A stretch of 64,000 bases of DNA, from the NCBI GenBank assembly GCA_014218215.1, contig CP043652.1, positions 3,844,001 to 3,908,000 on the forward strand, written 5' to 3'. Below the pieces are notes generated by a model that was given only the letters and a program-made list of their open reading frames with translations, was not told the DNA's origin and did not search any database. Positions 1 to 64,000 of the stretch are shown here, one piece after another (the stretch's first letter is position 1; each line of letters begins with the position of its first letter). The position numbers and the translations under genes were made by a program. This stretch comes from Geodermatophilaceae bacterium NBWT11 (GTDB lineage Bacteria; Actinomycetota; Actinomycetes; Mycobacteriales; Geodermatophilaceae).

Positions 1-601
1 GGGCCACCTCGTGGTCGCTCAACCCGGTGCCGCAGCGCGGGCAGTAGGGGGCGACCCGGTGGTCCTCGGTGAGCAGGCCCTTGTCGAAGACGGTCTTGAG
101 CGACCACCAGACGCTCTCGATGTAGGCCGGGTCCATCGTCCAGTAGGCGGTGGACATGTCCACCCAGTAGCCCATCCGGTCCGTCAGCTCGCTGAAGGCG
201 TCCACGTGCCGCTCCACCGAGGCCCGGCAACGAGCGTTGAACTCGGCGATGCCGTACCGCTCGATGTCGGGCTTGCCGGCGAAGCCGAGCTCCTGCTCCA
301 CGGCGATCTCCACCGGCAGGCCGTGGCAGTCCCAGCCGGCCCGGCGGGGCACGTGGAAGCCCTGCATCGTCTTGAACCGGGGGAAGACGTCCTTGAACGC
401 CCGGGCCTCGATGTGGTGGGTGCCCGGCCGGCCGTTCGCCGTCGGCGGGCCCTCGTAGAAGTTCCACTGCGGGCGGCCCGCGGACTGGGCCAGCGAGCGG
501 GCGAAGACGTCGTCCCCGGCCCACTGGTCGAGGACCTCGTGCTCGAGCGCGGGCAGGTCGACCTGCGGGGGGAGGGCACGGAACGGGGAGGACGGGCTCA
601 C
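1..601 (-). CDS. ileS: Isoleucyl-tRNA synthetase, N-terminal part (runs off window)
   Basis: Charges tRNA-Ile with isoleucine in the cytoplasm. Only the first 200 codons are present; the gene continues past position 1. The visible part holds the class I synthetase entry region: WNFYEGPPTANGRPGTHH, which carries the HIGH-like motif, followed by RRAGWDCHGLPVE, both typical of IleS. A CPRCG motif near the window edge fits a zinc-binding cysteine pair. I chose the GTG at 601 because a GGGAGG ribosome site lies 9 nt upstream; the in-frame ATG at 608-610 directly abuts that site and is less likely. It is transcribed away from the antiporter gene. The family call is secure; the length cannot be judged. 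Confidence 0.95.
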   Translation of the reverse strand, partial: MSPSSPFRALPPQVDLPALEHEVLDQWAGDDVFARSLAQSAGRPQWNFYEGPPTANGRPGTHHIEARAFKDVFPRFKTMQGFHVPRRAGWDCHGLPVEIAVEQELGFAGKPDIERYGIAEFNARCRASVERHVDAFSELTDRMGYWVDMSTAYWTMDPAYIESVWWSLKTVFDKGLLTEDHRVAPYCPRCGTGLSDHEVA

Positions 602-687
602 ACGTCCCATCCTCCCAGCCCCCGCCAAGCCGCCTGCGCGGGATCGTCACACCGGTACGGGACACTGCGCACCGTGGGGGTGAGCCG

Positions 688-2199
688 ATGGACACGACGG
701 TGACCATCGCACTCGCCGTCGGTGCCCTCGTCGTGCTCGTCGCGGCCGTGGCGCTGCGGCTGTCCGACCGCCTCGGGCTGCCCTCGCTGCTCATCTACCT
801 GCTGCTCGGGGTGGCGCTGGGGGAGGCCGGGTTCGGCGTCCAGTTCGAGGACGTCGGGCTCACCCAGACCCTCGGTGTGGCGGCGCTGGTGGTGATCCTC
901 GCCGAGGGCGGGTTGACCACCCGGTGGTCCGACGTCCGGCGCGCCGTGGGCCCCGGGCTGACCCTGGCGACCGTCGGGGTGCTGGTCTCGATCGTGGTGA
1001 CCGCCGCGATCGCCGTCTGGCTGCTGGACTTCTCCTGGGAGTTCGCGCTGCTGCTGGGCGCCGTGGTCAGCTCCACCGACGCCGCCGCGGTCTTCGCTAC
1101 GCTGCGCCGGCTGCCGCTGCCCCGCCGGATGGCCGCCTCCCTGGAGATGGAGTCCGGCCTCAACGACGCCCCGGTCATCCTCCTGGTCCTCGTCCTGTCC
1201 GAGCGGCTCGTCGGCGGGGAGACCGCCAGCTGGTGGATCACCGCGGTGGAGGTGGTCGGTGAGCTGGCCGGCGGCTCGGTGCTCGGCGTCGCGATCGGCT
1301 TCGGCGGGGCGTGGCTGCTGCGCCGGGCGGCGCTGCCCCTGGTCGGTTTCTACCCGCTGGCCACCCTGGCGCTGTGCGTGCTGGCCTTCGCCTCGGCCGA
1401 CCTGGTGCACACCTCGGGCTTCGTCGCGGTCTACCTGTGCGGTCTGGTGCTGGGCAACTCCTCGCTGCCGCACCGTGCCGGCACCATCGGGTTCGCCGAG
1501 GGGATGGCGAGCCTGGCCCAGATCGGGCTCTTCGTGCTGCTGGGCCTCCTGGTCAGCCCGGGCCGGCTGCCCGAGGCGGTGCTGCCCGCGCTGCTCATCG
1601 GCGGGGCGCTGCTGCTCGTCGCCCGGCCGCTGTCGGTGGTGGCCAGCCTGGCCTGGTTCAAGGTGCCGTGGGCCCAGCAGGCGTTCATCTCCTGGGCCGG
1701 GCTGCGCGGGGCGGTGCCGATCGTGCTGGCCACGTTCCCGATCGCCGCGCAGGTGCCGGGGGCGACCCGGGTCTTCGACATCGTGTTCGTGCTGGTCGTC
1801 GTCTTCACCGTCGTGCAGGGCGGGTCGCTGCCGGCCGTCGCCCGCTGGCTGCGGATCGCCACGCCGATCACCCCGCGCGACATCGACGTGGAGTCCGCCC
1901 CGCTGGACGAGCTGGGCGCCGAGCTGATGCAGCTGAGGGTGCCCGAGGGCTCCCGGCTGCACGGTGTCTACCTGCCCGAGCTGCGACTGCCCGAGGACGC
2001 CGCGGTGGTGCTCGTCGTCCGCGACGGCAAGCCGTTCGTGCCCTCGGCCCAGACCCGGCTGATGCGCGGGGACCAGGCGCTGCTGGTGTCGGCCCGGGGC
2101 TCGCGCGCCGAGGCCGAGCGTCGGCTGCGGGCGGTGAGCCGGGCCGGCCGGTTGGCCAGCTGGCGCGGCGAGGCCGGCGCGCCCACTCAGGAGGACTGA
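688..2199 (+). CDS. CPA1-type potassium/proton (cation/proton) antiporter with C-terminal TrkA-C domain
   Basis: Integral membrane protein of 503 residues that should exchange protons for K+ or Na+ at the cytoplasmic membrane. About twelve hydrophobic helices fill residues 5-395. The core motif SSTDAAAVFATLR (about 130-143) and the following ESGLNDAP are typical of NhaP2/CvrA-like CPA1 exchangers and hold the ion-binding aspartates. The last hundred residues are soluble and resemble a TrkA-C ligand-binding domain (about 405-480), which in relatives gates transport in response to nucleotides or ions. The ATG start follows a GGGGGTGAG stretch. It converges on the methyltransferase gene on the other strand, whose end overlaps it by 13 nt. 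K+ versus Na+ cannot be decided from sequence. Confidence 0.85.
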   Translation: MDTTVTIALAVGALVVLVAAVALRLSDRLGLPSLLIYLLLGVALGEAGFGVQFEDVGLTQTLGVAALVVILAEGGLTTRWSDVRRAVGPGLTLATVGVLVSIVVTAAIAVWLLDFSWEFALLLGAVVSSTDAAAVFATLRRLPLPRRMAASLEMESGLNDAPVILLVLVLSERLVGGETASWWITAVEVVGELAGGSVLGVAIGFGGAWLLRRAALPLVGFYPLATLALCVLAFASADLVHTSGFVAVYLCGLVLGNSSLPHRAGTIGFAEGMASLAQIGLFVLLGLLVSPGRLPEAVLPALLIGGALLLVARPLSVVASLAWFKVPWAQQAFISWAGLRGAVPIVLATFPIAAQVPGATRVFDIVFVLVVVFTVVQGGSLPAVARWLRIATPITPRDIDVESAPLDELGAELMQLRVPEGSRLHGVYLPELRLPEDAAVVLVVRDGKPFVPSAQTRLMRGDQALLVSARGSRAEAERRLRAVSRAGRLASWRGEAGAPTQED

Positions 2200-3050
2200 G
2201 CGACCGCCACGACGACGTCCACCGGGTGCGGCGCGTACCGGCGGTCGCCCTCGGTGGTGGTGATCGCGTCGAGGGCGTCCAGCAGCGCGGCCCGCGCCGG
2301 GACGGCGAGGTCCGAGCAGTCGGCACCGACCAGGAAGTCCAGCACGTCCGCGCCGTCGGCCGAGGTGGGGTCGGAGCAGTCGGTCACGTCGAGGCGACCG
2401 GCGACCCGGGTCACCTGCGCGGTCAGACCGGCCTCGGGCAGCGCGGCCAGCAGGTCCGCGCTCCACCACCGGTGGCTCGCCGCGTCGACGGTGGTGGTCA
2501 GCAGGCACAGGTCCTCGAGCGGGGCCAGGGCCACGAGCAGCGCCCCGCCGGGCGCCAGGCGGCGGCGGGCCGCGGTGAGCGCCTCGCCGAGGTCGGGCAC
2601 GTAGTAGAGGGAGTGCACCGCCAGCACCACGTCGGCGACGTCGTCGCCCACGGTCTCCCCGAGGGTCTGGAAGGTGCCCGGGTGCAGGACCGCGGACCCG
2701 CCACTGCCGGCCAGCGCCGCCCCCACCCGCTCCTGGGCGCGGGTGCCCACCGCGGCCGGTTCGGCGGCGATCCAGCGCACCGGGCCGCGGCCCGGTGCGA
2801 GGCCGGTCGCCAGGGGCGCGTCCACGCTGCCGTCGCCGGGGCCGATGCTGAGCACCGTGCGGGGCGCCGGGCCGGGCAGCAGGGCGTCGAGGGTCGCGGC
2901 GAGGCTCTCGGTGAGCAGGGCCCGCTGGTCGCTGTGCGCCTCGTAGGTGGCGTGCGCGCGGGCGTACCCGGCCATGTCCAGCGGGCGTGGACCACCGTGC
3001 TCGGCCAGGGCGCTGCGCAGGAGGTCCAGGGAGCCGACGACGGTGGTCAC
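2187..3050 (-). CDS. Class I SAM-dependent methyltransferase resembling histamine N-methyltransferase
   Basis: A 287-residue soluble Rossmann methyltransferase with the SAM-binding loop VLSIGPGDGS (66-75) and a post-II acidic region. Several blocks recall animal histamine N-methyltransferase from memory: HSDQ at 39-42, HSLYYVPD at 146-153 and LDVTDC at 220-225. The animal substrate contacts Glu28 and Gln143 seem to correspond to Gln42 and His146 here, so the substrate is probably not histamine itself. The GTG start at 3050 lies 65 bp from the start of a second, divergent methyltransferase gene, which is followed by a PhyH dioxygenase; the three may form one small pathway. The substrate is unknown. 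The fold is certain, the HNMT likeness moderate. Confidence 0.75.
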   Translation of the reverse strand: MTTVVGSLDLLRSALAEHGGPRPLDMAGYARAHATYEAHSDQRALLTESLAATLDALLPGPAPRTVLSIGPGDGSVDAPLATGLAPGRGPVRWIAAEPAAVGTRAQERVGAALAGSGGSAVLHPGTFQTLGETVGDDVADVVLAVHSLYYVPDLGEALTAARRRLAPGGALLVALAPLEDLCLLTTTVDAASHRWWSADLLAALPEAGLTAQVTRVAGRLDVTDCSDPTSADGADVLDFLVGADCSDLAVPARAALLDALDAITTTEGDRRYAPHPVDVVVAVAQSS

Positions 3051-3115
3051 GCGGCCAGCGTAAGCGGCACTGACACCCGGGGTGGACAGGTCGTCGGGCC
3101 GGGGCGCACGCTTCG

Positions 3116-4000
3116 GTGGTGCCCCCTCCCGCTCCTGACACCACCCTGAACCCCACCTCCCAGGCGAGCCTCGCGCACTGGTCGGAGGCCGGCCGCCGCG
3201 GCATGGAGGCCTTCTACGCCCTGGCCACCGAGGACTACCGCCAGCTCGCCGGCGCCCGCGACTGGGCCGGCACGCTGACCGGGCTCGCCGCCGGCGGCGA
3301 CACCGTCTCGGTGCTCGACGTGGCCTGCGGCAGCGGCAAGTTCCCCGCCGCCCTGCTCGCCACCCCCGAGGTCGCCGAGCTGGCCGGCCGGCTGACCGTC
3401 GAGACCGACCTGCTCGACCCGTCCCCGTTCAGCCTCACCGAGGCCCGCGGGAAGCTCGCGCCCCCGTTCGTGGGCGCCGCCGACCACGAGTGCACCCTGC
3501 AGGACCTCGTCGTCCGGCCCGGTGGCTGGGACCTGGTCTGGTCCACCCACGGGCTGTACGCGCTGGCCCCCGAGGACGTCGCGGCCGGGATGACCCGGTT
3601 CGTCGAGGCCATCGCCCCCGGCGGTCTCGGCGTCGTCGCCCAGGCCACCAGCGCCTCGCACTACCTCGTCGTCGACGAGGCCTTCCGCCGCTCCTTCGAC
3701 CCGCAGGGCCTGCGCACGCCGTACACCTCGGCCGAGCAGGTCGTCGCCGCCCTGGCCGACCTGCCGGTGACGGTGGACCAGCAGCTGCTCACCTACCGCA
3801 CCTCGGTCGCCCAGGACGACCGGGAGACCGCCGAGGGCTTCCTGCAGCGCTGCGTCTTCGACGACTCGGTCTCCCTGGACCAGATGACCGCCGACCCGGT
3901 CGTGGGTGCCTACCTGTCCTCCTGCGAGTCCGAGGGCCGCTGGGTCTTCGACCACCAGGTCGCCCTGATCACCGTCACCCCCGGAGGAGACCGCACGTGA
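3116..4000 (+). CDS. Class I SAM-dependent methyltransferase, unknown substrate
   Basis: A 294-residue protein with the methyltransferase motif VLDVACGSGKF (about 64-74) and an acidic motif II region (VETDLLDPSP). The block HGLYALAPEDV occupies the place of the LYYV block in the neighbouring HNMT-like protein, so the two may be distant relatives. Its end overlaps the start of the PhyH gene (GTGA overlap at 3997-4000), which strongly suggests co-translation. The start is uncertain: GTG at 3116 or 3119, neither with a clear ribosome site. It faces the other methyltransferase across a 65-bp gap that should hold both promoters. No function can be assigned beyond small-molecule methylation. Confidence 0.75.
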   Translation: MVPPPAPDTTLNPTSQASLAHWSEAGRRGMEAFYALATEDYRQLAGARDWAGTLTGLAAGGDTVSVLDVACGSGKFPAALLATPEVAELAGRLTVETDLLDPSPFSLTEARGKLAPPFVGAADHECTLQDLVVRPGGWDLVWSTHGLYALAPEDVAAGMTRFVEAIAPGGLGVVAQATSASHYLVVDEAFRRSFDPQGLRTPYTSAEQVVAALADLPVTVDQQLLTYRTSVAQDDRETAEGFLQRCVFDDSVSLDQMTADPVVGAYLSSCESEGRWVFDHQVALITVTPGGDRT

Positions 4001-4956
4001 GCGGCAACGTCAGCCAGACCCACGCCGCCCGGGACGGGCTGGACACCGCGTGGACCGGGGACAACAACGAGTGGTGGGACTGGTACCTGACGCTGGCCGA
4101 CAACGGCGGCGACGACAGCCCCCTGCTGGAGCTCGTCGAGCCCCCGGCGCTGCCCGAGCCGACGGCCGACGAGCTGGAGGCGCTGCTCGCCGAGGCCTAC
4201 CCGGTCACCCCCGAGCAGGTGGCGGCCTTCGCCCGCGACGGCTTCGTCAAGCTGCAGGGCGTCCTGCCCCCGGCCGCGGTCTCCCGGCTGCGCCGACTGC
4301 TCACCGAGCACCTGGCCGCCGGTGGCCGTGACCGGCCCGCGGGCCGGTTCACCAGCGACGAGCTGATGTGGACGCAGTCGGCCGACATCGCCGCGTTCGT
4401 GCTCAGCCGGCGGCTGGGCCGCATCGTCGCCGACCTGCTGGGTGCGGCCGACGTGCGGGTCTACCACGACAACGTGCTGGCCAAGGAGCCCGCGTGCGGG
4501 CGCACGCCCTGGCACTTCGACGACCACCACTTCCCGATCGACAGCCAGCAGGTCGCCACCGTGTGGATGCCCCTGCAGCAGACGCCGCGCCAGATGGGGC
4601 CACTGTCCTTCGCCCGGGGGGTGGACCTGCACCAGCTGGTGGACGACGTGCCGTTCTCCACGAAGGACGCCAGCTACGACCGGGCGGTCTCCGGCGCCTT
4701 CGCCGACGCGCAGGTGTCGGTCGAGGACGGGCCGTTCGAGCTGGGCGAGATCTCGGTGCACTCCAGCCTGTGCTTCCACACCGCCGGCCCGAACCGGACG
4801 ACGGCGCCACGCATGGTGCTGGCCACCACCTACTTCGCCGACGGGGCGAAGGTGGTGCCCAGCCCGACGCTGGTGTCGGGGGAGTGGCAGCAGTTCCTGC
4901 CCGGCGCACAGCCCGGCGAGGTCATCGACACCCCGATGAACCCGATCGTCTCCTGA
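3997..4956 (+). CDS. Phytanoyl-CoA dioxygenase (PhyH) family oxygenase
   Basis: A 319-residue Fe(II)/2-oxoglutarate oxygenase of the PhyH/EctD family, which hydroxylates or otherwise oxidises small molecules in the cytoplasm. The iron ligands are visible as WHFDDHH (HxD, near residue 170) and the distal His in CFHTAGPNR, with the later Arg of TAPR as the likely 2-oxoglutarate contact. An unusual N-terminal block of about 75 residues contains TAWTGDNNEWWDWYL before the oxygenase domain proper. It overlaps the methyltransferase gene by 4 nt and ends at a strong hairpin terminator. A methylated substrate that is then hydroxylated, or the reverse, is a reasonable inference; identity is unknown. 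Confidence 0.82.
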   Translation: MSGNVSQTHAARDGLDTAWTGDNNEWWDWYLTLADNGGDDSPLLELVEPPALPEPTADELEALLAEAYPVTPEQVAAFARDGFVKLQGVLPPAAVSRLRRLLTEHLAAGGRDRPAGRFTSDELMWTQSADIAAFVLSRRLGRIVADLLGAADVRVYHDNVLAKEPACGRTPWHFDDHHFPIDSQQVATVWMPLQQTPRQMGPLSFARGVDLHQLVDDVPFSTKDASYDRAVSGAFADAQVSVEDGPFELGEISVHSSLCFHTAGPNRTTAPRMVLATTYFADGAKVVPSPTLVSGEWQQFLPGAQPGEVIDTPMNPIVS

Positions 4957-4974
4957 ACGCCACCACCTGAACGC

Positions 4975-5013
4975 GACGGAGCCCCCGACCACCTGGTGGT
5001 CGGGGGCTCCGTC
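4975..5013. terminator. Bidirectional hairpin terminator
   Basis: A perfect 19-bp inverted repeat (arms 4975-4993 and 4995-5013) around a single central base lies between the convergent ends of the PhyH gene and mqo. There is no clear U-tract, as is common in actinobacteria. Confidence 0.85.
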
Positions 5014-5024
5014 GTGCCCAGGGG

Positions 5025-6581
5025 CTACCGCGCGGCGGCGAGCTCCACGGGACCGGTCAGCTCGAGGGTCTTCGTCGTCTCGGCCCGGACCTCGCGGAGC
5101 AGGTCGGGCTCGTCGGCCAGCTGGTGGCCGTAGGACGGGATCGCCTCGGTGAGCTTGGGCGCCCACGCGGCGGCCTGGCCGGGGAAGGCCCGGCGCAGCA
5201 GGTCCAGCATCGCGGCCACGGCGGTGGAGGCGCCCGGCGAGGCGCCGAGCAGGCCCGCGATGGACCCCTCCGCACCGACGATCAGCTCGGTGCCGAACTG
5301 GAGCACCCCGTGGCCCTTGGCGTCCTGTTTGATGACCTGCACCCGCTGGCCGGCGGTGATCATCTCCCAGTCGTCGCCGTCGGCGGTGGGCACGAACTCC
5401 TCGAGGGCCTCGATGCGGTCCGAGGGGCGCTGGAGCACCTGGCCGATGAGGTAGCGGGTGAGCGCGGTCTGGGTGCGGGCGACACCGAGCATGGAGCCGA
5501 TGTTGCCCAGCCGTACCGAGCGCGGCAGGTCCAGCCAGGACCCGGCCTTGAGGAACTTGGGGGAGAAGCCGGCGTAGGGGCCGAACAGCAGCGACTGGTC
5601 GCCGTCGATGGCGCGCAGGTCCAGGTGCGGCACCGACATGGGCGGGGCGCCGACGGCGGCCTGGCCGTAGACCTTGGCCTGGTGCCGGGAGACCAGCGCG
5701 GGGTTGCGGGTGCGCAGGAAGAGCCCGGAGACCGGGAACCCGCCGAACCCCTTGATCTCGGGGATGTCGGCACGCTGCAGCAGCGGCAGGGCGCCACCGC
5801 CGGCCCCGACGAAGACGAAGCCCGCGCTGACGGTGAACTCCTGCCCGCTGGCGTGGTGCCGGGCGGTGACGTCCCAGCGGCCGTCGGAGGTGCGCTTGAG
5901 GTCCTGCACGCTGGTGCCGGTGTGCACGGCCAGGCCGCGGTCGCTGCCCTGGCGCAGCAGCAGCCGGGTGAGCGAGCCGAAGTCGACGTCGGTGCCGGCG
6001 GTGGAGCGGGTCGCGGCGACGGGCTGGGCCGGATCGCGGCCCTCCATCATCAGCGGCACCCAGTCGGCCAGCTCGGCGCCGTCGGTGGTGAGCTCGAGCT
6101 CCTCGAACAGCGGCGAGGCGACCAGCGCCTGGTGGCGGGCCCGCATGTACTCCTGGCCCTCGGTGCCGTGCACGAAGCTGATGTGCGGCACCGGGGTGAT
6201 GAAGGACTTGGGCGAAGGGGTCAGCCCGGAGCGGACCAGGTGCGACCAGAACTGGCGCGAGACCTGGAACTGCTCGTTGATCGTGATCGCCTTGCTGGGG
6301 TCGACCACGCCGTCCTTGCCGGCGGGGGTGTAGTTCAACTCGCAGAGCGCGGAGTGCCCGGTGCCGGCGTTGTTCCAGCCGTCCGAGCTCTCCCCGGCGA
6401 CGTGGTCCCCGGCCTCGAAGAGGGTCACCGACCAGTGCGGGGCGACGATGCCCAGCAGCGCAGCCAGGGTCGCGCTCATCACCCCACCGCCCACCAGGAC
6501 GACGTCGGGACGCCGCGCGTCGGGGATGACCGGGCTGGTCTCCTGGGGTTCGGTCGAGGGGGTCGTCACGGGGTTCGTCAC
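5025..6581 (-). CDS. mqo: Malate:quinone oxidoreductase
   Basis: A 518-residue FAD enzyme that oxidises malate to oxaloacetate and passes electrons to the quinone pool at the inner face of the membrane, serving the TCA cycle and respiration. The N-terminal FAD motif is VVLVGGGVMSATLAALLG; the MQO hallmarks SSDGWNNAGTGHSALCELNY and ITINEQFQVSRQFW follow. Length matches the family (about 500). The start is the GTG at 6581, preceded by AGGAAGG 4 nt away; the open frame extends further upstream but without a ribosome site and with non-conserved sequence. It ends at the shared terminator with the PhyH gene. Confidence is high. Confidence 0.95.
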   Translation of the reverse strand: MTNPVTTPSTEPQETSPVIPDARRPDVVLVGGGVMSATLAALLGIVAPHWSVTLFEAGDHVAGESSDGWNNAGTGHSALCELNYTPAGKDGVVDPSKAITINEQFQVSRQFWSHLVRSGLTPSPKSFITPVPHISFVHGTEGQEYMRARHQALVASPLFEELELTTDGAELADWVPLMMEGRDPAQPVAATRSTAGTDVDFGSLTRLLLRQGSDRGLAVHTGTSVQDLKRTSDGRWDVTARHHASGQEFTVSAGFVFVGAGGGALPLLQRADIPEIKGFGGFPVSGLFLRTRNPALVSRHQAKVYGQAAVGAPPMSVPHLDLRAIDGDQSLLFGPYAGFSPKFLKAGSWLDLPRSVRLGNIGSMLGVARTQTALTRYLIGQVLQRPSDRIEALEEFVPTADGDDWEMITAGQRVQVIKQDAKGHGVLQFGTELIVGAEGSIAGLLGASPGASTAVAAMLDLLRRAFPGQAAAWAPKLTEAIPSYGHQLADEPDLLREVRAETTKTLELTGPVELAAAR

Positions 6582-6762
6582 GGGGCCTTCCTGGGAGCTC
6601 GCTGCTGCGTCTGTGCAGCGTCGGTGCGGTGCAGGGGGCGGGATCGTCCGCCTGCCCGCCATGGTCGTCGGTCCTCGCGTCGATCTCGTCCCCAGCCGGT
6701 GTGACCCTCGCCATGCCCGCGAGCGCGCCTGCGCGAACACCGGGCCCGCGGCAGGTGGTCGG

Positions 6763-6768
6763 TACCGT
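6763..6768 (+). promoter_or_regulatory. -10 box for leaderless lspA
   Basis: TACCGT sits 6 nt before the GTG start, so transcription would begin at or next to the start codon. No ribosome site is present. Confidence 0.6.
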
Positions 6769-6774
6769 CCTGGC

Positions 6775-7359
6775 GTGGCCGACGAACCCAGCGACAGCGC
6801 AGCCCCCGTGGTGCCGGCCGCCGGCCGCCGCTCCCGCACCCGGCTGCTGGCCCTGATCGCCGTCACGGTGTTCGCCCTGGACCTGGTCACCAAGCTCGTC
6901 GTGGTGGCCACCATCGAGCCCGCGGAGAACATCCGCACCCTCGGCGGGCTGCTCTACCTGACCAACTACCGCAACACCGGTGCGGCCTTCTCCTTCGCCG
7001 AGGGCGCCACCGTGGTGTTCAGCCTGATCGCGGTGGTGATCGCGGTGGTCATCGTCCGGGTCGCCCGCCGGCTGTTCTCCCTGGGCTGGGCGGTCGCGCT
7101 GGGCCTGGTGCTCGGCGGCGCGCTGGGCAACCTGGTCGACCGGGTCTTCCGCGACCCCGGGTTCCTGCGCGGCGGGGTGGTGGACTTCCTGTCGGTCTTC
7201 GGCCCGAACGGGCAGGTCTGGCCGATCTTCAACGTCGCGGACTCCTCCATCGTCTGCGGCGGCATCCTGGGCGCGGTGCTGGCGATCCGCGGCATCGAGT
7301 TCGACGGCAGCCGCGGCAAGGACCCCCGCACGGACGACGACGGTCCCGAGCCCGCCTGA
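6775..7359 (+). CDS. lspA: Lipoprotein signal peptidase (signal peptidase II)
   Basis: Membrane aspartic protease of 194 residues that removes the signal peptide from lipidated prolipoproteins. Four hydrophobic helices are visible, and both catalytic aspartates are present: D122 in [10 protein letters not shown] and D156 in FNVADSSI. The conserved NTGAAFS motif lies at 67-73. An 18-residue Ala/Pro-rich cytoplasmic leader precedes helix 1. The GTG at 6775 was chosen because a TACCGT box lies 6 nt upstream; the long open frame upstream is not conserved sequence. The next gene is a pseudouridine synthase, the usual partner in actinobacteria. Together with lgt in this window it forms the lipoprotein maturation route. 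Confidence 0.96.
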
Positions 7360-7367
7360 TCGTCGGT

Positions 7368-7373
7368 CACAAT
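7368..7373 (+). promoter_or_regulatory. -10-like box for leaderless pseudouridine synthase gene
   Basis: CACAAT lies 6 nt before the GTG at 7380, in the short gap after lspA. The gene has no ribosome site. Confidence 0.45.
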
Positions 7374-7379
7374 GGGCCG

Positions 7380-8312
7380 GTGACCGCCAGCCTGCACCGT
7401 GAGCTCCCGGTGCCCGACGGCCTGGAGGGCTCCCGGGTCGACCAGGCGCTGACCCGGTTGTTCGGGCTCACCCGCACCGCCGCCGCCGACCTCGCCGACG
7501 CCGGTTCCGTGCTGGTCGACGGCCGGGTGAAGGGCAAGGGCGACCGGCTCGTCGCCGGCAGCTGGCTCGAGGTCGAGCTGCCCCCGCCGCCGGGGGAGCC
7601 CGCCGCGCCGCAGCCCGTCGTGGGCATGACCGTCGTGCACGACGACGACGACATCGTGGTCGTCGACAAGCCCGTCGGGGTCGCCGCGCACGGCAGCCCC
7701 GGGTGGGAGGGCCCCACCGTCGTCGGCGGCCTCGCCGCCGCCGGCTACCGGATCTCCACCAGCGGGGCCGAGGAGCGTCGCGGGATCGTGCACCGCCTGG
7801 ACGCCGCCACGACCGGGCTGATGGTGGTCGCCAAGAGCGAACGGGCCTACACCCTGCTCAAGGCCGCGTTCAAGGAGCGCACCGTGGACAAGGGCTACCA
7901 CGCCCTGGTGCAGGGCCACCCCGACCCCAGCCGCGGCACCATCGACGCCCCCATCGACCGGCACCCCAAGCACGACTGGCGCTTCGCCGTGGTCAGCACC
8001 GGGCGGCCCTCGGTCACCCACTACGACACCCAGGAGGCCTTCGCGGCCGCCTCGCTGGTCTCGGTCAAGCTCGAGACCGGTCGCACCCACCAGATCCGGG
8101 TCCACTTCTCCGCCATGCGCCACCCGCTGGTCGGCGACATGGCCTACGGCGCCGACCCCACGCTGGCCGCCCGGCTCGGGGTCTCCCGGCAGTGGCTGCA
8201 CGCGATGCGGCTGGGCTTCGCCCACCCCGCCGACGGCCGGTGGGTCGAGTTCACCAGCACCTACCCCGACGACCTCGCCGGCGCGCTGGGCCGCCTCCGC
8301 GACGAGGCCTGA
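7380..8312 (+). CDS. RluA/RluD-family 23S rRNA pseudouridine synthase
   Basis: A 310-residue enzyme that isomerises uridines to pseudouridine, most likely in helix 69 of 23S rRNA as RluD does. An S4-like RNA-binding region occupies residues 15-70 ([26 protein letters not shown]). The catalytic motif [18 protein letters not shown] contains the nucleophile D141. The later [13 protein letters not shown] motif is also family-typical. The GTG start has a CACAAT box 6 nt upstream and no ribosome site. Location directly after lspA matches the actinobacterial arrangement. Exact target uridines are inferred from the family only. Confidence 0.93.
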
Positions 8313-8328
8313 GCGCACTGTCCCGCCC

Positions 8329-9114
8329 GTGACCGGTCTGCCCGACACCCTCGCCGACTTCGGCCCGGCCCAGCTGGCCGCGGTCGTCATCGCCGGGTAC
8401 CTCGTCGTCGGGGAGCCCTTCGTCGGGCACGTGCTGCACCGCCGCTTCGAGCACCGGATGCGCGCCGACGGCGGCGCCCGCCGCTCGTTCTACCGCCGCC
8501 TGCTCGTCCTGGAGTGGGGGCTGGCGGCGCTGGTGTTCGTGGTCTTCCTGGCCAGCCCGGACGTCGACGCCGGCCAGCTGGGGCTGCGCTGGCCCCAGGC
8601 CTGGCCCGGGCTGCTGACCGCCGCCGCCTGCCTGCTCCTGGTGGCCTTCGTGGTGGTGTCCACCCGCGCGCTGCGGGCCGGTGTGCTGGCGCAGACCGGG
8701 CCCAGCGGGCCCCGGCCGGGGGAGGGCCGGCACAGCGAGCCCCCGGTGCAGTCCACCGTCGCCCTGCTGCCCCGCACCGGTCCGGAACGGCGGCTGTTCG
8801 CCCTCGTCGGGGTCACCGCCGGGGTGTGCGAGGAGTGGCTGTACCGCGGCTTCTTCCTGGCCGTCGTCGCCGCGCTGGCCCCCGGGCTGCCCACCGGGGT
8901 GCTGGTCGTCGTCGCGGCGGTGGCGTTCGGCCTGGCGCACGCCTACCAGGGCGTCTCGGGGGTGCTGACCACCGGCGTGCTCGGCGGCGTGCTCGCCGCG
9001 CTCTACCTGCAGACCGGCTCGTTGCTCCTCCCGGTGCTGCTGCACGCGGTGATCGACCTGCGGTTCCTGCTGGTCCCGGCCACCGCCCTGCCCGCCGTCC
9101 GGACGGCGCGGTGA
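8329..9114 (+). CDS. CPBP-family intramembrane metalloprotease
   Basis: A 261-residue polytopic membrane protein of the CPBP (Abi, CaaX-protease-like) family. The three catalytic motifs are intact: CEEWLYRG (E168, E169, R173), FGLAHAYQG (H204) and LLHAVID (H239, D243). About seven hydrophobic helices are visible; a charged loop of about 35 residues (120-155) separates the N-terminal helices from the catalytic half. In bacteria the substrates are mostly unknown; some members act in bacteriocin immunity or signalling. Its stop codon overlaps the GTG start of the following acetyltransferase, so the pair is probably co-translated. Confidence 0.88.
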   Translation: MTGLPDTLADFGPAQLAAVVIAGYLVVGEPFVGHVLHRRFEHRMRADGGARRSFYRRLLVLEWGLAALVFVVFLASPDVDAGQLGLRWPQAWPGLLTAAACLLLVAFVVVSTRALRAGVLAQTGPSGPRPGEGRHSEPPVQSTVALLPRTGPERRLFALVGVTAGVCEEWLYRGFFLAVVAALAPGLPTGVLVVVAAVAFGLAHAYQGVSGVLTTGVLGGVLAALYLQTGSLLLPVLLHAVIDLRFLLVPATALPAVRTAR

Positions 9115-9536
9115 GCGCCCGGGTCGCCGGTCGCGACGACTGGCCCGAGGTCGCGGCGCTGCGGCACCGGGTCTTCGTCCTCGAGCAGGGCGTGCCGGCC
9201 GAGCTGGAGTCCGACGCCGCCGACGCCTCCGCCGTGCACGCCCTCGCCCGGGACGACGCCGGGACGGTGGTCGCGGTGGGTCGGCTGATCGAGCGCGACG
9301 GGCGGGCGGTGATCGGGCGGATGGCCGCCGACCGCTCGGTCCGGGGCCGGGGCCACGGGGCCGCCGTGCTCGAGGTGCTGCACGCCGAGGCGGTCGGCCG
9401 GGGGTTCACCGAGGTCGAGCTGCACGCCCAGCTGACGGCCCGCCGGTTCTACGAGCGGGCCGGCTACGAGCCGGTCGGCGGGGTCTACACCGAGGCCGGC
9501 ATCGAGCACGTCACGATGCGCCGGCAACTGGTGTGA
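9111..9536 (+). CDS. GNAT-family N-acetyltransferase (ElaA-like)
   Basis: A 141-residue single-domain acetyltransferase. The acetyl-CoA-binding loop is RSVRGRGHGAAVLEVL, followed by ELHAQLTARRFYERAGYEPVG, the usual GNAT C-terminal block. RHRVFVLEQGVPAELE near the N terminus is characteristic of the ElaA subgroup. The GTG start at 9111 overlaps the stop of the CPBP protease gene (GTGA), which decided the start. The acetyl acceptor is unknown. Confidence 0.85.
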   Translation: MSARVAGRDDWPEVAALRHRVFVLEQGVPAELESDAADASAVHALARDDAGTVVAVGRLIERDGRAVIGRMAADRSVRGRGHGAAVLEVLHAEAVGRGFTEVELHAQLTARRFYERAGYEPVGGVYTEAGIEHVTMRRQLV

Positions 9537-9744
9537 CGGAGTGGTCACAGCCACCTCGACACGTTCTGTCAGACCCTCGGCGTAGACCTCCGGGGGTGCG
9601 AGGATCGGGAGACCGGTCACCGCGCGAGCGAACCCGTTGGACGGCCTTCCCCGCCGGTCATGAGAACCACCCGTCGACCCTGCCCGCACGCCCCCCGCGT
9701 GCCGGCGGCAGGGCCGGCGCGACCCGTGAGGAGCACACCGCACC
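9537..9744. other. Intergenic region before dnaE
   Basis: These 208 bp between the acetyltransferase and dnaE hold no convincing gene. They must carry the dnaE promoter, but I cannot pick a clear -35/-10 pair. The only evident signal is a GAGGAG ribosome site 11 nt before the dnaE start. Confidence 0.4.
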
Positions 9745-12700
9745 GTGAGCAGCAGCACCGCCCAGTCCGAGAACTTCGTGCACCTGCACGTGCACACCGA
9801 GTACTCGATGCTCGACGGGGCGGCGAAGCTGCCGGAGCTGACCAAGGCGGCGGCCGCGCAGGGGATGCCGGCGCTGGCGATGACCGACCACGGCAACGTT
9901 TTCGGCGCCTACGACTTCTACAAGCAGTCCACCGCCGCCGGGGTCAAGCCGATCATCGGCATGGAGGGCTACTACACGCCCGGGTCCCGGTTCGACCGCG
10001 CCCCGTTCGAGTTCGGCGTGGTCACCGACGAGGACGGCGAGGGGGCCTCGTCCAAGGGCAAGGCCGCCTACACCCACATGACCCTGCTGGCCCGCACCAC
10101 CGAGGGCATGCACAACCTGTTCCGGCTGTCCTCGCTGGCCAGCCTGGAGGGCCAGTACCGCAAGCCGCGCTTCGACCGCGACCTGCTGGAGCGGTTCGGC
10201 AAGGGCCTCATCGCCACCACCGGCTGCCCGTCGGGCGAGGTCAACATGTGGCTGCGCGCGGGCAAGGTCGAGCGGGCCCGGCAGGCCGCGGCGGACTTCC
10301 AGGACATCTTCGGGAAGGACAACTTCTACGCCGAGGTCATGGACCACGGGCTGTCCATCGAGAAGCGCACCAAGCCCGCGCTGCTGGAGATCGCCAAGGA
10401 CCTCGGCATCCCGCTGCTGGGCACCAACGACCTGCACTACACCCACCAGGAGGACAGCGAGGCCCACGACGCCCTGCTGTGCATCCAGACCGGGTCGCGG
10501 CTCAACGAGCCCAACCGCTTCAAGTTCAACGGCGACGGCTACTACCTCAAGACCGCCGCGGAGATGCGGGCGCTGTTCTCCGAGCACCCCGAGGCCTGCG
10601 ACAACACGCTGCTGGTGGCCGAGCAGTGCGAGGTCACCTTCACCGAGGGCGCCGACCTCATGCCGCGCTTCCCGCTGCCCGACGGGGAGGACGAGACCTC
10701 CTGGTTCGTCAAGGAGGTCGAGCGCGGGCTGCACAAGCGCTGGCCAGGCGGCACCATCCCCGACCACGTGCGCAAGCAGGCCGACTACGAGGTCGGGATC
10801 ATCGTCCAGATGGGCTTCCCGGGGTACTTCCTCGTGGTCGCCGACTTCATCAACTGGGCCAAGGACCAGGGCATCCGGGTCGGCCCGGGCCGTGGCTCGG
10901 CCGCCGGGTCGCTGGCCGCCTACGCGATGGGCATCACCGACCTCGACCCGCTGGCGCACGGGCTGATCTTCGAGCGCTTCCTCAACCCCGAGCGCGTCTC
11001 CATGCCCGACGTCGACATCGACTTCGACGAGCGCCGGCGCGGTGAGGTGATCCGCTACGTCTCGGACAAGTACGGCGAGGAGCGGGTCAGCCAGATCGTC
11101 ACCTACGGCACGATCAAGGCCAAGGCCGCGATCAAGGACGCCGCCCGGGTGCTCGACCGGCCCTACTCCGTCGGTGACGAGCTCACCAAGCTGATGCCCC
11201 CGGGCGTCATGGGCAAGGACATCCCGCTGTCGGGGATCTTCGACCCGGCCCACCCCCGCTACAAGGAGGCCTCGGAGTTCCGGGCCCGCTACGAGTCCGA
11301 CCCCGGTGCCGCCGAGGTCGTCGACCAGGCCCGCAAGCTCGAGGGGCTCAAGCGCCAGTGGGGCGTGCACGCCGCCGGGGTCATCATCGGCCGCTTCCCG
11401 CTGATCGACAGCGTGCCGATCATGCGCCGGGAGTCCGACGGCGCGGTCATCACCCAGTTCGACTACCCGACCTGCGAGACGCTCGGGCTGCTCAAGATGG
11501 ACTTCCTGGGCCTGCGCAACCTCACCGTCATCGACGACGCGCTGCGCAACATCGTCACCAACGGCAAGGCCCCGGTCGACCTCGACGAGATCAGCAAGGA
11601 CCTCACCGACCCCGAGACCTACGCGCTGCTGGCCCGGGGCGACACCCTGGGGGTCTTCCAGTTCGACGGCGGTCCGATGCGCGCGCTGCTGCGCCTCATG
11701 CGCCCGGACAACTTCGAGGACATCTCCGCCGTCGGTGCGCTCTACCGACCGGGCCCGATGGGCGCCAACTCGCACACCAACTACGCGCTGCGCAAGAACG
11801 GCCAGCAGGAGATCGTCCCGATCCACCCGGAGCTCGCGGAGTCCCTGGAGGAGATCCTCGGCCAGACCTACGGCCTGATCGTCTACCAGGAGCAGGTCAT
11901 GGCCATCGCGCAGAAGGTCGCCGGGTACTCCCTGGGCACCGCGGACCTGCTGCGCCGGGCGATGGGCAAGAAGAAGAAGTCCGTGCTGGACGCCGAGTAC
12001 GTCGGCTTCGAGGCCGGGATGAAGGCCAACGGCTACTCCGCGGCCGCGGTGAAGACGCTGTGGGACATCCTGGTGCCCTTCGCCGACTACGCCTTCAACA
12101 AGGCCCACTCGGCGGCCTACGGGCTGGTCTCCTACTGGACGGCCTACCTCAAGGCCAACTACCCGGCCGAGTACATGGCCGGCCTGCTCACCAGCGTCGG
12201 CGACGACAAGGACCGTCGACCGGTCTACCTGGCCGAGTGCCGCCGGATGGGCATCAAGGTGCTCCCGCCCGACGTCAACGAGTCCTCCTGGGACTTCACC
12301 GCCGTCGGCAACGACGTCCGGTTCGGGCTGGCCTCGGTGCGCAACGTCGGGCACAACGTCGTGGACTCGATCCGCCGGGCCCGGGAGGAGAAGGGCGCCT
12401 TCCGCGACTTCGCCGACTTCATGCGCAAGATCGACACCGTGGCCTGCAACAAGAAGGTCATCGAGTCCCTGGCCAAGGCCGGCGCCTTCGACTCCATGGG
12501 CCACTCCCGGCAGGGCATCGCCGCCATCCACGTCCAGGCGGTGGACTCGGCGATGGGTCTCAAGCGCCGTGAGGCCGAGGGCCAGTTCGACCTGTTCGGT
12601 GGCGGGGAGGACCTCGGTGCCGACGACCCGCTGGCCGCCGCCATGGACATCGCCATCCCCACCGTGGACTGGTCGAAGTCCGAGCGGCTGGTCTTCGAGC

Positions 12701-13308
12701 GCGACATGCTCGGCCTCTACGTCTCCGACCACCCGCTGCACGGGGTGGAGCACGTGCTCACCAGCCACGCCGACACCTCGCTGGCCGAGATCCTCTCCGG
12801 CGGGGTGGAGGACGGCGCCAACGTGACCGTCGCCGGCATCCTCACCTCCGTCTCCCCGCGCACCAACAAGCAGGGCGCGCCCTGGGCGATCGCCACCATC
12901 GAGGACCTCGAGGCCGGCATCGAGGTGCTGTTCTTCCCCAAGACGTGGGCCGAGGTGCAGGACAAGGTCGCCCGCGACCAGATCGTCGCGGTCAAGGGCC
13001 GGATCTCCCGGCGGGACGACACCCCGTCGCTGTTCGGCTCCGAGGTGACCGTGCCCGAGCTCACCGAGGGCCCGCGCGGCCCGGTGCTGGTCTCGATGCC
13101 GGCCACCCGGTGCACCCCGCCGGTGGTCGAACGCCTCCGCGAGGTGCTCGGCAGCCACCCGGGCACCACCGAGGTGCAGCTCAAGCTGATCAACGGCCAG
13201 CGGGAGACGGTGCTCCGGCTGGACCAGGGCCTGCGGGTGCGCCCCAGCACTGCGCTGATGGGCGACATCAAGGCGCTGCTCGGCCCGACCAGCGTGGCCC
13301 TGCTGTGA
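9745..13308 (+). CDS. dnaE: DNA polymerase III subunit alpha (DnaE1 type)
   Basis: Replicative polymerase catalytic subunit, 1187 residues. The N-terminal PHP domain is intact: the metal-binding pattern starts with HLHVHTEYS (H13, H15, H17) and continues with MTDHGN and TNDLHYTH, which suggests an active PHP exonuclease of the kind that proofreads in mycobacterial DnaE1. The polymerase active site is [25 protein letters not shown] and YNKAH-like [14 protein letters not shown] blocks mark the palm and fingers, and an OB-fold region follows at about 990-1080. The GTG start is preceded by GAGGAG. The next gene overlaps its stop codon. No intein or frameshift is seen. Confidence 0.97.
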
Positions 13309-13931
13309 CGCTCTTCGATCCCGGCGCGGAGAGCTCCCCGCCGGACCCGCGCCCCGCGGCGGTGCCCGCCGGGGTGCCCGGGCTGCACGGCAGCCGGACC
13401 GATCTGCGCAGCGGCGTGCTGCTGGCCGTGGTCCTCGGGCTCGCCGGCCTGGTCACCGGCGGGCTGTGGGTGTGGCTGGCGCCCCGGGCAGACTTCCGGG
13501 TCACCGACACCCAGGGCTCGGTCGAGGTCGTCGGCGGGGGACTGGTCTCCCCCGAGCTGTTCATGAGCGACGACGGGGTCTACGTCCTGCTGCTGGCCGG
13601 GCTCGGGCTCGTCGCCGGGCTGGCCGCCTGGGCCCTGCGGTCCCGCCGCGGCGTCGTCACCCTGGCCGCCACCGCGGTCGGCATGCTGCTGGCCTCGCTG
13701 GTCACCTGGCAGCTCGGCGCGCTGCTGGGCCGGGGCCCCAGCCAGGAGCAGCTGTCCACCCCGGGCACGCAGGTCACCACCGCCCTGGACCTCGGTGCCC
13801 TCGCGGCGCTGGCCGTCGGCCCGTTCGTCGCCGTCTTCGTCTACCTGGTCGCCACCGTGCTCACCAGCCGCGACGACCTCGGCCGCGCCGACACCACCGT
13901 GGGCCCACACCAGGAGCTGTCAGCCCCCTGA
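13305..13931 (+). CDS. Four-helix membrane protein of unknown function (DUF2567-like)
   Basis: A 208-residue protein with a Pro-rich N-terminal tail of about 35 residues and four hydrophobic helices (about 40-62, 90-110, 115-140, 160-185). The loop after helix 1 (residues 63-85) would be extracytoplasmic. The layout resembles actinobacterial DUF2567 proteins, though I cannot confirm this without a profile search. The GTG start overlaps the dnaE stop (GTGA), indicating translational coupling. No catalytic motif is visible and no function is proposed. Confidence 0.7.
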
Positions 13932-13999
13932 CCCCGGCCCCCGGCCTCGTCCCAGGGGCCCGCGCTGAGCGTGCAAAGCGTGGGGAGGGACGAGGTCCT

Positions 14000-14842
14000 T
14001 CAATTGGGGGTGAGCGGGCCCGCGAACTGCTGCAGGGGCACCGGCACGGCGCCCAGCTCGCGCAGCAGGGTGAGCTCCCGACGGAGCAGCCGGGACTCCG
14101 CGGCCAGCCGGCGCCGGGTCGCGGACTCCGCAAGCAGCGACTGCCGGTCCTCGGTGGTCAGCAGCGCCGCCGAGGCCACCAGGTAGGACAACCCGCGCGC
14201 GTCGTCCCCGACCTGACGCAGCAGGGCTGCGGCCTCGCCGTCGCCACCGGGGTCACCGGGTTCGTCCAGACCGAGGTCGGCGAGCAGCTCGGCGTCCTCC
14301 TCGTCGTCGGCGTCCAACCCGCCGCGCAGCGCCGCCACCTCGGTGACGTAGCGGGCGAACAGGTCCGAGACGCTGCGCACCAGCAGGCCCAGCGACCCGC
14401 GGGCCACCGAGGACAGCACCTCGTCGGCGCCCTCGGTGAGCCCGTCGGCGTTGCCGGCGGCCTCCTCGGCCGCCTCCTCCTCGCCCAGCCACTCGACCTC
14501 GGCCTGCAGGTAGGGCGGGTCGTCACCGACGACCACGTCGAGCAGCCGGAACCGGTCGGCCCCGACGGTGACGATCCGGTAGCCGCCGTCGGCCTGCGGG
14601 GTGACGGCCCGGACCACCGCGGTGCAGCCGACGTCGAAGAGCGCCTCGGCGGGGGAGACCCGCTCGACCTCCCAGCCCTGGCGGATGGCGACCACGCCGA
14701 AGGAGCGCGGACCAGCACCGTCGGGCCGGTCGACGAGGTCGGAGACCAGCCGCCGGTAGCGCGGCTCGAAGATCTGCAGGGGCAGCACGACGCCGGGGAA
14801 CAGCGGGCTCCCCAACGGGAACAACGGGATCAGCTCGCCCAC
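14000..14842 (-). CDS. LON N-terminal (substrate-binding) domain protein without protease
   Basis: A 280-residue protein starting with [28 protein letters not shown], the signature of the LON substrate-binding (PUA-like) domain, which spans about residues 1-130. The AAA+ and Ser-Lys protease domains of Lon are absent, as in other stand-alone family members. The remainder is helical and acidic (residues 140-205). The start is GTG 14842, seven nt after a TAGGGT box and with no ribosome site. It converges on the dnaE/membrane-protein pair and is divergent from hisD. A role in protein quality control is often suspected for such proteins but is not shown. Confidence 0.85.
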
Positions 14843-14849
14843 GACGGTG

Positions 14850-14855
14850 ACCCTA
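14850..14855 (-). promoter_or_regulatory. -10 box for leaderless LON-domain gene
   Basis: TAGGGT on the minus strand, 7 nt (CACCGTC) before the GTG at 14842. Confidence 0.6.
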
Positions 14856-14902
14856 CGGGTGGGCGCCACATCGGGGGCTGCGGTGCGGTCGGCGCGCGCA
14901 CC

Positions 14903-14908
14903 TATCCT
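14903..14908 (+). promoter_or_regulatory. -10 box upstream of hisD
   Basis: TATCCT lies about 37 nt before the hisD start, leaving a roughly 30-nt leader that contains a GGAGG ribosome site 6 nt before the GTG. This is probably the promoter of the hisDCB transcript. Confidence 0.5.
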
Positions 14909-14944
14909 GGGGGCGTTCCCCGACCGTCCTCCCGGAGGTGCCCC

Positions 14945-16246
14945 GTGCTCGCCCGCATCGACCTGCGCGACGCCCCCCTGCCCGGCGTCCGCGAGCTGAC
15001 CGGGCTGCTGCCCCGGGCGGCCACCGACATCGAGAGCGTGCTGGCCACCGTGCGCCCGGTCTGCGAGGACGTCCGGCTCCGCGGCGCCCAGGCGGTCCGC
15101 GAGATCACCCTGCGCTTCGACGGCGTGGACGCCGAGGACTTCGCCGTCCCGCAGTCCGCCCTCGACGAGGCACTGGCCAGCTGCGACCCGGCTCTGCGCG
15201 AGGCACTCGAGGAGGCGGTCTCCCGCGTCCGGAAGGTGCACGCCGACCAGCGCCGCACCGACGTCACCACCCAGGTCGTGCCCGGCGGCACCGTCACCGA
15301 GCGGTGGGTCCCGGTCCGCCGGGTCGGCCTGTACGTGCCCGGCGGTCTGGCGCCCCTGCTGTCCAGCGTGGTCATGAACGTGGTGCCCGCCCAGATCGCC
15401 GGGGTCGAGTCCATCGCCGTGGCCACCCCGCCCCAGCGGGACAACGGCGGGCTGCCCGACCCGGGCGTGCTCGCCGCGTGCGCGCTGCTGGGCGTCACCG
15501 AGGTCTACGCCGTGGGCGGTGCCCAGGCGATCGCCGTCTTCGGCTACGGCGCCGGGTCCTGCGAGCCGGTCGACCTGGTCACCGGTCCGGGCAACGTCTA
15601 CGTGACGGCGGCCAAGCGGCTGTTGCGCGGGCTGATCGGCATCGACAGCGAGGCCGGCCCCACCGAGGTCGCCGTGCTCGCCGACGACACCGCCGACCCG
15701 GTGCACGTGGCGGCGGACCTGATCAGCCAGGCCGAGCACGACCCGCTGGCCGGTGCCGTGCTGGTCACCACCAGCGAGGAGCTCGCCGACGCCGTCCTGG
15801 CGCTCGTGCCCGAACAGGTCGCGGCCACCAAGCACTCCGACCGGATCACCACCGCCCTGGGCGGCAGCCAGTCCGGCATCGTGCTGGTCGACGACCTCGA
15901 CGCCGGTCTGGCCGTGGTCGACGCCTACGCCGCCGAGCACCTGGAGATCCAGACCCGGGACGCCCGCGCGGTGGCCATGCGGGTGCGCAACGCCGGTGCG
16001 GTCTTCGTCGGTCCGTGGTCACCGGTGTCGCTGGGTGACTACGCGGCCGGCTCCAACCACGTGCTGCCCACCGGCGGGTGCGCCCGGCACTCCAGCGGGC
16101 TGAGCGTGCAGACCTTCCTGCGCGGCATCCACCTCATCGACTACGACGAGGCCGCGCTGGCCGACGTCGCCCGGCACGTCGACGTGCTCGCCCACGCCGA
16201 GGACCTGCCCGCCCACGCGGCTGCGGTGGCGGTGCGGCAGAAGTGA
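14945..16246 (+). CDS. hisD: Histidinol dehydrogenase
   Basis: Catalyses the last two steps of histidine synthesis, oxidising L-histidinol to L-histidine with two NAD+. The 433-residue length is normal. Family blocks include [40 protein letters not shown] and the catalytic Glu-His in [20 protein letters not shown] comes near the C terminus. The GTG start has GGAGG 6 nt upstream. The stop overlaps the hisC start (GTGA), so hisD-hisC-hisB form one tightly coupled operon. Divergent from the LON-domain gene. Confidence 0.97.
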
Positions 16247-17364
16247 CGTCCCTGGACGACCTGCCGCTGCGTCCGGAGCTGCGGGGGAAGTCCCCCTACG
16301 GCGCCCCGCAGGTGCCGGCGCAGCACCGGCTGAACACCAACGAGAACCCGCACCCGCTGCCCGACGGGCTGCTCGCCGACCTCGGCGCGGCCCTCGGCGC
16401 GGCGGCGCTGGAGCTCAACCGCTACCCCGACCGGGACGCCATCGCGTTGCGCACGGACCTCGCCGGCTACCTGACCCGGGTCTCCGGGGAGCAGGTCGCG
16501 GTGCCGCAGGTGTGGGCGGCCAACGGCTCCAACGAGGTGCTGCAGCAGGTGCTGCAGACCTTCGGCGGCGCCGGCCGCACCGCGCTGGGCTTCACGCCGT
16601 CCTACTCGATGCACCCGATCATCACCGCCTCGACCGGCGGCGCCTGGGTCGACGGACACCGGCGGGCGGACTTCACCATCGACCCCGAGCGGGCGGTCGC
16701 GCAGGTGCGCGAGGTGCGCCCCGACGTCGTCTTCGTGACCAGCCCGAACAACCCGACCGGGACGGCGGTCGACCTCGCGACGATCACCGCGCTGTACGAG
16801 GCGACCGACGGGGTGCTGGTCGTCGACGAGGCCTACGCCGAGTTCGCCCGCCCCGGCACCCCGTCGGCGCTGAGCCTGCTGGCCGGCCGTCCGCGGCTGG
16901 TGGTCAGCCGGACGATGAGCAAGGCGTTCGGGATGGCCGGGCTGCGCCTGGGCTACCTGGTCGCCGACCCGGCCGTGGTCGACGCGCTGCAGCTGGTGCG
17001 GCTGCCCTACCACCTGTCCAGCCTCACCCAGGCCGCCGCGCGGGCGGCGCTGGCGCACACCGACGAGCTGCTGGCCACCGTGGACGCGGTCAAGCACGAG
17101 CGGGACAGGATCGTCGACGCGCTGCCCGGCCTGGGGCTGACCAGCGTGCCCAGCGACGCCAACTTCGTGCTCTTCGGCGGCTTCGACGACGCCCCGTCGG
17201 TGTGGCAGGCGATGCTCGACCGCGGGGTGCTGGTGCGCGACGTCGGCCTGCCCGGCTGGCTGCGGGTCACCGCCGGCACGGCCGAGGAGACCGACGCGTT
17301 CCTCACCGTCCTGGGTGAGGTGGTCGGGGTCACCCGGGCGCCTGGGGGAGGATCACCGGCATGA
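16243..17364 (+). CDS. hisC: Histidinol-phosphate aminotransferase
   Basis: PLP enzyme of 373 residues that transaminates imidazole acetol phosphate to histidinol phosphate. The N-terminal [12 protein letters not shown] block, [10 protein letters not shown], and [17 protein letters not shown] with the PLP lysine K227 are all present. The start overlaps the hisD stop; the end overlaps hisB by 4 nt (ATGA). A large open frame upstream belongs to hisD coding sequence in another frame and was excluded. Function is secure; some actinobacterial HisC proteins also act on aromatic substrates. Confidence 0.96.
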
Positions 17365-17957
17365 ACCGCACGGCTCGGGTGGAGCGCACGACGTCGGAGA
17401 CGACCCTGACGGTCGAGGTCGACCTGGACGGCACGGGGGCGGCCGACATCGCCACCGGTGTCGGCTTCTACGACCACATGCTGACCTCGCTGTCCAAGCA
17501 CAGCGGCATCGACCTCACCGTGCGCGCCGACGGCGACCTGCACATCGACGCCCACCACACCGTCGAGGACGTCGCGATCGCGCTGGGCCAGGCGTTCGCC
17601 GAGGCCCTGGGCGACAAGCGCGGGATCACCCGCTACGGCGACGCCACGATCCCGATGGACGAGGTGCTGGTGCAGGCCGCGGTCGACCTGTCGGGCCGGC
17701 CGTACTTCGTGCACGCCGAGCCCGCCGACATGACCCCGATGATCGGCCCGGACTACCCGACGTCGCTGACCCGGCACGTGCTGGAGAGCTTCGCCTTCCA
17801 CGCCCGGATCGCGCTGCACGTGCGGGTGCTCTACGCCGGCCGGGACGCCCACCACATCGTGGAGTGCCAGTTCAAGGCCCTGGCCCGGGCGCTGCGTGCG
17901 GCCGTGGCGCTGGACCCGCGGATCACCGGCATCCCCTCCACGAAGGGCGCCCTCTAG
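17361..17957 (+). CDS. hisB: Imidazoleglycerol-phosphate dehydratase
   Basis: Manganese enzyme of 198 residues that dehydrates imidazole glycerol phosphate; it forms a 24-mer in characterised relatives. Both metal-binding repeats are visible: [12 protein letters not shown] and [12 protein letters not shown], plus [14 protein letters not shown]. This is the stand-alone dehydratase without the phosphatase domain fused in enterobacteria. ATGA overlap with hisC. It is followed without a gap by a small membrane protein gene (next start at 17958). Confidence 0.97.
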
Positions 17958-18131
17958 GTGGGGTTCGCCTCCGGGCTGATCGTCATCGGCTGCTTCCTGC
18001 TCGGTGGCGCCTGGTCGATCTTCCGGGCCGACGACCCGGAGAAGGGCCGCACCCCCGCGCAGTGGTTCTTCGTCGGGGTCCTGCTCCTCGCCGCGGCGCT
18101 GGCCATCACCTCGGGCGTCCTGCGGTACTGA
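17958..18131 (+). CDS. 57-residue two-helix membrane protein between hisB and hisH
   Basis: A GTG codon directly after the hisB stop opens a 57-residue frame. It encodes two hydrophobic helices (about 2-20 and 36-54) joined by a charged loop, FRADDPEKGRTP, and ends in RY. Codon use (G/C in almost every third position) and the hairpin-like membrane layout argue for a real gene. It has no recognisable motif. Zero spacing from hisB suggests translation by reinitiation. It may be a small accessory or an unrelated passenger of the histidine operon; no function is proposed. Confidence 0.6.
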   Translation: MGFASGLIVIGCFLLGGAWSIFRADDPEKGRTPAQWFFVGVLLLAAALAITSGVLRY

Positions 18132-18139
18132 TCGCTGGG

Positions 18140-18145
18140 TAGCGT
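18140..18145 (+). promoter_or_regulatory. -10 box for leaderless hisH
   Basis: TAGCGT lies 7 nt (GGTCGGG) before GTG 18153 and selects that start over the in-frame GTG at 18144, which overlaps the box. Confidence 0.55.
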
Positions 18146-18152
18146 GGTCGGG

Positions 18153-18788
18153 GTGAAGAAGGTCGTCGTCCTGGACTACGGATCGGGCAACCTCCGCTCC
18201 GCCGAACGTGCGCTGACCCGGGTGGGCGCCGACGTCGAGGTCACCGCCGACCCGCACGCCGCGCTGGCCGCCGACGGTCTCGTCGTCCCCGGGGTGGGCG
18301 CCTACGCGGCCTGCATGGCCGGGCTGCGCGCGGTCGGGGGTCCGCGGGTGATCGGCAAGCGGTTGGCCGGGGGCCGCCCGGTGCTGGGCATCTGCGTGGG
18401 CATGCAGGTGCTCTTCGAGCGCGGTGTCGAGCACGGCCAGGACACCGAGGGCTGCGGGGAGTGGCCGGGCACCGTCGAGGCGCTGCAGGCCCCGGTGCTG
18501 CCGCACATGGGCTGGAACACCGTGCAGGCCCCGGCCGGGTCCACGCTGTTCGCCGGCATCCAGGACCAGCGCTTCTACTTCGTGCACTCCTACGGCGTGC
18601 GGGAGTTCCCGCTCGAGCACGCCGGCACCGGGCCGCTCACCCCGCCGTCGGTCACCTGGGCCGAGCACGGCGACCGGTTCGTCGCCGGGGTGGAGAACGC
18701 CGCGCTCAGCGCCACCCAGTTCCACCCCGAGAAGTCCGGGGACGCCGGGGCCGCGCTGCTGACCAACTGGCTGGCCACGCTCTCCTAG
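18153..18788 (+). CDS. hisH: Imidazole glycerol phosphate synthase, glutaminase subunit
   Basis: Class I glutamine amidotransferase of 211 residues that supplies ammonia to HisF. The nucleophile cysteine lies in [13 protein letters not shown]; the His-Glu pair is in [20 protein letters not shown] at the N terminus is typical. The start chosen (18153) follows a TAGCGT box by 7 nt; a GTG 9 nt earlier gives a three-residue longer product. Its TAG stop is part of the TAGGGT box that seems to drive the downstream peptidase gene. hisA, ridA and hisF resume 4 kb downstream. Confidence 0.95.
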
Positions 18789-18791
18789 GGT
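18786..18791 (+). promoter_or_regulatory. -10 box overlapping the hisH stop codon
   Basis: TAGGGT contains the hisH TAG stop and lies 7 nt (CTCGCGC) before the ATG of the M28 peptidase. Confidence 0.55.
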
Positions 18792-18798
18792 CTCGCGC

Positions 18799-21084
18799 AT
18801 GCGCCCCGCAGGTCGGCTCGGATCCCGTCCCACCGGGCTGCTCGCCCTGGCGCTGGTCGCCGTCCTGCCCTGGTTCGCGGTGCTCGCCGTCCAGCCCCCG
18901 GAGCCGGTGGCCGCCGATGCCCCGGCCGACGTGTTCAGCGCCGAGCGGGCCCACGAGCAGGTGCAGTGGATCGCCGCCGAGACGCACGTGACCGGCAGTG
19001 CGGCCAACGACCGGGTGCGCGAGCGGCTGGTGGACACCCTCACCGGCCTGGGTCTGGAGACCCGGGTGCAGGACACGATCGGGATGAACCCGGGCGGGCC
19101 GGGTGAGGTCGAGGCCGCCCGGGTGCGCACCGTCGTCGGGCTGCTGCCGGGCAGCGACCCCACCGGCCGGCTGTTCCTGGTCGCCCACCACGACTCGGTG
19201 GAGACCGGGCCCGGCGGCAACGACGACGCCGCGGGGGTGTCCTCGGTGCTGGAGACGCTGCGGGCCCTGACCGCCGGGCCGCAGCTGCGCAACGACGTCG
19301 TCGTGGTGTTCACCGACGCCGAGGAGGCCTGCCTCTGCGGCGCCGAGGCCTTCGTCGACCAGGACGAGCTGGCCGCGGACGGTGGCGTGGTGCTGAACCT
19401 GGAGGCCCGCGGCACGTCCGGGCCGCCGGTCACCTTCGAGACGTCGCTGGGCAACGCCGGGGTGGCGGCGGCCTACGCCGCCGCGGCCGTGCACCCGGTG
19501 GCCACCAGCTTCGCCGTGGAGGTCTACCGGCTGCTGCCCAACGACACCGACTTCTCCCCGTTCCTGGACGCGGGCAGCTTCACCGGGCTCAACACCGCCT
19601 ACATCGACGGGTCCGCGGCGTACCACACCCCGGAGGACACCCCGTCCCGGATGGACCGCGGCAGCCTGCAGGCGATGGGCGACAACGCCCTGGCACTGAC
19701 CCGGTCGCTGGGGGCAGCGGACCTGGCGGGGCTGAGCACTCCGTCGGCCTCGGACGCCACCTACTTCCCGGTGCTGGGCGCGCTGGTCACGCTCCCGGGC
19801 TGGACGGTCTGGCCGCTGGCCGGGCTCGCCGCGCTGACCGTGCTCGGGCTGGCGGTCGCCGCCCGCCACCGGGGGACGACGACGGTGCCCCGGCTGCTGG
19901 CCGGGCTGGGCGCCGGGCTGCTGCCCCTGGTGCTGGCCCCGCTCGCCGCCCAGGGCCTGTGGGCGCTGCTGGTGCTGGTGCGCCCGGACTACGCCGGGAT
20001 GACCGACCCGTGGCAGCCGGGCTGGTACCGGGCGGGGGTCGTCGCGCTGGTCCTCCTGGTGCTGCTGGGCTGGTACGCCCTGCTGCGTCGCCGGGTGGGG
20101 GCGGTGGCGCTGGCGGTGGGTGGCCTGGCCTGGCTCGCCGTCCTCGGGCTGGTGCTGGCCGCTTTCGCCCCGGGCGGCTCCTACCTGGCCGCGCTGCCCG
20201 CCCTGGTCGCCGCGGTGACCGGCACGGTGGCCGTGCTGGTCGGGTCCCCGGTCGTCCGGCTGGTGGCCGCCCTGGTGGGTGCGGCGGTCGCCGTGGTGGT
20301 GCTCGCGCCCACCGTGGTGCTCTTCTTCCCCGCGCTGGGGCTGGCCACCGGCGGGGCGCCGGCGCTGTTCGCGGTGTTCCTCGGGCTGGCCGCGCTGCCG
20401 GTGCTGGAGCTGCTGTTCCCGGCCGAGGGGCGGGGCTCGTGGCCGGTGCCCGCCGTCGCCGGGGTGCTCGCCGTGGCGCTGGTCGGCACCGGGCTGGTGG
20501 TCGACCGGTTCGACGCCGACCACCCGGTGCCCACCCAGCTGATGTACGCCCTGGACGCCGACACCGGCGACGCCTGGTGGGTGTCGACCGAGGACGCCCC
20601 GGTCGACTGGACGCAGCAGTACCTGGACGGTGACCCCGTGGAGCTGAGCGAGGTCTTCCCGGTGCTGCCCGAGGGCGCCCGCACCGGCCCCGCGGAGCCC
20701 GCCGACCTGCCCGCACCCGAGGTCACCGCGACCCGGGAGGACGACACCGTGACCGTCCGGGTGGAGCCCCGGCGCGACGCCCGGCTGGTCGTGGTCGAGG
20801 TGCGCGGGGTGACCGTGACCGGCGCCGAGGTGGAGGGCCGGGAGGTGCCGGGCGAGGTGCTGGGGGAGGGCCGGCTGACCGTCACGGTGCACGCCCCGCC
20901 CGCCGACGGCGTCGACCTGGCGTTCATCGTCACCGGTGACGGTCCGGTCGACGTCCGGGTCGTGGACGGCAGCGACGGCCTGGCCGACCTGCCCGGCTTC
21001 GTGCCCCGCCCGGACGACGTCGGCGTGGCCGGCACGCACACCTCGGACCTGCTCGTGGTCGGCACCACCGTCCGGGTCGACTGA
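18799..21084 (+). CDS. M28-family zinc aminopeptidase with multi-helix membrane domain
   Basis: A 761-residue membrane peptidase. Residues 15-32 form an N-terminal signal anchor. The M28 catalytic domain (about 60-310) shows the zinc ligands in LVAHHDSVETGPGGNDDAAG and FTDAEEACLCGAEAF, with a late ligand His in YHTPEDTPSR. About eight hydrophobic helices follow (330-590), then a soluble C-terminal domain (600-761). This arrangement is like the ER-type M28 proteins (Fxna/ERMP1, yeast Pff1), so the catalytic and C-terminal domains are probably extracytoplasmic. Start supported by a TAGGGT box. It separates hisH from hisA. Substrate unknown. Confidence 0.88.
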   Translation: MRPAGRLGSRPTGLLALALVAVLPWFAVLAVQPPEPVAADAPADVFSAERAHEQVQWIAAETHVTGSAANDRVRERLVDTLTGLGLETRVQDTIGMNPGGPGEVEAARVRTVVGLLPGSDPTGRLFLVAHHDSVETGPGGNDDAAGVSSVLETLRALTAGPQLRNDVVVVFTDAEEACLCGAEAFVDQDELAADGGVVLNLEARGTSGPPVTFETSLGNAGVAAAYAAAAVHPVATSFAVEVYRLLPNDTDFSPFLDAGSFTGLNTAYIDGSAAYHTPEDTPSRMDRGSLQAMGDNALALTRSLGAADLAGLSTPSASDATYFPVLGALVTLPGWTVWPLAGLAALTVLGLAVAARHRGTTTVPRLLAGLGAGLLPLVLAPLAAQGLWALLVLVRPDYAGMTDPWQPGWYRAGVVALVLLVLLGWYALLRRRVGAVALAVGGLAWLAVLGLVLAAFAPGGSYLAALPALVAAVTGTVAVLVGSPVVRLVAALVGAAVAVVVLAPTVVLFFPALGLATGGAPALFAVFLGLAALPVLELLFPAEGRGSWPVPAVAGVLAVALVGTGLVVDRFDADHPVPTQLMYALDADTGDAWWVSTEDAPVDWTQQYLDGDPVELSEVFPVLPEGARTGPAEPADLPAPEVTATREDDTVTVRVEPRRDARLVVVEVRGVTVTGAEVEGREVPGEVLGEGRLTVTVHAPPADGVDLAFIVTGDGPVDVRVVDGSDGLADLPGFVPRPDDVGVAGTHTSDLLVVGTTVRVD

Positions 21085-21087
21085 GGG

Positions 21088-22167
21088 CTACTGCAGCGGG
21101 AACGGCGGCTGCAGCCACGCGGGGGAGTCCAGCACCTCGACCCGGGCGACCCACTTGACCCACCACACCCCGCGCCGGTCGGGGGCGACCAGCCGGACCG
21201 GGGCGCCGTGCCCGGCCGACAGCGGCTCGCCGCCGGCGTGGGTGGCCAGCAGCACCCGGGAGGCATCGGCGATCGGCAGCCGGCGGCGGTAGCCGGTCAC
21301 CGAGACCAGCTCGATGCTCTGGGCCCGGTCGGTGAGCGCGGTGGGCCCGAACTGCTCGGTGAGCAGCCGGTCCAGCCGCACCCCGCGCCAGTCCTGCTCG
21401 GCGTACCAGCCGCCGGTGCAGTCCAGCAGTGCGCGCAGCTCGTCGCCGCGGTCCAGGTCGGTGACGGCGACCCGGGCCCGACCGGCCGCGGCGACCACCT
21501 CGACGGTGGTGGCAGTGGTCTCCGGGACGGTGTCGCTGGCCCACTGGGTGACCGGCATGGCGGTGGGGTCGTCGGTGCCGCGCTCCAGCGACCCGGTGCC
21601 GCGGCGGTCGGCGCCCGGGGTGCCGGTGGCCCTCCAGATGCCCTCGGTGAGCCCCCACAGCGCCAGCGAGCCACCGGCCAGGGCCCCGGTGGCGAGCACC
21701 GTCCGCCGGTTCACGTCCACCGCCCGGGGGCGCTGCCGGCGGCCCCACACGTGGGCCACCAGCACCACGACCAGGCCGATGGTGGCGCCGACGTGCACCT
21801 GCAGCGCCGCGATCGGGGTGCCCGAGGTGGCCCAGATGCCGGCGGCCCCGGCGGCGTGCAGCACGCCGGAGACCAGCACGACGGCGGTGAGACCGGTGAG
21901 CCAGTACGCGGCGCTGGGTGCCCGGCGGGCGGCGGGGCGACGCCGGGCCCGGCGGACGACGACGGTCTTCCACGGCACCAGCAGGAGCAGGCCCAGCCCG
22001 GCGGCCCCGTGCGCGACCGCGATCACCCGGCCGGCCACCGGTGTGCCGACGGCGAAGCCCAGCACCCCGGTGCCCCCGGCGACCAGCAGCAGGGCCAGCA
22101 GCGCCAGGTTGGACCGTCGTCCGGCCCGCCGGGGGAGGAGGCGGGAGGCCTGCTCGTCGAGTGCCAC
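21088..22167 (-). CDS. Membrane-anchored molybdopterin oxidoreductase (sulfite-oxidase fold) with haem-like helix bundle
   Basis: A 359-residue protein in two halves. Four hydrophobic helices (about 20-150) contain histidines H53, H104, H125 and H139, suggesting a b-type haem bundle. A fifth helix begins with the twin-arginine motif NRRTVLATGALAGG (R154, R155). The C-terminal half is an oxidoreductase molybdopterin-binding domain with the Mo-ligand cysteine C250 in LDCTGGWYAEQDWRGV. The topology matches actinobacterial proteins inserted by Sec and then Tat. It may be a fused counterpart of MsrP-MsrQ-like systems. The GTG start has a CACACT box 6 nt upstream. Substrate unknown. Confidence 0.82.
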   Translation of the reverse strand: MALDEQASRLLPRRAGRRSNLALLALLLVAGGTGVLGFAVGTPVAGRVIAVAHGAAGLGLLLLVPWKTVVVRRARRRPAARRAPSAAYWLTGLTAVVLVSGVLHAAGAAGIWATSGTPIAALQVHVGATIGLVVVLVAHVWGRRQRPRAVDVNRRTVLATGALAGGSLALWGLTEGIWRATGTPGADRRGTGSLERGTDDPTAMPVTQWASDTVPETTATTVEVVAAAGRARVAVTDLDRGDELRALLDCTGGWYAEQDWRGVRLDRLLTEQFGPTALTDRAQSIELVSVTGYRRRLPIADASRVLLATHAGGEPLSAGHGAPVRLVAPDRRGVWWVKWVARVEVLDSPAWLQPPFPLQ

Positions 22168-22173
22168 CCGCCG

Positions 22174-22179
22174 AGTGTG
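22174..22179 (-). promoter_or_regulatory. -10-like box for leaderless molybdopterin oxidoreductase
   Basis: CACACT on the minus strand, 6 nt (CGGCGG) before the GTG at 22167. Confidence 0.4.
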
Positions 22180-22187
22180 CCCAGGTC

Positions 22188-22787
22188 TCACCACCGGCCG
22201 CGGTGCACGACCTCCCCGGTGCCTCGTCGTCCGCGGCGCAGCGAGGGCGAGCGGCGGTCCTCGGTGCCCGGGTACCCGATCGACAGCACCCCGACCGGGC
22301 GGTGGTCGGCGGGCACCCCGAAGGCCTCCCGCAGCGCGTCGACCCGCTCCGGGGGGACGCCGAAGAAGCAGGCACCCAGGCCCTCGTCGACGGCGGTGAG
22401 CAGCATCATCAGCGACGCCATCCCGGTGTCGACGTCCCAGTACGGGACCGGCCAGCGGCTCTCGTCCCGGTCGGTCCAGCCCTTGTCGGGCTCGGCGTAG
22501 CGGTCCAGGTAGGCCGCCTTGTGGCTGAACGGGACGACCAGCAGCGGCGCCCGGCGCATCCGGGTCAGCCAGCCGTCCGGGGTGCCCGGGCCGGTGGTCG
22601 CCGTCCAGAAGGCCGCGCGTTCGGCCGCCGTCTCCAGCACCAGGAACGCCCAGCCCTGGCTGAACCCGGCGCTGGGGGCCCGGATCGCGTGCTCGAGCAG
22701 CCGGTCGCGCACCTCGGGCGGCACCGGACGGTCCGGGTCGTAGTCCCGGACCATCCGCCGGCGCCGGACCACCTCGCTGAACTCCAC
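22188..22787 (-). CDS. Nitroreductase-family FMN oxidoreductase
   Basis: A 199-residue flavin reductase-like protein. The N-terminal block [18 protein letters not shown] and the [11 protein letters not shown] segment form the FMN site of the nitroreductase fold; [18 protein letters not shown] is the usual C-terminal block. Such proteins reduce nitro groups, quinones or flavins with NAD(P)H; the physiological substrate here is unknown. The GTG start at 22787 has a CAGGCT box 6 nt upstream. It is divergent from hisA across a 40-bp gap and lies 20 bp before the molybdopterin gene on the same strand. Confidence 0.87.
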
Positions 22788-22793
22788 CCCGCG

Positions 22794-22799
22794 AGCCTG
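22794..22799 (-). promoter_or_regulatory. -10-like box for leaderless nitroreductase gene
   Basis: CAGGCT on the minus strand, 6 nt (CGCGGG) before the GTG at 22787. Confidence 0.4.
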
Positions 22800-22814
22800 C
22801 CAGTCGGGCCCTCC

Positions 22815-22820
22815 TAGGCT
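22815..22820 (+). promoter_or_regulatory. -10 box for leaderless hisA
   Basis: TAGGCT lies 7 nt (GTGGCCC) before the GTG at 22828. No ribosome site precedes the gene. Confidence 0.6.
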
Positions 22821-22827
22821 GTGGCCC

Positions 22828-23562
22828 GTGCCGAAGCTGCAGCTGCTCCCCGCCGTCGACGTCGCCGACGGCCTCGCCGTCCGTCTGGTCCAGGGGGAGG
22901 CCGGCAGCGAGACCTCCTACGGCGACCCGCTCGAGGCCGCGCGCACCTGGCAGCGGGACGGCGCCGAGTGGGTGCACCTGGTCGACCTCGACGCCGCCTT
23001 CGGCCGCGGCTCCAACCGTGAGCTGCTCGCCCGGGTGGTCGGTGAGCTCGACGTGGACGTGGAGCTCTCCGGCGGCATCCGGGACGACGCCTCGCTGGAG
23101 GCGGCGCTGGCCACCGGCTGCCGGCGGGTCAACCTGGGCACCGCGGCGCTGGAGTCCCCCGAGTGGTGTGCCGCCGCGATCGCCGAGCACGGCGACCGGA
23201 TCGCCGTCGGCCTGGACGTGCGCGGCACCAAGCTCGCCGCCCGCGGCTGGACGCGCGAGGGCGGGGAGCTCTACGAGACCCTGGCCCGCCTGGACGCCGA
23301 GGGCTGTGCCCGCTACGTGGTCACCGACATCACCAAGGACGGCACCCTGAAGGGCCCGAACCTGGAGCTGCTGCGCGAGGTCTGCGCCGCCACCGACCGC
23401 CCGGTGATCGCATCCGGCGGGGTCTCCTCGCTGGCCGACATCCGCGCGCTGGCCGGGCTGGCCGACATCGGCGTCGAGGGTGCGATCGTCGGCAAGGCGC
23501 TGTACGCCGGCCAGTTCACCCTCCCCGAGGCCCTCGCGCTGACCGTCGAGGTCGCCGGGTGA
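22828..23562 (+). CDS. priA: Bifunctional HisA/TrpF isomerase (PriA)
   Basis: (Beta-alpha)8 isomerase of 244 residues that in actinobacteria converts both ProFAR (histidine pathway) and PRA (tryptophan pathway). The catalytic aspartates lie in LLPAVDV (D11) and [14 protein letters not shown]. The PriA-type segment ARGWTREGG, with the Arg and Trp that serve the two substrates in characterised PriA, is present and closely matches Streptomyces PriA as I recall it. No separate trpF occurs in the trp cluster here, which fits. The start overlaps nothing and follows a TAGGCT box. Overlaps ridA by 4 nt. Confidence 0.94.
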
Positions 23563-23942
23563 CGGTGCAGCGGGTGGGCTCGGGCGCGCCCTGGGAGGAC
23601 GTCGTCGGCTACTGCCGCGTCGTCCGGGCGGGGCAGCAGGTCTTCGTCAGCGGCACCACCGGCACCCGCGACGGGGTCGTCGTCGACGGCGGCGCGGCGG
23701 CGCAGACCCGGCAAGCGCTGCAGAACGTCGTGGCCGCATTGGAGTCCGTCGGCGCGACCGCGGCCGACGTCGTCCGCACCCGGGTGTACGTCACCGACAT
23801 CGCGCAGTGGGAGGCCGTCGGACGAGTGCACGGGGAGTTCTTCGGCGCCGCCCGCCCGGCCAGCGCGATGGTCGAGGTCTCCGGCCTGATCGACCCGGCG
23901 ATGCTGGTCGAGGTCGAGGCCGACGCGGTGGTGGGCGCGTGA
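23559..23942 (+). CDS. RidA-family (YjgF/YER057c/UK114) protein
   Basis: A 127-residue trimeric-type RidA homologue. The family hydrolyses reactive enamine/imine intermediates released by PLP enzymes. [36 protein letters not shown] and the C-terminal VEVEADAVV are typical, and the Arg in VRTRVYV is the usual substrate-binding residue. The gene overlaps both neighbours (priA and hisF) by GTGA, so it is embedded in the histidine operon. Members of the wider family vary; enamine deaminase activity is inferred. It occupies the place taken by an inositol-monophosphatase-like gene in mycobacteria, as I recall. Confidence 0.85.
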
Positions 23943-24736
23943 GCCTGGCCGTGCGGGTCATCCCGTGCCTGGACGTCGACGGTGGCCGGGTGGTCAAGGG
24001 CGTGAACTTCGTCGACCTGCGCGACGCCGGCGACCCGGTGGAGATGGCCCGGGTCTACGACGCCGAGGGCGCCGACGAGCTGACGTTCCTGGACATCACC
24101 GCCTCCTCCGGGGACCGGGAGACCACCTACGACGTCGTCCGGCGCACCGCGGAGAGCGTGTTCATCCCGCTCACCGTCGGCGGCGGGGTGCGGGCCGTGG
24201 AGGACGTGGACAAGCTGCTGCGGGCCGGCGCGGACAAGGTCGCGGTGAACACCGCGGCCGTCGCCCGCCCCGAGCTGATCGCCGAGATCGCCGATCGCTA
24301 CGGCAACCAGGTGCTGGTGCTGTCCCTGGACGCCCGGCGGTGCCAGGACGGCGCGGTCACCGACTCCGGCTTCGAGATCACCACCCACGGCGGCCGCCGG
24401 GGCACCGGCCGGGACGCCGTGGAGTGGGTCGTCGAGGCCGCCCGGCTCGGGGTCGGCGAGGTGCTGCTCAACTCGATGGACGCCGACGGCACCCGCGCGG
24501 GCTTCGACACCGAGCTGATCCGCGCCGTCCGCCGCGAGGTCACCGTGCCGGTGATCGCCAGCGGGGGAGCGGGTGCCGTGGCGCACTTCGCCCCCGCCGT
24601 CGCCGCCGGTGCCGACGCGGTGCTGGCCGCCAGCGTCTTCCACTTCGGCGACATGCGGATCGGGGACGTCAAGGCCGCGCTCGGCGGGGCCGGCGTGCCG
24701 GTGCGGCGGGAGACCGACCACCCGCTGCCCGGCTGA
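23939..24736 (+). CDS. hisF: Imidazole glycerol phosphate synthase, cyclase subunit
   Basis: (Beta-alpha)8 cyclase of 265 residues. With HisH it converts PRFAR and ammonia to imidazole glycerol phosphate and AICAR. The catalytic aspartates are in [15 protein letters not shown] and in [19 protein letters not shown] and [11 protein letters not shown] are phosphate-binding blocks. Its GTG start overlaps the ridA stop. It is the last gene of the priA-ridA-hisF operon and converges on the DinB-fold gene 10 bp away. Confidence 0.96.
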
Positions 24737-24746
24737 GACCCCGGGG

Positions 24747-25361
24747 TCAGCCGCGGGTGGTCTCCACCCGGGCGACGTCCTCCCGGCCACCGGCCCACAG
24801 CAGCAGCTCCAACGGCTCACCGGCCACCGTGGTCAGCGGCTGACCCGAGCGCAGCGTGCGGGTGGCGCCGGTGTCGGTGCGGCGCAGCTCCAGGCCCCCG
24901 TCCAGGCCGCGCGCCTTGCCGCGGGCCAGCAGCGGCACCTGCTTCCACAGGGCGTCCTGGGCGGCGCGGGGCAGCTCGCGCGGCTCCCAGCCGGGCTGGG
25001 CGCGGCGGACGTCCTCGTGGTGCACGGCCATCTCCGCCCCGTTGACCAGGGCGTCCACCGCCGGCAGCGCGGTGGGGAAGAAGGCGGGCGGGCCCTGGCG
25101 CACCTTCTCCACCAGCTCGGGCCACGGGGTCTCCAGCAGCACCCGGCTCTGCACCCGCCGGGTCCACCACCCCAGCGGCCCGCCGAGGACCGCCCCGGGG
25201 GCGGTGTCCGGGCGGCGGTCGCGGACGACCAGGTGCGCGGCCAGGTCGCCGGTCTGCCAGCCCTCGCAGCGGGTCGGCCGGTCGGGCCCCAGCTCGGTCA
25301 GCAGGTCGGCCAGCGCGGTGCGCTCGGTCTGGGACAGGGAGGCGCTGGGCGAGTCGGTCAC
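24747..25361 (-). CDS. DinB-fold, mycothiol-dependent-type protein (TIGR03085-like)
   Basis: A 204-residue four-helix-bundle protein of the maleylpyruvate isomerase N-terminal/DinB superfamily, common in mycothiol-producing actinobacteria. RTALADLLTELGPDRPTRCEGW at the N terminus includes the typical CEGW turn; the metal-binding histidines are likely those in DLAAHLVVRDRRP and AVHHEDVRRAQP. The layout matches the TIGR03085 metal-binding group. Reaction unknown; thiol-transfer chemistry with mycothiol is possible. The GTG start at 25361 has a TAGGAC hexamer 6 nt upstream, so it may be leaderless. Confidence 0.82.
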   Translation of the reverse strand: MTDSPSASLSQTERTALADLLTELGPDRPTRCEGWQTGDLAAHLVVRDRRPDTAPGAVLGGPLGWWTRRVQSRVLLETPWPELVEKVRQGPPAFFPTALPAVDALVNGAEMAVHHEDVRRAQPGWEPRELPRAAQDALWKQVPLLARGKARGLDGGLELRRTDTGATRTLRSGQPLTTVAGEPLELLLWAGGREDVARVETTRG

Positions 25362-25446
25362 CCGCTGGTCCTACCGTCCCCCGCGGCTGCGGAAACGAGA
25401 GGTCCGCCGCGGCCGCAAAGCGCTTATCCCCGGTAACGACCGCGGG

Positions 25447-25452
25447 TACGCT
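25447..25452 (+). promoter_or_regulatory. -10 box upstream of ABC exporter operon
   Basis: TACGCT lies 36 nt before the exporter GTG; the resulting leader carries GAGGAG at 25478-25483 as ribosome site. Confidence 0.45.
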
Positions 25453-25487
25453 CAGCCGACACCCAGCAGCACCACCCGAGGAGACGC

Positions 25488-27374
25488 GTGCCCCCGCGCA
25501 GCAGCAGCTCCGCCCGTTCCACCCGCGACACGAACCCCGAGAACGTCACCCAGCGCAGCGAGCGCGAGCAGAAGAAGGTCATGCGCCGCGGGTTCGCCCA
25601 CGTCGGCCTGGCCGTCCGCGAGCAGCCCGGCATCTTCACCCTCGCCTTCCTGGGCAGCAGCCTCTACGGCGCGATGACCGTGGCCAGCGCCTTCGTCATC
25701 GGCGGCATCACCGACCGGCTCATCACCCCGAGCTTCGAGCGCGGCTCGGTCACCGCCGGCGCCCTCGGGCTGGCCGCGCTGGCGATCATCGTGGTCGCCG
25801 TGCTCAAGATCGTCGGCATCATCGGCCGGCGGCTCTTCGCCGGGATCATGTCCTACCGGCTGCAGGCCGACTACCGCCGCCGGGTCACCAGCCAGTACCT
25901 GCGGCTGCCGCTGTCCTGGCACCAGCGCCACCCCACCGGCCAGCTGCTGTCCAACGCCAACTCCGACGTCGAGGCCGCCTGGTTCTTCGTCGCCCCGCTG
26001 CCCTTCGCCTGCGGGGCGATCGTCATGGTCGTCATCACCGTGGTCGCCCTCTTCCTCACCGACCCGCTGCTCGCCCTGGTCGGGCTCGTCGTCTTCCCCC
26101 TGGTGTTCATCGCCAACGCCGTCTACTCCCAGGTCATGAGCCCGCGGATGGCGCGCGCGCAGCAGCTGCGCGCCGAGGTCTCCGAGATCGCCCACGAGTC
26201 CTTCGACGCCGCCCTGGTCGTCAAGACCCTGGGCCGGGAGACCGAGGAGACCCGCCGCTTCGCCGGCAGCGCCGACGAGCTGCGGGACGGGCTGATCGCC
26301 GTCGGCCGGGTCCGGGGCCTCTTCGACCCGATGATGGAGGCGCTGCCCAACCTGGGCACCCTCGCGGTGCTGCTCATCGGTGCCCAGCAGGTCGCCGCCG
26401 GGGCCACCGATGCCGGCGCCCTGGTCTCCATCGCCTACCTGTTCACCCTGCTCGCCTTGCCCATCCGGGCGATCGGCTGGGTGCTGGCCGACCTGCCGCG
26501 GGCGATGGCCGGCTTCGACCGGGTCGCCCCGGTGCTGTCGGCCCGGGGTGAGACCCCGCACGGCCCGGACGCCGCCGCCGGCGGTGACACCGGTGCCGGG
26601 GTCGGCGTCCGGTCGGTCGACTTCGGGCACGTGGACGCCGAGGGACGCGCCACCCAGGTGCTGCACGGGGTCACCTTCGACGTGCAGGCCGGTAGGACCA
26701 TCGCCGTCGTCGGACCCACCGGGTCGGGCAAGTCCACCCTGGCCGGGCTGCTGGTGCGCCTGGTCGACCCGCACGACGGCAGCGTGCTGCTCGACGGCGT
26801 CGACCTGCGCAGCCTGCGCGAGGGCGAGGTGGCCACCCAGGCCGCGTTCGTCGCCCAGGGCACCTTCCTCTTCGACGACACCGTCCGCGGCAACGTCACC
26901 CTCGGCGCCGACTTCACCGACGACGAGGTGCACGCCGCTCTCCGCACCGCCGCCGCCGAGGACTTCGTGGCCCAGCTGCCCGAGGGCCTGGACACCAAGG
27001 TCGGCGAGCGCGGGGCCAGCCTGTCCGGCGGTCAGCGCCAGCGCCTCGCGCTGGCCCGGGCCGTCGTCCGCCGGCCCCGGCTGCTGGTCATGGACGACGC
27101 CACCAGCGCCGTGGACCCCAGCATCGAGGCCCGCATCCTGGATGCGCTGCGCAGCACCGACCGCCCGGCCACCGTGGTCGTCGTCGCCTACCGGCAGGCC
27201 ACGATCTCGCTGGCCGACGAGGTCGTCTGGATCGACCGGGGCCGGCTCGTGGCCCGGGGCAGCCACGCCGAGCTGCTGGCGCAGGTGCCCGGGTACGCCC
27301 GGCTGGTCCAGGCCTACCAACCGCCCGACGCCGTCACCGCCGCCGAGCCCGAGCCCGCCGGGGCGCAGGCGTGA
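25488..27374 (+). CDS. Heterodimeric ABC exporter half-transporter, degenerate-site subunit
   Basis: A 628-residue fusion of a six-helix type IV ABC exporter domain (about 45-330) and a nucleotide-binding domain (365-600). Walker A (GPTGSGKST, about 409-417) and the signature LSGGQ (512-516) are canonical. However, the catalytic Glu after Walker B is Asp (D537 in LLVMDDATSAVDP) and the switch His is Tyr (Y568 in VVAYRQ). With the next gene it should form a heterodimer having one degenerate and one active ATP site. Start: GTG with GAGGAG 4 nt upstream. The substrate is unknown; multidrug or lipid export is the usual role. Confidence 0.9.
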   Translation: MPPRSSSSARSTRDTNPENVTQRSEREQKKVMRRGFAHVGLAVREQPGIFTLAFLGSSLYGAMTVASAFVIGGITDRLITPSFERGSVTAGALGLAALAIIVVAVLKIVGIIGRRLFAGIMSYRLQADYRRRVTSQYLRLPLSWHQRHPTGQLLSNANSDVEAAWFFVAPLPFACGAIVMVVITVVALFLTDPLLALVGLVVFPLVFIANAVYSQVMSPRMARAQQLRAEVSEIAHESFDAALVVKTLGRETEETRRFAGSADELRDGLIAVGRVRGLFDPMMEALPNLGTLAVLLIGAQQVAAGATDAGALVSIAYLFTLLALPIRAIGWVLADLPRAMAGFDRVAPVLSARGETPHGPDAAAGGDTGAGVGVRSVDFGHVDAEGRATQVLHGVTFDVQAGRTIAVVGPTGSGKSTLAGLLVRLVDPHDGSVLLDGVDLRSLREGEVATQAAFVAQGTFLFDDTVRGNVTLGADFTDDEVHAALRTAAAEDFVAQLPEGLDTKVGERGASLSGGQRQRLALARAVVRRPRLLVMDDATSAVDPSIEARILDALRSTDRPATVVVVAYRQATISLADEVVWIDRGRLVARGSHAELLAQVPGYARLVQAYQPPDAVTAAEPEPAGAQA

Positions 27375-29197
27375 GCGCCGCCGTGACCGACGAGCCGGTG
27401 ACCGGGATGCACGACCGGCCCACCGAGTCCGCCACCGCGACGCTGCGGCGCGGCTTGCGGATGATGCCGGAGTTCCGCCGCGGGCTGCCCGCGACCTTCT
27501 CCCTGGCCCTGGTCGCCACCGCCGGGCGCGTCGTCGTCCCCATCGCGGTGCAGCAGACCCTCGACCGCGGCCTGGGCGCCGCCGGTGGACCCGACATCCC
27601 GCTGGTCCGCGAGCTCGTCGCGATCTGCGCGCTGGTCGTGCTGGTCACCGCCGTCGCGGTCTACCGGATGAACGTCCGGCTCTTCCGGACGACGGAGACC
27701 GCGCTGGCGAACCTGCGGGTGCGCGCCTTCCGGCACGTGCACGACCTGTCGGTGCTGCACCAGCAGGGCGAACGCCGCGGCAACCTGGTCTCCCGGGTCA
27801 CCAGCGACGTCGACCAGCTGTCGGTGTTCATGCAGTGGGGCGGGGTGCTCGGGCTGGTCAGCCTGGGCCAGCTCGTCGTCGCCACCGTCGTGATGGCCGT
27901 CTACTCCTGGCAGCTGACCCTGCTGGTCCTCGTCTGCTTCATCCCGCTGGGTTACGCGGTGAAGTGGTTCGCGAAGCGGCTGGCCGAGGTCTACGGCGTG
28001 GTCCGCGAGCGGGTCGGCGACGTGCTGGCCGCGGTCGGGGAGTCCGTCGTCGGCGCCCCCACCGTGCGCGCCTACGGCGTCCGGGGGCGCACCGCGGCGC
28101 GCATCGACGCCGCCATCGACCGGCACTACCGGGCCTCGGTGCAGGCCCAGCGCACCACCGCCGGGGTGTACGTGAGCGGTGAGTTCGTCGCCGCGGTCGC
28201 GAACGCCGCGGTCGTCGTGGTGGGTGTGCTGCTCGGCGTCGGCGGGCAGATCTCGGCCGGCACGCTGGTCGCGTTCCTGTTCCTGGTCACCCTGTTCGTC
28301 GCCCCGGTGCAGACTGCCAGCGAGGTGCTCAACGAGGCCCAGAACGCCGTCGCCGGGTTCCGCCGGGTGCTCGACGTGCTGGACACCGAGCCCGACGTGC
28401 AGGACCCCGTCGACGGCCAGGTGCTGCCCGCAGGGCCGCTGGGCGTGCGGTTCGACCACGTGGGCTTCCGGTACTCCCCGGGTGCCCGCCCGGCCCTGGC
28501 CGACGTCGACCTGGAGATCGCCGCCCGCACCCGCGTCGCGGTCGTCGGGGAGACCGGGTCGGGGAAGACCACCTTCGCCAAGCTGCTCACCCGGCTGATG
28601 GACCCCACCGAGGGCCGGGTGCTGGTCGGCGGGGTGCCGCTGGACCGGATCGCGTTCAGCTCGCTGCGCGAGCGGGTCGTGATGGTGCCCCAGGACGGGT
28701 TCCTCTTCGACGCCTCGGTCGCGGACAACGTGCGCTACGGCAAGCCCGGGATGACCGACGCGCACGTCGCGGCGGCCTTCGACGAGCTGGGGCTCGGCGG
28801 GTGGGTCGAGGGCCTGTCCGACGGCGTGCGGACGCCGGTCGGCCAGCGGGGGGAGTCGCTGTCGGCGGGGGAGCGGCAGCTGGTGGCCGTCGCCCGTGCC
28901 TACGTCGCCGACCCCGACCTGCTGGTGCTCGACGAGGCCACCAGCGCGGTCGACCCGGCCACCGAGGCCCGGCTCACCCGGGCCCTGGACACCCTCACCA
29001 CCGGCCGGACGACGATCACCATCGCCCACCGGCTGTCCACCGCCGAGCGGGCCGACGAGATCCTGGTCGTCGACGCCGGCCGGGTCGCCCAGCGCGGCAC
29101 GCACGCGGAGCTGGTCGACGCACCCGGGGTCTACGCGGGGCTGCACGCCTCGTGGCGGCGGTCGTCCGGGGGGCTCACCACCCCGCCCGCCCGGTGA
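27371..29197 (+). CDS. Heterodimeric ABC exporter half-transporter, catalytic partner
   Basis: A 608-residue half-transporter with six helices (about 35-325) and a nucleotide-binding domain. Walker A is GETGSGKTT; Walker B with catalytic Glu is LLVLDEATSAVDP (D521, E522) and the switch His is H553 in IAHRLST. Its signature is LSAGE (497-501) instead of LSGGQ. It therefore complements the first subunit: its catalytic site pairs with the first subunit's good signature, and its poor signature pairs with the first subunit's poor catalytic site. The genes overlap by GTGA. The following small membrane protein gene also overlaps its stop. Confidence 0.92.
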   Translation: MSAAVTDEPVTGMHDRPTESATATLRRGLRMMPEFRRGLPATFSLALVATAGRVVVPIAVQQTLDRGLGAAGGPDIPLVRELVAICALVVLVTAVAVYRMNVRLFRTTETALANLRVRAFRHVHDLSVLHQQGERRGNLVSRVTSDVDQLSVFMQWGGVLGLVSLGQLVVATVVMAVYSWQLTLLVLVCFIPLGYAVKWFAKRLAEVYGVVRERVGDVLAAVGESVVGAPTVRAYGVRGRTAARIDAAIDRHYRASVQAQRTTAGVYVSGEFVAAVANAAVVVVGVLLGVGGQISAGTLVAFLFLVTLFVAPVQTASEVLNEAQNAVAGFRRVLDVLDTEPDVQDPVDGQVLPAGPLGVRFDHVGFRYSPGARPALADVDLEIAARTRVAVVGETGSGKTTFAKLLTRLMDPTEGRVLVGGVPLDRIAFSSLRERVVMVPQDGFLFDASVADNVRYGKPGMTDAHVAAAFDELGLGGWVEGLSDGVRTPVGQRGESLSAGERQLVAVARAYVADPDLLVLDEATSAVDPATEARLTRALDTLTTGRTTITIAHRLSTAERADEILVVDAGRVAQRGTHAELVDAPGVYAGLHASWRRSSGGLTTPPAR

Positions 29198-29604
29198 CCC
29201 TCCCCGACTGGCGCCGCCGGCCGGGGACCGCCACCGGCGCGATGGTGCTGGGCGTGCTGAGCGCGGTGTCCCTGGGGCCGCTGGGTGCGCTGATCGGCTT
29301 CGCGTCCCAGGGTCTCCAGGATCTCGCCGGGGCGGTCGGGGGGTACCTCGCGGCGCTGGCCGCCGTGGTGGTCCTGGTGGGGGTCGGGCTGCTCCGCGGT
29401 GCGCGGGCCTGGTGGCCGCTGATCGCCGGCTGCGCGGTGCTCGTCGCCGTGGTCGCGGCGTGGGTCGTCCACAACGTGTCCGAGGGTGACGGCGGGGAGC
29501 TGCTGGCGCTGTTCGCCGTCTGCCCGCTGGGCGCCGCCGCTCTGGGGGCGACGCCCGAGGTGCGGGTCTGGGTGGGACAGACGAGGGCCGCCGGTCCGGG
29601 CTGA
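29194..29604 (+). CDS. Small four-helix membrane protein coupled to the ABC exporter
   Basis: A 136-residue protein with about four hydrophobic helices (18-42, 50-70, 74-92, 103-120) and short polar ends. No family motif is recognised; the first part resembles DUF4190-like small actinobacterial membrane proteins only in composition. The GTG start overlaps the exporter stop (GTGA), so it is probably translated with it. A role linked to the exporter is possible but not shown. Confidence 0.65.
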   Translation: MTLPDWRRRPGTATGAMVLGVLSAVSLGPLGALIGFASQGLQDLAGAVGGYLAALAAVVVLVGVGLLRGARAWWPLIAGCAVLVAVVAAWVVHNVSEGDGGELLALFAVCPLGAAALGATPEVRVWVGQTRAAGPG

Positions 29605-29640
29605 GTGCCCGGCCCGACGGCCCTGGTCGTGCGAGGGAGG

Positions 29641-30048
29641 TCAGCTCGTCGGCGGCTCGTCCTTGCCCGACTCCTCGAGCTCGTCGGCCTCCTCCTTGGT
29701 GTGGTGCACCGCGCCGTCGGCGTGGTCGGCCGGGCCGTACACGGTGTAGAGGACCCACGGGTTCGGGCCGTCGTTGACGAAGTTGTGCAGCGTGCCGGCC
29801 GGGACGACGACGATGTCACCGGGCTTGACGCTCTTGCTCGAGCCCTCGATGACGGCCTTGCCGACGCCGCTCACGAAGCTCAGGATCTGGTCGTTCTCGT
29901 CGTGGGTCTCCTCGCCGATCTCCCCACCCGGCGGGATCGTCATGATCACCAGCTGGGAGTGCTCGCCGGTCCAGAGCACGCGTCGGAAGTCCGCGCTCTT
30001 CTCGGCCACGGTCGCGATGTCGAAGTGCACGATGTCCTTGGCTGCCAT
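29641..30048 (-). CDS. Cupin-domain protein
   Basis: A 135-residue single cupin. Motif 1 residues lie in GGEIGEETHDENDQILSF (Glu and His metal ligands) and motif 2 in GDIVVVPAGTLHNFVNDG. An acidic tail of about 30 residues follows. Start: ATG 30048 with GAGAGG 3 nt upstream. Stand-alone cupins of this type may bind metal or small sugars, or act as isomerases; nothing here decides. It stands alone between two convergent or divergent neighbours. Confidence 0.82.
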   Translation of the reverse strand: MAAKDIVHFDIATVAEKSADFRRVLWTGEHSQLVIMTIPPGGEIGEETHDENDQILSFVSGVGKAVIEGSSKSVKPGDIVVVPAGTLHNFVNDGPNPWVLYTVYGPADHADGAVHHTKEEADELEESGKDEPPTS

Positions 30049-30135
30049 GGGCCTCTCATGCCCCGCCCGGATGTGGATCACGCACGGACCGTCCACGGAT
30101 ACGGCGGGGACCAGGCCCCGGCGGGGTGCGGGCCC

Positions 30136-30141
30136 TACTCT
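30136..30141 (+). promoter_or_regulatory. -10 box for leaderless membrane protein gene
   Basis: TACTCT lies 7 nt (CCCGGCC) before the ATG at 30149. Confidence 0.55.
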
Positions 30142-30148
30142 CCCGGCC

Positions 30149-30619
30149 ATGGCCCAGCAGTCCCCCCGGCGGCCCGCCCCGGTGCGCCGCTCGCCCAAGG
30201 CGGCCCGGCCGGCCCCGGCGCGCCCGGCCCCCGAGGCCCTCGTCCGCCCGGTCCAGGTGCCCTTCGCCGCGGTGTTCGGGGTGCTCGTCGCCCTCGAGAC
30301 GACGTACCTGGCCTGGCTGCTGTTCGACGCCGACGCCGGGGCCGACGACGTGCCGCGCTGGCCCGAGGTCGCCCTGGTCGTGCTGGCGGTCTGGGCGCTG
30401 GTCGGAGCGGCGCTGGTGTTCCTGGGCCGCGGCCGGGGCTGGCTCGTGCTCGCCGCCGGCAGCGTGCTCCCGCTGCTGGGCCTGCTGGGGGTCACGGTGC
30501 TCTTCGGCAGCCTGGGCGGGGGCAGCGCGACCTGGTGGGCGGTCCTGCTGACCGTCGGTCCGATCGGGTCGCTGGTGCTGGCCTGTCAGCGTCCGGTGCG
30601 GGAGTGGACCACTCGCTAG
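30149..30619 (+). CDS. Four-helix membrane protein of unknown function
   Basis: A 156-residue protein. A basic Pro/Ala-rich tail (1-35) is followed by four hydrophobic helices (about 38-58, 72-92, 95-117, 125-145). It has no recognised motif. The ATG start sits 7 nt after TACTCT. The TAG stop is embedded in TAGGTT, which looks like the -10 box of the following flavoprotein gene, so the two genes are packed with no spare sequence. Confidence 0.68.
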   Translation: MAQQSPRRPAPVRRSPKAARPAPARPAPEALVRPVQVPFAAVFGVLVALETTYLAWLLFDADAGADDVPRWPEVALVVLAVWALVGAALVFLGRGRGWLVLAAGSVLPLLGLLGVTVLFGSLGGGSATWWAVLLTVGPIGSLVLACQRPVREWTTR

Positions 30620-30622
30620 GTT
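30617..30622 (+). promoter_or_regulatory. -10 box overlapping a stop codon, for the flavoprotein gene
   Basis: TAGGTT includes the TAG stop of the gene before and lies 6 nt before GTG 30629, favouring that start over the in-frame GTG at 30626. Confidence 0.55.
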
Positions 30623-30628
30623 GACGTG

Positions 30629-32293
30629 GTGCAGCTCACCGGGAGTCAGGCCGACGTCGTCGTGGTGGGGGCCGGCCTGGCCGGGCTGGTGGCCACCGCC
30701 GAGCTCGCCGACGCCGGCAAGCGGGTGCTGCTGCTGGACTCCGAACCCGAGGCGAACCTCGGTGGGCAGGCGTTCTGGAGCTTCGGCGGCCTCTTCCTGG
30801 TCGACTCACCCGAGCAGCGCCGCCTCCGGGTGAAGGACTCCCTGGAGCTGGCCCGGCAGGACTGGGCCGGCACCGCGTCCTTCGACCGGCCCGAGGACCA
30901 CTGGCCCCGGCAGTGGGCCGAGGCCTACCTGCAGTTCGCCGCGGGGGAGAAGCGCTCCTGGCTGCACCAGCAGGGCGTGCGGTTCTTCCCGGTCGTCGGC
31001 TGGGCCGAGCGCGGCGGCTACGGGGCGACCGGGCACGGCAACTCGGTGCCCCGGTTCCACGTCGTCTGGGGCACCGGTCCCGGCATCGTCGAGCCCTTCG
31101 CCCGCCGCGTGCGGGCGGCCGCCGAGCGTGGGCTGGTCGAGCTGCGGTTCCGGCACCGGGTCACCGGGCTCGTGGTGGACGGCGGCGCGGTGACCGGCGT
31201 GCGCGGGGACGTGCTCGAGCCCAGCGCGGCCGCCCGCGGCGAGGCCACCTCGCGCACGCCGGTCGCCGACTTCGAGATCGGTGCGCAGGCCGTGGTGGTC
31301 ACCGCCGGCGGCATCGGGGCCAACCACGACCTGGTGCGGGCGAACTGGCCGGCCCGGCTGGGCCCGGCGCCGCGGCGGCTGCTGTCCGGCGTCCCGGCGC
31401 ACGTGGACGGCGCGATGTTGCAGGCCACCGAGGCCGCCGGCGCCAGCGTGGTCAACCCCGACCGGATGTGGCACTACACCGAGGGCATCACCAACTGGGA
31501 CCCGGTCTGGGCCCGGCACGGCATCCGGATCCTGCCCGGGCCCTCCTCGCTGTGGCTCGACGCCACCGGGAAGCGGCTGCCCGGGCCGCTGTACCCCGGG
31601 TTCGACACCCTGGGCACGCTCGCGCACATCGGGGGCACCGGCCACGAGCACACCTGGTTCGTGCTCAACCAGAAGATCGTGGAGAAGGAGTTCACCCTCT
31701 CCGGGTCCGAGCAGAACCCCGACCTGACGAACAAGGACCTGAAGCTCCTGCTCACCCGGGTGCGCGGCGGCCCGGCGGCCCCGGTGCAGGCCTTCCTGGA
31801 CCACGGCGAGGACTTCGTCACCGCCCCCACCGTCGCCGAGCTGGTGGCCGGGATGAACCGGGTCATCGGCGGCACCCCGCACCTGGACGCCGCGGCGGTC
31901 GAGGCCGAGATCGTCGCGCGGGACCGGGAGACCGAGAACGGCTTCAGCAAGGACGGCCAGGTCAACGCCATCCGTGCGGCGCGGGCGTTCCTCGGCGACA
32001 AGCTGATCCGGGTGGTGCCGCCGCACCGGCTGCTCGACCCGGCGGCCGGCCCGCTGATCGCCGTCCGGCTCAACCTGCTGACCCGCAAGACCCTCGGCGG
32101 GCTGGAGACCGACCTGTCGGGACGGGTGCTGCAGCCCGGCGGCGCGGTGTTCCCGGGGCTGTACGCGGCCGGGGAGATCGCCGGGTTCGGTGGCGGTGGG
32201 ATGCACGGGTACCGCTCGCTGGAGGGCACCTTCCTCGGCGGTTGCCTCTTCTCCGGCCGGGTCGCCGGCCGAGCGGTCGCCGCCGCCCTCTGA
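30629..32293 (+). CDS. FAD-binding dehydrogenase (fumarate reductase/ketosteroid dehydrogenase-like)
   Basis: A 554-residue flavoprotein of the FAD-binding-2 (succinate dehydrogenase/KsdD-like) superfamily. The Rossmann FAD site is DVVVVGAGLAGLVATAEL at the N terminus; AVVVTAGGIGANHDLVR and the C-terminal FPGLYAAGEIAGFGGGG with GTFLGGCLFSGR close the FAD site. The length fits the actinobacterial group named simply FAD-binding dehydrogenase. Substrate is unknown; steroid-type delta-1 dehydrogenation is a possibility from the family only. The start GTG at 30629 was preferred because TAGGTT lies 6 nt upstream. Converges on the GGDEF gene with a 7-bp gap. Confidence 0.87.
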   Translation: MQLTGSQADVVVVGAGLAGLVATAELADAGKRVLLLDSEPEANLGGQAFWSFGGLFLVDSPEQRRLRVKDSLELARQDWAGTASFDRPEDHWPRQWAEAYLQFAAGEKRSWLHQQGVRFFPVVGWAERGGYGATGHGNSVPRFHVVWGTGPGIVEPFARRVRAAAERGLVELRFRHRVTGLVVDGGAVTGVRGDVLEPSAAARGEATSRTPVADFEIGAQAVVVTAGGIGANHDLVRANWPARLGPAPRRLLSGVPAHVDGAMLQATEAAGASVVNPDRMWHYTEGITNWDPVWARHGIRILPGPSSLWLDATGKRLPGPLYPGFDTLGTLAHIGGTGHEHTWFVLNQKIVEKEFTLSGSEQNPDLTNKDLKLLLTRVRGGPAAPVQAFLDHGEDFVTAPTVAELVAGMNRVIGGTPHLDAAAVEAEIVARDRETENGFSKDGQVNAIRAARAFLGDKLIRVVPPHRLLDPAAGPLIAVRLNLLTRKTLGGLETDLSGRVLQPGGAVFPGLYAAGEIAGFGGGGMHGYRSLEGTFLGGCLFSGRVAGRAVAAAL

Positions 32294-32300
32294 CCGCGGC

Positions 32301-33413
32301 TCAGCCCGCGACGGCCACCTGGTCGCGGCCGCCGGCCTTCGCCCGGTAGAGGGCGGCGTCCGCGGCGGAGAACGCCTCGGCGCTCTCCCCGGGGCCCGGG
32401 CTCGTCGGGCGGGCTGCGTGCACGCCCACGCTCACGGTGAGCCCGGCCTCCGCGGTGTCGGCGGGTGCCTGGGCGCGGGCCCCGCGGGCGTCGGTGAGGA
32501 GCCGGGTCGCGATGGACGCCGCGCCCTCGGCGTCGGTCCCCGGGAGCAGCAGGCCGAACTCGTCCCCACCCAGCCGCGCCGCGAGGTCACCGGGACGACG
32601 CAGCGCCGCGCTCAGCAGCCCGGCGACCACGACCAGGGCACGGTCCCCGGCGGCGTGGCCGAAGGTGTCGTTGACCTGCTTGAAGTGGTCGACGTCCACC
32701 ACCACCAGGCCCAGCGGGGTGCCCTCGCGCGCGCAGCGCTCCCACTCCCGCTGCAGCGCCTCCTCCCACCCGCGCCGGTTCGGCAGCCCGGTCACCGGGT
32801 CCAGCGTGGTCAGCCGCTCCAGGGCCTCGGTCTGGGCGAACAGCAACCGGGCCTGGGCGGCCACGCGGTAGGCCGCGGCCAGGCCGACGAGGACGACCGT
32901 GCCGACCAGGGCCGTGGCGGTGGCGAGGTCCCGGCCGGTGACGTCGGCGGTGGTGGCGGCCAGCAGGCTGACCACCGACCAGACCGGGACCAGGGTGGCG
33001 GTCACCGGGAAGGGCAGCCGGGCGTGCAGGCACAGGATCGCCGCGGTGTGCAGGCTCAGCAGCAGCCAGCCGGTGGGCGTGCGGTCCCCGCCCAGGGCCA
33101 GCGCGACCACCGCGTAGACGCCGAAGCCCGCGACCAGCACCCGGGCGGTCGTGCGGTACGTGGTCGTGCGCCGGACCAGCAGGATCAGCACGACGGCGGC
33201 CGCCCCCACCAGCACGTGGTCGCTGAGGGCCATCGGGCCCCCGGCCGGCCCGCGGCGCAGGTTGACCACGAAGAAGACCACGTTGTAGGCCAGGACCAGG
33301 CCGGCCACCAGCGCCACGTCCCGGCGCAGGCCGCGCAGCTGGGTGGCCAGGAAACGGTCCTCCTGCGCGGGGTCGGACAGCCGGGCTGACCAGGGGTTCA
33401 GCGCAGCGGGCAC
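32301..33413 (-). CDS. Membrane diguanylate cyclase (GGDEF domain)
   Basis: A 370-residue protein that should make cyclic di-GMP from two GTP. Six or so hydrophobic helices (about 28-190) form the sensor region, and the GGDEF domain covers 200-365. The active-site motif [14 protein letters not shown] is intact, and [16 protein letters not shown] and [17 protein letters not shown] are the other GGDEF blocks. No RxxD inhibitory site is obvious directly before GGDEF, so product inhibition through it is doubtful. The GTG start at 33413 lies 70 bp from the divergent hisI start. The signal sensed is unknown. Confidence 0.9.
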
Positions 33414-33470
33414 GGCACATCATGAGCACGACCGCCCGGCGTCGCCTCCCGGGGTGCCCGCCACGGCTGA

Positions 33471-33476
33471 GAGACT
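33471..33476 (+). promoter_or_regulatory. -10-like box for leaderless hisI
   Basis: GAGACT lies 7 nt before GTG 33484 and favours it over the in-frame GTG at 33478. Confidence 0.45.
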
Positions 33477-33483
33477 GGTGGGC

Positions 33484-33837
33484 GTGCCCGATCTCGACCC
33501 TGCCGTCTCCGACCTCCTGCGCCGCACCCCGGACGGCCTGGTCGCCGCCGTCGCCCAGCAGCACGACACCGGTGAGGTGCTGATGCTGGCCTGGATGGAC
33601 GACGAGGCACTGCGCCGCACGCTGGCCACCGGCGAGGCCACCTACTGGTCCCGCAGCCGCAACGAGTACTGGGTCAAGGGCGCCACCTCCGGCCACCACC
33701 AGGCCGTGCACGAGGTCCGGGTCGACTGCGACGGCGACGCGCTGCTGCTGCTGGTCGACCAGACCGGTCCCGCCTGCCACACCGGCGAGCGCTCCTGCTT
33801 CCACCGCCCCCTGGAGGTCACCCGTGCGACTCGGTGA
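33484..33837 (+). CDS. hisI: Phosphoribosyl-AMP cyclohydrolase
   Basis: Zinc/magnesium enzyme of 117 residues catalysing the third histidine step, opening the adenine ring of PR-AMP. This is the stand-alone cyclohydrolase without the fused HisE pyrophosphatase. [40 protein letters not shown] (metal aspartates/cysteine) and [12 protein letters not shown] (zinc cysteines) are all present. It overlaps trpE by 14 nt, so histidine and tryptophan synthesis are joined in one transcript here. hisE and hisG are not in the window. Confidence 0.95.
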
Positions 33838-35323
33838 GACCCTCCCGACCGCGGCCGACCTCGCCACCTCCACCGGCCCCGTCGTGCCGGTGACCCGCCG
33901 GCTGCTGGCCGACTCCGAGACCGCGGTCGGCGTCTACCGCAAGCTGGCCGGCAACCGGCCGGGCACCGTGCTGCTGGAGTCCGCCGAGCAGGGCAAGCAG
34001 TGGTCCCGGTACAGCTTCGTCGGCGTCCGCAGCGCCGGGGTGCTCACCGAGCGCGAGGGGGTCACCCAGTGGCTGGGGGAGGACCTCCCGGGGCTGACCG
34101 ACGACCTGCCCACCGACCCCCTGGACGCCGTCCGCACGCTGGCCCGGCGGCTGCGCACCCCGCGGGCACCCGGGCTGCCCCCGCTGACCGGCGGGCTGGT
34201 CGGCTACCTGGGCTACGACGTCGTCCGGCGACTGGAGCGGCTGCCCGACACCGCGACCGACGACCTGGGCATGCCCGAGCTGGCGATGACCCTGGTGACC
34301 GACCTGGCGGTGCTGGACCACCACGACGGCACCGTGCTGCTCATCGCCAACGCCTTCGGCACGACGGCCGAGCACCACGCCGACGCCGTCGCCCGGCTGG
34401 ACGCGATGGCCGCCGCGCTGGTGGGCGCCGCCCCGCCCGGGGTGGCCACGATGGAGACCACCGAGTCGCCCGAGGTCACCTCGAACATGGCCCCGGGGCA
34501 GTTCCAGGCCGGCGTCGAGGCCGTCCGCGAGCACGTGCGGGCCGGGGACGTGTTCCAGGCCGTGCTGTCCCAGCGCTTCTCCCGGCGCACGGACGTCGAC
34601 GCGCTGGACCTGTACCGGGTGCTGCGCGCCAGCAACCCCTCGCCGTACATGTACCTGCTGCGGTTCGCCGGTCGGGAGTCGCCCTTCGACGTCGTCGGGT
34701 CCTCCCCGGAGGCGCTGGTCACCGTCACCGGCGACCACGCCGTCGTCCACCCGCCGGCCGGCACCCGCCCGCGCGGGGGCTCCCCGGAGGAGGACGCCCG
34801 GTTCACCGAGGAGCTGCTGGCCGACCCCAAGGAACGCGCCGAGCACGTGATGCTGGTCGACCTGGCCCGCAACGACCTGGGCCGGGTCTGCGTGCCGGGC
34901 ACCGTCGAGGTCGCGGACTTCATGCGGGTCGAGCGGTACAGCCACGTCATGCACCTGGTGTCCACCGTCGCCGGGCGGGTCACCCCGGGCCGGGACGCCC
35001 TGGACGTGTTCGACGCGACCTTCCCCGCCGGGACGGTGTCCGGGGCGCCCAAGCCGCGCGCGATGGAGGTCATCGAGTCCCTCGAGCCCACCCGCCGCGC
35101 GCTCTACGCCGGCACCGTCGGCTACCTGGACACCAGCGGCGACATGGACATGGCCATCGCCATCCGGACGGCGGTGCTGCACGAGGGCACCGCGTACGTG
35201 CAGGCCGGTGCGGGGGTCGTGGCCGACAGCGACGCCGCGCTGGAGGAGGCCGAGACCCGGCACAAGGCGCGGGCGGTGCTGTCGGCGATCGCCACCGCCG
35301 AGGGGCTGCGGGAGCTGTCGTGA
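33824..35323 (+). CDS. trpE: Anthranilate synthase component I
   Basis: Converts chorismate and ammonia (from TrpG) to anthranilate, 499 residues. The feedback-inhibition element LLES is at 50-53 and NPSPYMYLL contributes to the tryptophan site, so allosteric control by tryptophan is expected. Catalytic blocks: [38 protein letters not shown] and [15 protein letters not shown]. It begins inside hisI (14-nt overlap) and its stop overlaps the next gene (GTGA). trpG and trpD are not in this window. Confidence 0.97.
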
Positions 35324-35970
35324 GCAGCCCCCGCCCGGCTGCCCGCCGCGAGCTCACCGTCGCCGTGCTCGCCGCGGCCGCCGCCGGTGGGCTGGCGCTG
35401 TCGGCGGGCGGTCAGGGCTGGGCCGACGTCACCGTGACCCGCCAGCCCCCGCTGCCCCCCGTCGAGCAGGTGCTGACCGGCAGCCAGCTGGCCCCGCTGG
35501 TCCCGGCGACCGGTCTGCTGCTGCTCGCCGGCGCGGTCGCGCTGTTCGCCGTCCGGGGGTGGGGGCGGGTGGTGCTGGGCCTGGTGCTGGCCGTCGCGGG
35601 GGGAGTGCTGGTGGCCTCGGGCGTCGGTGCCCTCACCGGCTCGGTCGAGGTCACCCCCGACGACCTGGGGGACCAGATCGGGTTGGGGCAGGCCACGATC
35701 AGCTCGCAGGTCGCCGCCGGGTGGCCGGTGCTCGCCGTCGTCGCCGGGGTGCTCGGGCTGCTGGCCGGGGGCCTCGTCGTGCTCCGCGGACGGCGGTGGC
35801 CCGGGCTGGGTCAGCGGTACGAGCGGCCCGCCGGGTCCGGTCCCGCACCGGCGGCAGCACCGCGCCGCCCGTCCCGCCCGGAGTCCCCGGAGGACCGGCA
35901 CCAGGCCGCGTGGAAGGCCCTGGACCGCGGCGACGACCCGACCGACGAGCCTCCCGCACCCGGTCGCTGA
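35320..35970 (+). CDS. Tryptophan-cluster-associated membrane protein (TIGR02234-like)
   Basis: A 216-residue membrane protein with four hydrophobic helices (about 12-30, 58-78, 82-105, 128-150) and a Pro-rich basic cytoplasmic tail of 60 residues. Membrane proteins of this kind sit between trpE and trpC throughout actinobacteria (TIGR02234 family; Rv1610 in M. tuberculosis as I recall). The role is unknown despite the conserved context. The start overlaps the trpE stop. Confidence 0.82.
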   Translation: MSSPRPAARRELTVAVLAAAAAGGLALSAGGQGWADVTVTRQPPLPPVEQVLTGSQLAPLVPATGLLLLAGAVALFAVRGWGRVVLGLVLAVAGGVLVASGVGALTGSVEVTPDDLGDQIGLGQATISSQVAAGWPVLAVVAGVLGLLAGGLVVLRGRRWPGLGQRYERPAGSGPAPAAAPRRPSRPESPEDRHQAAWKALDRGDDPTDEPPAPGR

Positions 35971-36008
35971 GCGACGACCCCGTGCGGGGCGACCCCGTGC
36001 CGCATCTC

Positions 36009-36014
36009 TAGAGT
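36009..36014 (+). promoter_or_regulatory. Possible -10 box upstream of trpC
   Basis: TAGAGT about 40 nt before a 13-codon ORF and 78 nt before trpC. No good -35 element is seen. Confidence 0.35.
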
Positions 36015-36048
36015 GACGCCACCGAACCGACAGGCGAGGGGACGCAGG

Positions 36049-36090
36049 ATGCAGCAGCGCACAGGAGAGCCGGGGGGCGCACGGGCATGA
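36049..36090 (+). CDS. 13-codon upstream ORF overlapping the trpC start
   Basis: ATG at 36049 opens a frame for [13 protein letters not shown]; its TGA stop overlaps the trpC ATG (ATGA at 36087-36090). An AGGGG sequence lies 7 nt before its ATG, a better ribosome site than anything just before trpC. It has no tryptophan codon, so it is not a classical attenuation peptide. Ribosomes finishing it would be placed to reinitiate at trpC. Whether it is translated is unproven. Confidence 0.4.
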
Positions 36091-36896
36091 ACGTGCTCAT
36101 GGACATCGTGGCCGGCGTGCGCGAGGACGTCGCAGCCCGACAGCAGGCGACCCCGCTCGCCGAGGTCCAGGCCGCCGCCCGCGACGCGCGTCCCGCCCTG
36201 GACGCCCTGGCCGCGCTGCGTGCCCCCGGCGTCGGCGTCATCGCCGAGGTCAAGCGCAACAGCCCCTCCAAGGGCGCGCTGGCCACCATCGACGACCCCG
36301 CCTCGCTCGCCGTGCAGTACGCCGCCGGCGGCGCCCGGGTGATCAGCGTGCTCACCGAGCGCCGTCGCTTCCACGGCACCCAGGCCGACCTTGCCGCCGT
36401 CCGTGCCGCCGTCGACGTGCCGGTGCTGTGCAAGGACTTCGTCGTCTCCAGCTACCAGGTGCACGAGGCCCGGGCCCACGGCGCGGACGTCTGCCTGCTC
36501 ATCGTCGGCGCCCTGGAGCAGAACGCCCTGGTCGGCCTGCTCGAGCGGATCGAGTCCCTGGGCATGACCGCCCTGGTCGAGGTGCACACCGAGGCCGAGG
36601 CCGACCGGGCGCTGGAGGCCGGTGCCTCGGTGATCGGCGTCAACGCCCGCGACCTCACCACCCTGGACGTCGACCGCAGCACCTTCGAGCGGATCGCCCC
36701 CGGGCTGCCCACCGAGGTCGTCAAGGTCGCCGCCTCCGGCGTCCGCGGGCCGCACGACCTGATCAGCTACGCCGGCGCCGGGGCGGACGCCGTCCTGGTG
36801 GGGGAGGGCCTGGTCACCGCCGCCGACCCGCGGCAGGCCGTCGCCGACCTGGTGACCGCCGGCTCGCACCCCGCGACCCCGCGCGCCACCCGCTAG
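36087..36896 (+). CDS. trpC: Indole-3-glycerol phosphate synthase
   Basis: Closes the indole ring, converting CdRP to indole-3-glycerol phosphate with loss of CO2; 269 residues. The block [13 protein letters not shown] with the catalytic Lys, [11 protein letters not shown], and [13 protein letters not shown] are all typical, as is the phosphate-binding [13 protein letters not shown]. The monofunctional form here lacks a fused TrpF domain, which fits PriA supplying that step. The ATG overlaps the stop of a 13-codon upstream ORF and has only a weak ribosome site of its own. Confidence 0.96.
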
Positions 36897-36906
36897 GCAC
36901 CACGGC

Positions 36907-36912
36907 GACAAT
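36907..36912 (+). promoter_or_regulatory. -10-like box for leaderless trpB
   Basis: GACAAT lies 6 nt (GGGCGG) before the GTG at 36919. Confidence 0.45.
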
Positions 36913-36918
36913 GGGCGG

Positions 36919-38280
36919 GTGACTGCCACGACGCTCCCGCCCACCCCCGAAGCGAGCCTCACCCGGCCGCGACCGGAGTGGCCGGACGCGACCGGTCACT
37001 TCGGCCCCTACGGCGGCCGGTTCGTCCCCGAGGCGCTGATCGCGGCTCTCGACGAGCTGTCCGAGGCCTACGAGGCCATGCGGGTCGACCCGGTCTTCCT
37101 CGCCGAGTTCGAGCGGCTGCACCGCGACTACACCGGTCGGCCCTCCCCGATCACCGAGGTGCCCCGCTTCGCCGAGCACTGCGGCGGCGCCCGGGTGCTG
37201 CTCAAGCGGGAGGACCTCAACCACACCGGCTCGCACAAGATCAACAACGTGCTGGGCCAGGCGCTGCTCACCAAGCGGATCGGCAAGAAGCGGGTCATCG
37301 CCGAGACCGGGGCGGGCCAGCACGGGGTCGCCACCGCGACGGCTGCCGCCCTCATGGGCCTGGAGTGCACGGTCTACATGGGCGAGGAGGACACCCGCCG
37401 CCAGGCGCTCAACGTGGCCCGGATGCGGCTGCTCGGCGCCGAGGTGGTCCCGGTGACCACCGGCTCCAAGACCCTCAAGGACGCCATCAACGAGGCGTTC
37501 CGCGACTGGGTGACCAACGTGGAGACGACGAACTACGTCTTCGGCACCGTCGCCGGCCCGCACCCGTTCCCGGCCATGGTCCGGGACTTCCAGCGGGTCA
37601 TCGGCGACGAGGCCCGCGCCCAGGTGCTCGACCGGGAGGGCCGGCTGCCCGACGCGGTGCTGGCCTGCGTGGGGGGCGGCTCGAATGCGATCGGCATCTT
37701 CACCGCCTTCGTGCCCGACGCCGGCGTCCGGCTGGTCGGCCTGGAGGCCGGTGGCGACGGCGTGGAGACCGGCCGGCACGCCTCCTCCATCACCGGGGGC
37801 CAGCCGGGCGTGCTGCACGGCGCCCGCTCCTACCTGCTCCAGGACGAGAACGGCCAGACCGTCGAGTCGCACTCGATCTCGGCCGGCCTGGACTACCCCG
37901 GTGTCGGCCCCGAGCACAGCTACCTCAGCGACATGGGCCGCGCGGAGTACCGCCCGGTGACCGACAGCCAGGCCATGGAGGCCTTCGCGCTGCTGTGCCG
38001 CACCGAGGGCATCATCCCGGCGATCGAGAGCGCGCACGCCCTGGCCGGGGCGATCACCCTGGGCCGCGAGATGGGTCCGGACGCGCTGCTGCTGGTGAAC
38101 CTCTCCGGCCGCGGGGACAAGGACGTCGAGACCGCCAGCGCGTGGTTCGGGCTGGGCGGCGGGTCCAGTGCCCCGACCGACGAGGACGAGCGCGCGGTCG
38201 AGGACGGCCGGGGTGCCGAGCCCGGCCCCGCGCTCGGCGACGCCGAGGACACCACCGTGCAGGACGGGGACGCGCTGTGA
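36919..38280 (+). CDS. trpB: Tryptophan synthase beta subunit
   Basis: PLP enzyme that condenses indole with serine to tryptophan; 453 residues. The PLP lysine is K107 in [16 protein letters not shown] and the phosphate loop GGGSNAIG are present. At about 453 residues it is longer than the usual 400: an acidic, probably disordered tail of about 45 residues follows the normal end at GLGGG. A 24-residue N-terminal leader precedes the conserved [13 protein letters not shown]. Start supported by GACAAT 6 nt upstream. Overlaps trpA by GTGA. Confidence 0.96.
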
Positions 38281-39071
38281 GCTCTGCGCTGGGCACCCGG
38301 ATCGACGCGGCCAGGGCCGAGGGCCGGTCCGCGCTGATCGCCTACCTGCCGGTCGGCTACCCCGACGTCCCCGGGTCGATCGAGGCCATGGTGGCCGCGG
38401 TCGAGGGCGGCGCGGACGTCGTGGAGATCGGGGTGCCCTACTCCGACCCCGGCATGGACGGCCCGACCATCCAGGAGGCCGTCGAGGTGGCCGTCCGCGC
38501 CGGGGTCGGGATGAAGGACGTGCTGCAGGCGGTGGCCGCGGTGGCCGAGGCCGGTGCCGTACCGGTGGTGATGAGCTACTGGAACCCCGTCGAGCGCTAC
38601 GGCGTGCAGCGCTTCGCCACCGACCTGGCCGCCGCCGGGGGAGCCGGGGCGATCACCCCGGACCTGGTGCCCGACGAGGCCGCGGCCTGGATCGCGGCCA
38701 GCGACGAGGCCGGCCTGGACCGGGTCTTCCTGGTCGCGCCGTCCTCCACGCCGGCCCGGCTGGCCAGCACGACCGCCGCCTGCCGGGGGTTCGTCTACGC
38801 CGCCTCGACCATGGGCGTCACCGGCACCCGCGCCACCGTGGGCGACACCGCCGAGGTGCTGGTCACCCGCACCCGGGAGGCCGCGCCCGCCGACCTCGCC
38901 GTCTGCGTGGGCCTCGGGGTCAGCAACGGGGACCAGGCGGCGGAGGTGGCGGCCTTCGCCGACGGCGTCATCGTCGGCTCGGCCTACGTCCGCCAGCTGA
39001 TCGACGGGCACGGCGCCGACGGCGTCCGCGCGCTGTCGGCCGACCTGGCCGCCGGGGTGCGCCGCCGGTGA
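38277..39071 (+). CDS. trpA: Tryptophan synthase alpha subunit
   Basis: Cleaves indole-3-glycerol phosphate to indole, channelled to TrpB; 264 residues. The catalytic Glu and Asp are in [18 protein letters not shown]. The phosphate-binding [10 protein letters not shown] and [10 protein letters not shown] are also seen. Overlaps both trpB and lgt by GTGA, giving a trpB-trpA-lgt translational chain. Confidence 0.96.
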
Positions 39072-40060
39072 GCACCGAGCTGCTGGCGGCGATCCCGAGC
39101 CCCACGCAGGGCGTCTGGGACATCGGGCCCTTCCCGCTGCGGGCCTACGCGCTGTGCATCATCGCCGGCATCGTGATCGCCGCCTGGATGACCGAGAAGC
39201 GCTGGGTCGCCCGCGGGGGAGCCCCCGGCGACTCGTTGGACATCGCCGTCTGGGCGGTGCCCTTCGGCATCGTCGGCGGCCGCGTCTACCACGTGATCAC
39301 CACCCCCGAGCCCTACTGGGGGGAGAACGGCGACCCGGTGCGGGCGCTCTACATCTGGGAGGGCGGCCTGGGCATCTGGGGCGCCATCGCCCTGGGTGGC
39401 GTCGGCGCCTGGATCGCCTGCCGGCGCCGCGGCATCCCCCTGCCGGCCTACGCCGACGCCCTGGCCCCGGGCCTGCTCGTCGCCCAGGCGGTCGGCCGGC
39501 TGGGCAACTGGTTCAACAACGAGCTGTACGGGCGGGCCACCGACCTCCCGTGGGGGCTGACGATCCACGAGTGGGACCAGTCGGCGGGCCGGGCGGTCAC
39601 CGACGCCGCCGGCAACCCGGTCGTGCTGGGCACCTTCCAGCCGACCTTCCTCTACGAGCTGCTGTGGAACCTGGCCGTCGCCGCGGTCGTCATCTGGGCC
39701 GACCGGCGCTTCCAGCTCTCGCACGGGCGTGCCTTCGCCCTCTACGTGGCCGGCTATTGCCTGGGCCGCGGGTGGATCGAGACGCTGCGCATCGACGAGG
39801 CCGAGCGCTTCTTCGGCGTGCGGCTCAACGTCTTCACCGCCGTGGTGGTCGGGCTGGCCGCCGTGGCGTACCTGGTCTGGCAGCGCGGCCGCCCGCGCGA
39901 GGTGATCACCCGCGGCGAGGAGTTCCGGGCCAGCGAGGCCGCCGAGAAGAGCGCGGACGACGACGCGGACGAGACCGCCGCGGAGCCGGCAGACGCGCCG
40001 CTGACCAGCGCGAAGGACCCTGACGACCCACCTGCACCACGTGCGGGGACGACGACCTGA
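39068..40060 (+). CDS. lgt: Prolipoprotein diacylglyceryl transferase
   Basis: Integral membrane enzyme that adds diacylglycerol to the lipobox cysteine of prolipoproteins; 330 residues and about seven helices. The Lgt signature GRLGNWFNNELYGR is present, with the essential Arg and Asn; FPLRAYALCIIAG near the N terminus is the other conserved block, and VGGRVYHVI carries a conserved His. A charged Asp/Glu-rich tail (about 285-330) is extra to the enterobacterial form but common in actinobacteria. Overlaps trpA by GTGA. The gap to gltB follows. Confidence 0.96.
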   Translation: MSTELLAAIPSPTQGVWDIGPFPLRAYALCIIAGIVIAAWMTEKRWVARGGAPGDSLDIAVWAVPFGIVGGRVYHVITTPEPYWGENGDPVRALYIWEGGLGIWGAIALGGVGAWIACRRRGIPLPAYADALAPGLLVAQAVGRLGNWFNNELYGRATDLPWGLTIHEWDQSAGRAVTDAAGNPVVLGTFQPTFLYELLWNLAVAAVVIWADRRFQLSHGRAFALYVAGYCLGRGWIETLRIDEAERFFGVRLNVFTAVVVGLAAVAYLVWQRGRPREVITRGEEFRASEAAEKSADDDADETAAEPADAPLTSAKDPDDPPAPRAGTTT

Positions 40061-40359
40061 CGGAGACGTTCGCCACCCTGCGCGAGCGTGTCGCGAGTGT
40101 GTCCACTCTGTGTACGCTCCCGATGAGGCCACCCAGCGATCCTGGGGTGGACGACCACGTCGGAACCGGGCCAGCGACGCCCCGCGCACGACACCCCGCG
40201 GAGACCCGCCCGTGGGTGCGCGAGAGCCCTGCCGGGCCCTGCACCACCTGATCCACCTCCCCCCGCCCGCCCCTGACCACCCGGCCGGGCCCCACCGGGC
40301 CCCCCGCGAGCATCCGGCTCCTCCCGGACGACGCGGGTCTCGCCGTCGACGGGAGTGAC
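40061..40359. other. Intergenic leader region of gltB
   Basis: The longest non-coding gap in the window (299 bp), between lgt and gltB. A TACGCT hexamer at 40113-40118 is a possible -10 element without a good -35; it would give a leader of about 235 nt. No riboswitch or small gene is recognised. A GACGGGAGTGAC stretch precedes the gltB ATG and supplies the ribosome site. Confidence 0.35.
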
Positions 40360-43300
40360 ATGTCTTCCTCCACCACGCCGACCACCACGCCGGCTCCTGC
40401 CTCGCGGGTCCCCTTCTCCGCGGTCCCGGCAGCCTCTGGGCTGTACGACCCGCGCAACGAGCACGACGCCTGCGGCGTGGCCTTCGTGGCCGACGCGCAG
40501 GGCCGGCGCTCGCGGAAGATCGTCGCGATGGGCCTCACCGCCCTGCACAACCTGGACCACCGCGGTGCCGCGGGCTCCGAGCCCAACTCCGGGGACGGCG
40601 CCGGCATCCTGACCCAGGTGCCCGACGCGCTGCTGCGCGCCGTCGTGGACTTCGACCTGCCCCCGGTGGGCGAGTACGCCGTCGGCGTGGGCTTCCTGCC
40701 CCGCGACGAGACCGAGCGGGCCGCCCGGGTCGCCGACGTCGCCCGGCTCGCCGCCGAGGAGGGCCTGGTCGTCCTGGGCTGGCGCGAGCTGCCCATCGCC
40801 CCCGAGGCCGCCGACATCGGCCCCACCGCGCTGGCCGTCATGCCGCACTTCGCCCAGCTGTTCGTGGCCGAGGGCACCGCGGCCCGCGCCGACGCCACCG
40901 CCTTCGGCGGCACCTCCACCAACCACGGCGTCACCCGGCTCGAGCGCCGCGCGTTCGTGCTCCGCAAGCGGGCCGAGCGCGCCGCCGAGGCCGACGGCAG
41001 CTCGCTGTACTTCGCCTCGCTGAGCTCCCGCACGGTCACCTACAAGGGGATGCTGACCACCGACCAGCTCCCGGCGTTCTTCCCCGACCTCACCGACGAC
41101 CGGTACGAGTCGGCGATCGCGCTGGTGCACAGCCGGTTCTCCACCAACACCTTCCCGAGCTGGCCGCTGGCCCACCCGTTCCGGGTCATCGCGCACAACG
41201 GCGAGATCAACACCATCAAGGGCAACCGCAACCGCATGCGGGCCCGTGAGGCCAAGCTCGACACCCACCTGTTCGACGGCCCGGCCGGCCCCGCCTCCGA
41301 GCTCGGCCTGGAGCGCGTCTTCCCGGTCACCGCCGCCGACTTCAGCGACTCGGCCACCTTCGACGAGGTGCTCGAGCTGCTGCACCTGTCAGGTCGCTCG
41401 CTCCCGCACGCGGTGCTGATGATGATCCCCGAGGCGTGGGAGAACCACGCCGAGATGGACGCCGCCCGCCGCGCGTTCTACCGCTTCCACTCCGCGGTCA
41501 TGGAGCCCTGGGACGGCCCGGCCTGCGTCGCGTTCACCGACGGCACCCAGATCGGCGCCGTGCTGGACCGCAACGGCCTGCGCCCCGGGCGCTGGTGGCG
41601 CACCAAGGACGACGTCGTCGTCCTCGCCTCGGAGGTCGGCGTACTCGACATCCCCGCCGGGGACGTGGTGGCCAAGGGCCGGCTGCAGCCGGGCCGGATG
41701 TTCCTGCTGGACACCGCCCAGGGCCGGATCATCGCCGACGACGAGGTCAAGGGCGCCCTCGCCGCCGAGCACCCCTACGACGACTGGCTGCACGCCGGGC
41801 TGATCCACCTGCCCTCGCTGCCCGAGCGTCGCCGCTCGCGGCCCAGCCACGAGTCCGTCGTCCGCCGGCAGCTGCTGTTCGGCTACACCGAGGAGCAGCT
41901 GCGCATCCTGCTGCAGCCGATGGCCGCCAGCGGGGCCGAGCCGATCGGCTCGATGGGCACCGACACCCCGGTCGCCGCGCTGAGCGACCGCTCCCGGCTG
42001 CTCTACGACTACTTCGGGCAGCTGTTCGCCCAGGTGACCAACCCGCCGCTGGACGCCATCCGCGAGGAGCTGGTGACCAGCCTGGGCCGCACCTTCGGCC
42101 CCGAGGGCAACCTGCTCTCGGCCACCCCGGCGTCCTGCCGGCAGGTCGTGCTGCCGTTCCCGGTCATCGACAACGACGAGCTCGCCAAGATCCTGCACAT
42201 CGACGACGACGGCGACCTGCCCGGCTTCGCCGCCGTGCGGATCACCGGCCACTTCGACGTCAACGGCGGCGGCGACGCCCTCGAGCAGGCCATCGCCGCC
42301 CTGCAGACCAAGGTCAGCAAGGCCATCTCGGCCGGCGCGCGGGTCATCGTGCTCTCCGACCGGGACTGCGACGAGCAGCGCGCCCCGATCCCCTCGCTGC
42401 TGATGACCGCCGCAGTCCACCACCACCTGGTGCGCGAGCGCACCCGGATGGAGGTCGGGCTGATCGTCGAGTCCGGCGACTGCCGCGAGGTGCACCACGT
42501 GGCCCTGCTGCTGGGCTACGGCGCGGCCGCGGTCAACCCCTACCTGGCCTTCGAGAGCGTCGAGGACCTGATCCGCGACGGTCTGCTCACCGGCGTGCAG
42601 CCGGCCCAGGCCGTGCGCAACGTGGTCAAGGCCATGGGCAAGGGCGTCCTGAAGGTCATGAGCAAGATGGGCATCAGCACCGTCGGCTCGTACACGATGG
42701 CGCAGATCTTCGAGGCCGTCGGGCTCTCCCAGGACCTGGTCGAGAAGTACTTCACCGGGACGTCGTCCACCCTCGGTGGCGTCGGGCTCGACGTGCTCGC
42801 CGAGGAGGTGGCCATGCGCCACCGCCGGGCCTACCCCTCCAACCCCACCGAGGTCGCGCACCGCAAGCTCACCGTGGGAGGGGAGTACCAGTGGCGCCGC
42901 GAGGGCGAGGTGCACCTGTTCAACCCCGAGACGGTGTTCCTGCTCCAGCACGCCACCCGGTCCCGGCAGTTCGACGTGTTCGAGAAGTACACCGACGCCG
43001 TCGACCAGCTCTCCCGCGAGGCCTCCACGCTGCGTGGCCTGTTCGCGTTCAAGGAGGGCCTGCGCCCGCCGGTGCCGATCGACGAGGTCGAGCCGGTCAG
43101 CGCGATCGTGAAGCGGTTCTCCACCGGTGCCATGAGCTACGGCTCGGTCTCCCAGGAGGCGCACCAGACCCTCGCTATCGCGATGAACCGCCTCGGCGGC
43201 AAGTCCAACACCGGCGAGGGCGGCGAGGACGCTGACCGCTTCACCCCCGACGAGAACGGCGACCTGCGCCGCTCGGCGATCAAGCAGGTGGCCAGCGGCC

Positions 43301-45024
43301 GCTTCGGCGTGACGAGTGAGTACCTGGTCAACGCCGACGACATCCAGATCAAGATGGCCCAGGGCGCCAAGCCCGGCGAGGGCGGTCAGCTCCCGGGGTC
43401 GAAGGTCTACCCGTGGATCGCCCGCACCCGGCACTCCACCCCCGGGGTCGGCCTGATCTCCCCGCCGCCGCACCACGACATCTACTCCATCGAGGACCTC
43501 AAGCAGCTCATCCACGACCTCAAGAACGCCAACAACGAGGCGCGGGTGCACGTCAAGCTGGTCTCCGAGGTCGGGGTCGGCACCGTCGCGGCCGGGGTCA
43601 GCAAGGCCCACGCCGACGTCGTGCTGATCTCCGGCCACGACGGTGGCACCGGTGCCGCGCCGCTGACCTCGCTCAAGCACGCCGGCTCCCCGTGGGAGCT
43701 CGGCCTGGCCGAGACCCAGCAGACCCTGCTGGTCAACGGCTTGCGCGACCGCATCACCGTGCAGGTCGACGGGCAGATGAAGACCGGTCGGGACGTCGTC
43801 GTCGCCGCACTGCTGGGCGCAGAGGAGTTCGGCTTCGCCACCGCACCCCTGGTGGTCAGCGGCTGCGTGATGATGCGCGTCTGCCACCTGGACACCTGCC
43901 CGGTCGGGGTCGCCACCCAGAACCCCGAGCTGCGCAAGCGGTTCACCGGCCAGCCCGAGTTCGTGGTCACCTTCTTCGAGTTCCTCGCCGAGCAGGTCCG
44001 TGCGCTGCTGGCGCAGCTGGGCTTCCGGAGCATCGAGGAGGCCGTCGGCCAGGTCGAGGTGCTCGAGACCCGGGGCGCCATCGACCACTGGAAGGCAGCC
44101 GGGCTCGACCTCGCGCCGATGCTCGCCGTGCCGGCACTGCCCGAGGGCACCCCCCGCCGCCGGGTGCGCGGTCAGGACCACGGCCTGGACGTCGCCCTGG
44201 ACCAGACGCTGATCCAGCTCTGCGAGGGTGCGCTGCTCGACGCCCGCCCGGTGAGCCTGCAGCTGCCGGTGCGCAACGTGAACCGCACCGTCGGCACGAT
44301 GCTGGGCGCCATGGTCACCCGCCGCTACGGCGGCGAGGGCCTGCCCGAGGGCACCATCGACCTCACGTTCGAGGGGTCCGCGGGCCAGTCCTTCGGCGCC
44401 TTCGTGCCCGCCGGCATCACCATGCGGCTGCTCGGGGACGCCAACGACTACGTCGGCAAGGGCCTGTCCGGCGGTCGGATCGTCGTCCGCCCGGCGCTGG
44501 AGGCCACCTTCCCGGCCGAGGACGCCGTCATCGCCGGCAACGTGATCGGCTACGGCGCCACCGGCGGGGAGATCTTCCTGCGCGGTCGGGTCGGCGAGCG
44601 CTTCTGCGTCCGCAACTCCGGCGCGCTGGCGATCGTCGAGGGCGTCGGCGACCACGCCTGCGAGTACATGACCGGCGGTCGCGCGGTCATCCTCGGCGAG
44701 ACCGGGCGCAACGTGGCCGCCGGCATGAGCGGCGGCATCGCGTACGTGCTCGACCTGGCCGTCCACCGGGTCAACGGCGAGATGGTCGACGTCGAGTCGC
44801 TGTCCACCGAGGACTCGATGTGGCTGCGGGAGACCCTGACCCGCTACCGCGAGGAGACCGGCTCCACGGTCGCCACCGCACTGCTGGCCGACTGGGGCCG
44901 CTGGTCCGAGCGGTTCAGCGTGATCATGCCGCGGGACTACCGCCGCGCCATGGAGGCCAAGCGGGCCGCCGAGGCCGCCGGCTACGACGTCGACCGCGCC
45001 GTCATGGAGGCCGCTCGTGGCTGA
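40360..45024 (+). CDS. gltB: Glutamate synthase (NADPH) large subunit
   Basis: Makes two glutamates from glutamine and 2-oxoglutarate together with GltD, the main ammonia-assimilation route at low ammonium. 1554 residues in the usual order: class II glutamine amidotransferase with nucleophile Cys38 in HDACGVAF (a 37-residue propeptide must be removed), central domain, FMN-binding synthase domain with [18 protein letters not shown], the 3Fe-4S cysteines in [15 protein letters not shown], and the C-terminal beta-helix (GXXG repeats such as [11 protein letters not shown]). Followed by gltD after 35 bp. No frameshift seen. Confidence 0.97.
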
Positions 45025-45059
45025 CCTCTCCTTCCCCTTCGTCGCCCTGGAGGCCCGCT

Positions 45060-46544
45060 GTGCCTGACTCCACCGGTTTCCTCAAGTTCGAGCGGGCCAC
45101 CCCGCCGCGGCGTCCGGTCGACGTCCGGATCATGGACTGGAAGGAGGTCTACCTCGAGCGCGAGAAGGGCGGCGAGGAGGCCTTCGGCACCGCGGCGCTG
45201 CGCACCCAGGCGGCCCGCTGCATGGACTGCGGCATCCCGTTCTGCCACCACGGCTGCCCGCTGGGCAACCTGATCCCGGAGTGGAACGACCTCGTCCGCC
45301 GGGACGACTGGCGCGAGGCCACCGAGCGGCTGCACGCCACGAACAACTTCCCGGAGTTCACCGGGCGGCTGTGCCCGGCGCCCTGCGAGGGCTCCTGCGT
45401 GCTCAACCTGACCGAGTCCCCGGTGACCATCAAGCAGGTCGAGGTCGAGATCATCGACCGCGCCTTCGCCGAGGGCTGGGTCGAGCCGCAGCCGCCGGCC
45501 GAGCTGTCGGGCAAGAAGGTCGCCGTGGTCGGCTCCGGGCCGGCCGGGCTGGCCACCGCCCAGCAGCTGACCCGGGCCGGGCACGAGGTGACCGTCTTCG
45601 AGCGGGCCGACGCCATCGGCGGGCTCATGCGCTACGGCATCCCCGAGTTCAAGATGGAGAAGCGCCACCTGGACCGCCGGCTGGACCAGATGCGCGCCGA
45701 GGGCACCCGGTTCGTCACCGGCGTGGAGGTCGGGGCCGCGGGCTCCGACGTCACCGTCGAGCAGCTGCGGTCGGACTTCGACGCCGTGGTGCTCTCCGGT
45801 GGGGCGACCGTCGGCCGTGACCTGCCCGCCCCGGGCCGGGAGCTCGAGGGCATCCACCTGGCGATGGAGTTCCTGCCCGGCGGCAACCGGCAGGCCCTGG
45901 GCCAGGTCGAGCGCGCCCCGATCGACGCCCACGGCAAGCACGTGGTGATCATCGGCGGCGGTGACACCGGTGCCGACTGCCTGGGCACCTCGCACCGGCA
46001 GGGTGCGGCCTCGGTCGCGCAGCTGGAGATCATGCCCGAGCCGCCGTCGTCCCGGGGTGCGAAGAACCCCTGGCCGACCTACCCGATGGTGCTGCGGGTG
46101 TCCTCGGCGCACGAGGAGGGTGGCGACCGGATCTACTCGGTCAACACCGAGCGCTTCGTCGGCGACGAGGACGGTCACGTCCGCGCCATCGCCGTGCACG
46201 ACGTGGAGATGGTCGACGGGAAGTTCACCAAGGTCGAGGGCACCGAGCGCGAGCTCCCCGCCGACCTGGTCTTCCTGGCCATGGGCTTCACCGGTGCGCA
46301 GAAGGAGGGCCTGGTCGAGAGCCTCGGCGTCGAGGTCGACGGGCGCGGCAACGTCGTCCGGGACGCCGACTTCATGTCCTCGGTGCCCGGCGTCTTCGTG
46401 GCCGGGGACATCGGCCGCGGCCAGTCGCTCATCGTCTGGGCCATCGCCGAGGGCCGGGCTGCCGCCGGTGCCGTCGACACCTGGCTGACCGGGGCCTCCA
46501 TGCTGCCCCGGCCGATCACCCCCACGGCGGTCGCACTCCGATAA
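45060..46544 (+). CDS. gltD: Glutamate synthase (NADPH) small subunit
   Basis: Flavoprotein of 494 residues that transfers electrons from NADPH through FAD and two 4Fe-4S clusters to GltB. The cluster-binding N terminus shows RCMDCGIPFCHHGCPLGN and CPAPCEGSCVLN; the FAD site is VAVVGSGPAGLATAQQL and the NADPH site IIGGGDTGADCLG. The GTG start at 45060 has GGAGG 6 nt upstream. It ends in TAA, a rare stop in this window. A hairpin terminator lies downstream before pyk. Confidence 0.96.
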   Translation: MPDSTGFLKFERATPPRRPVDVRIMDWKEVYLEREKGGEEAFGTAALRTQAARCMDCGIPFCHHGCPLGNLIPEWNDLVRRDDWREATERLHATNNFPEFTGRLCPAPCEGSCVLNLTESPVTIKQVEVEIIDRAFAEGWVEPQPPAELSGKKVAVVGSGPAGLATAQQLTRAGHEVTVFERADAIGGLMRYGIPEFKMEKRHLDRRLDQMRAEGTRFVTGVEVGAAGSDVTVEQLRSDFDAVVLSGGATVGRDLPAPGRELEGIHLAMEFLPGGNRQALGQVERAPIDAHGKHVVIIGGGDTGADCLGTSHRQGAASVAQLEIMPEPPSSRGAKNPWPTYPMVLRVSSAHEEGGDRIYSVNTERFVGDEDGHVRAIAVHDVEMVDGKFTKVEGTERELPADLVFLAMGFTGAQKEGLVESLGVEVDGRGNVVRDADFMSSVPGVFVAGDIGRGQSLIVWAIAEGRAAAGAVDTWLTGASMLPRPITPTAVALR

Positions 46545-46620
46545 GGACCCCGCTGCCCCCCACGACACGCTTCGCGCGCCGCGGGTCCCTGCAGCGGGGC
46601 CAGACATCATGACGTTTCCG

Positions 46621-46652
46621 TGGGGCGGTCCGGGTTCTCCCGGGCCGCCCCA
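46621..46652 (+). terminator. Hairpin terminator after gltD
   Basis: Stem TGGGGCGG/CCGCCCCA with an inner CGGG/CCCG pair around TTCT. It ends 1 nt before the pyk -10 box (46654), so it also occupies the place of a pyk -35 element. Confidence 0.65.
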
Positions 46653-46653
46653 C

Positions 46654-46659
46654 TAGGTT
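46654..46659 (+). promoter_or_regulatory. -10 box for leaderless pyk
   Basis: TAGGTT lies 7 nt (GAGCACC) before the ATG at 46667. Confidence 0.6.
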
Positions 46660-46666
46660 GAGCACC

Positions 46667-48082
46667 ATGTCCCGTCGCGCCAAGATCGTCTGCACCCTGG
46701 GCCCCGCCGTGGGCACCGCCGAGCAGATCACCGCCCTCGTCGAGTCCGGCATGGACGTCGCCCGGCTGAACTTCAGCCACGGCGAGCACGCCGACCACGA
46801 GCGCAACTACCACCTCGTCCGCACCGCGTCGGACTCCGTCGGCCGCGCGGTCGCCGTGCTGGCCGACCTCCAGGGCCCCAAGATCCGGCTCGGCCGCTTC
46901 GTCGACGGTCCGGTCCTCTGGGCCACCGGCTCCCGCGTGTGCATCACCGTCGAGGACGTCGAGGGCACCGCCGAGCGGGTCGGCACCACGTACAAGAACC
47001 TGGCCAACGACGTCCGCGTCGGTGACCGGCTGCTCGTCGACGACGGCAACCTCTCCCTCACCGTGGTCGAGGTCGACGGGCCCGACGTGTGGTGCCTGGT
47101 CCTCGAGGGCGGCGTCGTCTCCAACAACAAGGGCCTGTCGCTGCCCGGGGTCGCGGTCAGCGTCCCGGCGATGAGCGAGAAGGACGAGGAGGACCTCCGG
47201 TTCGCCCTGGGCCTCGGGGTCGACTTCATCGCGCTGTCCTTCGTCCGCAAGGCCGAGGACGTCGAGCTGGTGCGCGAGATCATGCGCCAGATGGACGTCG
47301 ACCTCCCGGTCATCGCCAAGCTGGAGAAGCCCGAGGCGGTGGAGAACCTCGAGGCCATCGTCGAGGCCTTCGACGGGATCATGGTCGCCCGCGGCGACCT
47401 GGGCGTGGAGCTGCCGCTGGAGCAGGTCCCGCTGGTGCAGAAGCGCGCCGTGCAGGCCGCCCGCGAGCGGAACAAGCCGGTCATCGTGGCCACCCAGATG
47501 CTCGAGTCGATGATCAACTCCTCCCGGCCCACCCGGGCCGAGGCCTCCGACGTCGCCAACGCCGTGCTCGACGGTGCCGACGCCGTGATGCTGTCGGGGG
47601 AGACCTCGGTCGGGAAGTTCCCCATCGCCGCGGTGCGCACCATGGAGCGGATCATCGACGCGGTCGAGTCCGACGCGGTGCGGGTGCCGGCCCTGCTGCG
47701 CCAGTCCCGCTCGCGCTCCGGTGCCATCGTCCGGGCCGCCCGCGAGGTGGGCGAGGCCCTCGAGGTCGACGCGCTGGCCGCGTTCACGATGACCGGGGAC
47801 ACCGTCCGCCGGCTCGCCGCGCTGCACACCACCCTGCCGATCCTGGCCTTCACCACCGACCCGCGGGTGCGCAGCCGGATGGCGCTGTCCTGGGGTGTGG
47901 AGACCTTCCTGGTGCCCGAGGTCGGGCACACCGACGACATGGTCGGGCAGGTCGACTTCTCGCTGCTGTCGATCGGCCGGCTCAAGGAGGGTGACCGGGT
48001 GGTCGTCGTCGCCGGCTCGCCGCCGAACATCTCCGGCTCCACGAACCTCATCCGGGTGCACGAGATCGGCCAGCATGCCTGA
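46667..48082 (+). CDS. pyk: Pyruvate kinase
   Basis: Final glycolytic enzyme, phosphoenolpyruvate plus ADP to pyruvate plus ATP; 471 residues, normal length. AKIVCTLGPAVGT at the N terminus, SGMDVARLNFSHG, the active-site signature AKLEKPEAVENL, MVARGDLGVELP and ATQMLESMINSSRPTRAE are present. The ATG at 46667 was chosen over a TTG 9 nt earlier because of the TAGGTT box 7 nt upstream. tesB follows after 30 bp, the same order as pykA-tesB1 in mycobacteria. Confidence 0.97.
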   Translation: MSRRAKIVCTLGPAVGTAEQITALVESGMDVARLNFSHGEHADHERNYHLVRTASDSVGRAVAVLADLQGPKIRLGRFVDGPVLWATGSRVCITVEDVEGTAERVGTTYKNLANDVRVGDRLLVDDGNLSLTVVEVDGPDVWCLVLEGGVVSNNKGLSLPGVAVSVPAMSEKDEEDLRFALGLGVDFIALSFVRKAEDVELVREIMRQMDVDLPVIAKLEKPEAVENLEAIVEAFDGIMVARGDLGVELPLEQVPLVQKRAVQAARERNKPVIVATQMLESMINSSRPTRAEASDVANAVLDGADAVMLSGETSVGKFPIAAVRTMERIIDAVESDAVRVPALLRQSRSRSGAIVRAAREVGEALEVDALAAFTMTGDTVRRLAALHTTLPILAFTTDPRVRSRMALSWGVETFLVPEVGHTDDMVGQVDFSLLSIGRLKEGDRVVVVAGSPPNISGSTNLIRVHEIGQHA

Positions 48083-48112
48083 CCCCGCACCGGGGCCACG
48101 AGGCAGCACGGG

Positions 48113-48982
48113 ATGACGGACAAGCTCCCGGCGGCAGCGCTCCTCGAGGTCCTGGACCTCGAGGAGCGGTCACCGGACCTGTACGTGGGCCAGACCCCGT
48201 CCACCCCGCTGCAGCGGGTCTTCGGTGGTCAGGTCGCCGCCCAGGCGCTCACCGCGGCCACCCACACGGTCCCGGCCGGTCGGGGGGTGCACTCACTGCA
48301 CGCGTACTTCCTCCGTCCAGGCGACCCGCACGAGGAGCTGCGCTACGAGGTCGACCGGATCCGCGAGGGCCGGTCCTTCTCCACCCGCCGGGTCGTCGGC
48401 CGGCAGACCCGCAAGGGCGAGGACGTCGCGGTCTTCGCGCTGACCGCGGACTTCACCGAGGGGGAGGCCGCCGTCGTCGAGCACTCGCTGCCGATGCCCG
48501 ACGTGCCCGGTGCGGAGTCCCTGCCCGGCATCGAGGAGGTCAGCGCTGCCCACCCGGGCCGCTCCACCGGTGCCCGGGCCTTCGCCCGCGTGGTCGAGCA
48601 GCGCTTCCTCGAGGACCCGTTCGACCCGGCGCCCAAGACCCCGCCGCACACCCAGAACCACACCTGGTTCCGGGTCACCGGCCGGCTGCCCGACGACCCC
48701 GGCGTGCACGCGGCAGCGCTGACCTTCGTGTCCGACCTGACCCTGCTGTCGGCGGGCCTGGCCCGCATCGGCGGCGGCTGGGGCGGTGAGCACGTGGGTG
48801 CCTCGCTGGACCACGCCGTGTGGTTCCACCGGCCGGTGCGGGCCGACGACTGGTTCCTCTACGAGACCGACAGCCCGGCCGCCGCCTCGGGACGGGCGAT
48901 GAACCTGGGCCAGATCTGGGCGGCCGACGGCACGCACGTGGCGACCGTCGCCCAGGAGGGCCTCATCCGCTCACTCGGCTGA
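48113..48982 (+). CDS. tesB: Acyl-CoA thioesterase II
   Basis: Double-hotdog thioesterase of 289 residues that hydrolyses medium- and long-chain acyl-CoA. FGGQVAAQALTAAT in the first hotdog and VSDLTLLSAGLA plus ASLDHAVWFHRP in the second, with the catalytic Asp of the second DHAVWFH block, fit TesB. Lies 30 bp after pyk. Its last 12 nt overlap the convergent decarboxylase gene. Physiological substrate not shown. Confidence 0.93.
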   Translation: MTDKLPAAALLEVLDLEERSPDLYVGQTPSTPLQRVFGGQVAAQALTAATHTVPAGRGVHSLHAYFLRPGDPHEELRYEVDRIREGRSFSTRRVVGRQTRKGEDVAVFALTADFTEGEAAVVEHSLPMPDVPGAESLPGIEEVSAAHPGRSTGARAFARVVEQRFLEDPFDPAPKTPPHTQNHTWFRVTGRLPDDPGVHAAALTFVSDLTLLSAGLARIGGGWGGEHVGASLDHAVWFHRPVRADDWFLYETDSPAAASGRAMNLGQIWAADGTHVATVAQEGLIRSLG

Positions 48983-50551
48983 GGTCTGCTCCACCTCGGT
49001 CTGTTCCACCTCGGCCACGGTCTGGTGCTCCACCGGCTGCGGCTCGGCCGCGGCCTGCTCGGCCGCCTCGCGCTCGGCGCGCTCCCGCTCGGTCTGCTCG
49101 CGCTGCTGCTCGGCGAAGTCGGCCGCCAGCCAGTCGTGGTGCTCGCCCAGCAGCGCCCACAGCCGCTCCACGTGCCGACGCTCGGTGGCCGGTGACCCGA
49201 TGGACACCCGGACCACCACCTCGCCGGAGACCGTGGTGTGGGTCAGGAACACCTTCCCGCCGTCGGCCAGGCGCTCGAGCAGGGTCATGGTGGCGACGTC
49301 GCCGTCCACCCCGTGCGGCCAGCGCGGCTTGAGGCACACCAGCGACAGCGGGTGCGGGGCGACGACGGAGAACCGGTCGTCGGCGCGCGCCCAGCCGGCG
49401 AGCTCCTGGGCCAGCGCCACGTGCCCGCGCACGTGCTCGCGCAGCCCCTCGGCGCCGTACCAGCGGACGACGAACCACAGCTTGAGCGCCCGGAAGCGGC
49501 GGCCCAGCTCGATCTGCCAGTCCCGGTAGTCGACCACCGAGCCGCTGTCGGTCGCGGCGTTGCGCAGGTACTCGGGGAGGATCGCCAGCGCGCCGGTGAG
49601 CGCGGCCCGGTCGGCGGTGAAGAACAACGTGGCGTCGAAGCCGGTGAGCAGCCACTTGTGCGCGTCGGTGGTGTAGCTGTCGGCCCACTCGACGCCGGCC
49701 TGCAGGTGCCGCAGCTCGGGCGCCACGGCGGCGACCCCGGCCCAGGCGGCGTCGACGTGCAGCCACACGCCGCGGTCCCGGCAGATCGGCCCGATGGCCT
49801 CCAGCGGGTCGAAGGCACCCGTGGACGTCGTCCCCACCGTGGCGCAGACGAGCACGGGGGTGAAGCCGCGGGCCACGTCACGGTCGATCCGCGCGGCCAG
49901 GGCCTGCGGGCGCATCGCCAGGTCGCCGTCGACCTCGACGATGCGCACGGCGTCGGTGCCGAGGCCCGCGATCCGGGCCGCCTTCTCCATCGAGGAGTGC
50001 GTCTGGGCCGAGACGTAGACGGTCATGTCCTCCGGCCGGACGCCACCGCGCACGGTGGCGCCGCCCGTGGCCTTGTGCAGCGCGGCGAGCAGGGCGACCA
50101 GGTTGGCCCCGGAGCTGGAGTCCTGGACGACCCCGCCGCCGGTGCCGGCGTGGGTGAAGGACTCAGGCAGCCCGAGCAGTTCGACGAACCAGTCCATGAC
50201 GTGCTGCTCGAGCTCGGTGCAGGCCGGGCTGGTCACCCAGGACATGCCCTGGACGCCGAGGGCGGAGCTGACCAGGTCACCGAGCACGGAGGGCCCGGAG
50301 GTGTTGGCCGGGAAGTAGCCGAAGAAACCGGGGTGCTGCCAGTGCGTGAGGCCGGGGACGACGACCCGCTCGAGGTCGGCGAGCACGTCGGCGATCGAGC
50401 CGCCCTGCTCCGGGGCGTGCGCGGGGAGCTGGGCCCGGACGTCGCCGGGGGACACCCGGGACCGCACCGGCAGCGACTCCACCCGCGCCATGTGGTCGGC
50501 CACCCAGTCCACGACCTCGTGCCCGTGCTGGCGGAACTGCTCAGGAGTCAT
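48971..50551 (-). CDS. PLP-dependent group II amino-acid decarboxylase
   Basis: A 526-residue enzyme of the aromatic-L-amino-acid/tyrosine decarboxylase family. HPGFFGYFPANTSGPSVLGD, THSSMEKAARIAG, LHVDAAWAGVAAVAPELR and the PLP lysine K299 in TTDAHKWLLTGFD are present. After the normal end, a charged Glu/Gln/Ala-rich tail of about 45 residues could form a coiled coil. The ATG at 50551 gives the usual family N terminus (MTPEQFRQHGHEVVDW); an in-frame GTG at 50563 begins 1 nt after the tRNA gene. Neither has a ribosome site or promoter of its own. Aromatic substrate is the likely but unproven choice. Confidence 0.88.
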   Translation of the reverse strand: MTPEQFRQHGHEVVDWVADHMARVESLPVRSRVSPGDVRAQLPAHAPEQGGSIADVLADLERVVVPGLTHWQHPGFFGYFPANTSGPSVLGDLVSSALGVQGMSWVTSPACTELEQHVMDWFVELLGLPESFTHAGTGGGVVQDSSSGANLVALLAALHKATGGATVRGGVRPEDMTVYVSAQTHSSMEKAARIAGLGTDAVRIVEVDGDLAMRPQALAARIDRDVARGFTPVLVCATVGTTSTGAFDPLEAIGPICRDRGVWLHVDAAWAGVAAVAPELRHLQAGVEWADSYTTDAHKWLLTGFDATLFFTADRAALTGALAILPEYLRNAATDSGSVVDYRDWQIELGRRFRALKLWFVVRWYGAEGLREHVRGHVALAQELAGWARADDRFSVVAPHPLSLVCLKPRWPHGVDGDVATMTLLERLADGGKVFLTHTTVSGEVVVRVSIGSPATERRHVERLWALLGEHHDWLAADFAEQQREQTERERAEREAAEQAAAEPQPVEHQTVAEVEQTEVEQTSAE

Positions 50552-50564
50552 GTGGCCGGTCACG

Positions 50565-50638
50565 TGCCCCCGGTCCGATTCGAACGGACACTGTGCGGGT
50601 TTTGAATCCGCTCCCTCTGCCAGTTGGGGTACGGGGGC
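50565..50638 (-). tRNA. tRNA with anticodon CAA (tRNA-Leu by codon), short variable arm
   Basis: A 74-nt cloverleaf: acceptor stem GCCCCCG/CGGGGGC, T arm GTCCG-TTCGAAT-CGGAC, anticodon arm GCGGA-TTCAAAA-CCCGC with an A.C mismatch next to the loop, variable loop ACAGT of only 5 nt, discriminator A and no encoded CCA. Anticodon CAA reads UUG (Leu), but leucine tRNAs normally have a long variable arm. The position beside an ANTAR regulator gene recalls leuX of M. tuberculosis. The 3' end is 1-14 nt from the decarboxylase start on the same strand. Confidence 0.85.
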
Positions 50639-50677
50639 CTCGGTGGAGCGTACGACGCACCGGGCTCGCGGCCTCGC

Positions 50678-50683
50678 TAGGGT
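50678..50683 (+). promoter_or_regulatory. -10 box for leaderless ANTAR regulator
   Basis: TAGGGT lies 6 nt (GAGCCG) before the GTG at 50690, in the 51-bp gap that must also hold the promoter of the divergent tRNA. Confidence 0.6.
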
Positions 50684-50689
50684 GAGCCG

Positions 50690-51292
50690 GTGAGCAACGA
50701 GCCGACCCGGGTCCTCATCGCCGAGGACGAGGCACTGATCCGCCTCGACCTCAAGGAGATGTTGGAGGAGGAGGGGTACGTCGTCGTCGGCGAGGTCGGT
50801 GACGGCCAGGCCGCGGTCGACCAGGCGCGCGAGCTGCGGCCCGACCTCGTCGTCCTCGACGTGCAGATGCCGGTGCTGGACGGGTTGTCGGCCGCCGAGC
50901 AGATCGCGGCCTCGCGGATCGCCCCGGTGATCGTGCTGACGGCCTTCTCCCAGCGCGAGCTGGTCGAGCGGGCCCGAGACGCCGGCGCGATGGCGTACCT
51001 GGTCAAGCCGTTCTCCAAGGCCGACCTGGTGCCGGCCATCGAGGTGGCCCGGGCGCGGTTCGTCGAGATGACCGCGCTGGACGCCGAGGTCGGCGACCTC
51101 AAGGAGCGCCTGGAGGCCCGCAAGGTGGTCGAGCAGGCCAAGGGCAAGCTGATGACCGACCGCGGGATCAGCGAGGCCGAGGCCTTCCGGTGGATACAGC
51201 GCACGGCGATGAACGAGCGCACCTCGATGAAGGCACTGGCCCAGCTGGTTCTCACCGACGGTGTCGGCCCGGCGGAGACCCCCACCGCCTGA
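50690..51292 (+). CDS. pdtaR: Response regulator with RNA-binding ANTAR domain (PdtaR/Rv1626-like)
   Basis: A 200-residue two-domain regulator. The receiver domain (6-120) has the phospho-acceptor D57 in VVLDVQMP, the Thr in VIVLTAFSQ and the Lys in YLVKPFS. The ANTAR domain (about 130-190) includes VVEQAKGKLMTDRGISEAEAF and binds RNA hairpins to prevent termination in characterised relatives. In M. tuberculosis the orthologue PdtaR acts with the kinase PdtaS; the kinase gene is not in this window. The GTG start has a TAGGGT box 6 nt upstream. Confidence 0.93.
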   Translation: MSNEPTRVLIAEDEALIRLDLKEMLEEEGYVVVGEVGDGQAAVDQARELRPDLVVLDVQMPVLDGLSAAEQIAASRIAPVIVLTAFSQRELVERARDAGAMAYLVKPFSKADLVPAIEVARARFVEMTALDAEVGDLKERLEARKVVEQAKGKLMTDRGISEAEAFRWIQRTAMNERTSMKALAQLVLTDGVGPAETPTA

Positions 51293-51302
51293 TCGCCCGC
51301 AG

Positions 51303-51328
51303 GGACCCGTTCGGGTCCGTTCGGGACC
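51303..51328 (+). terminator. Overlapping hairpins after the ANTAR regulator gene
   Basis: GGACCC-GTTC-GGGTCC (51303-51318) and GGTCC-GTTCG-GGACC (51314-51328) share the central arm, so only one can form at a time. They begin 10 bp after the stop codon. This may be a weak terminator. Confidence 0.4.
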
Positions 51329-51540
51329 GGGGTCGCCCGGGTGACGGGCGTGTTGCCCAGAACCACGCGTGTCACGGGTTCCGACCGATCAGGTCACGAC
51401 CTCATCACGGTGCGGTCGAGAGGGCTCTCGGTGTCCCACCACACAGCTAGGTTCCCCCCACTGGTCGGACAGGCCCGGGTGCATCCGCGCCCTGGCCCGG
51501 GTCCGGCCGAGCGATGGAACACCTCACTGGGAGTCACTTG

Positions 51541-52881
51541 ATGCGCACTGGCACCTTCGCCCGCGCTGTCGCCGTGTCCGGGGCCGTCCTGCTCGCTGCA
51601 ACCGCCTGTGGCGGCGGCAGCGACAGCGACGACGCCGCGGCCACCAGCGGTGGCAGCGGGGACAGCGGTTCACGGCAGGTCAACGTCTACGGCACCGACG
51701 GCAACATGGGCAACGCCCTCGGCAACGACTTCTCCGAGCCGGGCGCCCTGGCTGGCATGCGGGGCACCACGCCGCTGACCGAGCTGTCGGGGGACTTCAC
51801 CGACCGTCTGCTCGAGATCAACCCCGACCTGCAGGACTACAACTACGCGGGTGAGTCCTACGACGCGGTGATCATCACCGCGCTCGCCGCGCAGGCCGCC
51901 GGCACCAACCAGGCGACGACCTTCGGGCCGTACGTCAACGGCATCACCTTCGGTGGGGACGCCTGCTCGGACTTCCAGGCCTGCCTGGACATCATCACCG
52001 CCGGCGGGAACGTCGACTACGACGGCATCACCGGTCCGCTGAGCTTCGCCGATGCCGGCGAGCCGGCCGAGGCCAGCTTCGGCCTGCTGCAGTTCGGTGA
52101 CGACAACCAGATCGACGACAGCCTGACCGAGTTCGCCCTCGCGGGCGACGAGGCCAACGCCGCCTCCGACGAGGGCCCGGCCTACGCCGCGGCCGGCGCC
52201 ACGGGCGACCCGCTGATCATCGGCACGCTGCTGCCGCTGACCGGCAACCTGGCCTTCCTCGGGCCGCCGGAGGTCGCCGGCGTCCAGCTGGCGATCAACG
52301 ACATCAACGCCGCCGGTGGCGTCCTGGGCCAGCCGGTCCAGCTCGTCGAGGGTGACTCCGGTGACGCCTCGACCGACACCGCCACCCAGACCGTGGACCG
52401 CCTCCTGCAGTCCGGCGTCAACGCGATCATCGGCGCTGCCTCCTCGGGCGTGAGCCTCACGGTCATCGACACCATCACCGGTGCCGGCGTCCTGGAGTTC
52501 TCCCCGGCGAACACCTCCGACCAGTTCACGACCTACGACGACTCGGGCCTGTACTTCCGTACCGCGCCCGCGGACACGCTGCAGGCCCGTGCGCTGGCCG
52601 ACCTGATCGGTGCCGACGGCAACAACACGGTCGGGATCCTCGCGATCAACGACCCGTACGGCACCGGCCTGGCCGAGAACGCCCGCAACAACCTGATCAG
52701 CGACGGTCTGTCCGAGGACGACGTCGTCTCGATCACCTACGACCCGCAGGCTGCCAACTTCGACTCCGAGGTGCAGCAGATGGTCGACCTCAACCCCGAC
52801 GCCATCGTGGTGATCGGCTTCGAGGAGTCCTCGCGGATCATCCAGGGTCTCAACGCCCAGGGCATCGGCCCGCAGCGCTGA
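51541..52881 (+). CDS. Lipoprotein LivK-type substrate-binding protein with permuted domain order
   Basis: A 446-residue lipoprotein: signal peptide with lipidated Cys23 (AATACGGG), Ser/Gly/Asp-rich spacer (24-45), then two halves of a type I binding protein in reversed order. Residues 46-203 (from VNVYGTDGNMG through SYDAVIITALAA to GPLSFADAGEPAEASFG) match the usual C-terminal third. A linker (204-222) follows. Residues 223-446, from DPLIIGTLLPLTGNLAFLGP to the end NAQGIGPQR, match the usual N-terminal part. GGGAG lies 7 nt before the ATG. The gene stands alone, about 9 kb from livFGM. Ligand: probably an amino acid; unproven. Confidence 0.85.
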   Translation: MRTGTFARAVAVSGAVLLAATACGGGSDSDDAAATSGGSGDSGSRQVNVYGTDGNMGNALGNDFSEPGALAGMRGTTPLTELSGDFTDRLLEINPDLQDYNYAGESYDAVIITALAAQAAGTNQATTFGPYVNGITFGGDACSDFQACLDIITAGGNVDYDGITGPLSFADAGEPAEASFGLLQFGDDNQIDDSLTEFALAGDEANAASDEGPAYAAAGATGDPLIIGTLLPLTGNLAFLGPPEVAGVQLAINDINAAGGVLGQPVQLVEGDSGDASTDTATQTVDRLLQSGVNAIIGAASSGVSLTVIDTITGAGVLEFSPANTSDQFTTYDDSGLYFRTAPADTLQARALADLIGADGNNTVGILAINDPYGTGLAENARNNLISDGLSEDDVVSITYDPQAANFDSEVQQMVDLNPDAIVVIGFEESSRIIQGLNAQGIGPQR

Positions 52882-52903
52882 CCCCAGCACCACCTGTACG
52901 CAC

Positions 52904-52939
52904 GAACGGCCCGGCCCCCGTCAGGGAGCCGGGCCGTTC
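52904..52939. terminator. Bidirectional hairpin terminator
   Basis: GAACGGCCCGGC/GCCGGGCCGTTC, a 12-bp perfect stem with a 12-nt loop, lies between the convergent binding-protein gene and the box operon. Confidence 0.85.
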
Positions 52940-52952
52940 TGCGTGCCGGGGG

Positions 52953-53282
52953 TCAGAGACCGGCCACCAGCTCGGTGTCCACGCCGATCCGGCCGGTCTT
53001 GCTCGCCCCGCCGGGGTTGCCCAGGGGCGCGTCCCGCCCGGGCAGCAGCTCCAGGAAGAACCGCCGGTTGTCCTCCACGTGCGGCTCGTTCTCCTCGGTG
53101 ACCCGACGGTCCTGGGCGATGGCCTCGACCGGGCAGGCCGGCTCGCACGCCCCGCAGTCGATGCACTCCTTGGGGTTGATGTAGAGCTTGGTGTCGCCCT
53201 CGTAGATGCAGTCCACGGGGCACTCGTCCACGCAGGACATGTCGGTGGTGCCGATGCACTCGTTGCCGATCACGTAGGGCAC
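52953..53282 (-). CDS. fdxA: 7Fe ferredoxin
   Basis: A 109-residue ferredoxin with one 3Fe-4S and one 4Fe-4S cluster. Cysteines C9, C17 and C50 should hold the 3Fe cluster and C21, C40, C43 and C46 the 4Fe cluster, with C25 free, the pattern of FdxA/Azotobacter FdI shifted by one. It is the last gene of the five-gene box operon, 22 bp after the reductase gene, so it is the likely electron carrier from that reductase to BoxB. Such ferredoxins are also general carriers, so a dedicated role is inference. Confidence 0.92.
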
Positions 53283-53304
53283 GGTTGATCTGTCTCCAGT
53301 CGGT

Positions 53305-54315
53305 TCAGGCGGTGGCGAGCGCGGGGGTGCCGGTGCCGGCGGGGTCGTCGCTGCTGTGTCCGGGGAACAGCGGCTGGTCGGGTAAGAGGTGGGTGGCGGC
53401 GTTGTTCACGGCGGTGGCGGCCTCCCCGAACCCGACCGAGATCAACCGCACCTTGCCCGGGTACTCGGTGATGTCCCCGGCCGCGTAGACCCCGGGGACG
53501 GTGGTGCGCATGGCGGTGTCCACGGTGATCTTGCGGTCGACCACGTCGATGCCCCACCGCTCGAGCGGGCCGATGTCGGCGGTGAAGCCGAGCGCGGCGA
53601 TGACGGCGTCGGCCCGGTGCTCGGTCACCGTGCCGTCCTTCGCGCGGACGTGCACGGCGCGCAGGACGTCGTCCCCGGTGAGCTCGTGCACCTGGGCGTC
53701 GGTGACGACGACGGTCGACCCGGCGTGCATGTCGGCCACGCTGGCCGCGTGCGCCCGGAAGGCGGCCCGCCGGTGCACGACGGTGACCGAGGCGGCCAGC
53801 GGTTCCAGGGCCAGGGCCCAGTCGACGGCGGAGTCCCCGCCGCCGACGACGACGACGTGCTGGTCGGCGTGGGCGGCGAGCTCGCGGACCACGTAGTGCA
53901 GGCCGCGCCCCTCCCAGACGTCCCCGCCGGGGAGCGGGCGGGGGGTGAAGGTGCCGATCCCACCCGTCACGACGATCGCACCGGTGTCGATCCGGGTGCC
54001 CCGGTCGGTGGTGACCACCAGCCGGCCGTCGGGACGGCGCTCCAGCTCCTCGGCCCGTTCGCCCAGCACGTAGGTCGGGTCGAAGCGCCCGGTCTGGGCG
54101 ACGAGCCCGGCCACCAGGTCCCGGCCGCGGACGGCGGGCATGCCGGCGATGTCGTAGATCTGCTTCTCCGGGTAGAGCGCGGTGACCTGCCCGCCGGGTT
54201 CGCTGAGGCTGTCCACGATCGCGGTGCGCAGCCCGCGGAACCCGGCGTAGTAGGCCGCGTAGAGCCCGGCAGGTCCGGCACCGACGACGAGCAGGTCGAC
54301 CTCGACGTCCCTCAC
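53305..54315 (-). CDS. TrxR-like ferredoxin-NADP+ reductase (YumC type)
   Basis: A 336-residue flavoprotein of the thioredoxin-reductase fold. FAD site [21 protein letters not shown] site [16 protein letters not shown] and [22 protein letters not shown] at the end. The CxxC redox pair of thioredoxin reductase is missing, so it is a ferredoxin/flavodoxin-NADP+ reductase-type enzyme. GTG start overlaps the stop of the ligase gene. Between a ligase and a ferredoxin in the box operon, it should pass NADPH electrons to FdxA, the role done by the BoxA fusion in proteobacteria. Confidence 0.87.
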
Positions 54316-55958
54316 GCGTCGGCCCCGGTCAGCCGGGCCACGGCCAGCTCGCGCACCCGGAAGCGCTGCAGCTTGCCGGTGGCGGTCATGGGGAGCTCGT
54401 CGAAGACCAGCACGTGCCGCGGGCGCTTGAACGCCGCCAGGCCCTCCCGGCAGAAGGCGACCAGGTCCGCCCCGGTCGTGTTCGAGGCGGGGTCGAGCAC
54501 CACGCAGGCGACCGGCTTGTCCAGCCCGTCGGCGTCGGGGATGGACACCACGACCACGGAGCTGACGTCGACGTGCTCGCGCAGCCGGGTCTCCACCTCG
54601 GTGGGGGAGACCCAGATGCCACCGGCCTTGATGATGTCGTCGGTGCGCCCCAGGGAGGCGAAGTACCCGTCGGGCCCGCGGACGTAGGTGTCCCCGGTGC
54701 GCACCCACGGGCCCTGGAAGACCCGGCGGCTGACCTCGGCGCGCTGCCAGTACCCGGTGGCGGCCGAGGACCCGCGCACGTAGAGGTTGCCCGGGGTGCC
54801 GTCGGGGACGGGCCGGCCGTCGTCGTCCTCGATCTTGGCGTCGTACCCGGCCACCAGCTCCCCGGTCGAGCCGGCCCGCGCCCGCCCGGGACGGTTGCTG
54901 ATGAAGATGTGCAGCATCTCGGTCGACCCGATGCCGTCGAGCATCTCCACGCCAAAGCGGTCGGTGAGCCGGGTGAACAGCGCGGCCGGGAACGCCTCGC
55001 CGGCCGAGACGCAGGCCCGCACGGAGGCGAACGCGTCGGGGGGCAGCTGGGCCGCCATCAGCGCGGCGAAGTAGGTGGGGCCGCCGAAGAACAGGGTGGG
55101 CCGCAGCTCGGTGAGCACGCGCAGCGTCCCCGCGGGGCTGGGCCGGTTGCGGTCCAGGACGGTGCTGGCCCCGGCGCCGAACGGGAAGGTGAGGGTGTTG
55201 CCCAGGCCGTAGGCGAAGAAGAACTTGGCCACCGAGAAGGTGACGTCGTCCGGACGCATCGCCAGCACGTCGCAGGCGTAGGTCTCGTAGGTGTCGCGCA
55301 GCGAGCCGTGCCGGTGCATCGCGCCCTTGGGGGTGCCGGTGGTGCCCGAGGTGTAGAGCCAGAACGCGGGGGAGTCGGCCACGGTCGGGTACGGGTGGAC
55401 CTCCCGGCCCTGCCCGGTGGCCACGAAGTCCGTCCACCGGTGCACCCGGGCGCCCCGGACCTCGGGCAGGTCGCCGTCGGTGAGGACGACGACGTCGGCC
55501 AGGCCGGGCAGCCCGCCGACGGCCGGGGCCAGCGCGAGGAACTCCGAGCTCGTCGCGAACAGCCGGGCCCGGCTGTCCCGGGCCAGCACGGCGACGTCCT
55601 TGGGCGTGAGCATGGTCGACACCGGTACCGGGACCGCACCGATGCGCAGGCCCGCCAGGAACGCGGTGAGGAGCTCGGGGGTGTCGCCCATGCACAGCAG
55701 CAGGCGTTCCTCCGGCCGGACGCCGGAGGCCAGGAAGGCCGCGGCCAGCGCGGACACGGCCGCGTCGAGCTCGCCGTAGGTCAGCGTGCGGACGCTGCCG
55801 TCCAGGTCGATGGCGGTGATCGCGAGCCGGCCGGCGTCGGCCCGGGCGTGCCGGGTCACCAGCCACTCGGCGGCGTTGAACAGCTCCGGGCCCGCCGCCC
55901 CTGCGGCGGAGGGGACGGGCCCGGTCACGGCGTCGGCGCTGACGTCGAGGGTGGTCAT
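54312..55958 (-). CDS. Benzoate-CoA ligase-type acyl-CoA synthetase
   Basis: A 548-residue AMP-forming ligase that activates benzoate with ATP and CoA. The P-loop-like A3 motif LYTSGTTGTPKGAMHRHG, the A5-region GIGSTEMLHIFISN, and KAGGIWVSPTEVE with the A10 Lys region MTATGKLQRFRVREL are present. GIGSTEMLHIFISN closely fits benzoate- and related aryl-CoA ligases. It is third in the operon, 3 bp after boxB, which makes benzoate (or a close aryl acid) the expected substrate. Overlaps the reductase gene by 4 nt. Confidence 0.88.
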   Translation of the reverse strand: MTTLDVSADAVTGPVPSAAGAAGPELFNAAEWLVTRHARADAGRLAITAIDLDGSVRTLTYGELDAAVSALAAAFLASGVRPEERLLLCMGDTPELLTAFLAGLRIGAVPVPVSTMLTPKDVAVLARDSRARLFATSSEFLALAPAVGGLPGLADVVVLTDGDLPEVRGARVHRWTDFVATGQGREVHPYPTVADSPAFWLYTSGTTGTPKGAMHRHGSLRDTYETYACDVLAMRPDDVTFSVAKFFFAYGLGNTLTFPFGAGASTVLDRNRPSPAGTLRVLTELRPTLFFGGPTYFAALMAAQLPPDAFASVRACVSAGEAFPAALFTRLTDRFGVEMLDGIGSTEMLHIFISNRPGRARAGSTGELVAGYDAKIEDDDGRPVPDGTPGNLYVRGSSAATGYWQRAEVSRRVFQGPWVRTGDTYVRGPDGYFASLGRTDDIIKAGGIWVSPTEVETRLREHVDVSSVVVVSIPDADGLDKPVACVVLDPASNTTGADLVAFCREGLAAFKRPRHVLVFDELPMTATGKLQRFRVRELAVARLTGADA

Positions 55959-55961
55959 CTC

Positions 55962-57443
55962 CTAGAAGCGGACGTAGTCGTACTCGACGGGCATGTCGTT
56001 GATGCCCACCGACGGCGGCGCGATCCAGGAGGCGAACTCGCCCTCCTCGTAGTGGGGCGTCATGAGCGCCGCGACCTGCTCGCGGTCGTCGGGGGTGGGC
56101 AGCCAGTCACCGACCGAGCGCTCCCAGGTGGCGTCGTCCACGATCTCGCCCTGCGGGCTGACGTGGTGGCCGGAGAAGGCCCCCACCCGGCGGTTGAAGC
56201 CGTCGTGGGGCAGGTAGAGGCGCTCCTCCAGGCCGGCGTCCTCCAGTGCCTGGTTCCAGCGGCGCACGCCGTTGACGCAGTCGGCGGTGTACTCGTTGCG
56301 CAGGTCCAGGTTCAGTGCGGTCAGCAGCGGGACGGTGCGGGTGGTCAGCGCGCCGTCCTCGATGCCCGGGACGTCCATGGTCAGGTCGTGCAGGAGGTGG
56401 TCGTCCTTGCGGCGGGTCTCCATCCACCGGCCCTTGAGCCCGGCGGTGTAGTACTTCGCCACGTTGGACGACGTCTCGGAGCCGAAGAGGTCCATCGAGA
56501 CGGAGAACTGGAAGTTCAGGTACTTCTGGATCACGGTCAGCGGGATGGCCCCGTGCTGCCAGAGGTCCTCGGTGCCGTGCTCCGCCATCAACGCTGCCGT
56601 GCGCTCCACGGTCCGCTGCACCCCGGTGGTGCCCACGAACATGTGGTGGGCCTCCTCCTTGAGCATGAACTCGCACGTGCGGGCCAGCGGGTCGAAGGCG
56701 GACTCCTTCATCGTGCCGAGCTGGTACTTGCCGTCCCGGTCGGTGAAGTAGGTGAACATGAAGAACTGCAGCCAGTCGGTGGTCTCCTCGTTGAAGGCGC
56801 CCAGGATGCGGGGGGAGTCGAAGTCCCCGGAGTTGCGCTTGAGCAGCTCCTCGGCCTCCTCGCGGCCGTCCTTCCCGAAGTGGGCGTGCAGCAGGTAGAC
56901 CATCGCCCAGAGGTGCCGGCCCTCCTCCACGTTGACCTGGAACAGGTTGCGCATGTCGTACAGCGAGGGCGCGGTCATGCCCAGGTGGCGCTGCTGCTCG
57001 ACCGACGCGGGCTCGGTGTCGCCCTGGACGACGATCAGCCGGCGCAGGTCCGAGCGGTACTCACCGGGCACCTCCTGCCAGGCCTTCTCGCCCTTGTGCT
57101 GGCCGAAGGAGATGGTCCGGTCCGGGTCCTGCTCGGCCAGGAAGATGCCCCAGCGGTACTGCTCCATCGGCACCCGGTCGAAGTGCGCCCAGCCGTCCCG
57201 GCCGACCGCGATCGCGGTGCGCAGGTAGACGTCCTGGGTGGGGATCGACGGGCCGAGGCTGCCCCACCAGTCCAGGAACTTGGGCTGCCAGCCCTCCAGG
57301 GCGCGCTGCAGCTTGCGGTTCCCGGCCAGGTCCACGTTGTTGGGGATGCGCTCGGAGTAGTCGATGGTCGACGTCGGACCGGTGGGAGCCGGGGCCTGGC
57401 CGGTCAGCGTGCCGGTGCTGGGGGTCGATTCGGTCGTGGTCAT
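55962..57443 (-). CDS. boxB: Benzoyl-CoA 2,3-epoxidase subunit B
   Basis: Diiron oxygenase of 493 residues that epoxidises benzoyl-CoA with O2. The two ExxH pairs for the diiron centre are visible in NVEEGRHLWAMVYLL and MLKEEAHHMFVG. WQPKFLDWWGSLGPS and FTDRDGKYQLG are typical BoxB segments. The N-terminal 30 residues are Thr/Pro-rich and extra. ATG at 57443; 2 bp after boxC. Electrons are likely to come from the ferredoxin/reductase pair downstream. Confidence 0.95.
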   Translation of the reverse strand: MTTTESTPSTGTLTGQAPAPTGPTSTIDYSERIPNNVDLAGNRKLQRALEGWQPKFLDWWGSLGPSIPTQDVYLRTAIAVGRDGWAHFDRVPMEQYRWGIFLAEQDPDRTISFGQHKGEKAWQEVPGEYRSDLRRLIVVQGDTEPASVEQQRHLGMTAPSLYDMRNLFQVNVEEGRHLWAMVYLLHAHFGKDGREEAEELLKRNSGDFDSPRILGAFNEETTDWLQFFMFTYFTDRDGKYQLGTMKESAFDPLARTCEFMLKEEAHHMFVGTTGVQRTVERTAALMAEHGTEDLWQHGAIPLTVIQKYLNFQFSVSMDLFGSETSSNVAKYYTAGLKGRWMETRRKDDHLLHDLTMDVPGIEDGALTTRTVPLLTALNLDLRNEYTADCVNGVRRWNQALEDAGLEERLYLPHDGFNRRVGAFSGHHVSPQGEIVDDATWERSVGDWLPTPDDREQVAALMTPHYEEGEFASWIAPPSVGINDMPVEYDYVRF

Positions 57444-57445
57444 GG

Positions 57446-59155
57446 TCAGACCCGCTTCCTGTCGTAGTCGGCCCGCTGGCCGGAGCCGTAGCGGCGCAGT
57501 GCTCCCTCGGGGCCAGCGGCGTTGGGCCGCTGGAAGATCCAGTTCTGCCAGGCGGTGAGCCGGCCGAAGACCTTGGTCTCGGCGGTCTCCTGGCCGGCGA
57601 AGCGCAGGTTGGCCTCCATGCCGGTCAGCGCGTCGGGGGAGAAGCTGGCCCGCTCCTCCACGACCAGGCGCACCTCGTCCTCCCAGTCGATGTCGTCCGG
57701 GGTCGTGGTCACCAGCCCGAGCTCCCGGGCGTCGGCGGCGAGCAGGTCGCGACCCACGGCACCCTCGGCCGCGGCCAGCTCGGCGGCGCTGCCCAGGAAG
57801 CGGACCTGCAGCCGGGTGAGGTCGTTGCCCATCGGCAGCGGCCCGGTGTTGGCCGGGGTGAGCCGGATCACCGCGGGTGCTGCGGGTTCCTCGTCGTCCT
57901 CGAACCGGCCCTCCAGCATGAACTGCCGGTCGGCGGACAGCGCGATCTCGGCGAGCAGGCCGACGAAGCAGGAGCCCGGCTCGATCAGCGCGAAGAGGCT
58001 CCGGCTGGTGGTGTCCAGCCGCTTCACGGTCCGCTTGTAGAAGCCCCAGGTCTCGTTGACCAGCCAGTCGTCGCGGTGCTCGAGCAGGAAGGCGTCCCAG
58101 GCAGCGGCGGTCTCGACGTCGCCCTCGGTGCGCAGCAGCCAGGTGCCGATGCCCAGCTCGTTGGTGCGCAGCCGCAGGATCGCGTCGTCCAGCTGGCGGG
58201 TGACGGCCAGCGGCCAGGCGGCGGCACCGGCGGCGTGCAGCTCCTCGACCGACCCCGGGAGGGTCGTGGGCCCCAGGACGGTGATCGTGGCTGTCCCGGC
58301 GGCCCGGTCCAGGACGACGCGGACGTGGGCGTAGGCCGTGGTGTCGCCGTCCACCTCGCGGACCAGCGGGGTGAGCTCGACCCCGGTGGCGCCGGCGCCC
58401 GGGCGGGAGGAGCCGGCGGCGGCCTCGGTGGCCCGGGTGCGGACGACGTCGTCGAAGTCGCGGGCCTTGGCGACGGCGTCGACCAGCCGCCACTGCACCG
58501 CGCGCTCCCCGCGCACGCCCTCCGAGGTGGTGGAGAAGACGTCGGCGAGGTCGCGGCGGACCCCGCGCTTGTCGACCAGCCGGGTGAGCCCGCCGGTGCC
58601 CGGCAGCACGCCGAGCAGCGGGACCTCGGGCAGCGAGACCGCCGAGGAGTTGTCGTCGACCAGCACGATCTGCTCGCAGGCCAGGGCGAGCTCGTACCCG
58701 CCGCCGGCCGCGGTGCCGTTGACCGCGGCGATGAAGGGCAGGCCCGAGTGCGCGGTGGCGTCCTCGATGCCGTTGCGGGTCTCGTTGGTGAACTTGCAGA
58801 AGTTCACCTTCCAGCTGTGTGCCGAGCCGGCCAGCATCCGGATGTTGGCCCCGGCGCAGAACATCCGGTCCTTGCCGCTGGCGACCACGACGGCCCGCAC
58901 CTCGGGGTGCTCGAACCGGATCCGCTGGACCGCGTCGTGCAGCTCGATGTCCACGCCCAGGTCGTAGCTGTTCATCTTCAGCTCGTAGCCGGGCACGATC
59001 CCGCCGTCCTCGGCCACGTCGAGGGTGAGGGTGGCGATCTCCCCGTCGGTGCTCAGCGTCCAGTGCCGGTACTGCGCGGGGGAGGTGTCGAAGGAGACCT
59101 CGGCCGGGCCTGCTGGTGCCTCGTCGGTCTGTGGGCGGTCCTCGAGGGTGGTCAC
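57446..59155 (-). CDS. boxC: 2,3-epoxybenzoyl-CoA dihydrolase (ring-opening BoxC)
   Basis: Crotonase-type enzyme of 569 residues that hydrolytically opens the ring of 2,3-epoxybenzoyl-CoA, giving 3,4-dehydroadipyl-CoA semialdehyde and formate. VVASGKDRMFCAGANIRML, AVNGTAAGGGYELALACE (oxyanion hole) and PEVPLLGVLPGTGGLTRLVDKR are crotonase/BoxC blocks, and NETWGFYKRTVKRLDTTSR is typical of BoxC. First gene of the operon; the promoter-operator region lies just upstream at 59218-59261. boxD is not in this window. Confidence 0.94.
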   Translation of the reverse strand: MTTLEDRPQTDEAPAGPAEVSFDTSPAQYRHWTLSTDGEIATLTLDVAEDGGIVPGYELKMNSYDLGVDIELHDAVQRIRFEHPEVRAVVVASGKDRMFCAGANIRMLAGSAHSWKVNFCKFTNETRNGIEDATAHSGLPFIAAVNGTAAGGGYELALACEQIVLVDDNSSAVSLPEVPLLGVLPGTGGLTRLVDKRGVRRDLADVFSTTSEGVRGERAVQWRLVDAVAKARDFDDVVRTRATEAAAGSSRPGAGATGVELTPLVREVDGDTTAYAHVRVVLDRAAGTATITVLGPTTLPGSVEELHAAGAAAWPLAVTRQLDDAILRLRTNELGIGTWLLRTEGDVETAAAWDAFLLEHRDDWLVNETWGFYKRTVKRLDTTSRSLFALIEPGSCFVGLLAEIALSADRQFMLEGRFEDDEEPAAPAVIRLTPANTGPLPMGNDLTRLQVRFLGSAAELAAAEGAVGRDLLAADARELGLVTTTPDDIDWEDEVRLVVEERASFSPDALTGMEANLRFAGQETAETKVFGRLTAWQNWIFQRPNAAGPEGALRRYGSGQRADYDRKRV

Positions 59156-59217
59156 GCTGCCTCCTGGCCCGCCGGACGGCGGGGGGTCGGCCCGGTGTCC
59201 CGGGGGTGTCGCGGCTC

Positions 59218-59261
59218 ACTATGACGTGCTACACCTTGCTGCGCAAGGTGCCCATGACGTG
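59218..59261 (-). promoter_or_regulatory. box operon promoter with operator-like palindrome and direct repeats
   Basis: On the minus strand, TTGCGC (59246-59241) and CATAGT (59223-59218) are 17 bp apart, a plausible -35/-10 pair. The -35 element lies within CACCTTG-N5-CAAGGTG (59232-59250). Two copies of ATGACGTG (59221-59228 and 59254-59261) flank it with 33-bp period, about three helical turns. A repressor bound here would block the promoter. Confidence 0.55.
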
Positions 59262-59288
59262 TAGACCGCAGTCGCCGAGGAGGCCGCC

Positions 59289-59918
59289 GTGCCCGAGACG
59301 TTGCAGTGGGTCGCCGATCCCGACCCGCGCTGGGACGACGACCGGACACGGGTGTTCGCATCCGTCCCACCTGGTGTCTTCCCCGACCAGGAGCGCACGG
59401 CGGGGGAGCAGCTGACCGGAGACTGGTGGTCGGTGCGCTCGGCCGGGGGCGAGGTGCTCGGCTACGGGTGGCTCGACGACGTCTGGGGCGACGCGGAGGT
59501 CCTGCTGGCCGTCGACGGCAGGGCCCGGGGCACCGGCGCCGGTTCGTTCTGCCTGGCCCGGCTCGAGGCCGAGGCGTCCGCGCGGGGGCTCAACTACGTG
59601 GTCAACGTGGTGCGGGACGCCCACCCCGACCGGGATGCGGTGACCGGCTGGCTGCTGGCCCGCGGGTTCAGCGCGGCCGAGGACGGGCGGCTGCGCAAGC
59701 GGGTGGGCGGCCGGCGGGTCGGCCAGGACACCGGCGGGTCACCGGCGACCGGACCGGCACCCCGCCCCGACGACGGCGCGCGGGCCCGGTACGAGGCCGA
59801 GCGGGACCGGGTCGCCGGGCACCGCCACGAGGGGTCCGACCCGGTCGGCTCCGCGCCTCGCGGGCCCGGTGCCGAGGAGAGCGGCGGGTACGTCGACCCC
59901 GAGCAGCACCGGTACTAG
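59289..59918 (+). CDS. GNAT-like acetyltransferase with disordered tail
   Basis: A 209-residue protein. Residues 45-135 fit a GNAT domain: VDGRARGTGAGSFCLARLEAEA is the acetyl-CoA loop and GWLLARGFSAAEDG the C-terminal block. Residues 140-209 are Gly/Pro/charged and probably disordered. The GTG start is 28 bp after the box operator region, so it may share divergent control with the box operon. Acceptor unknown. Confidence 0.7.
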   Translation: MPETLQWVADPDPRWDDDRTRVFASVPPGVFPDQERTAGEQLTGDWWSVRSAGGEVLGYGWLDDVWGDAEVLLAVDGRARGTGAGSFCLARLEAEASARGLNYVVNVVRDAHPDRDAVTGWLLARGFSAAEDGRLRKRVGGRRVGQDTGGSPATGPAPRPDDGARARYEAERDRVAGHRHEGSDPVGSAPRGPGAEESGGYVDPEQHRY

Positions 59919-59972
59919 TCCGGGCGGGTGTCGGTCTCCCCACGTCCGGTGCCCGCGGCTGGCACCGGGTGC

Positions 59973-59978
59973 CACCAT
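59973..59978 (+). promoter_or_regulatory. -10-like box for leaderless paaX-like gene
   Basis: CACCAT lies 6 nt (GGACCG) before the GTG at 59985. Confidence 0.4.
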
Positions 59979-59984
59979 GGACCG

Positions 59985-60845
59985 GTGACAGCTGCGCGGG
60001 AGACGCCGATCGAGGGGCCGACCCTGACCCGGCGGCAGGAGCTCGGCGCGGCCAGCGCCCGCAGCCTGCTCCTGACGGTGCTCGGTGAGTTCGTGCTGCC
60101 GCGCGGGGAGCAGGTGTGGACCTCCACCCTCCTGGAGCTGGCCGCCGACCTCGACGTGGCCGAGAAGGCCGCCCGGCAGGCGCTGATGCGCACCGCCGAC
60201 GACGGGTGGATCGCCGCCCAGCGGATCGGCCGGGAGACCCGCTGGGGGCTCACCGAGCAGGGCACCCGGCTGCTGACCGACGGCACCCGGCGGATCTACG
60301 ACGCCGCGTCGGAGGAGCAGCCGTGGGACGGCAGCTGGCTGGTGCTCACCGTGACCGTGCCGGAGAACGCCCGGGCGCTGCGGCAACGGCTGCGCACCCA
60401 GCTCGGCTGGGCCGGGCTCGGCTCGTCCAGCCCGGGCGTGTGGGTGACCCCCCGGGTCGACCGCGAGGCCGAGGCCGCCCGGGTGCTCGAGGAGCTGGGC
60501 CTGACCGCGGGCAGCTGGTCGTTCGTGGCCCGGTCCGGACAGATCGGCGACCAGCGGTCGCTGGTGCGCAGCGCGTGGGACCTGGACGCGATCGAGACCC
60601 GCTACGAGGAGTTCCTGGAGCTGGTGGGCTCCCGTCGTCCGCGCACCGACCGGCAGGCGCTGGTGGCCCAGGTGCGGCTGGTCCAGGAGTGGCGGCGCTT
60701 CCCGCTGCTGGACCCGGGCCTGCCGCGGGAGCTGCTACCGCCGCGGTGGAGCGGCAACCGGGCCGCCCAGGTCTTCCGCGAGCGGCACGCCACCTGGGCC
60801 CCGCGCGCCCGCAGCGCCTGGGAGTCGCTGGCCCGCACCGACTGA
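59985..60845 (+). CDS. PaaX-family transcriptional regulator
   Basis: A 286-residue regulator of the PaaX family, whose founding member represses phenylacetate degradation and responds to phenylacetyl-CoA. The N-terminal winged helix (about 25-100) includes ARSLLLTVLGEFVLP and AEKAARQALMRTADDGWI; the central PaaX domain includes WLVLTVTVPENARALR and RLRTQLGWAGLGSSSPGVWVTPR. An aryl-CoA ligand and a place 0.7 kb from the box operon make it the best local candidate for control of that operon, but this is inference. Confidence 0.88.
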   Translation: MTAARETPIEGPTLTRRQELGAASARSLLLTVLGEFVLPRGEQVWTSTLLELAADLDVAEKAARQALMRTADDGWIAAQRIGRETRWGLTEQGTRLLTDGTRRIYDAASEEQPWDGSWLVLTVTVPENARALRQRLRTQLGWAGLGSSSPGVWVTPRVDREAEAARVLEELGLTAGSWSFVARSGQIGDQRSLVRSAWDLDAIETRYEEFLELVGSRRPRTDRQALVAQVRLVQEWRRFPLLDPGLPRELLPPRWSGNRAAQVFRERHATWAPRARSAWESLARTD

Positions 60846-60864
60846 GCGGCCTCGACGGGGTGCC

Positions 60865-61290
60865 TCAGCCCAGCACGAGCCACCCGGCGAGCACGACGTT
60901 CGCACTCGCAGCGGCCACCCGCACCGAGTCCACCCGCAGCAGCCGGCGGTGCGCGTCGGCGTCCCACCCGACGTCGAGCCGGCGGTGCAGCGGGACGGCG
61001 CCGGCTGCGGTGACGCCCAGGACGACGGCCAGGCACACCGCGCTGCCCAGCACGGGCAGGGTCGGGACGTCGCCGCGCAGCAGGAGCACCAGCAGCCAGA
61101 CCGTGGTCGCGCCCTGGCCCACGAACAGCGGGCCGACCACCCGGGTCACCCGCTGCTGGTGGGCCCGCTCGTAGGCGGCGAAGCCCTCGCCCACCCCGGC
61201 GAACTGGGGGTAGACCAGCACCCGCACGGTCCACTGGAACCCGGCGTACCCGGCGACCAGCACGAGGTGGGCGACCGCGAGCAGGCTCAT
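60865..61290 (-). CDS. Four-helix membrane protein (DUF1772-like)
   Basis: A 141-residue protein with about four hydrophobic helices (4-22, 52-72, 78-98, 120-140). The residues YPQFAGVGEGFAAYERAHQQRVTR after helix 1 are reminiscent of DUF1772 membrane proteins. Overlaps the end of the gene before it (ATGA), so the two are co-translated. Function unknown. Confidence 0.68.
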   Translation of the reverse strand: MSLLAVAHLVLVAGYAGFQWTVRVLVYPQFAGVGEGFAAYERAHQQRVTRVVGPLFVGQGATTVWLLVLLLRGDVPTLPVLGSAVCLAVVLGVTAAGAVPLHRRLDVGWDADAHRRLLRVDSVRVAAASANVVLAGWLVLG

Positions 61291-61601
61291 CGGGTCTTCG
61301 TGGGCTTGCCCCGCCAGACGAGGCTCTGCCGGTCGAGCTCGCGCAGCAGCGGGTCGCCCTCGGCGGCGATGCGGTCGGCCAGCGCCACGGCGGCGGCGAG
61401 GCGGTCGTCGTCCAGCTGGGCGAAGGCGGGGGAGCGACGGCGGTCGAGCACGTCGTACCAGCGGCCCCCGACGGCGTGGTCGAGCACGATCCGGCCGAAG
61501 CAGTGGTCGGCGGTCACCACCCACCCCTCGGCCCGAGCCCGGCGGGGCAGCTCACCGAGCACCAGCTCGCGGTAGCGGCCCACCAGCTCCTCCCGCGTCA
61601 C
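61287..61601 (-). CDS. Conserved-looking small protein of unknown function
   Basis: A 104-residue soluble protein, rich in charged residues. HCFGRIVLDHAVGGRWYDVLDRR followed by a helix and ELDRQSLVWRGK is the most distinctive part. I do not recognise the family. It overlaps the downstream membrane protein gene by 4 nt and is separated from livF by a terminator. Codon use and the overlap support it being real. Confidence 0.65.
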   Translation of the reverse strand: MTREELVGRYRELVLGELPRRARAEGWVVTADHCFGRIVLDHAVGGRWYDVLDRRRSPAFAQLDDDRLAAAVALADRIAAEGDPLLRELDRQSLVWRGKPTKTR

Positions 61602-61617
61602 CGGCCCATGACAGCAC

Positions 61618-61655
61618 GATGCCGGCCGCCCCGCGTGTGCGGGGCGACCGGCATC
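61618..61655 (-). terminator. Hairpin terminator after livF
   Basis: GATGCCGG and CCGGCATC arms with an inner CGCCCCGC/GCGGGGCG stem around GTGT, directly downstream of the liv operon. Confidence 0.8.
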
Positions 61656-61671
61656 GGGTGTGCTGCTGCGG

Positions 61672-62523
61672 TCACTGCGCCTTGGCGAGGGTGCCCAGGT
61701 ACAGCTCGACGACCTTGGGGTCGTTCATCAGCGACTTGCCCGTGTCGGTGTAGGCGTTGCGGCCCTGGTCGAGCACGTAGCCGCGGTCGCAGATCTGCAG
61801 GCACCGGCGGGCGTTCTGCTCGACCATGATGATCGAGACGCCGGTGGCGTTGATCCGCCGGCAGCGGATGAAGACCTCGTCCTGGTAGGCGGGGGACAAC
61901 CCGGCCGAGGGCTCGTCGAGCAGCAGCACCGACGGGTCCATCATCAGCGCCCGGCCCATGGCGACCATCTGCCGCTCGCCACCGGACAGCGACCCGGCCT
62001 TGCCGTTGCGCCGCTCACCGAGCAGCGGGAACAGGTCGATGACGTAGTCGAAGCGGTCCTTGAACGTCTTGGGCCGCAGGTAGACGCCCATCTGCATGTT
62101 CTCGGCGATGGTGAGGGAGGGGAAGACGTTGTTGTTCTGCGGGACATAGCCCACGCCCATCTGCACCAGCCGGTGGGCCGGTGCCGAGGTGATCGTCTCC
62201 CCGCGCAGGGTGACCCCGCCCGACCGGACCGGGATCAGCCCGAACAGTGCCTTGAGCAGGGTGGACTTGCCGGCCCCGTTGGGACCGATGATCCCGACCA
62301 GCTCGCCGTCCTTCAGGTAGAAGTCGCAGCCCCGGAGGATGTTGACCCCGGGGACGTAGCCGGCGACCAGGTCGTCGGCGCGCACCAGCGCACCCTCGGC
62401 GAGCTTGAGGTGCTCCTCGCGGGTGGCCGCCTTCTCCGCGGGGGAGAGCTCGGCCGAGGCCACGGTGTCGGCGCGGGTGACGTCCTCACCGGTCTCGTCG
62501 ACCTCGAACAGCGGTTCGCTCAT
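61672..62523 (-). CDS. livF: Branched-chain amino-acid ABC transporter ATPase
   Basis: A 283-residue ATPase of the LivF group powering a hydrophobic-amino-acid importer. Walker A GPNGAGKST, signature LSGGERQ, Walker B LLLDEPSAGLSP and the switch His region IIMVEQNARR (a Gln/Asn-type end typical of LivF) are present. An acidic N-terminal extension of about 45 residues is unusual. Overlaps livG by 4 nt (ATGA). The operon is followed by a hairpin terminator. Confidence 0.93.
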   Translation of the reverse strand: MSEPLFEVDETGEDVTRADTVASAELSPAEKAATREEHLKLAEGALVRADDLVAGYVPGVNILRGCDFYLKDGELVGIIGPNGAGKSTLLKALFGLIPVRSGGVTLRGETITSAPAHRLVQMGVGYVPQNNNVFPSLTIAENMQMGVYLRPKTFKDRFDYVIDLFPLLGERRNGKAGSLSGGERQMVAMGRALMMDPSVLLLDEPSAGLSPAYQDEVFIRCRRINATGVSIIMVEQNARRCLQICDRGYVLDQGRNAYTDTGKSLMNDPKVVELYLGTLAKAQ

Positions 62524-63551
62524 CGTGTGGTGTCCGTCCCGTCGGTGGTCGACCGGTGCGAGCCGGTCCGCTCGCTGGAGAGCGTCTCCGCGGGGCGGTC
62601 GCCGGTGGGGACGCCCTCCTCGCGGGCGATGGCAGCCTCCGCCTCGGCGAGGACGCGGTCCTCCTCCTCGTTGGTCAGCGGTGCGTCGTGGTGGGCGCCC
62701 AGGTAGGCGTCGACCACGTCCTTGTTCTGCGAGATCGACTCCGGGGGCCCCTCGGCGATGATCTTGCCGGCGGCCATCACCACGACCCAGTCGCTGATGT
62801 CGCGGACGACGTCCATGTCGTGCTCGACGAAGACGACGGTCATGCCGTCCTCGCGGAGGTCCTTGACGTGGCCCAGCAGGGACTGGGTCAGCGCCGGGTT
62901 CACCCCGGCCATCGGCTCGTCGAGCATGACGACCTTGGGGTCGCTCATGAGCGCGCGGGCCATCTCCAGCAGCTTGCGCTGCCCGCCGGAGAGGATGCCG
63001 GCGAAGTCGTCCTTCTTGGCGTCGAGCTTGAAGCGCTTGAGCAGCTCCATCGCCCGCTCGGTGTTCGCGGTCTCCTGGCGACGCCAGGTGCCGGGCACCA
63101 GGGCCTTGAGGAAGGACTCCCCGTTCTGGTCCTGGGCGCCCAGCAGCATGTTCTGCATGACGGTCAGGCGCGAGAGCGCCTTGGTCAGCTGGAACGTGCG
63201 GACGACGCCGAGACGGGCCACCTTGTGCGGGGACAGCTTGCCCAGCGACTGGCCGTCGAAGGTCCAGGTGCCGGTGTCGGGCTGGTCGAACCCGGTGAGC
63301 AGGTTGAACAGCGTCGTCTTGCCGGCGCCGTTGGGCCCGATCAGCCCGGTGATGCCACCGCGCTGGATCTCCAGGTGGTCCACCGACACCGCGGTGAGCC
63401 CACCGAAGGTGCGGGTGACCCCGTCGACGACGAGCGCCGGGTCGGGCTTGGCGACGCCGACCTGCCAGGGCAGGTCCGCCAGCGCCGCCTGCGCGAGGCG
63501 GGCCGGGGCAGGACGGTCGGCCGGCTGGACGGGAGTGGGGTCAGCGGGCAT
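62520..63551 (-). CDS. livG: Branched-chain amino-acid ABC transporter ATPase
   Basis: A 343-residue ATPase of the LivG group. Walker A GPNGAGKTT, signature LSGGQRKLLE, Walker B VVMLDEPMAGVNP and the switch His in VVFVEHDMDVVRDI are intact. The N-terminal 38 residues (Pro/Ala-rich) and the acidic C-terminal 50 residues extend the usual 255-residue core. ATG at 63551 overlaps the end of livM by 11 nt. Forms the importer's ATPase pair with LivF. Confidence 0.93.
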   Translation of the reverse strand: MPADPTPVQPADRPAPARLAQAALADLPWQVGVAKPDPALVVDGVTRTFGGLTAVSVDHLEIQRGGITGLIGPNGAGKTTLFNLLTGFDQPDTGTWTFDGQSLGKLSPHKVARLGVVRTFQLTKALSRLTVMQNMLLGAQDQNGESFLKALVPGTWRRQETANTERAMELLKRFKLDAKKDDFAGILSGGQRKLLEMARALMSDPKVVMLDEPMAGVNPALTQSLLGHVKDLREDGMTVVFVEHDMDVVRDISDWVVVMAAGKIIAEGPPESISQNKDVVDAYLGAHHDAPLTNEEEDRVLAEAEAAIAREEGVPTGDRPAETLSSERTGSHRSTTDGTDTTR

Positions 63552-64000
63552 CGAGCATCACCTCTCGTCGGTCACCGAAGATGCCCTGGGGTCGGAACAC
63601 CAACAGCAGCATGAGCCCGATGCCGACCAGGACGAAGCGGATCTGCGCGACGTCGGTGGAGGACAGCAGGGTGTCGGGGATGATCCCGTTGCTGATCAGC
63701 GAGCGCAGGCCGGTGTCGGCGAACTGCAGGATGAACAGCAGGATGATCGACCCCACGACGGGGCCCAGCACGCGGGCCGCGCCACCCAGGATGAGGGCGG
63801 CGTAGGCCAGGAACGTGTTGGCGTTCTGGTACTGGTCGGGGATCGCGGAGCCGGTGCCGACGGCGTAGACCATGCCGCCGAGTGCACCGAAGACCGCACC
63901 GAGCACGAGCGCCTGCATCTTGTAGCTGTAGACGTTCTTGCCCAGGGCGCGGACGGCGTCCTCGTCCTCGCGGATGGCCTTCAGCACGCGGCCCCAGGGG
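63541..64000 (-). CDS. livM: Branched-chain amino-acid ABC transporter permease, C-terminal part (runs off window)
   Basis: The last 153 codons of a LivM-type permease. PWGRVLKAIREDEDAVRALGKN is the cytoplasmic EAA-like coupling block of LivM proteins; about four helices follow, ending in VLVGIGLMLLLVFRPQGIFGDRR, the usual LivM end. The 5' part lies beyond 64000, where livH and a binding-protein gene would be expected. Overlaps livG by 11 nt. Confidence 0.92.
   Translation of the reverse strand, partial: PWGRVLKAIREDEDAVRALGKNVYSYKMQALVLGAVFGALGGMVYAVGTGSAIPDQYQNANTFLAYAALILGGAARVLGPVVGSIILLFILQFADTGLRSLISNGIIPDTLLSSTDVAQIRFVLVGIGLMLLLVFRPQGIFGDRREVMLDAR

Follow-up and report, generated by a model that had tools for sequence, protein, structure and literature searches.

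A predicted LivK-type binding lipoprotein with circularly permuted parts and its apparently repeated origin in Actinomycetota

The lipoprotein gene at 51541-52881 (+) of the window, by which we mean the whole 64,000-nucleotide stretch of DNA analysed here, raises the question of whether a LivK-type binding protein can be encoded with the part that normally ends the chain placed before the part that normally begins it, and, if so, by what route and how often such an order has arisen. The gene is a single intact frame of 446 residues in the window. Its translation runs from a signal peptide and lipobox through the LivK C-terminal part and a 19-residue linker to the N-terminal part, in agreement with the layout that a sequence-only reading of this DNA had described, and the part boundaries and coordinates given in that reading hold (Table 1). 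The lipobox was read from what we take to be its motif, with the codon of Cys23 at 51607-51609. The spacing between the Cys and the C-terminal part has a median of 21 residues over 111 rows of the type termed A below, with duplicates across collections counted.

Table 1. Features of the permuted gene and its surroundings, in window positions
Feature	Position	Strand	Basis or remark
tRNA-Gly (gcc), preceding the gene for pyruvate kinase	45823-45912	-	
Pyruvate kinase, on the outer flank of the conserved locus	46658..48082	+	PF00224, PF02887
tRNA-Leu (caa), a short way upstream of the gene for the ANTAR regulator	50564-50638	-	
ANTAR-domain response regulator, neighbour on the upstream side	50690..51292	+	PF00072, PF03861; conserved neighbour
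Signal peptide with lipobox, permuted protein	51541..51609	+	ends at Cys23; translation
Low-complexity tether, residues 24-45	51610..51675	+	translation
Canonical LivK C-terminal part, residues 46-203	51676..52149	+	ANF_receptor 267-350; tblastn/blastp against canonical relatives
19-residue linker (residues 204-222) between the old C-terminus and the old N-terminus	52150..52206	+	canonical L188 ends at linker start
Canonical LivK N-terminal part, residues 223-446, GIGPQR and stop codon	52207..52881	+	Peripla_BP_6 profile 4-217
livF-like ATPase, presumed partner importer	61672..62523	-	ORF; ABC_tran; 75% to L033 LivF
livG-like ATPase	62520..63551	-	ORF; ABC_tran and BCA_ABC_TP_C (branched-chain tail)
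livM-like permease, continues past the window edge	63544..64000	-	tblastn; PF02653 (BPD_transp_2)

The order of the parts was assessed by domain searches with the chain as encoded and with its two parts exchanged. In the natural order, Peripla_BP_6 (PF13458) matches over profile positions 4-217 only, on residues 227-444 (123.6 bits against a cut-off of 31.7), and the canonical order is absent along the chain, the remainder of the domain preceding this match. The first part alone gives an ANF_receptor match over profile positions 267-350 at 22.9 bits, slightly below the family cut-off of 25.4 bits. When the parts are swapped, the Peripla_BP_6 match extends over 4-304 of 343 positions (135.2 bits) and that to ANF_receptor over 6-350 of 353. 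The exchange, which had been proposed as a check on the claim that the C-terminal part precedes the N-terminal part, completes one canonical domain, and the natural and swapped matches agree with that claim. The best match among PDB sequences, the branched-chain amino-acid binding protein 4gnr_A, is matched as far as chain residue 221 in the natural order and as far as residue 301 once the parts are swapped. Natural-order domain searches detect only a portion of permuted LivK proteins.

The ends of the two parts were compared with canonical relatives. The window protein stops at GIGPQR, where the sequence-only reading had placed the continuation of the normal chain, and the canonical-order protein of locus L033 indeed reads through this position (GIGPQQVPLYLVDGN). 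A second canonical-order protein, L188, stops where the linker starts (...IDDSLTEFRLAEL, then its stop codon), and the window protein runs on at that point (...IDDSLTEFALAGDE). Across 40 type A proteins, invariant residues lie in both parts, among them D53, G54, N55 and E105 in the first and S302, T325, R340 and Y373 in the second, as expected if both parts still form one cleft. At the level of sequence, these comparisons confirm the window protein as a predicted type I (HAAT/LivK) binding protein with circularly permuted parts. The two parts had earlier been called lobes; they are complementary, as that description implied, but they do not equal the lobes. In type I binding proteins the chain crosses between the lobes, so each part should hold pieces of both.

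Could the order be an artefact? The window genome encodes a paralogue (G000:C1:1961803-1963122(-); 1501-2832 (-) of locus L002) that is 70% identical, has its parts in the same order and ends at the same GIGPQR and stop codon. Same-order homologues, a search for which had been suggested, were also found in related genomes, with full-length or nearly full-length permuted matches in 28 of the 36 genomes of the same family (G000-G035). Three other genomes of the 36 gave partial matches, and the permuted gene is missing from five (four without a match and one with a weak 26% match only). The same-order paralogue and the 28 family genomes exclude misassembly and chance. Between the window gene and four Klenkia orthologues, dN/dS is 0.36-0.39, a simple count that is probably biased by high GC, and the window gene is under purifying selection. 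That an assembly error or a decaying gene accounts for the order can hardly be entertained in the face of the paralogue, the 28 full-length family members and this constraint, which together rule out assembly error, chance, gene decay and a pair of tandem genes. The permuted order is lineage-wide and not private to the window genome.

The paralogue in the window genome has no liv genes nearby, and similar lone copies are present in K. taihuensis (L086) and K. terrae (L102).

The usual place of the permuted gene is between an ANTAR regulator gene and livFGMH, which is the slot of canonical livK in relatives. A canonical counterpart is found in genome G057, from another family of the same order, at 5247-6533 of L033, where query residues 222-446 match at 58%, followed by residues 43-196 at 41%. 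The genes in that locus are pyruvate kinase, the ANTAR regulator and livK, then convergent livF, livG, livM and livH. In the window genome, PF02653 matches at G000:C1:3907718-3908488 and 3908595-3909401 correspond to livM and then livH, the latter outside the window. Approximately 9 kb of other genes separate the permuted livK from livF in the window, versus roughly 1 kb in the named Klenkia loci. The segment at 52950-61670 holds a 4Fe-4S ferredoxin and an AMP-binding ligase, both by Pfam, and then further genes; judging from the reading frames, we take the rest of it to resemble an aerobic benzoyl-CoA (box) cluster. In a search for structured RNA near the permuted gene, the family cut-off was passed by a tRNA only.

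To describe how far the permuted order extends, we scanned named genomes, sampled genomes and one genus. The named-genome scan covered 516 relatives, and the best 80 of these, ranked by similarity to the permuted query, comprise 79 with a permuted gene and one unclassified piece at a contig edge (L104), a proportion that is no frequency because the ranking favours permuted genes. Of the best 80 of 516, 47 come from Geodermatophilaceae and 14 from Micromonosporaceae; the others are from Acidimicrobiia, from Salsipaludibacter, which belongs to Nitriliruptoria, and from unplaced MAGs. A search with the G057 protein (E ≤ 1e-20) gave matches in 121 of 296 class genomes and 55 of 296 phylum genomes sampled; the two-piece permuted pattern was observed in 10 of the 121 class matches and at least 6 of the 55 phylum matches. 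Canonical LivK relatives are widespread in both the class and the phylum. A total of 253 frames were classified, 141 as permuted and 112 as canonical, with the same gene often counted more than once.

The permuted proteins fall into two types, A and B, separated by a rule that looks for DGN among the final 30 residues. In type A, the chain ends at the GIGPQR position or close to it; this type occurs in Geodermatophilaceae, in Micromonosporaceae (for example, ..AGVQIRH before the stop codon), in family f39 (..GIGPNS), in genus g116 of family f49 (..GIGPNA) and in genus g73 of family f41 (..GIGQGS), the last three ends each directly followed by the stop codon. Type B proteins, held by Acidimicrobiia, Salsipaludibacter and several MAGs, are about 20 residues longer at the end (..GIGPQEIPLWLVDGNIGNALGEKFNE, then stop) and start correspondingly later (LEGMKGTTPLV). 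The median linker is 20 residues in type A and 21 in type B, counted without eleven loci that are mostly second fetches of one gene. Within genus g73, a match was found in 82 of 147 sampled genomes, and 9 of these 82 are permuted. The permuted g73 genes follow pyruvate kinase and an ANTAR gene; eight of the nine precede convergent livFGMH, and the ninth (L252) meets a contig edge. Two canonical g73 genes, L253 and L254, occupy the same slot as the permuted ones, and the other canonical g73 loci examined have different arrangements.

Two side observations concern individual loci. Standalone permuted copies in Micromonosporaceae are L100, L103, L106, L107, L109-L114, L117, L119, L120 and L123. 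In an Acidimicrobiales MAG, L108 (1-4000 and 8203-9555) carries a tandem pair of type B permuted genes, of which the first is cut by the contig edge, as well as a distant canonical gene (34%) on the opposite strand.

As to how REARRANGEMENT happened, the linker opens with the old C-terminal tail in all three lineages compared. The window protein does so at the junction described above for L188. In g73, permuted L173 reads YITGQI and then PDSTD.., and canonical L175 ends at YISGNI. In the third lineage, L118 reads DVTYQQGEI and then VPEG.., and the G057 protein ends at DVVYQPGELD. Beyond the linker, the old mature N-terminus picks up again, and this succession of old tail and old N-terminus is the join expected of two copies fused head to tail. 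In L259, L260, L261 and L262, loci that were chosen because two adjacent matches had appeared, livK genes of canonical order stand in tandem directly before convergent livFGMH; this is the kind of arrangement from which a fusion would start. Beside the 141 permuted rows (duplicates included), a search at E ≤ 0.05 for remnants of the lost halves returned none but the tandem copy in L108, which suggests that the truncations were old or clean. The sequence-only reading had put forward permutation by duplication, fusion and truncation, and this probable route is supported by the swapped domain, the conserved order, the shared slot, the tandem copies and the tail in the linker. No outcome that the reading had named as speaking against it was observed.

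By this route, an ancestral livK between the ANTAR regulator gene and livFGMH would have undergone tandem duplication, and the two copies would have fused head to tail. Copy 1 would have lost its start up to a surface loop, with the signal, lipobox and tether retained, and copy 2 would have been cut at the same surface loop, so that some 20 linker residues now connect the old C-terminus to the old N-terminus. The order of the duplication and deletion steps is the one that we infer.

The number of origins was addressed with trees for which the permuted proteins were first re-ordered to the canonical arrangement; L001 and L214, which duplicate the window gene, were removed from them. A quick tree was built from 199 rows dereplicated to 92, minus L108_1_B (91 rows). 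For a careful tree, 19 of the 92 rows were dropped, 7 of them for being long, distant or partial and 12 in a thinning of Geodermatophilaceae and Micromonosporaceae, and 10 were added, which gave 83; a second thinned 83-row set includes the g73 genes. The careful 83-row tree exhibits six changes among canonical, A and B, and its well supported branches force at least five switches between the canonical and the permuted order. The N-part and C-part trees exhibit six changes each, and in them well supported branches force four and two, respectively. A chimera of two unrelated paralogues was also considered and rejected on these two part trees, which both recover the main permuted groups, except that in the C-part tree (146 columns) f39 and f49 do not join and L091 changes place.

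AU tests were then applied to groups chosen once a tree had been inspected, and the p values that follow are optimistic for that reason. A clade of all permuted genes was rejected (p 5.3e-5; p 8.4e-12 with the second row set), as was a clade of all type A genes (p 6.1e-8). Within type A, the group A1 (Geodermatophilaceae, Micromonosporaceae and L087) was rejected as a clade with f39/f49 (p 1.5e-7) and with g73 (p 2.7e-5), and g73 was rejected with f39/f49 (p 0.0099); A1 with all type B gave p 0.039. These tests of re-ordered sequences reject a single origin of the permuted genes. Because the type A groups are pairwise incompatible, at least three origins are needed unless the canonical order was repeatedly restored, and since the cut point of type B is a separate one, four or five origins are the plainest reading. 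The permutation seems to have arisen more than once, and several times within Actinomycetota.

Restoration deserves attention here, given that change counts on a tree cannot separate gain from loss. One or two early permutations followed by several later returns to the canonical order would accommodate the canonical f8 genes, which the free tree places among genes of type A, as well as the compatibility with the data of type B as one clade (p 0.138) and of A1 with type B minus L091 (p 0.0995). Yet A1 without the canonical f8 genes is itself compatible (p 0.557), so the f8 genes need no restoration; a single early gain requires several restorations on the careful tree, more steps than separate gains; and the solved relatives, among the matches listed, align in the canonical order. 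In g73, moreover, the permuted group is nested in lineages that were canonical until recently. We regard such a history as improbable. Separate gains are the reading that we prefer, and we lean slightly towards the view that circular permutation has a hotspot in the livK gene of the livK-livFGMH locus, with at least four independent events in Actinomycetota: three at one loop (in Geodermatophilaceae and Micromonosporaceae, in f39/f49 and in g73) and at least one at another loop, some 20 residues further along the chain (in Acidimicrobiia and Salsipaludibacter). The tether would have moved to the other lobe each time, which suggests recurrent selection on the anchoring side in importers with tethered binding proteins.

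What the permuted protein does is suggested by its homology and its shared locus, which point to amino-acid binding and the feeding of LivHMGF. Very probably, the gene encodes a working LivK-type lipoprotein of an ABC importer for branched-chain or other amino acids, derived from a gene circularly permuted through duplication, fusion and truncation. The chain would fold as the usual two-lobed fly-trap and pass its ligand to LivHM. An unlikely alternative role for the permuted copies, that of receptors or scavenging binders and not importer subunits, would fit the lone paralogue in the window genome and the 14 named Micromonosporaceae copies, whose surroundings within 3 kb contain no livF-like gene; it sits poorly with the convergent livF found within 3 kb in 44 of the 47 named Geodermatophilaceae loci and in 13 of the 15 type B loci. 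An ANTAR gene lies upstream in 43 of the same 47 loci and, by the same rule, in none of the 15 type B loci. The importer role is retained as the leading reading for the window gene, and the copies lacking a livF-like neighbour imply that not every permuted protein need serve LivFGMH.

The fold, the ligand, the geometry of the tether and the use of LivFGMH are predictions from sequence and gene context. In the alignment to 4gnr_A, the cut falls close to residues 221-225, a position that we presume, from the topology as we know it, to lie in lobe 2; on that assumption the lipid tether would now enter lobe 2 and not lobe 1. The parts might instead pair between two chains as a swapped dimer, for which nothing direct speaks beyond the short linkers, with their median of 20 residues; this arrangement is very unlikely, since the crystal structure of the permuted protein MglB-2 is, according to the available text of its report, a single-chain fly-trap (PMC4990184).

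Among known systems, LivK/LivJ-type proteins (type I / cluster B, HAAT, PF13458) resemble the window protein in their homologous parts, their lipoprotein signal and their place beside livFGMH. The window protein differs from them in its reversed parts, in the linker that joins the old ends and in a tether that is expected on the other lobe. A natural permuted, tethered type I lipoprotein is described in the available text on TpMglB-2 (Tp0684) of Treponema pallidum, a glucose-binding protein termed 'Type Ic', in which the first three strands of the N-lobe have moved to the C-terminus and the strand order of the C-lobe is kept (PMC4990184). The permuted MglB-2 binds glucose with a conformational change, and the available Discussion raises, without testing it, the idea that the changed topology is perhaps an adaptation to membrane anchoring (PMC4990184). 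As far as that text allows a comparison, the window protein is likewise, by its sequence, a naturally circularly permuted tethered type I binding lipoprotein; it apparently belongs to another family, approximately 40% of its chain has moved, its cut aligns to what is presumably lobe 2 and its permutation would have had repeated origins. MglB-2 does not appear by name among the 60 listed of 101 PDB sequence matches (E ≤ 1). The Thermotoga ribose-binding protein, whose permuted halves serve as a model of the origin of the fold, shares with the window protein permutation, duplication and the fold itself; the available text concerns two separately studied permuted halves and describes no natural full-length permutant (PMC9815098). 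In the open-licence literature, MglB-2 was the sole natural permuted type I binding protein found, and neither a permuted LivK nor its spread in Actinomycetota or repeated origin was found there, which does not prove their absence. The permuted LivK is apparently a known kind of rearrangement that has occurred in another family and has evolved repeatedly.

In a single phylum, the same protein has apparently undergone permutation several times, and canonical and permuted genes share a slot even within one genus. The natural cut points may be usable for permuted amino-acid sensors. Replicated natural pairs of this kind would allow a test of the membrane-anchoring idea raised in the MglB-2 Discussion, and, in a surface protein of a soil actinobacterium, they would offer natural test cases for how a shift of the anchor point bears on nutrient uptake.
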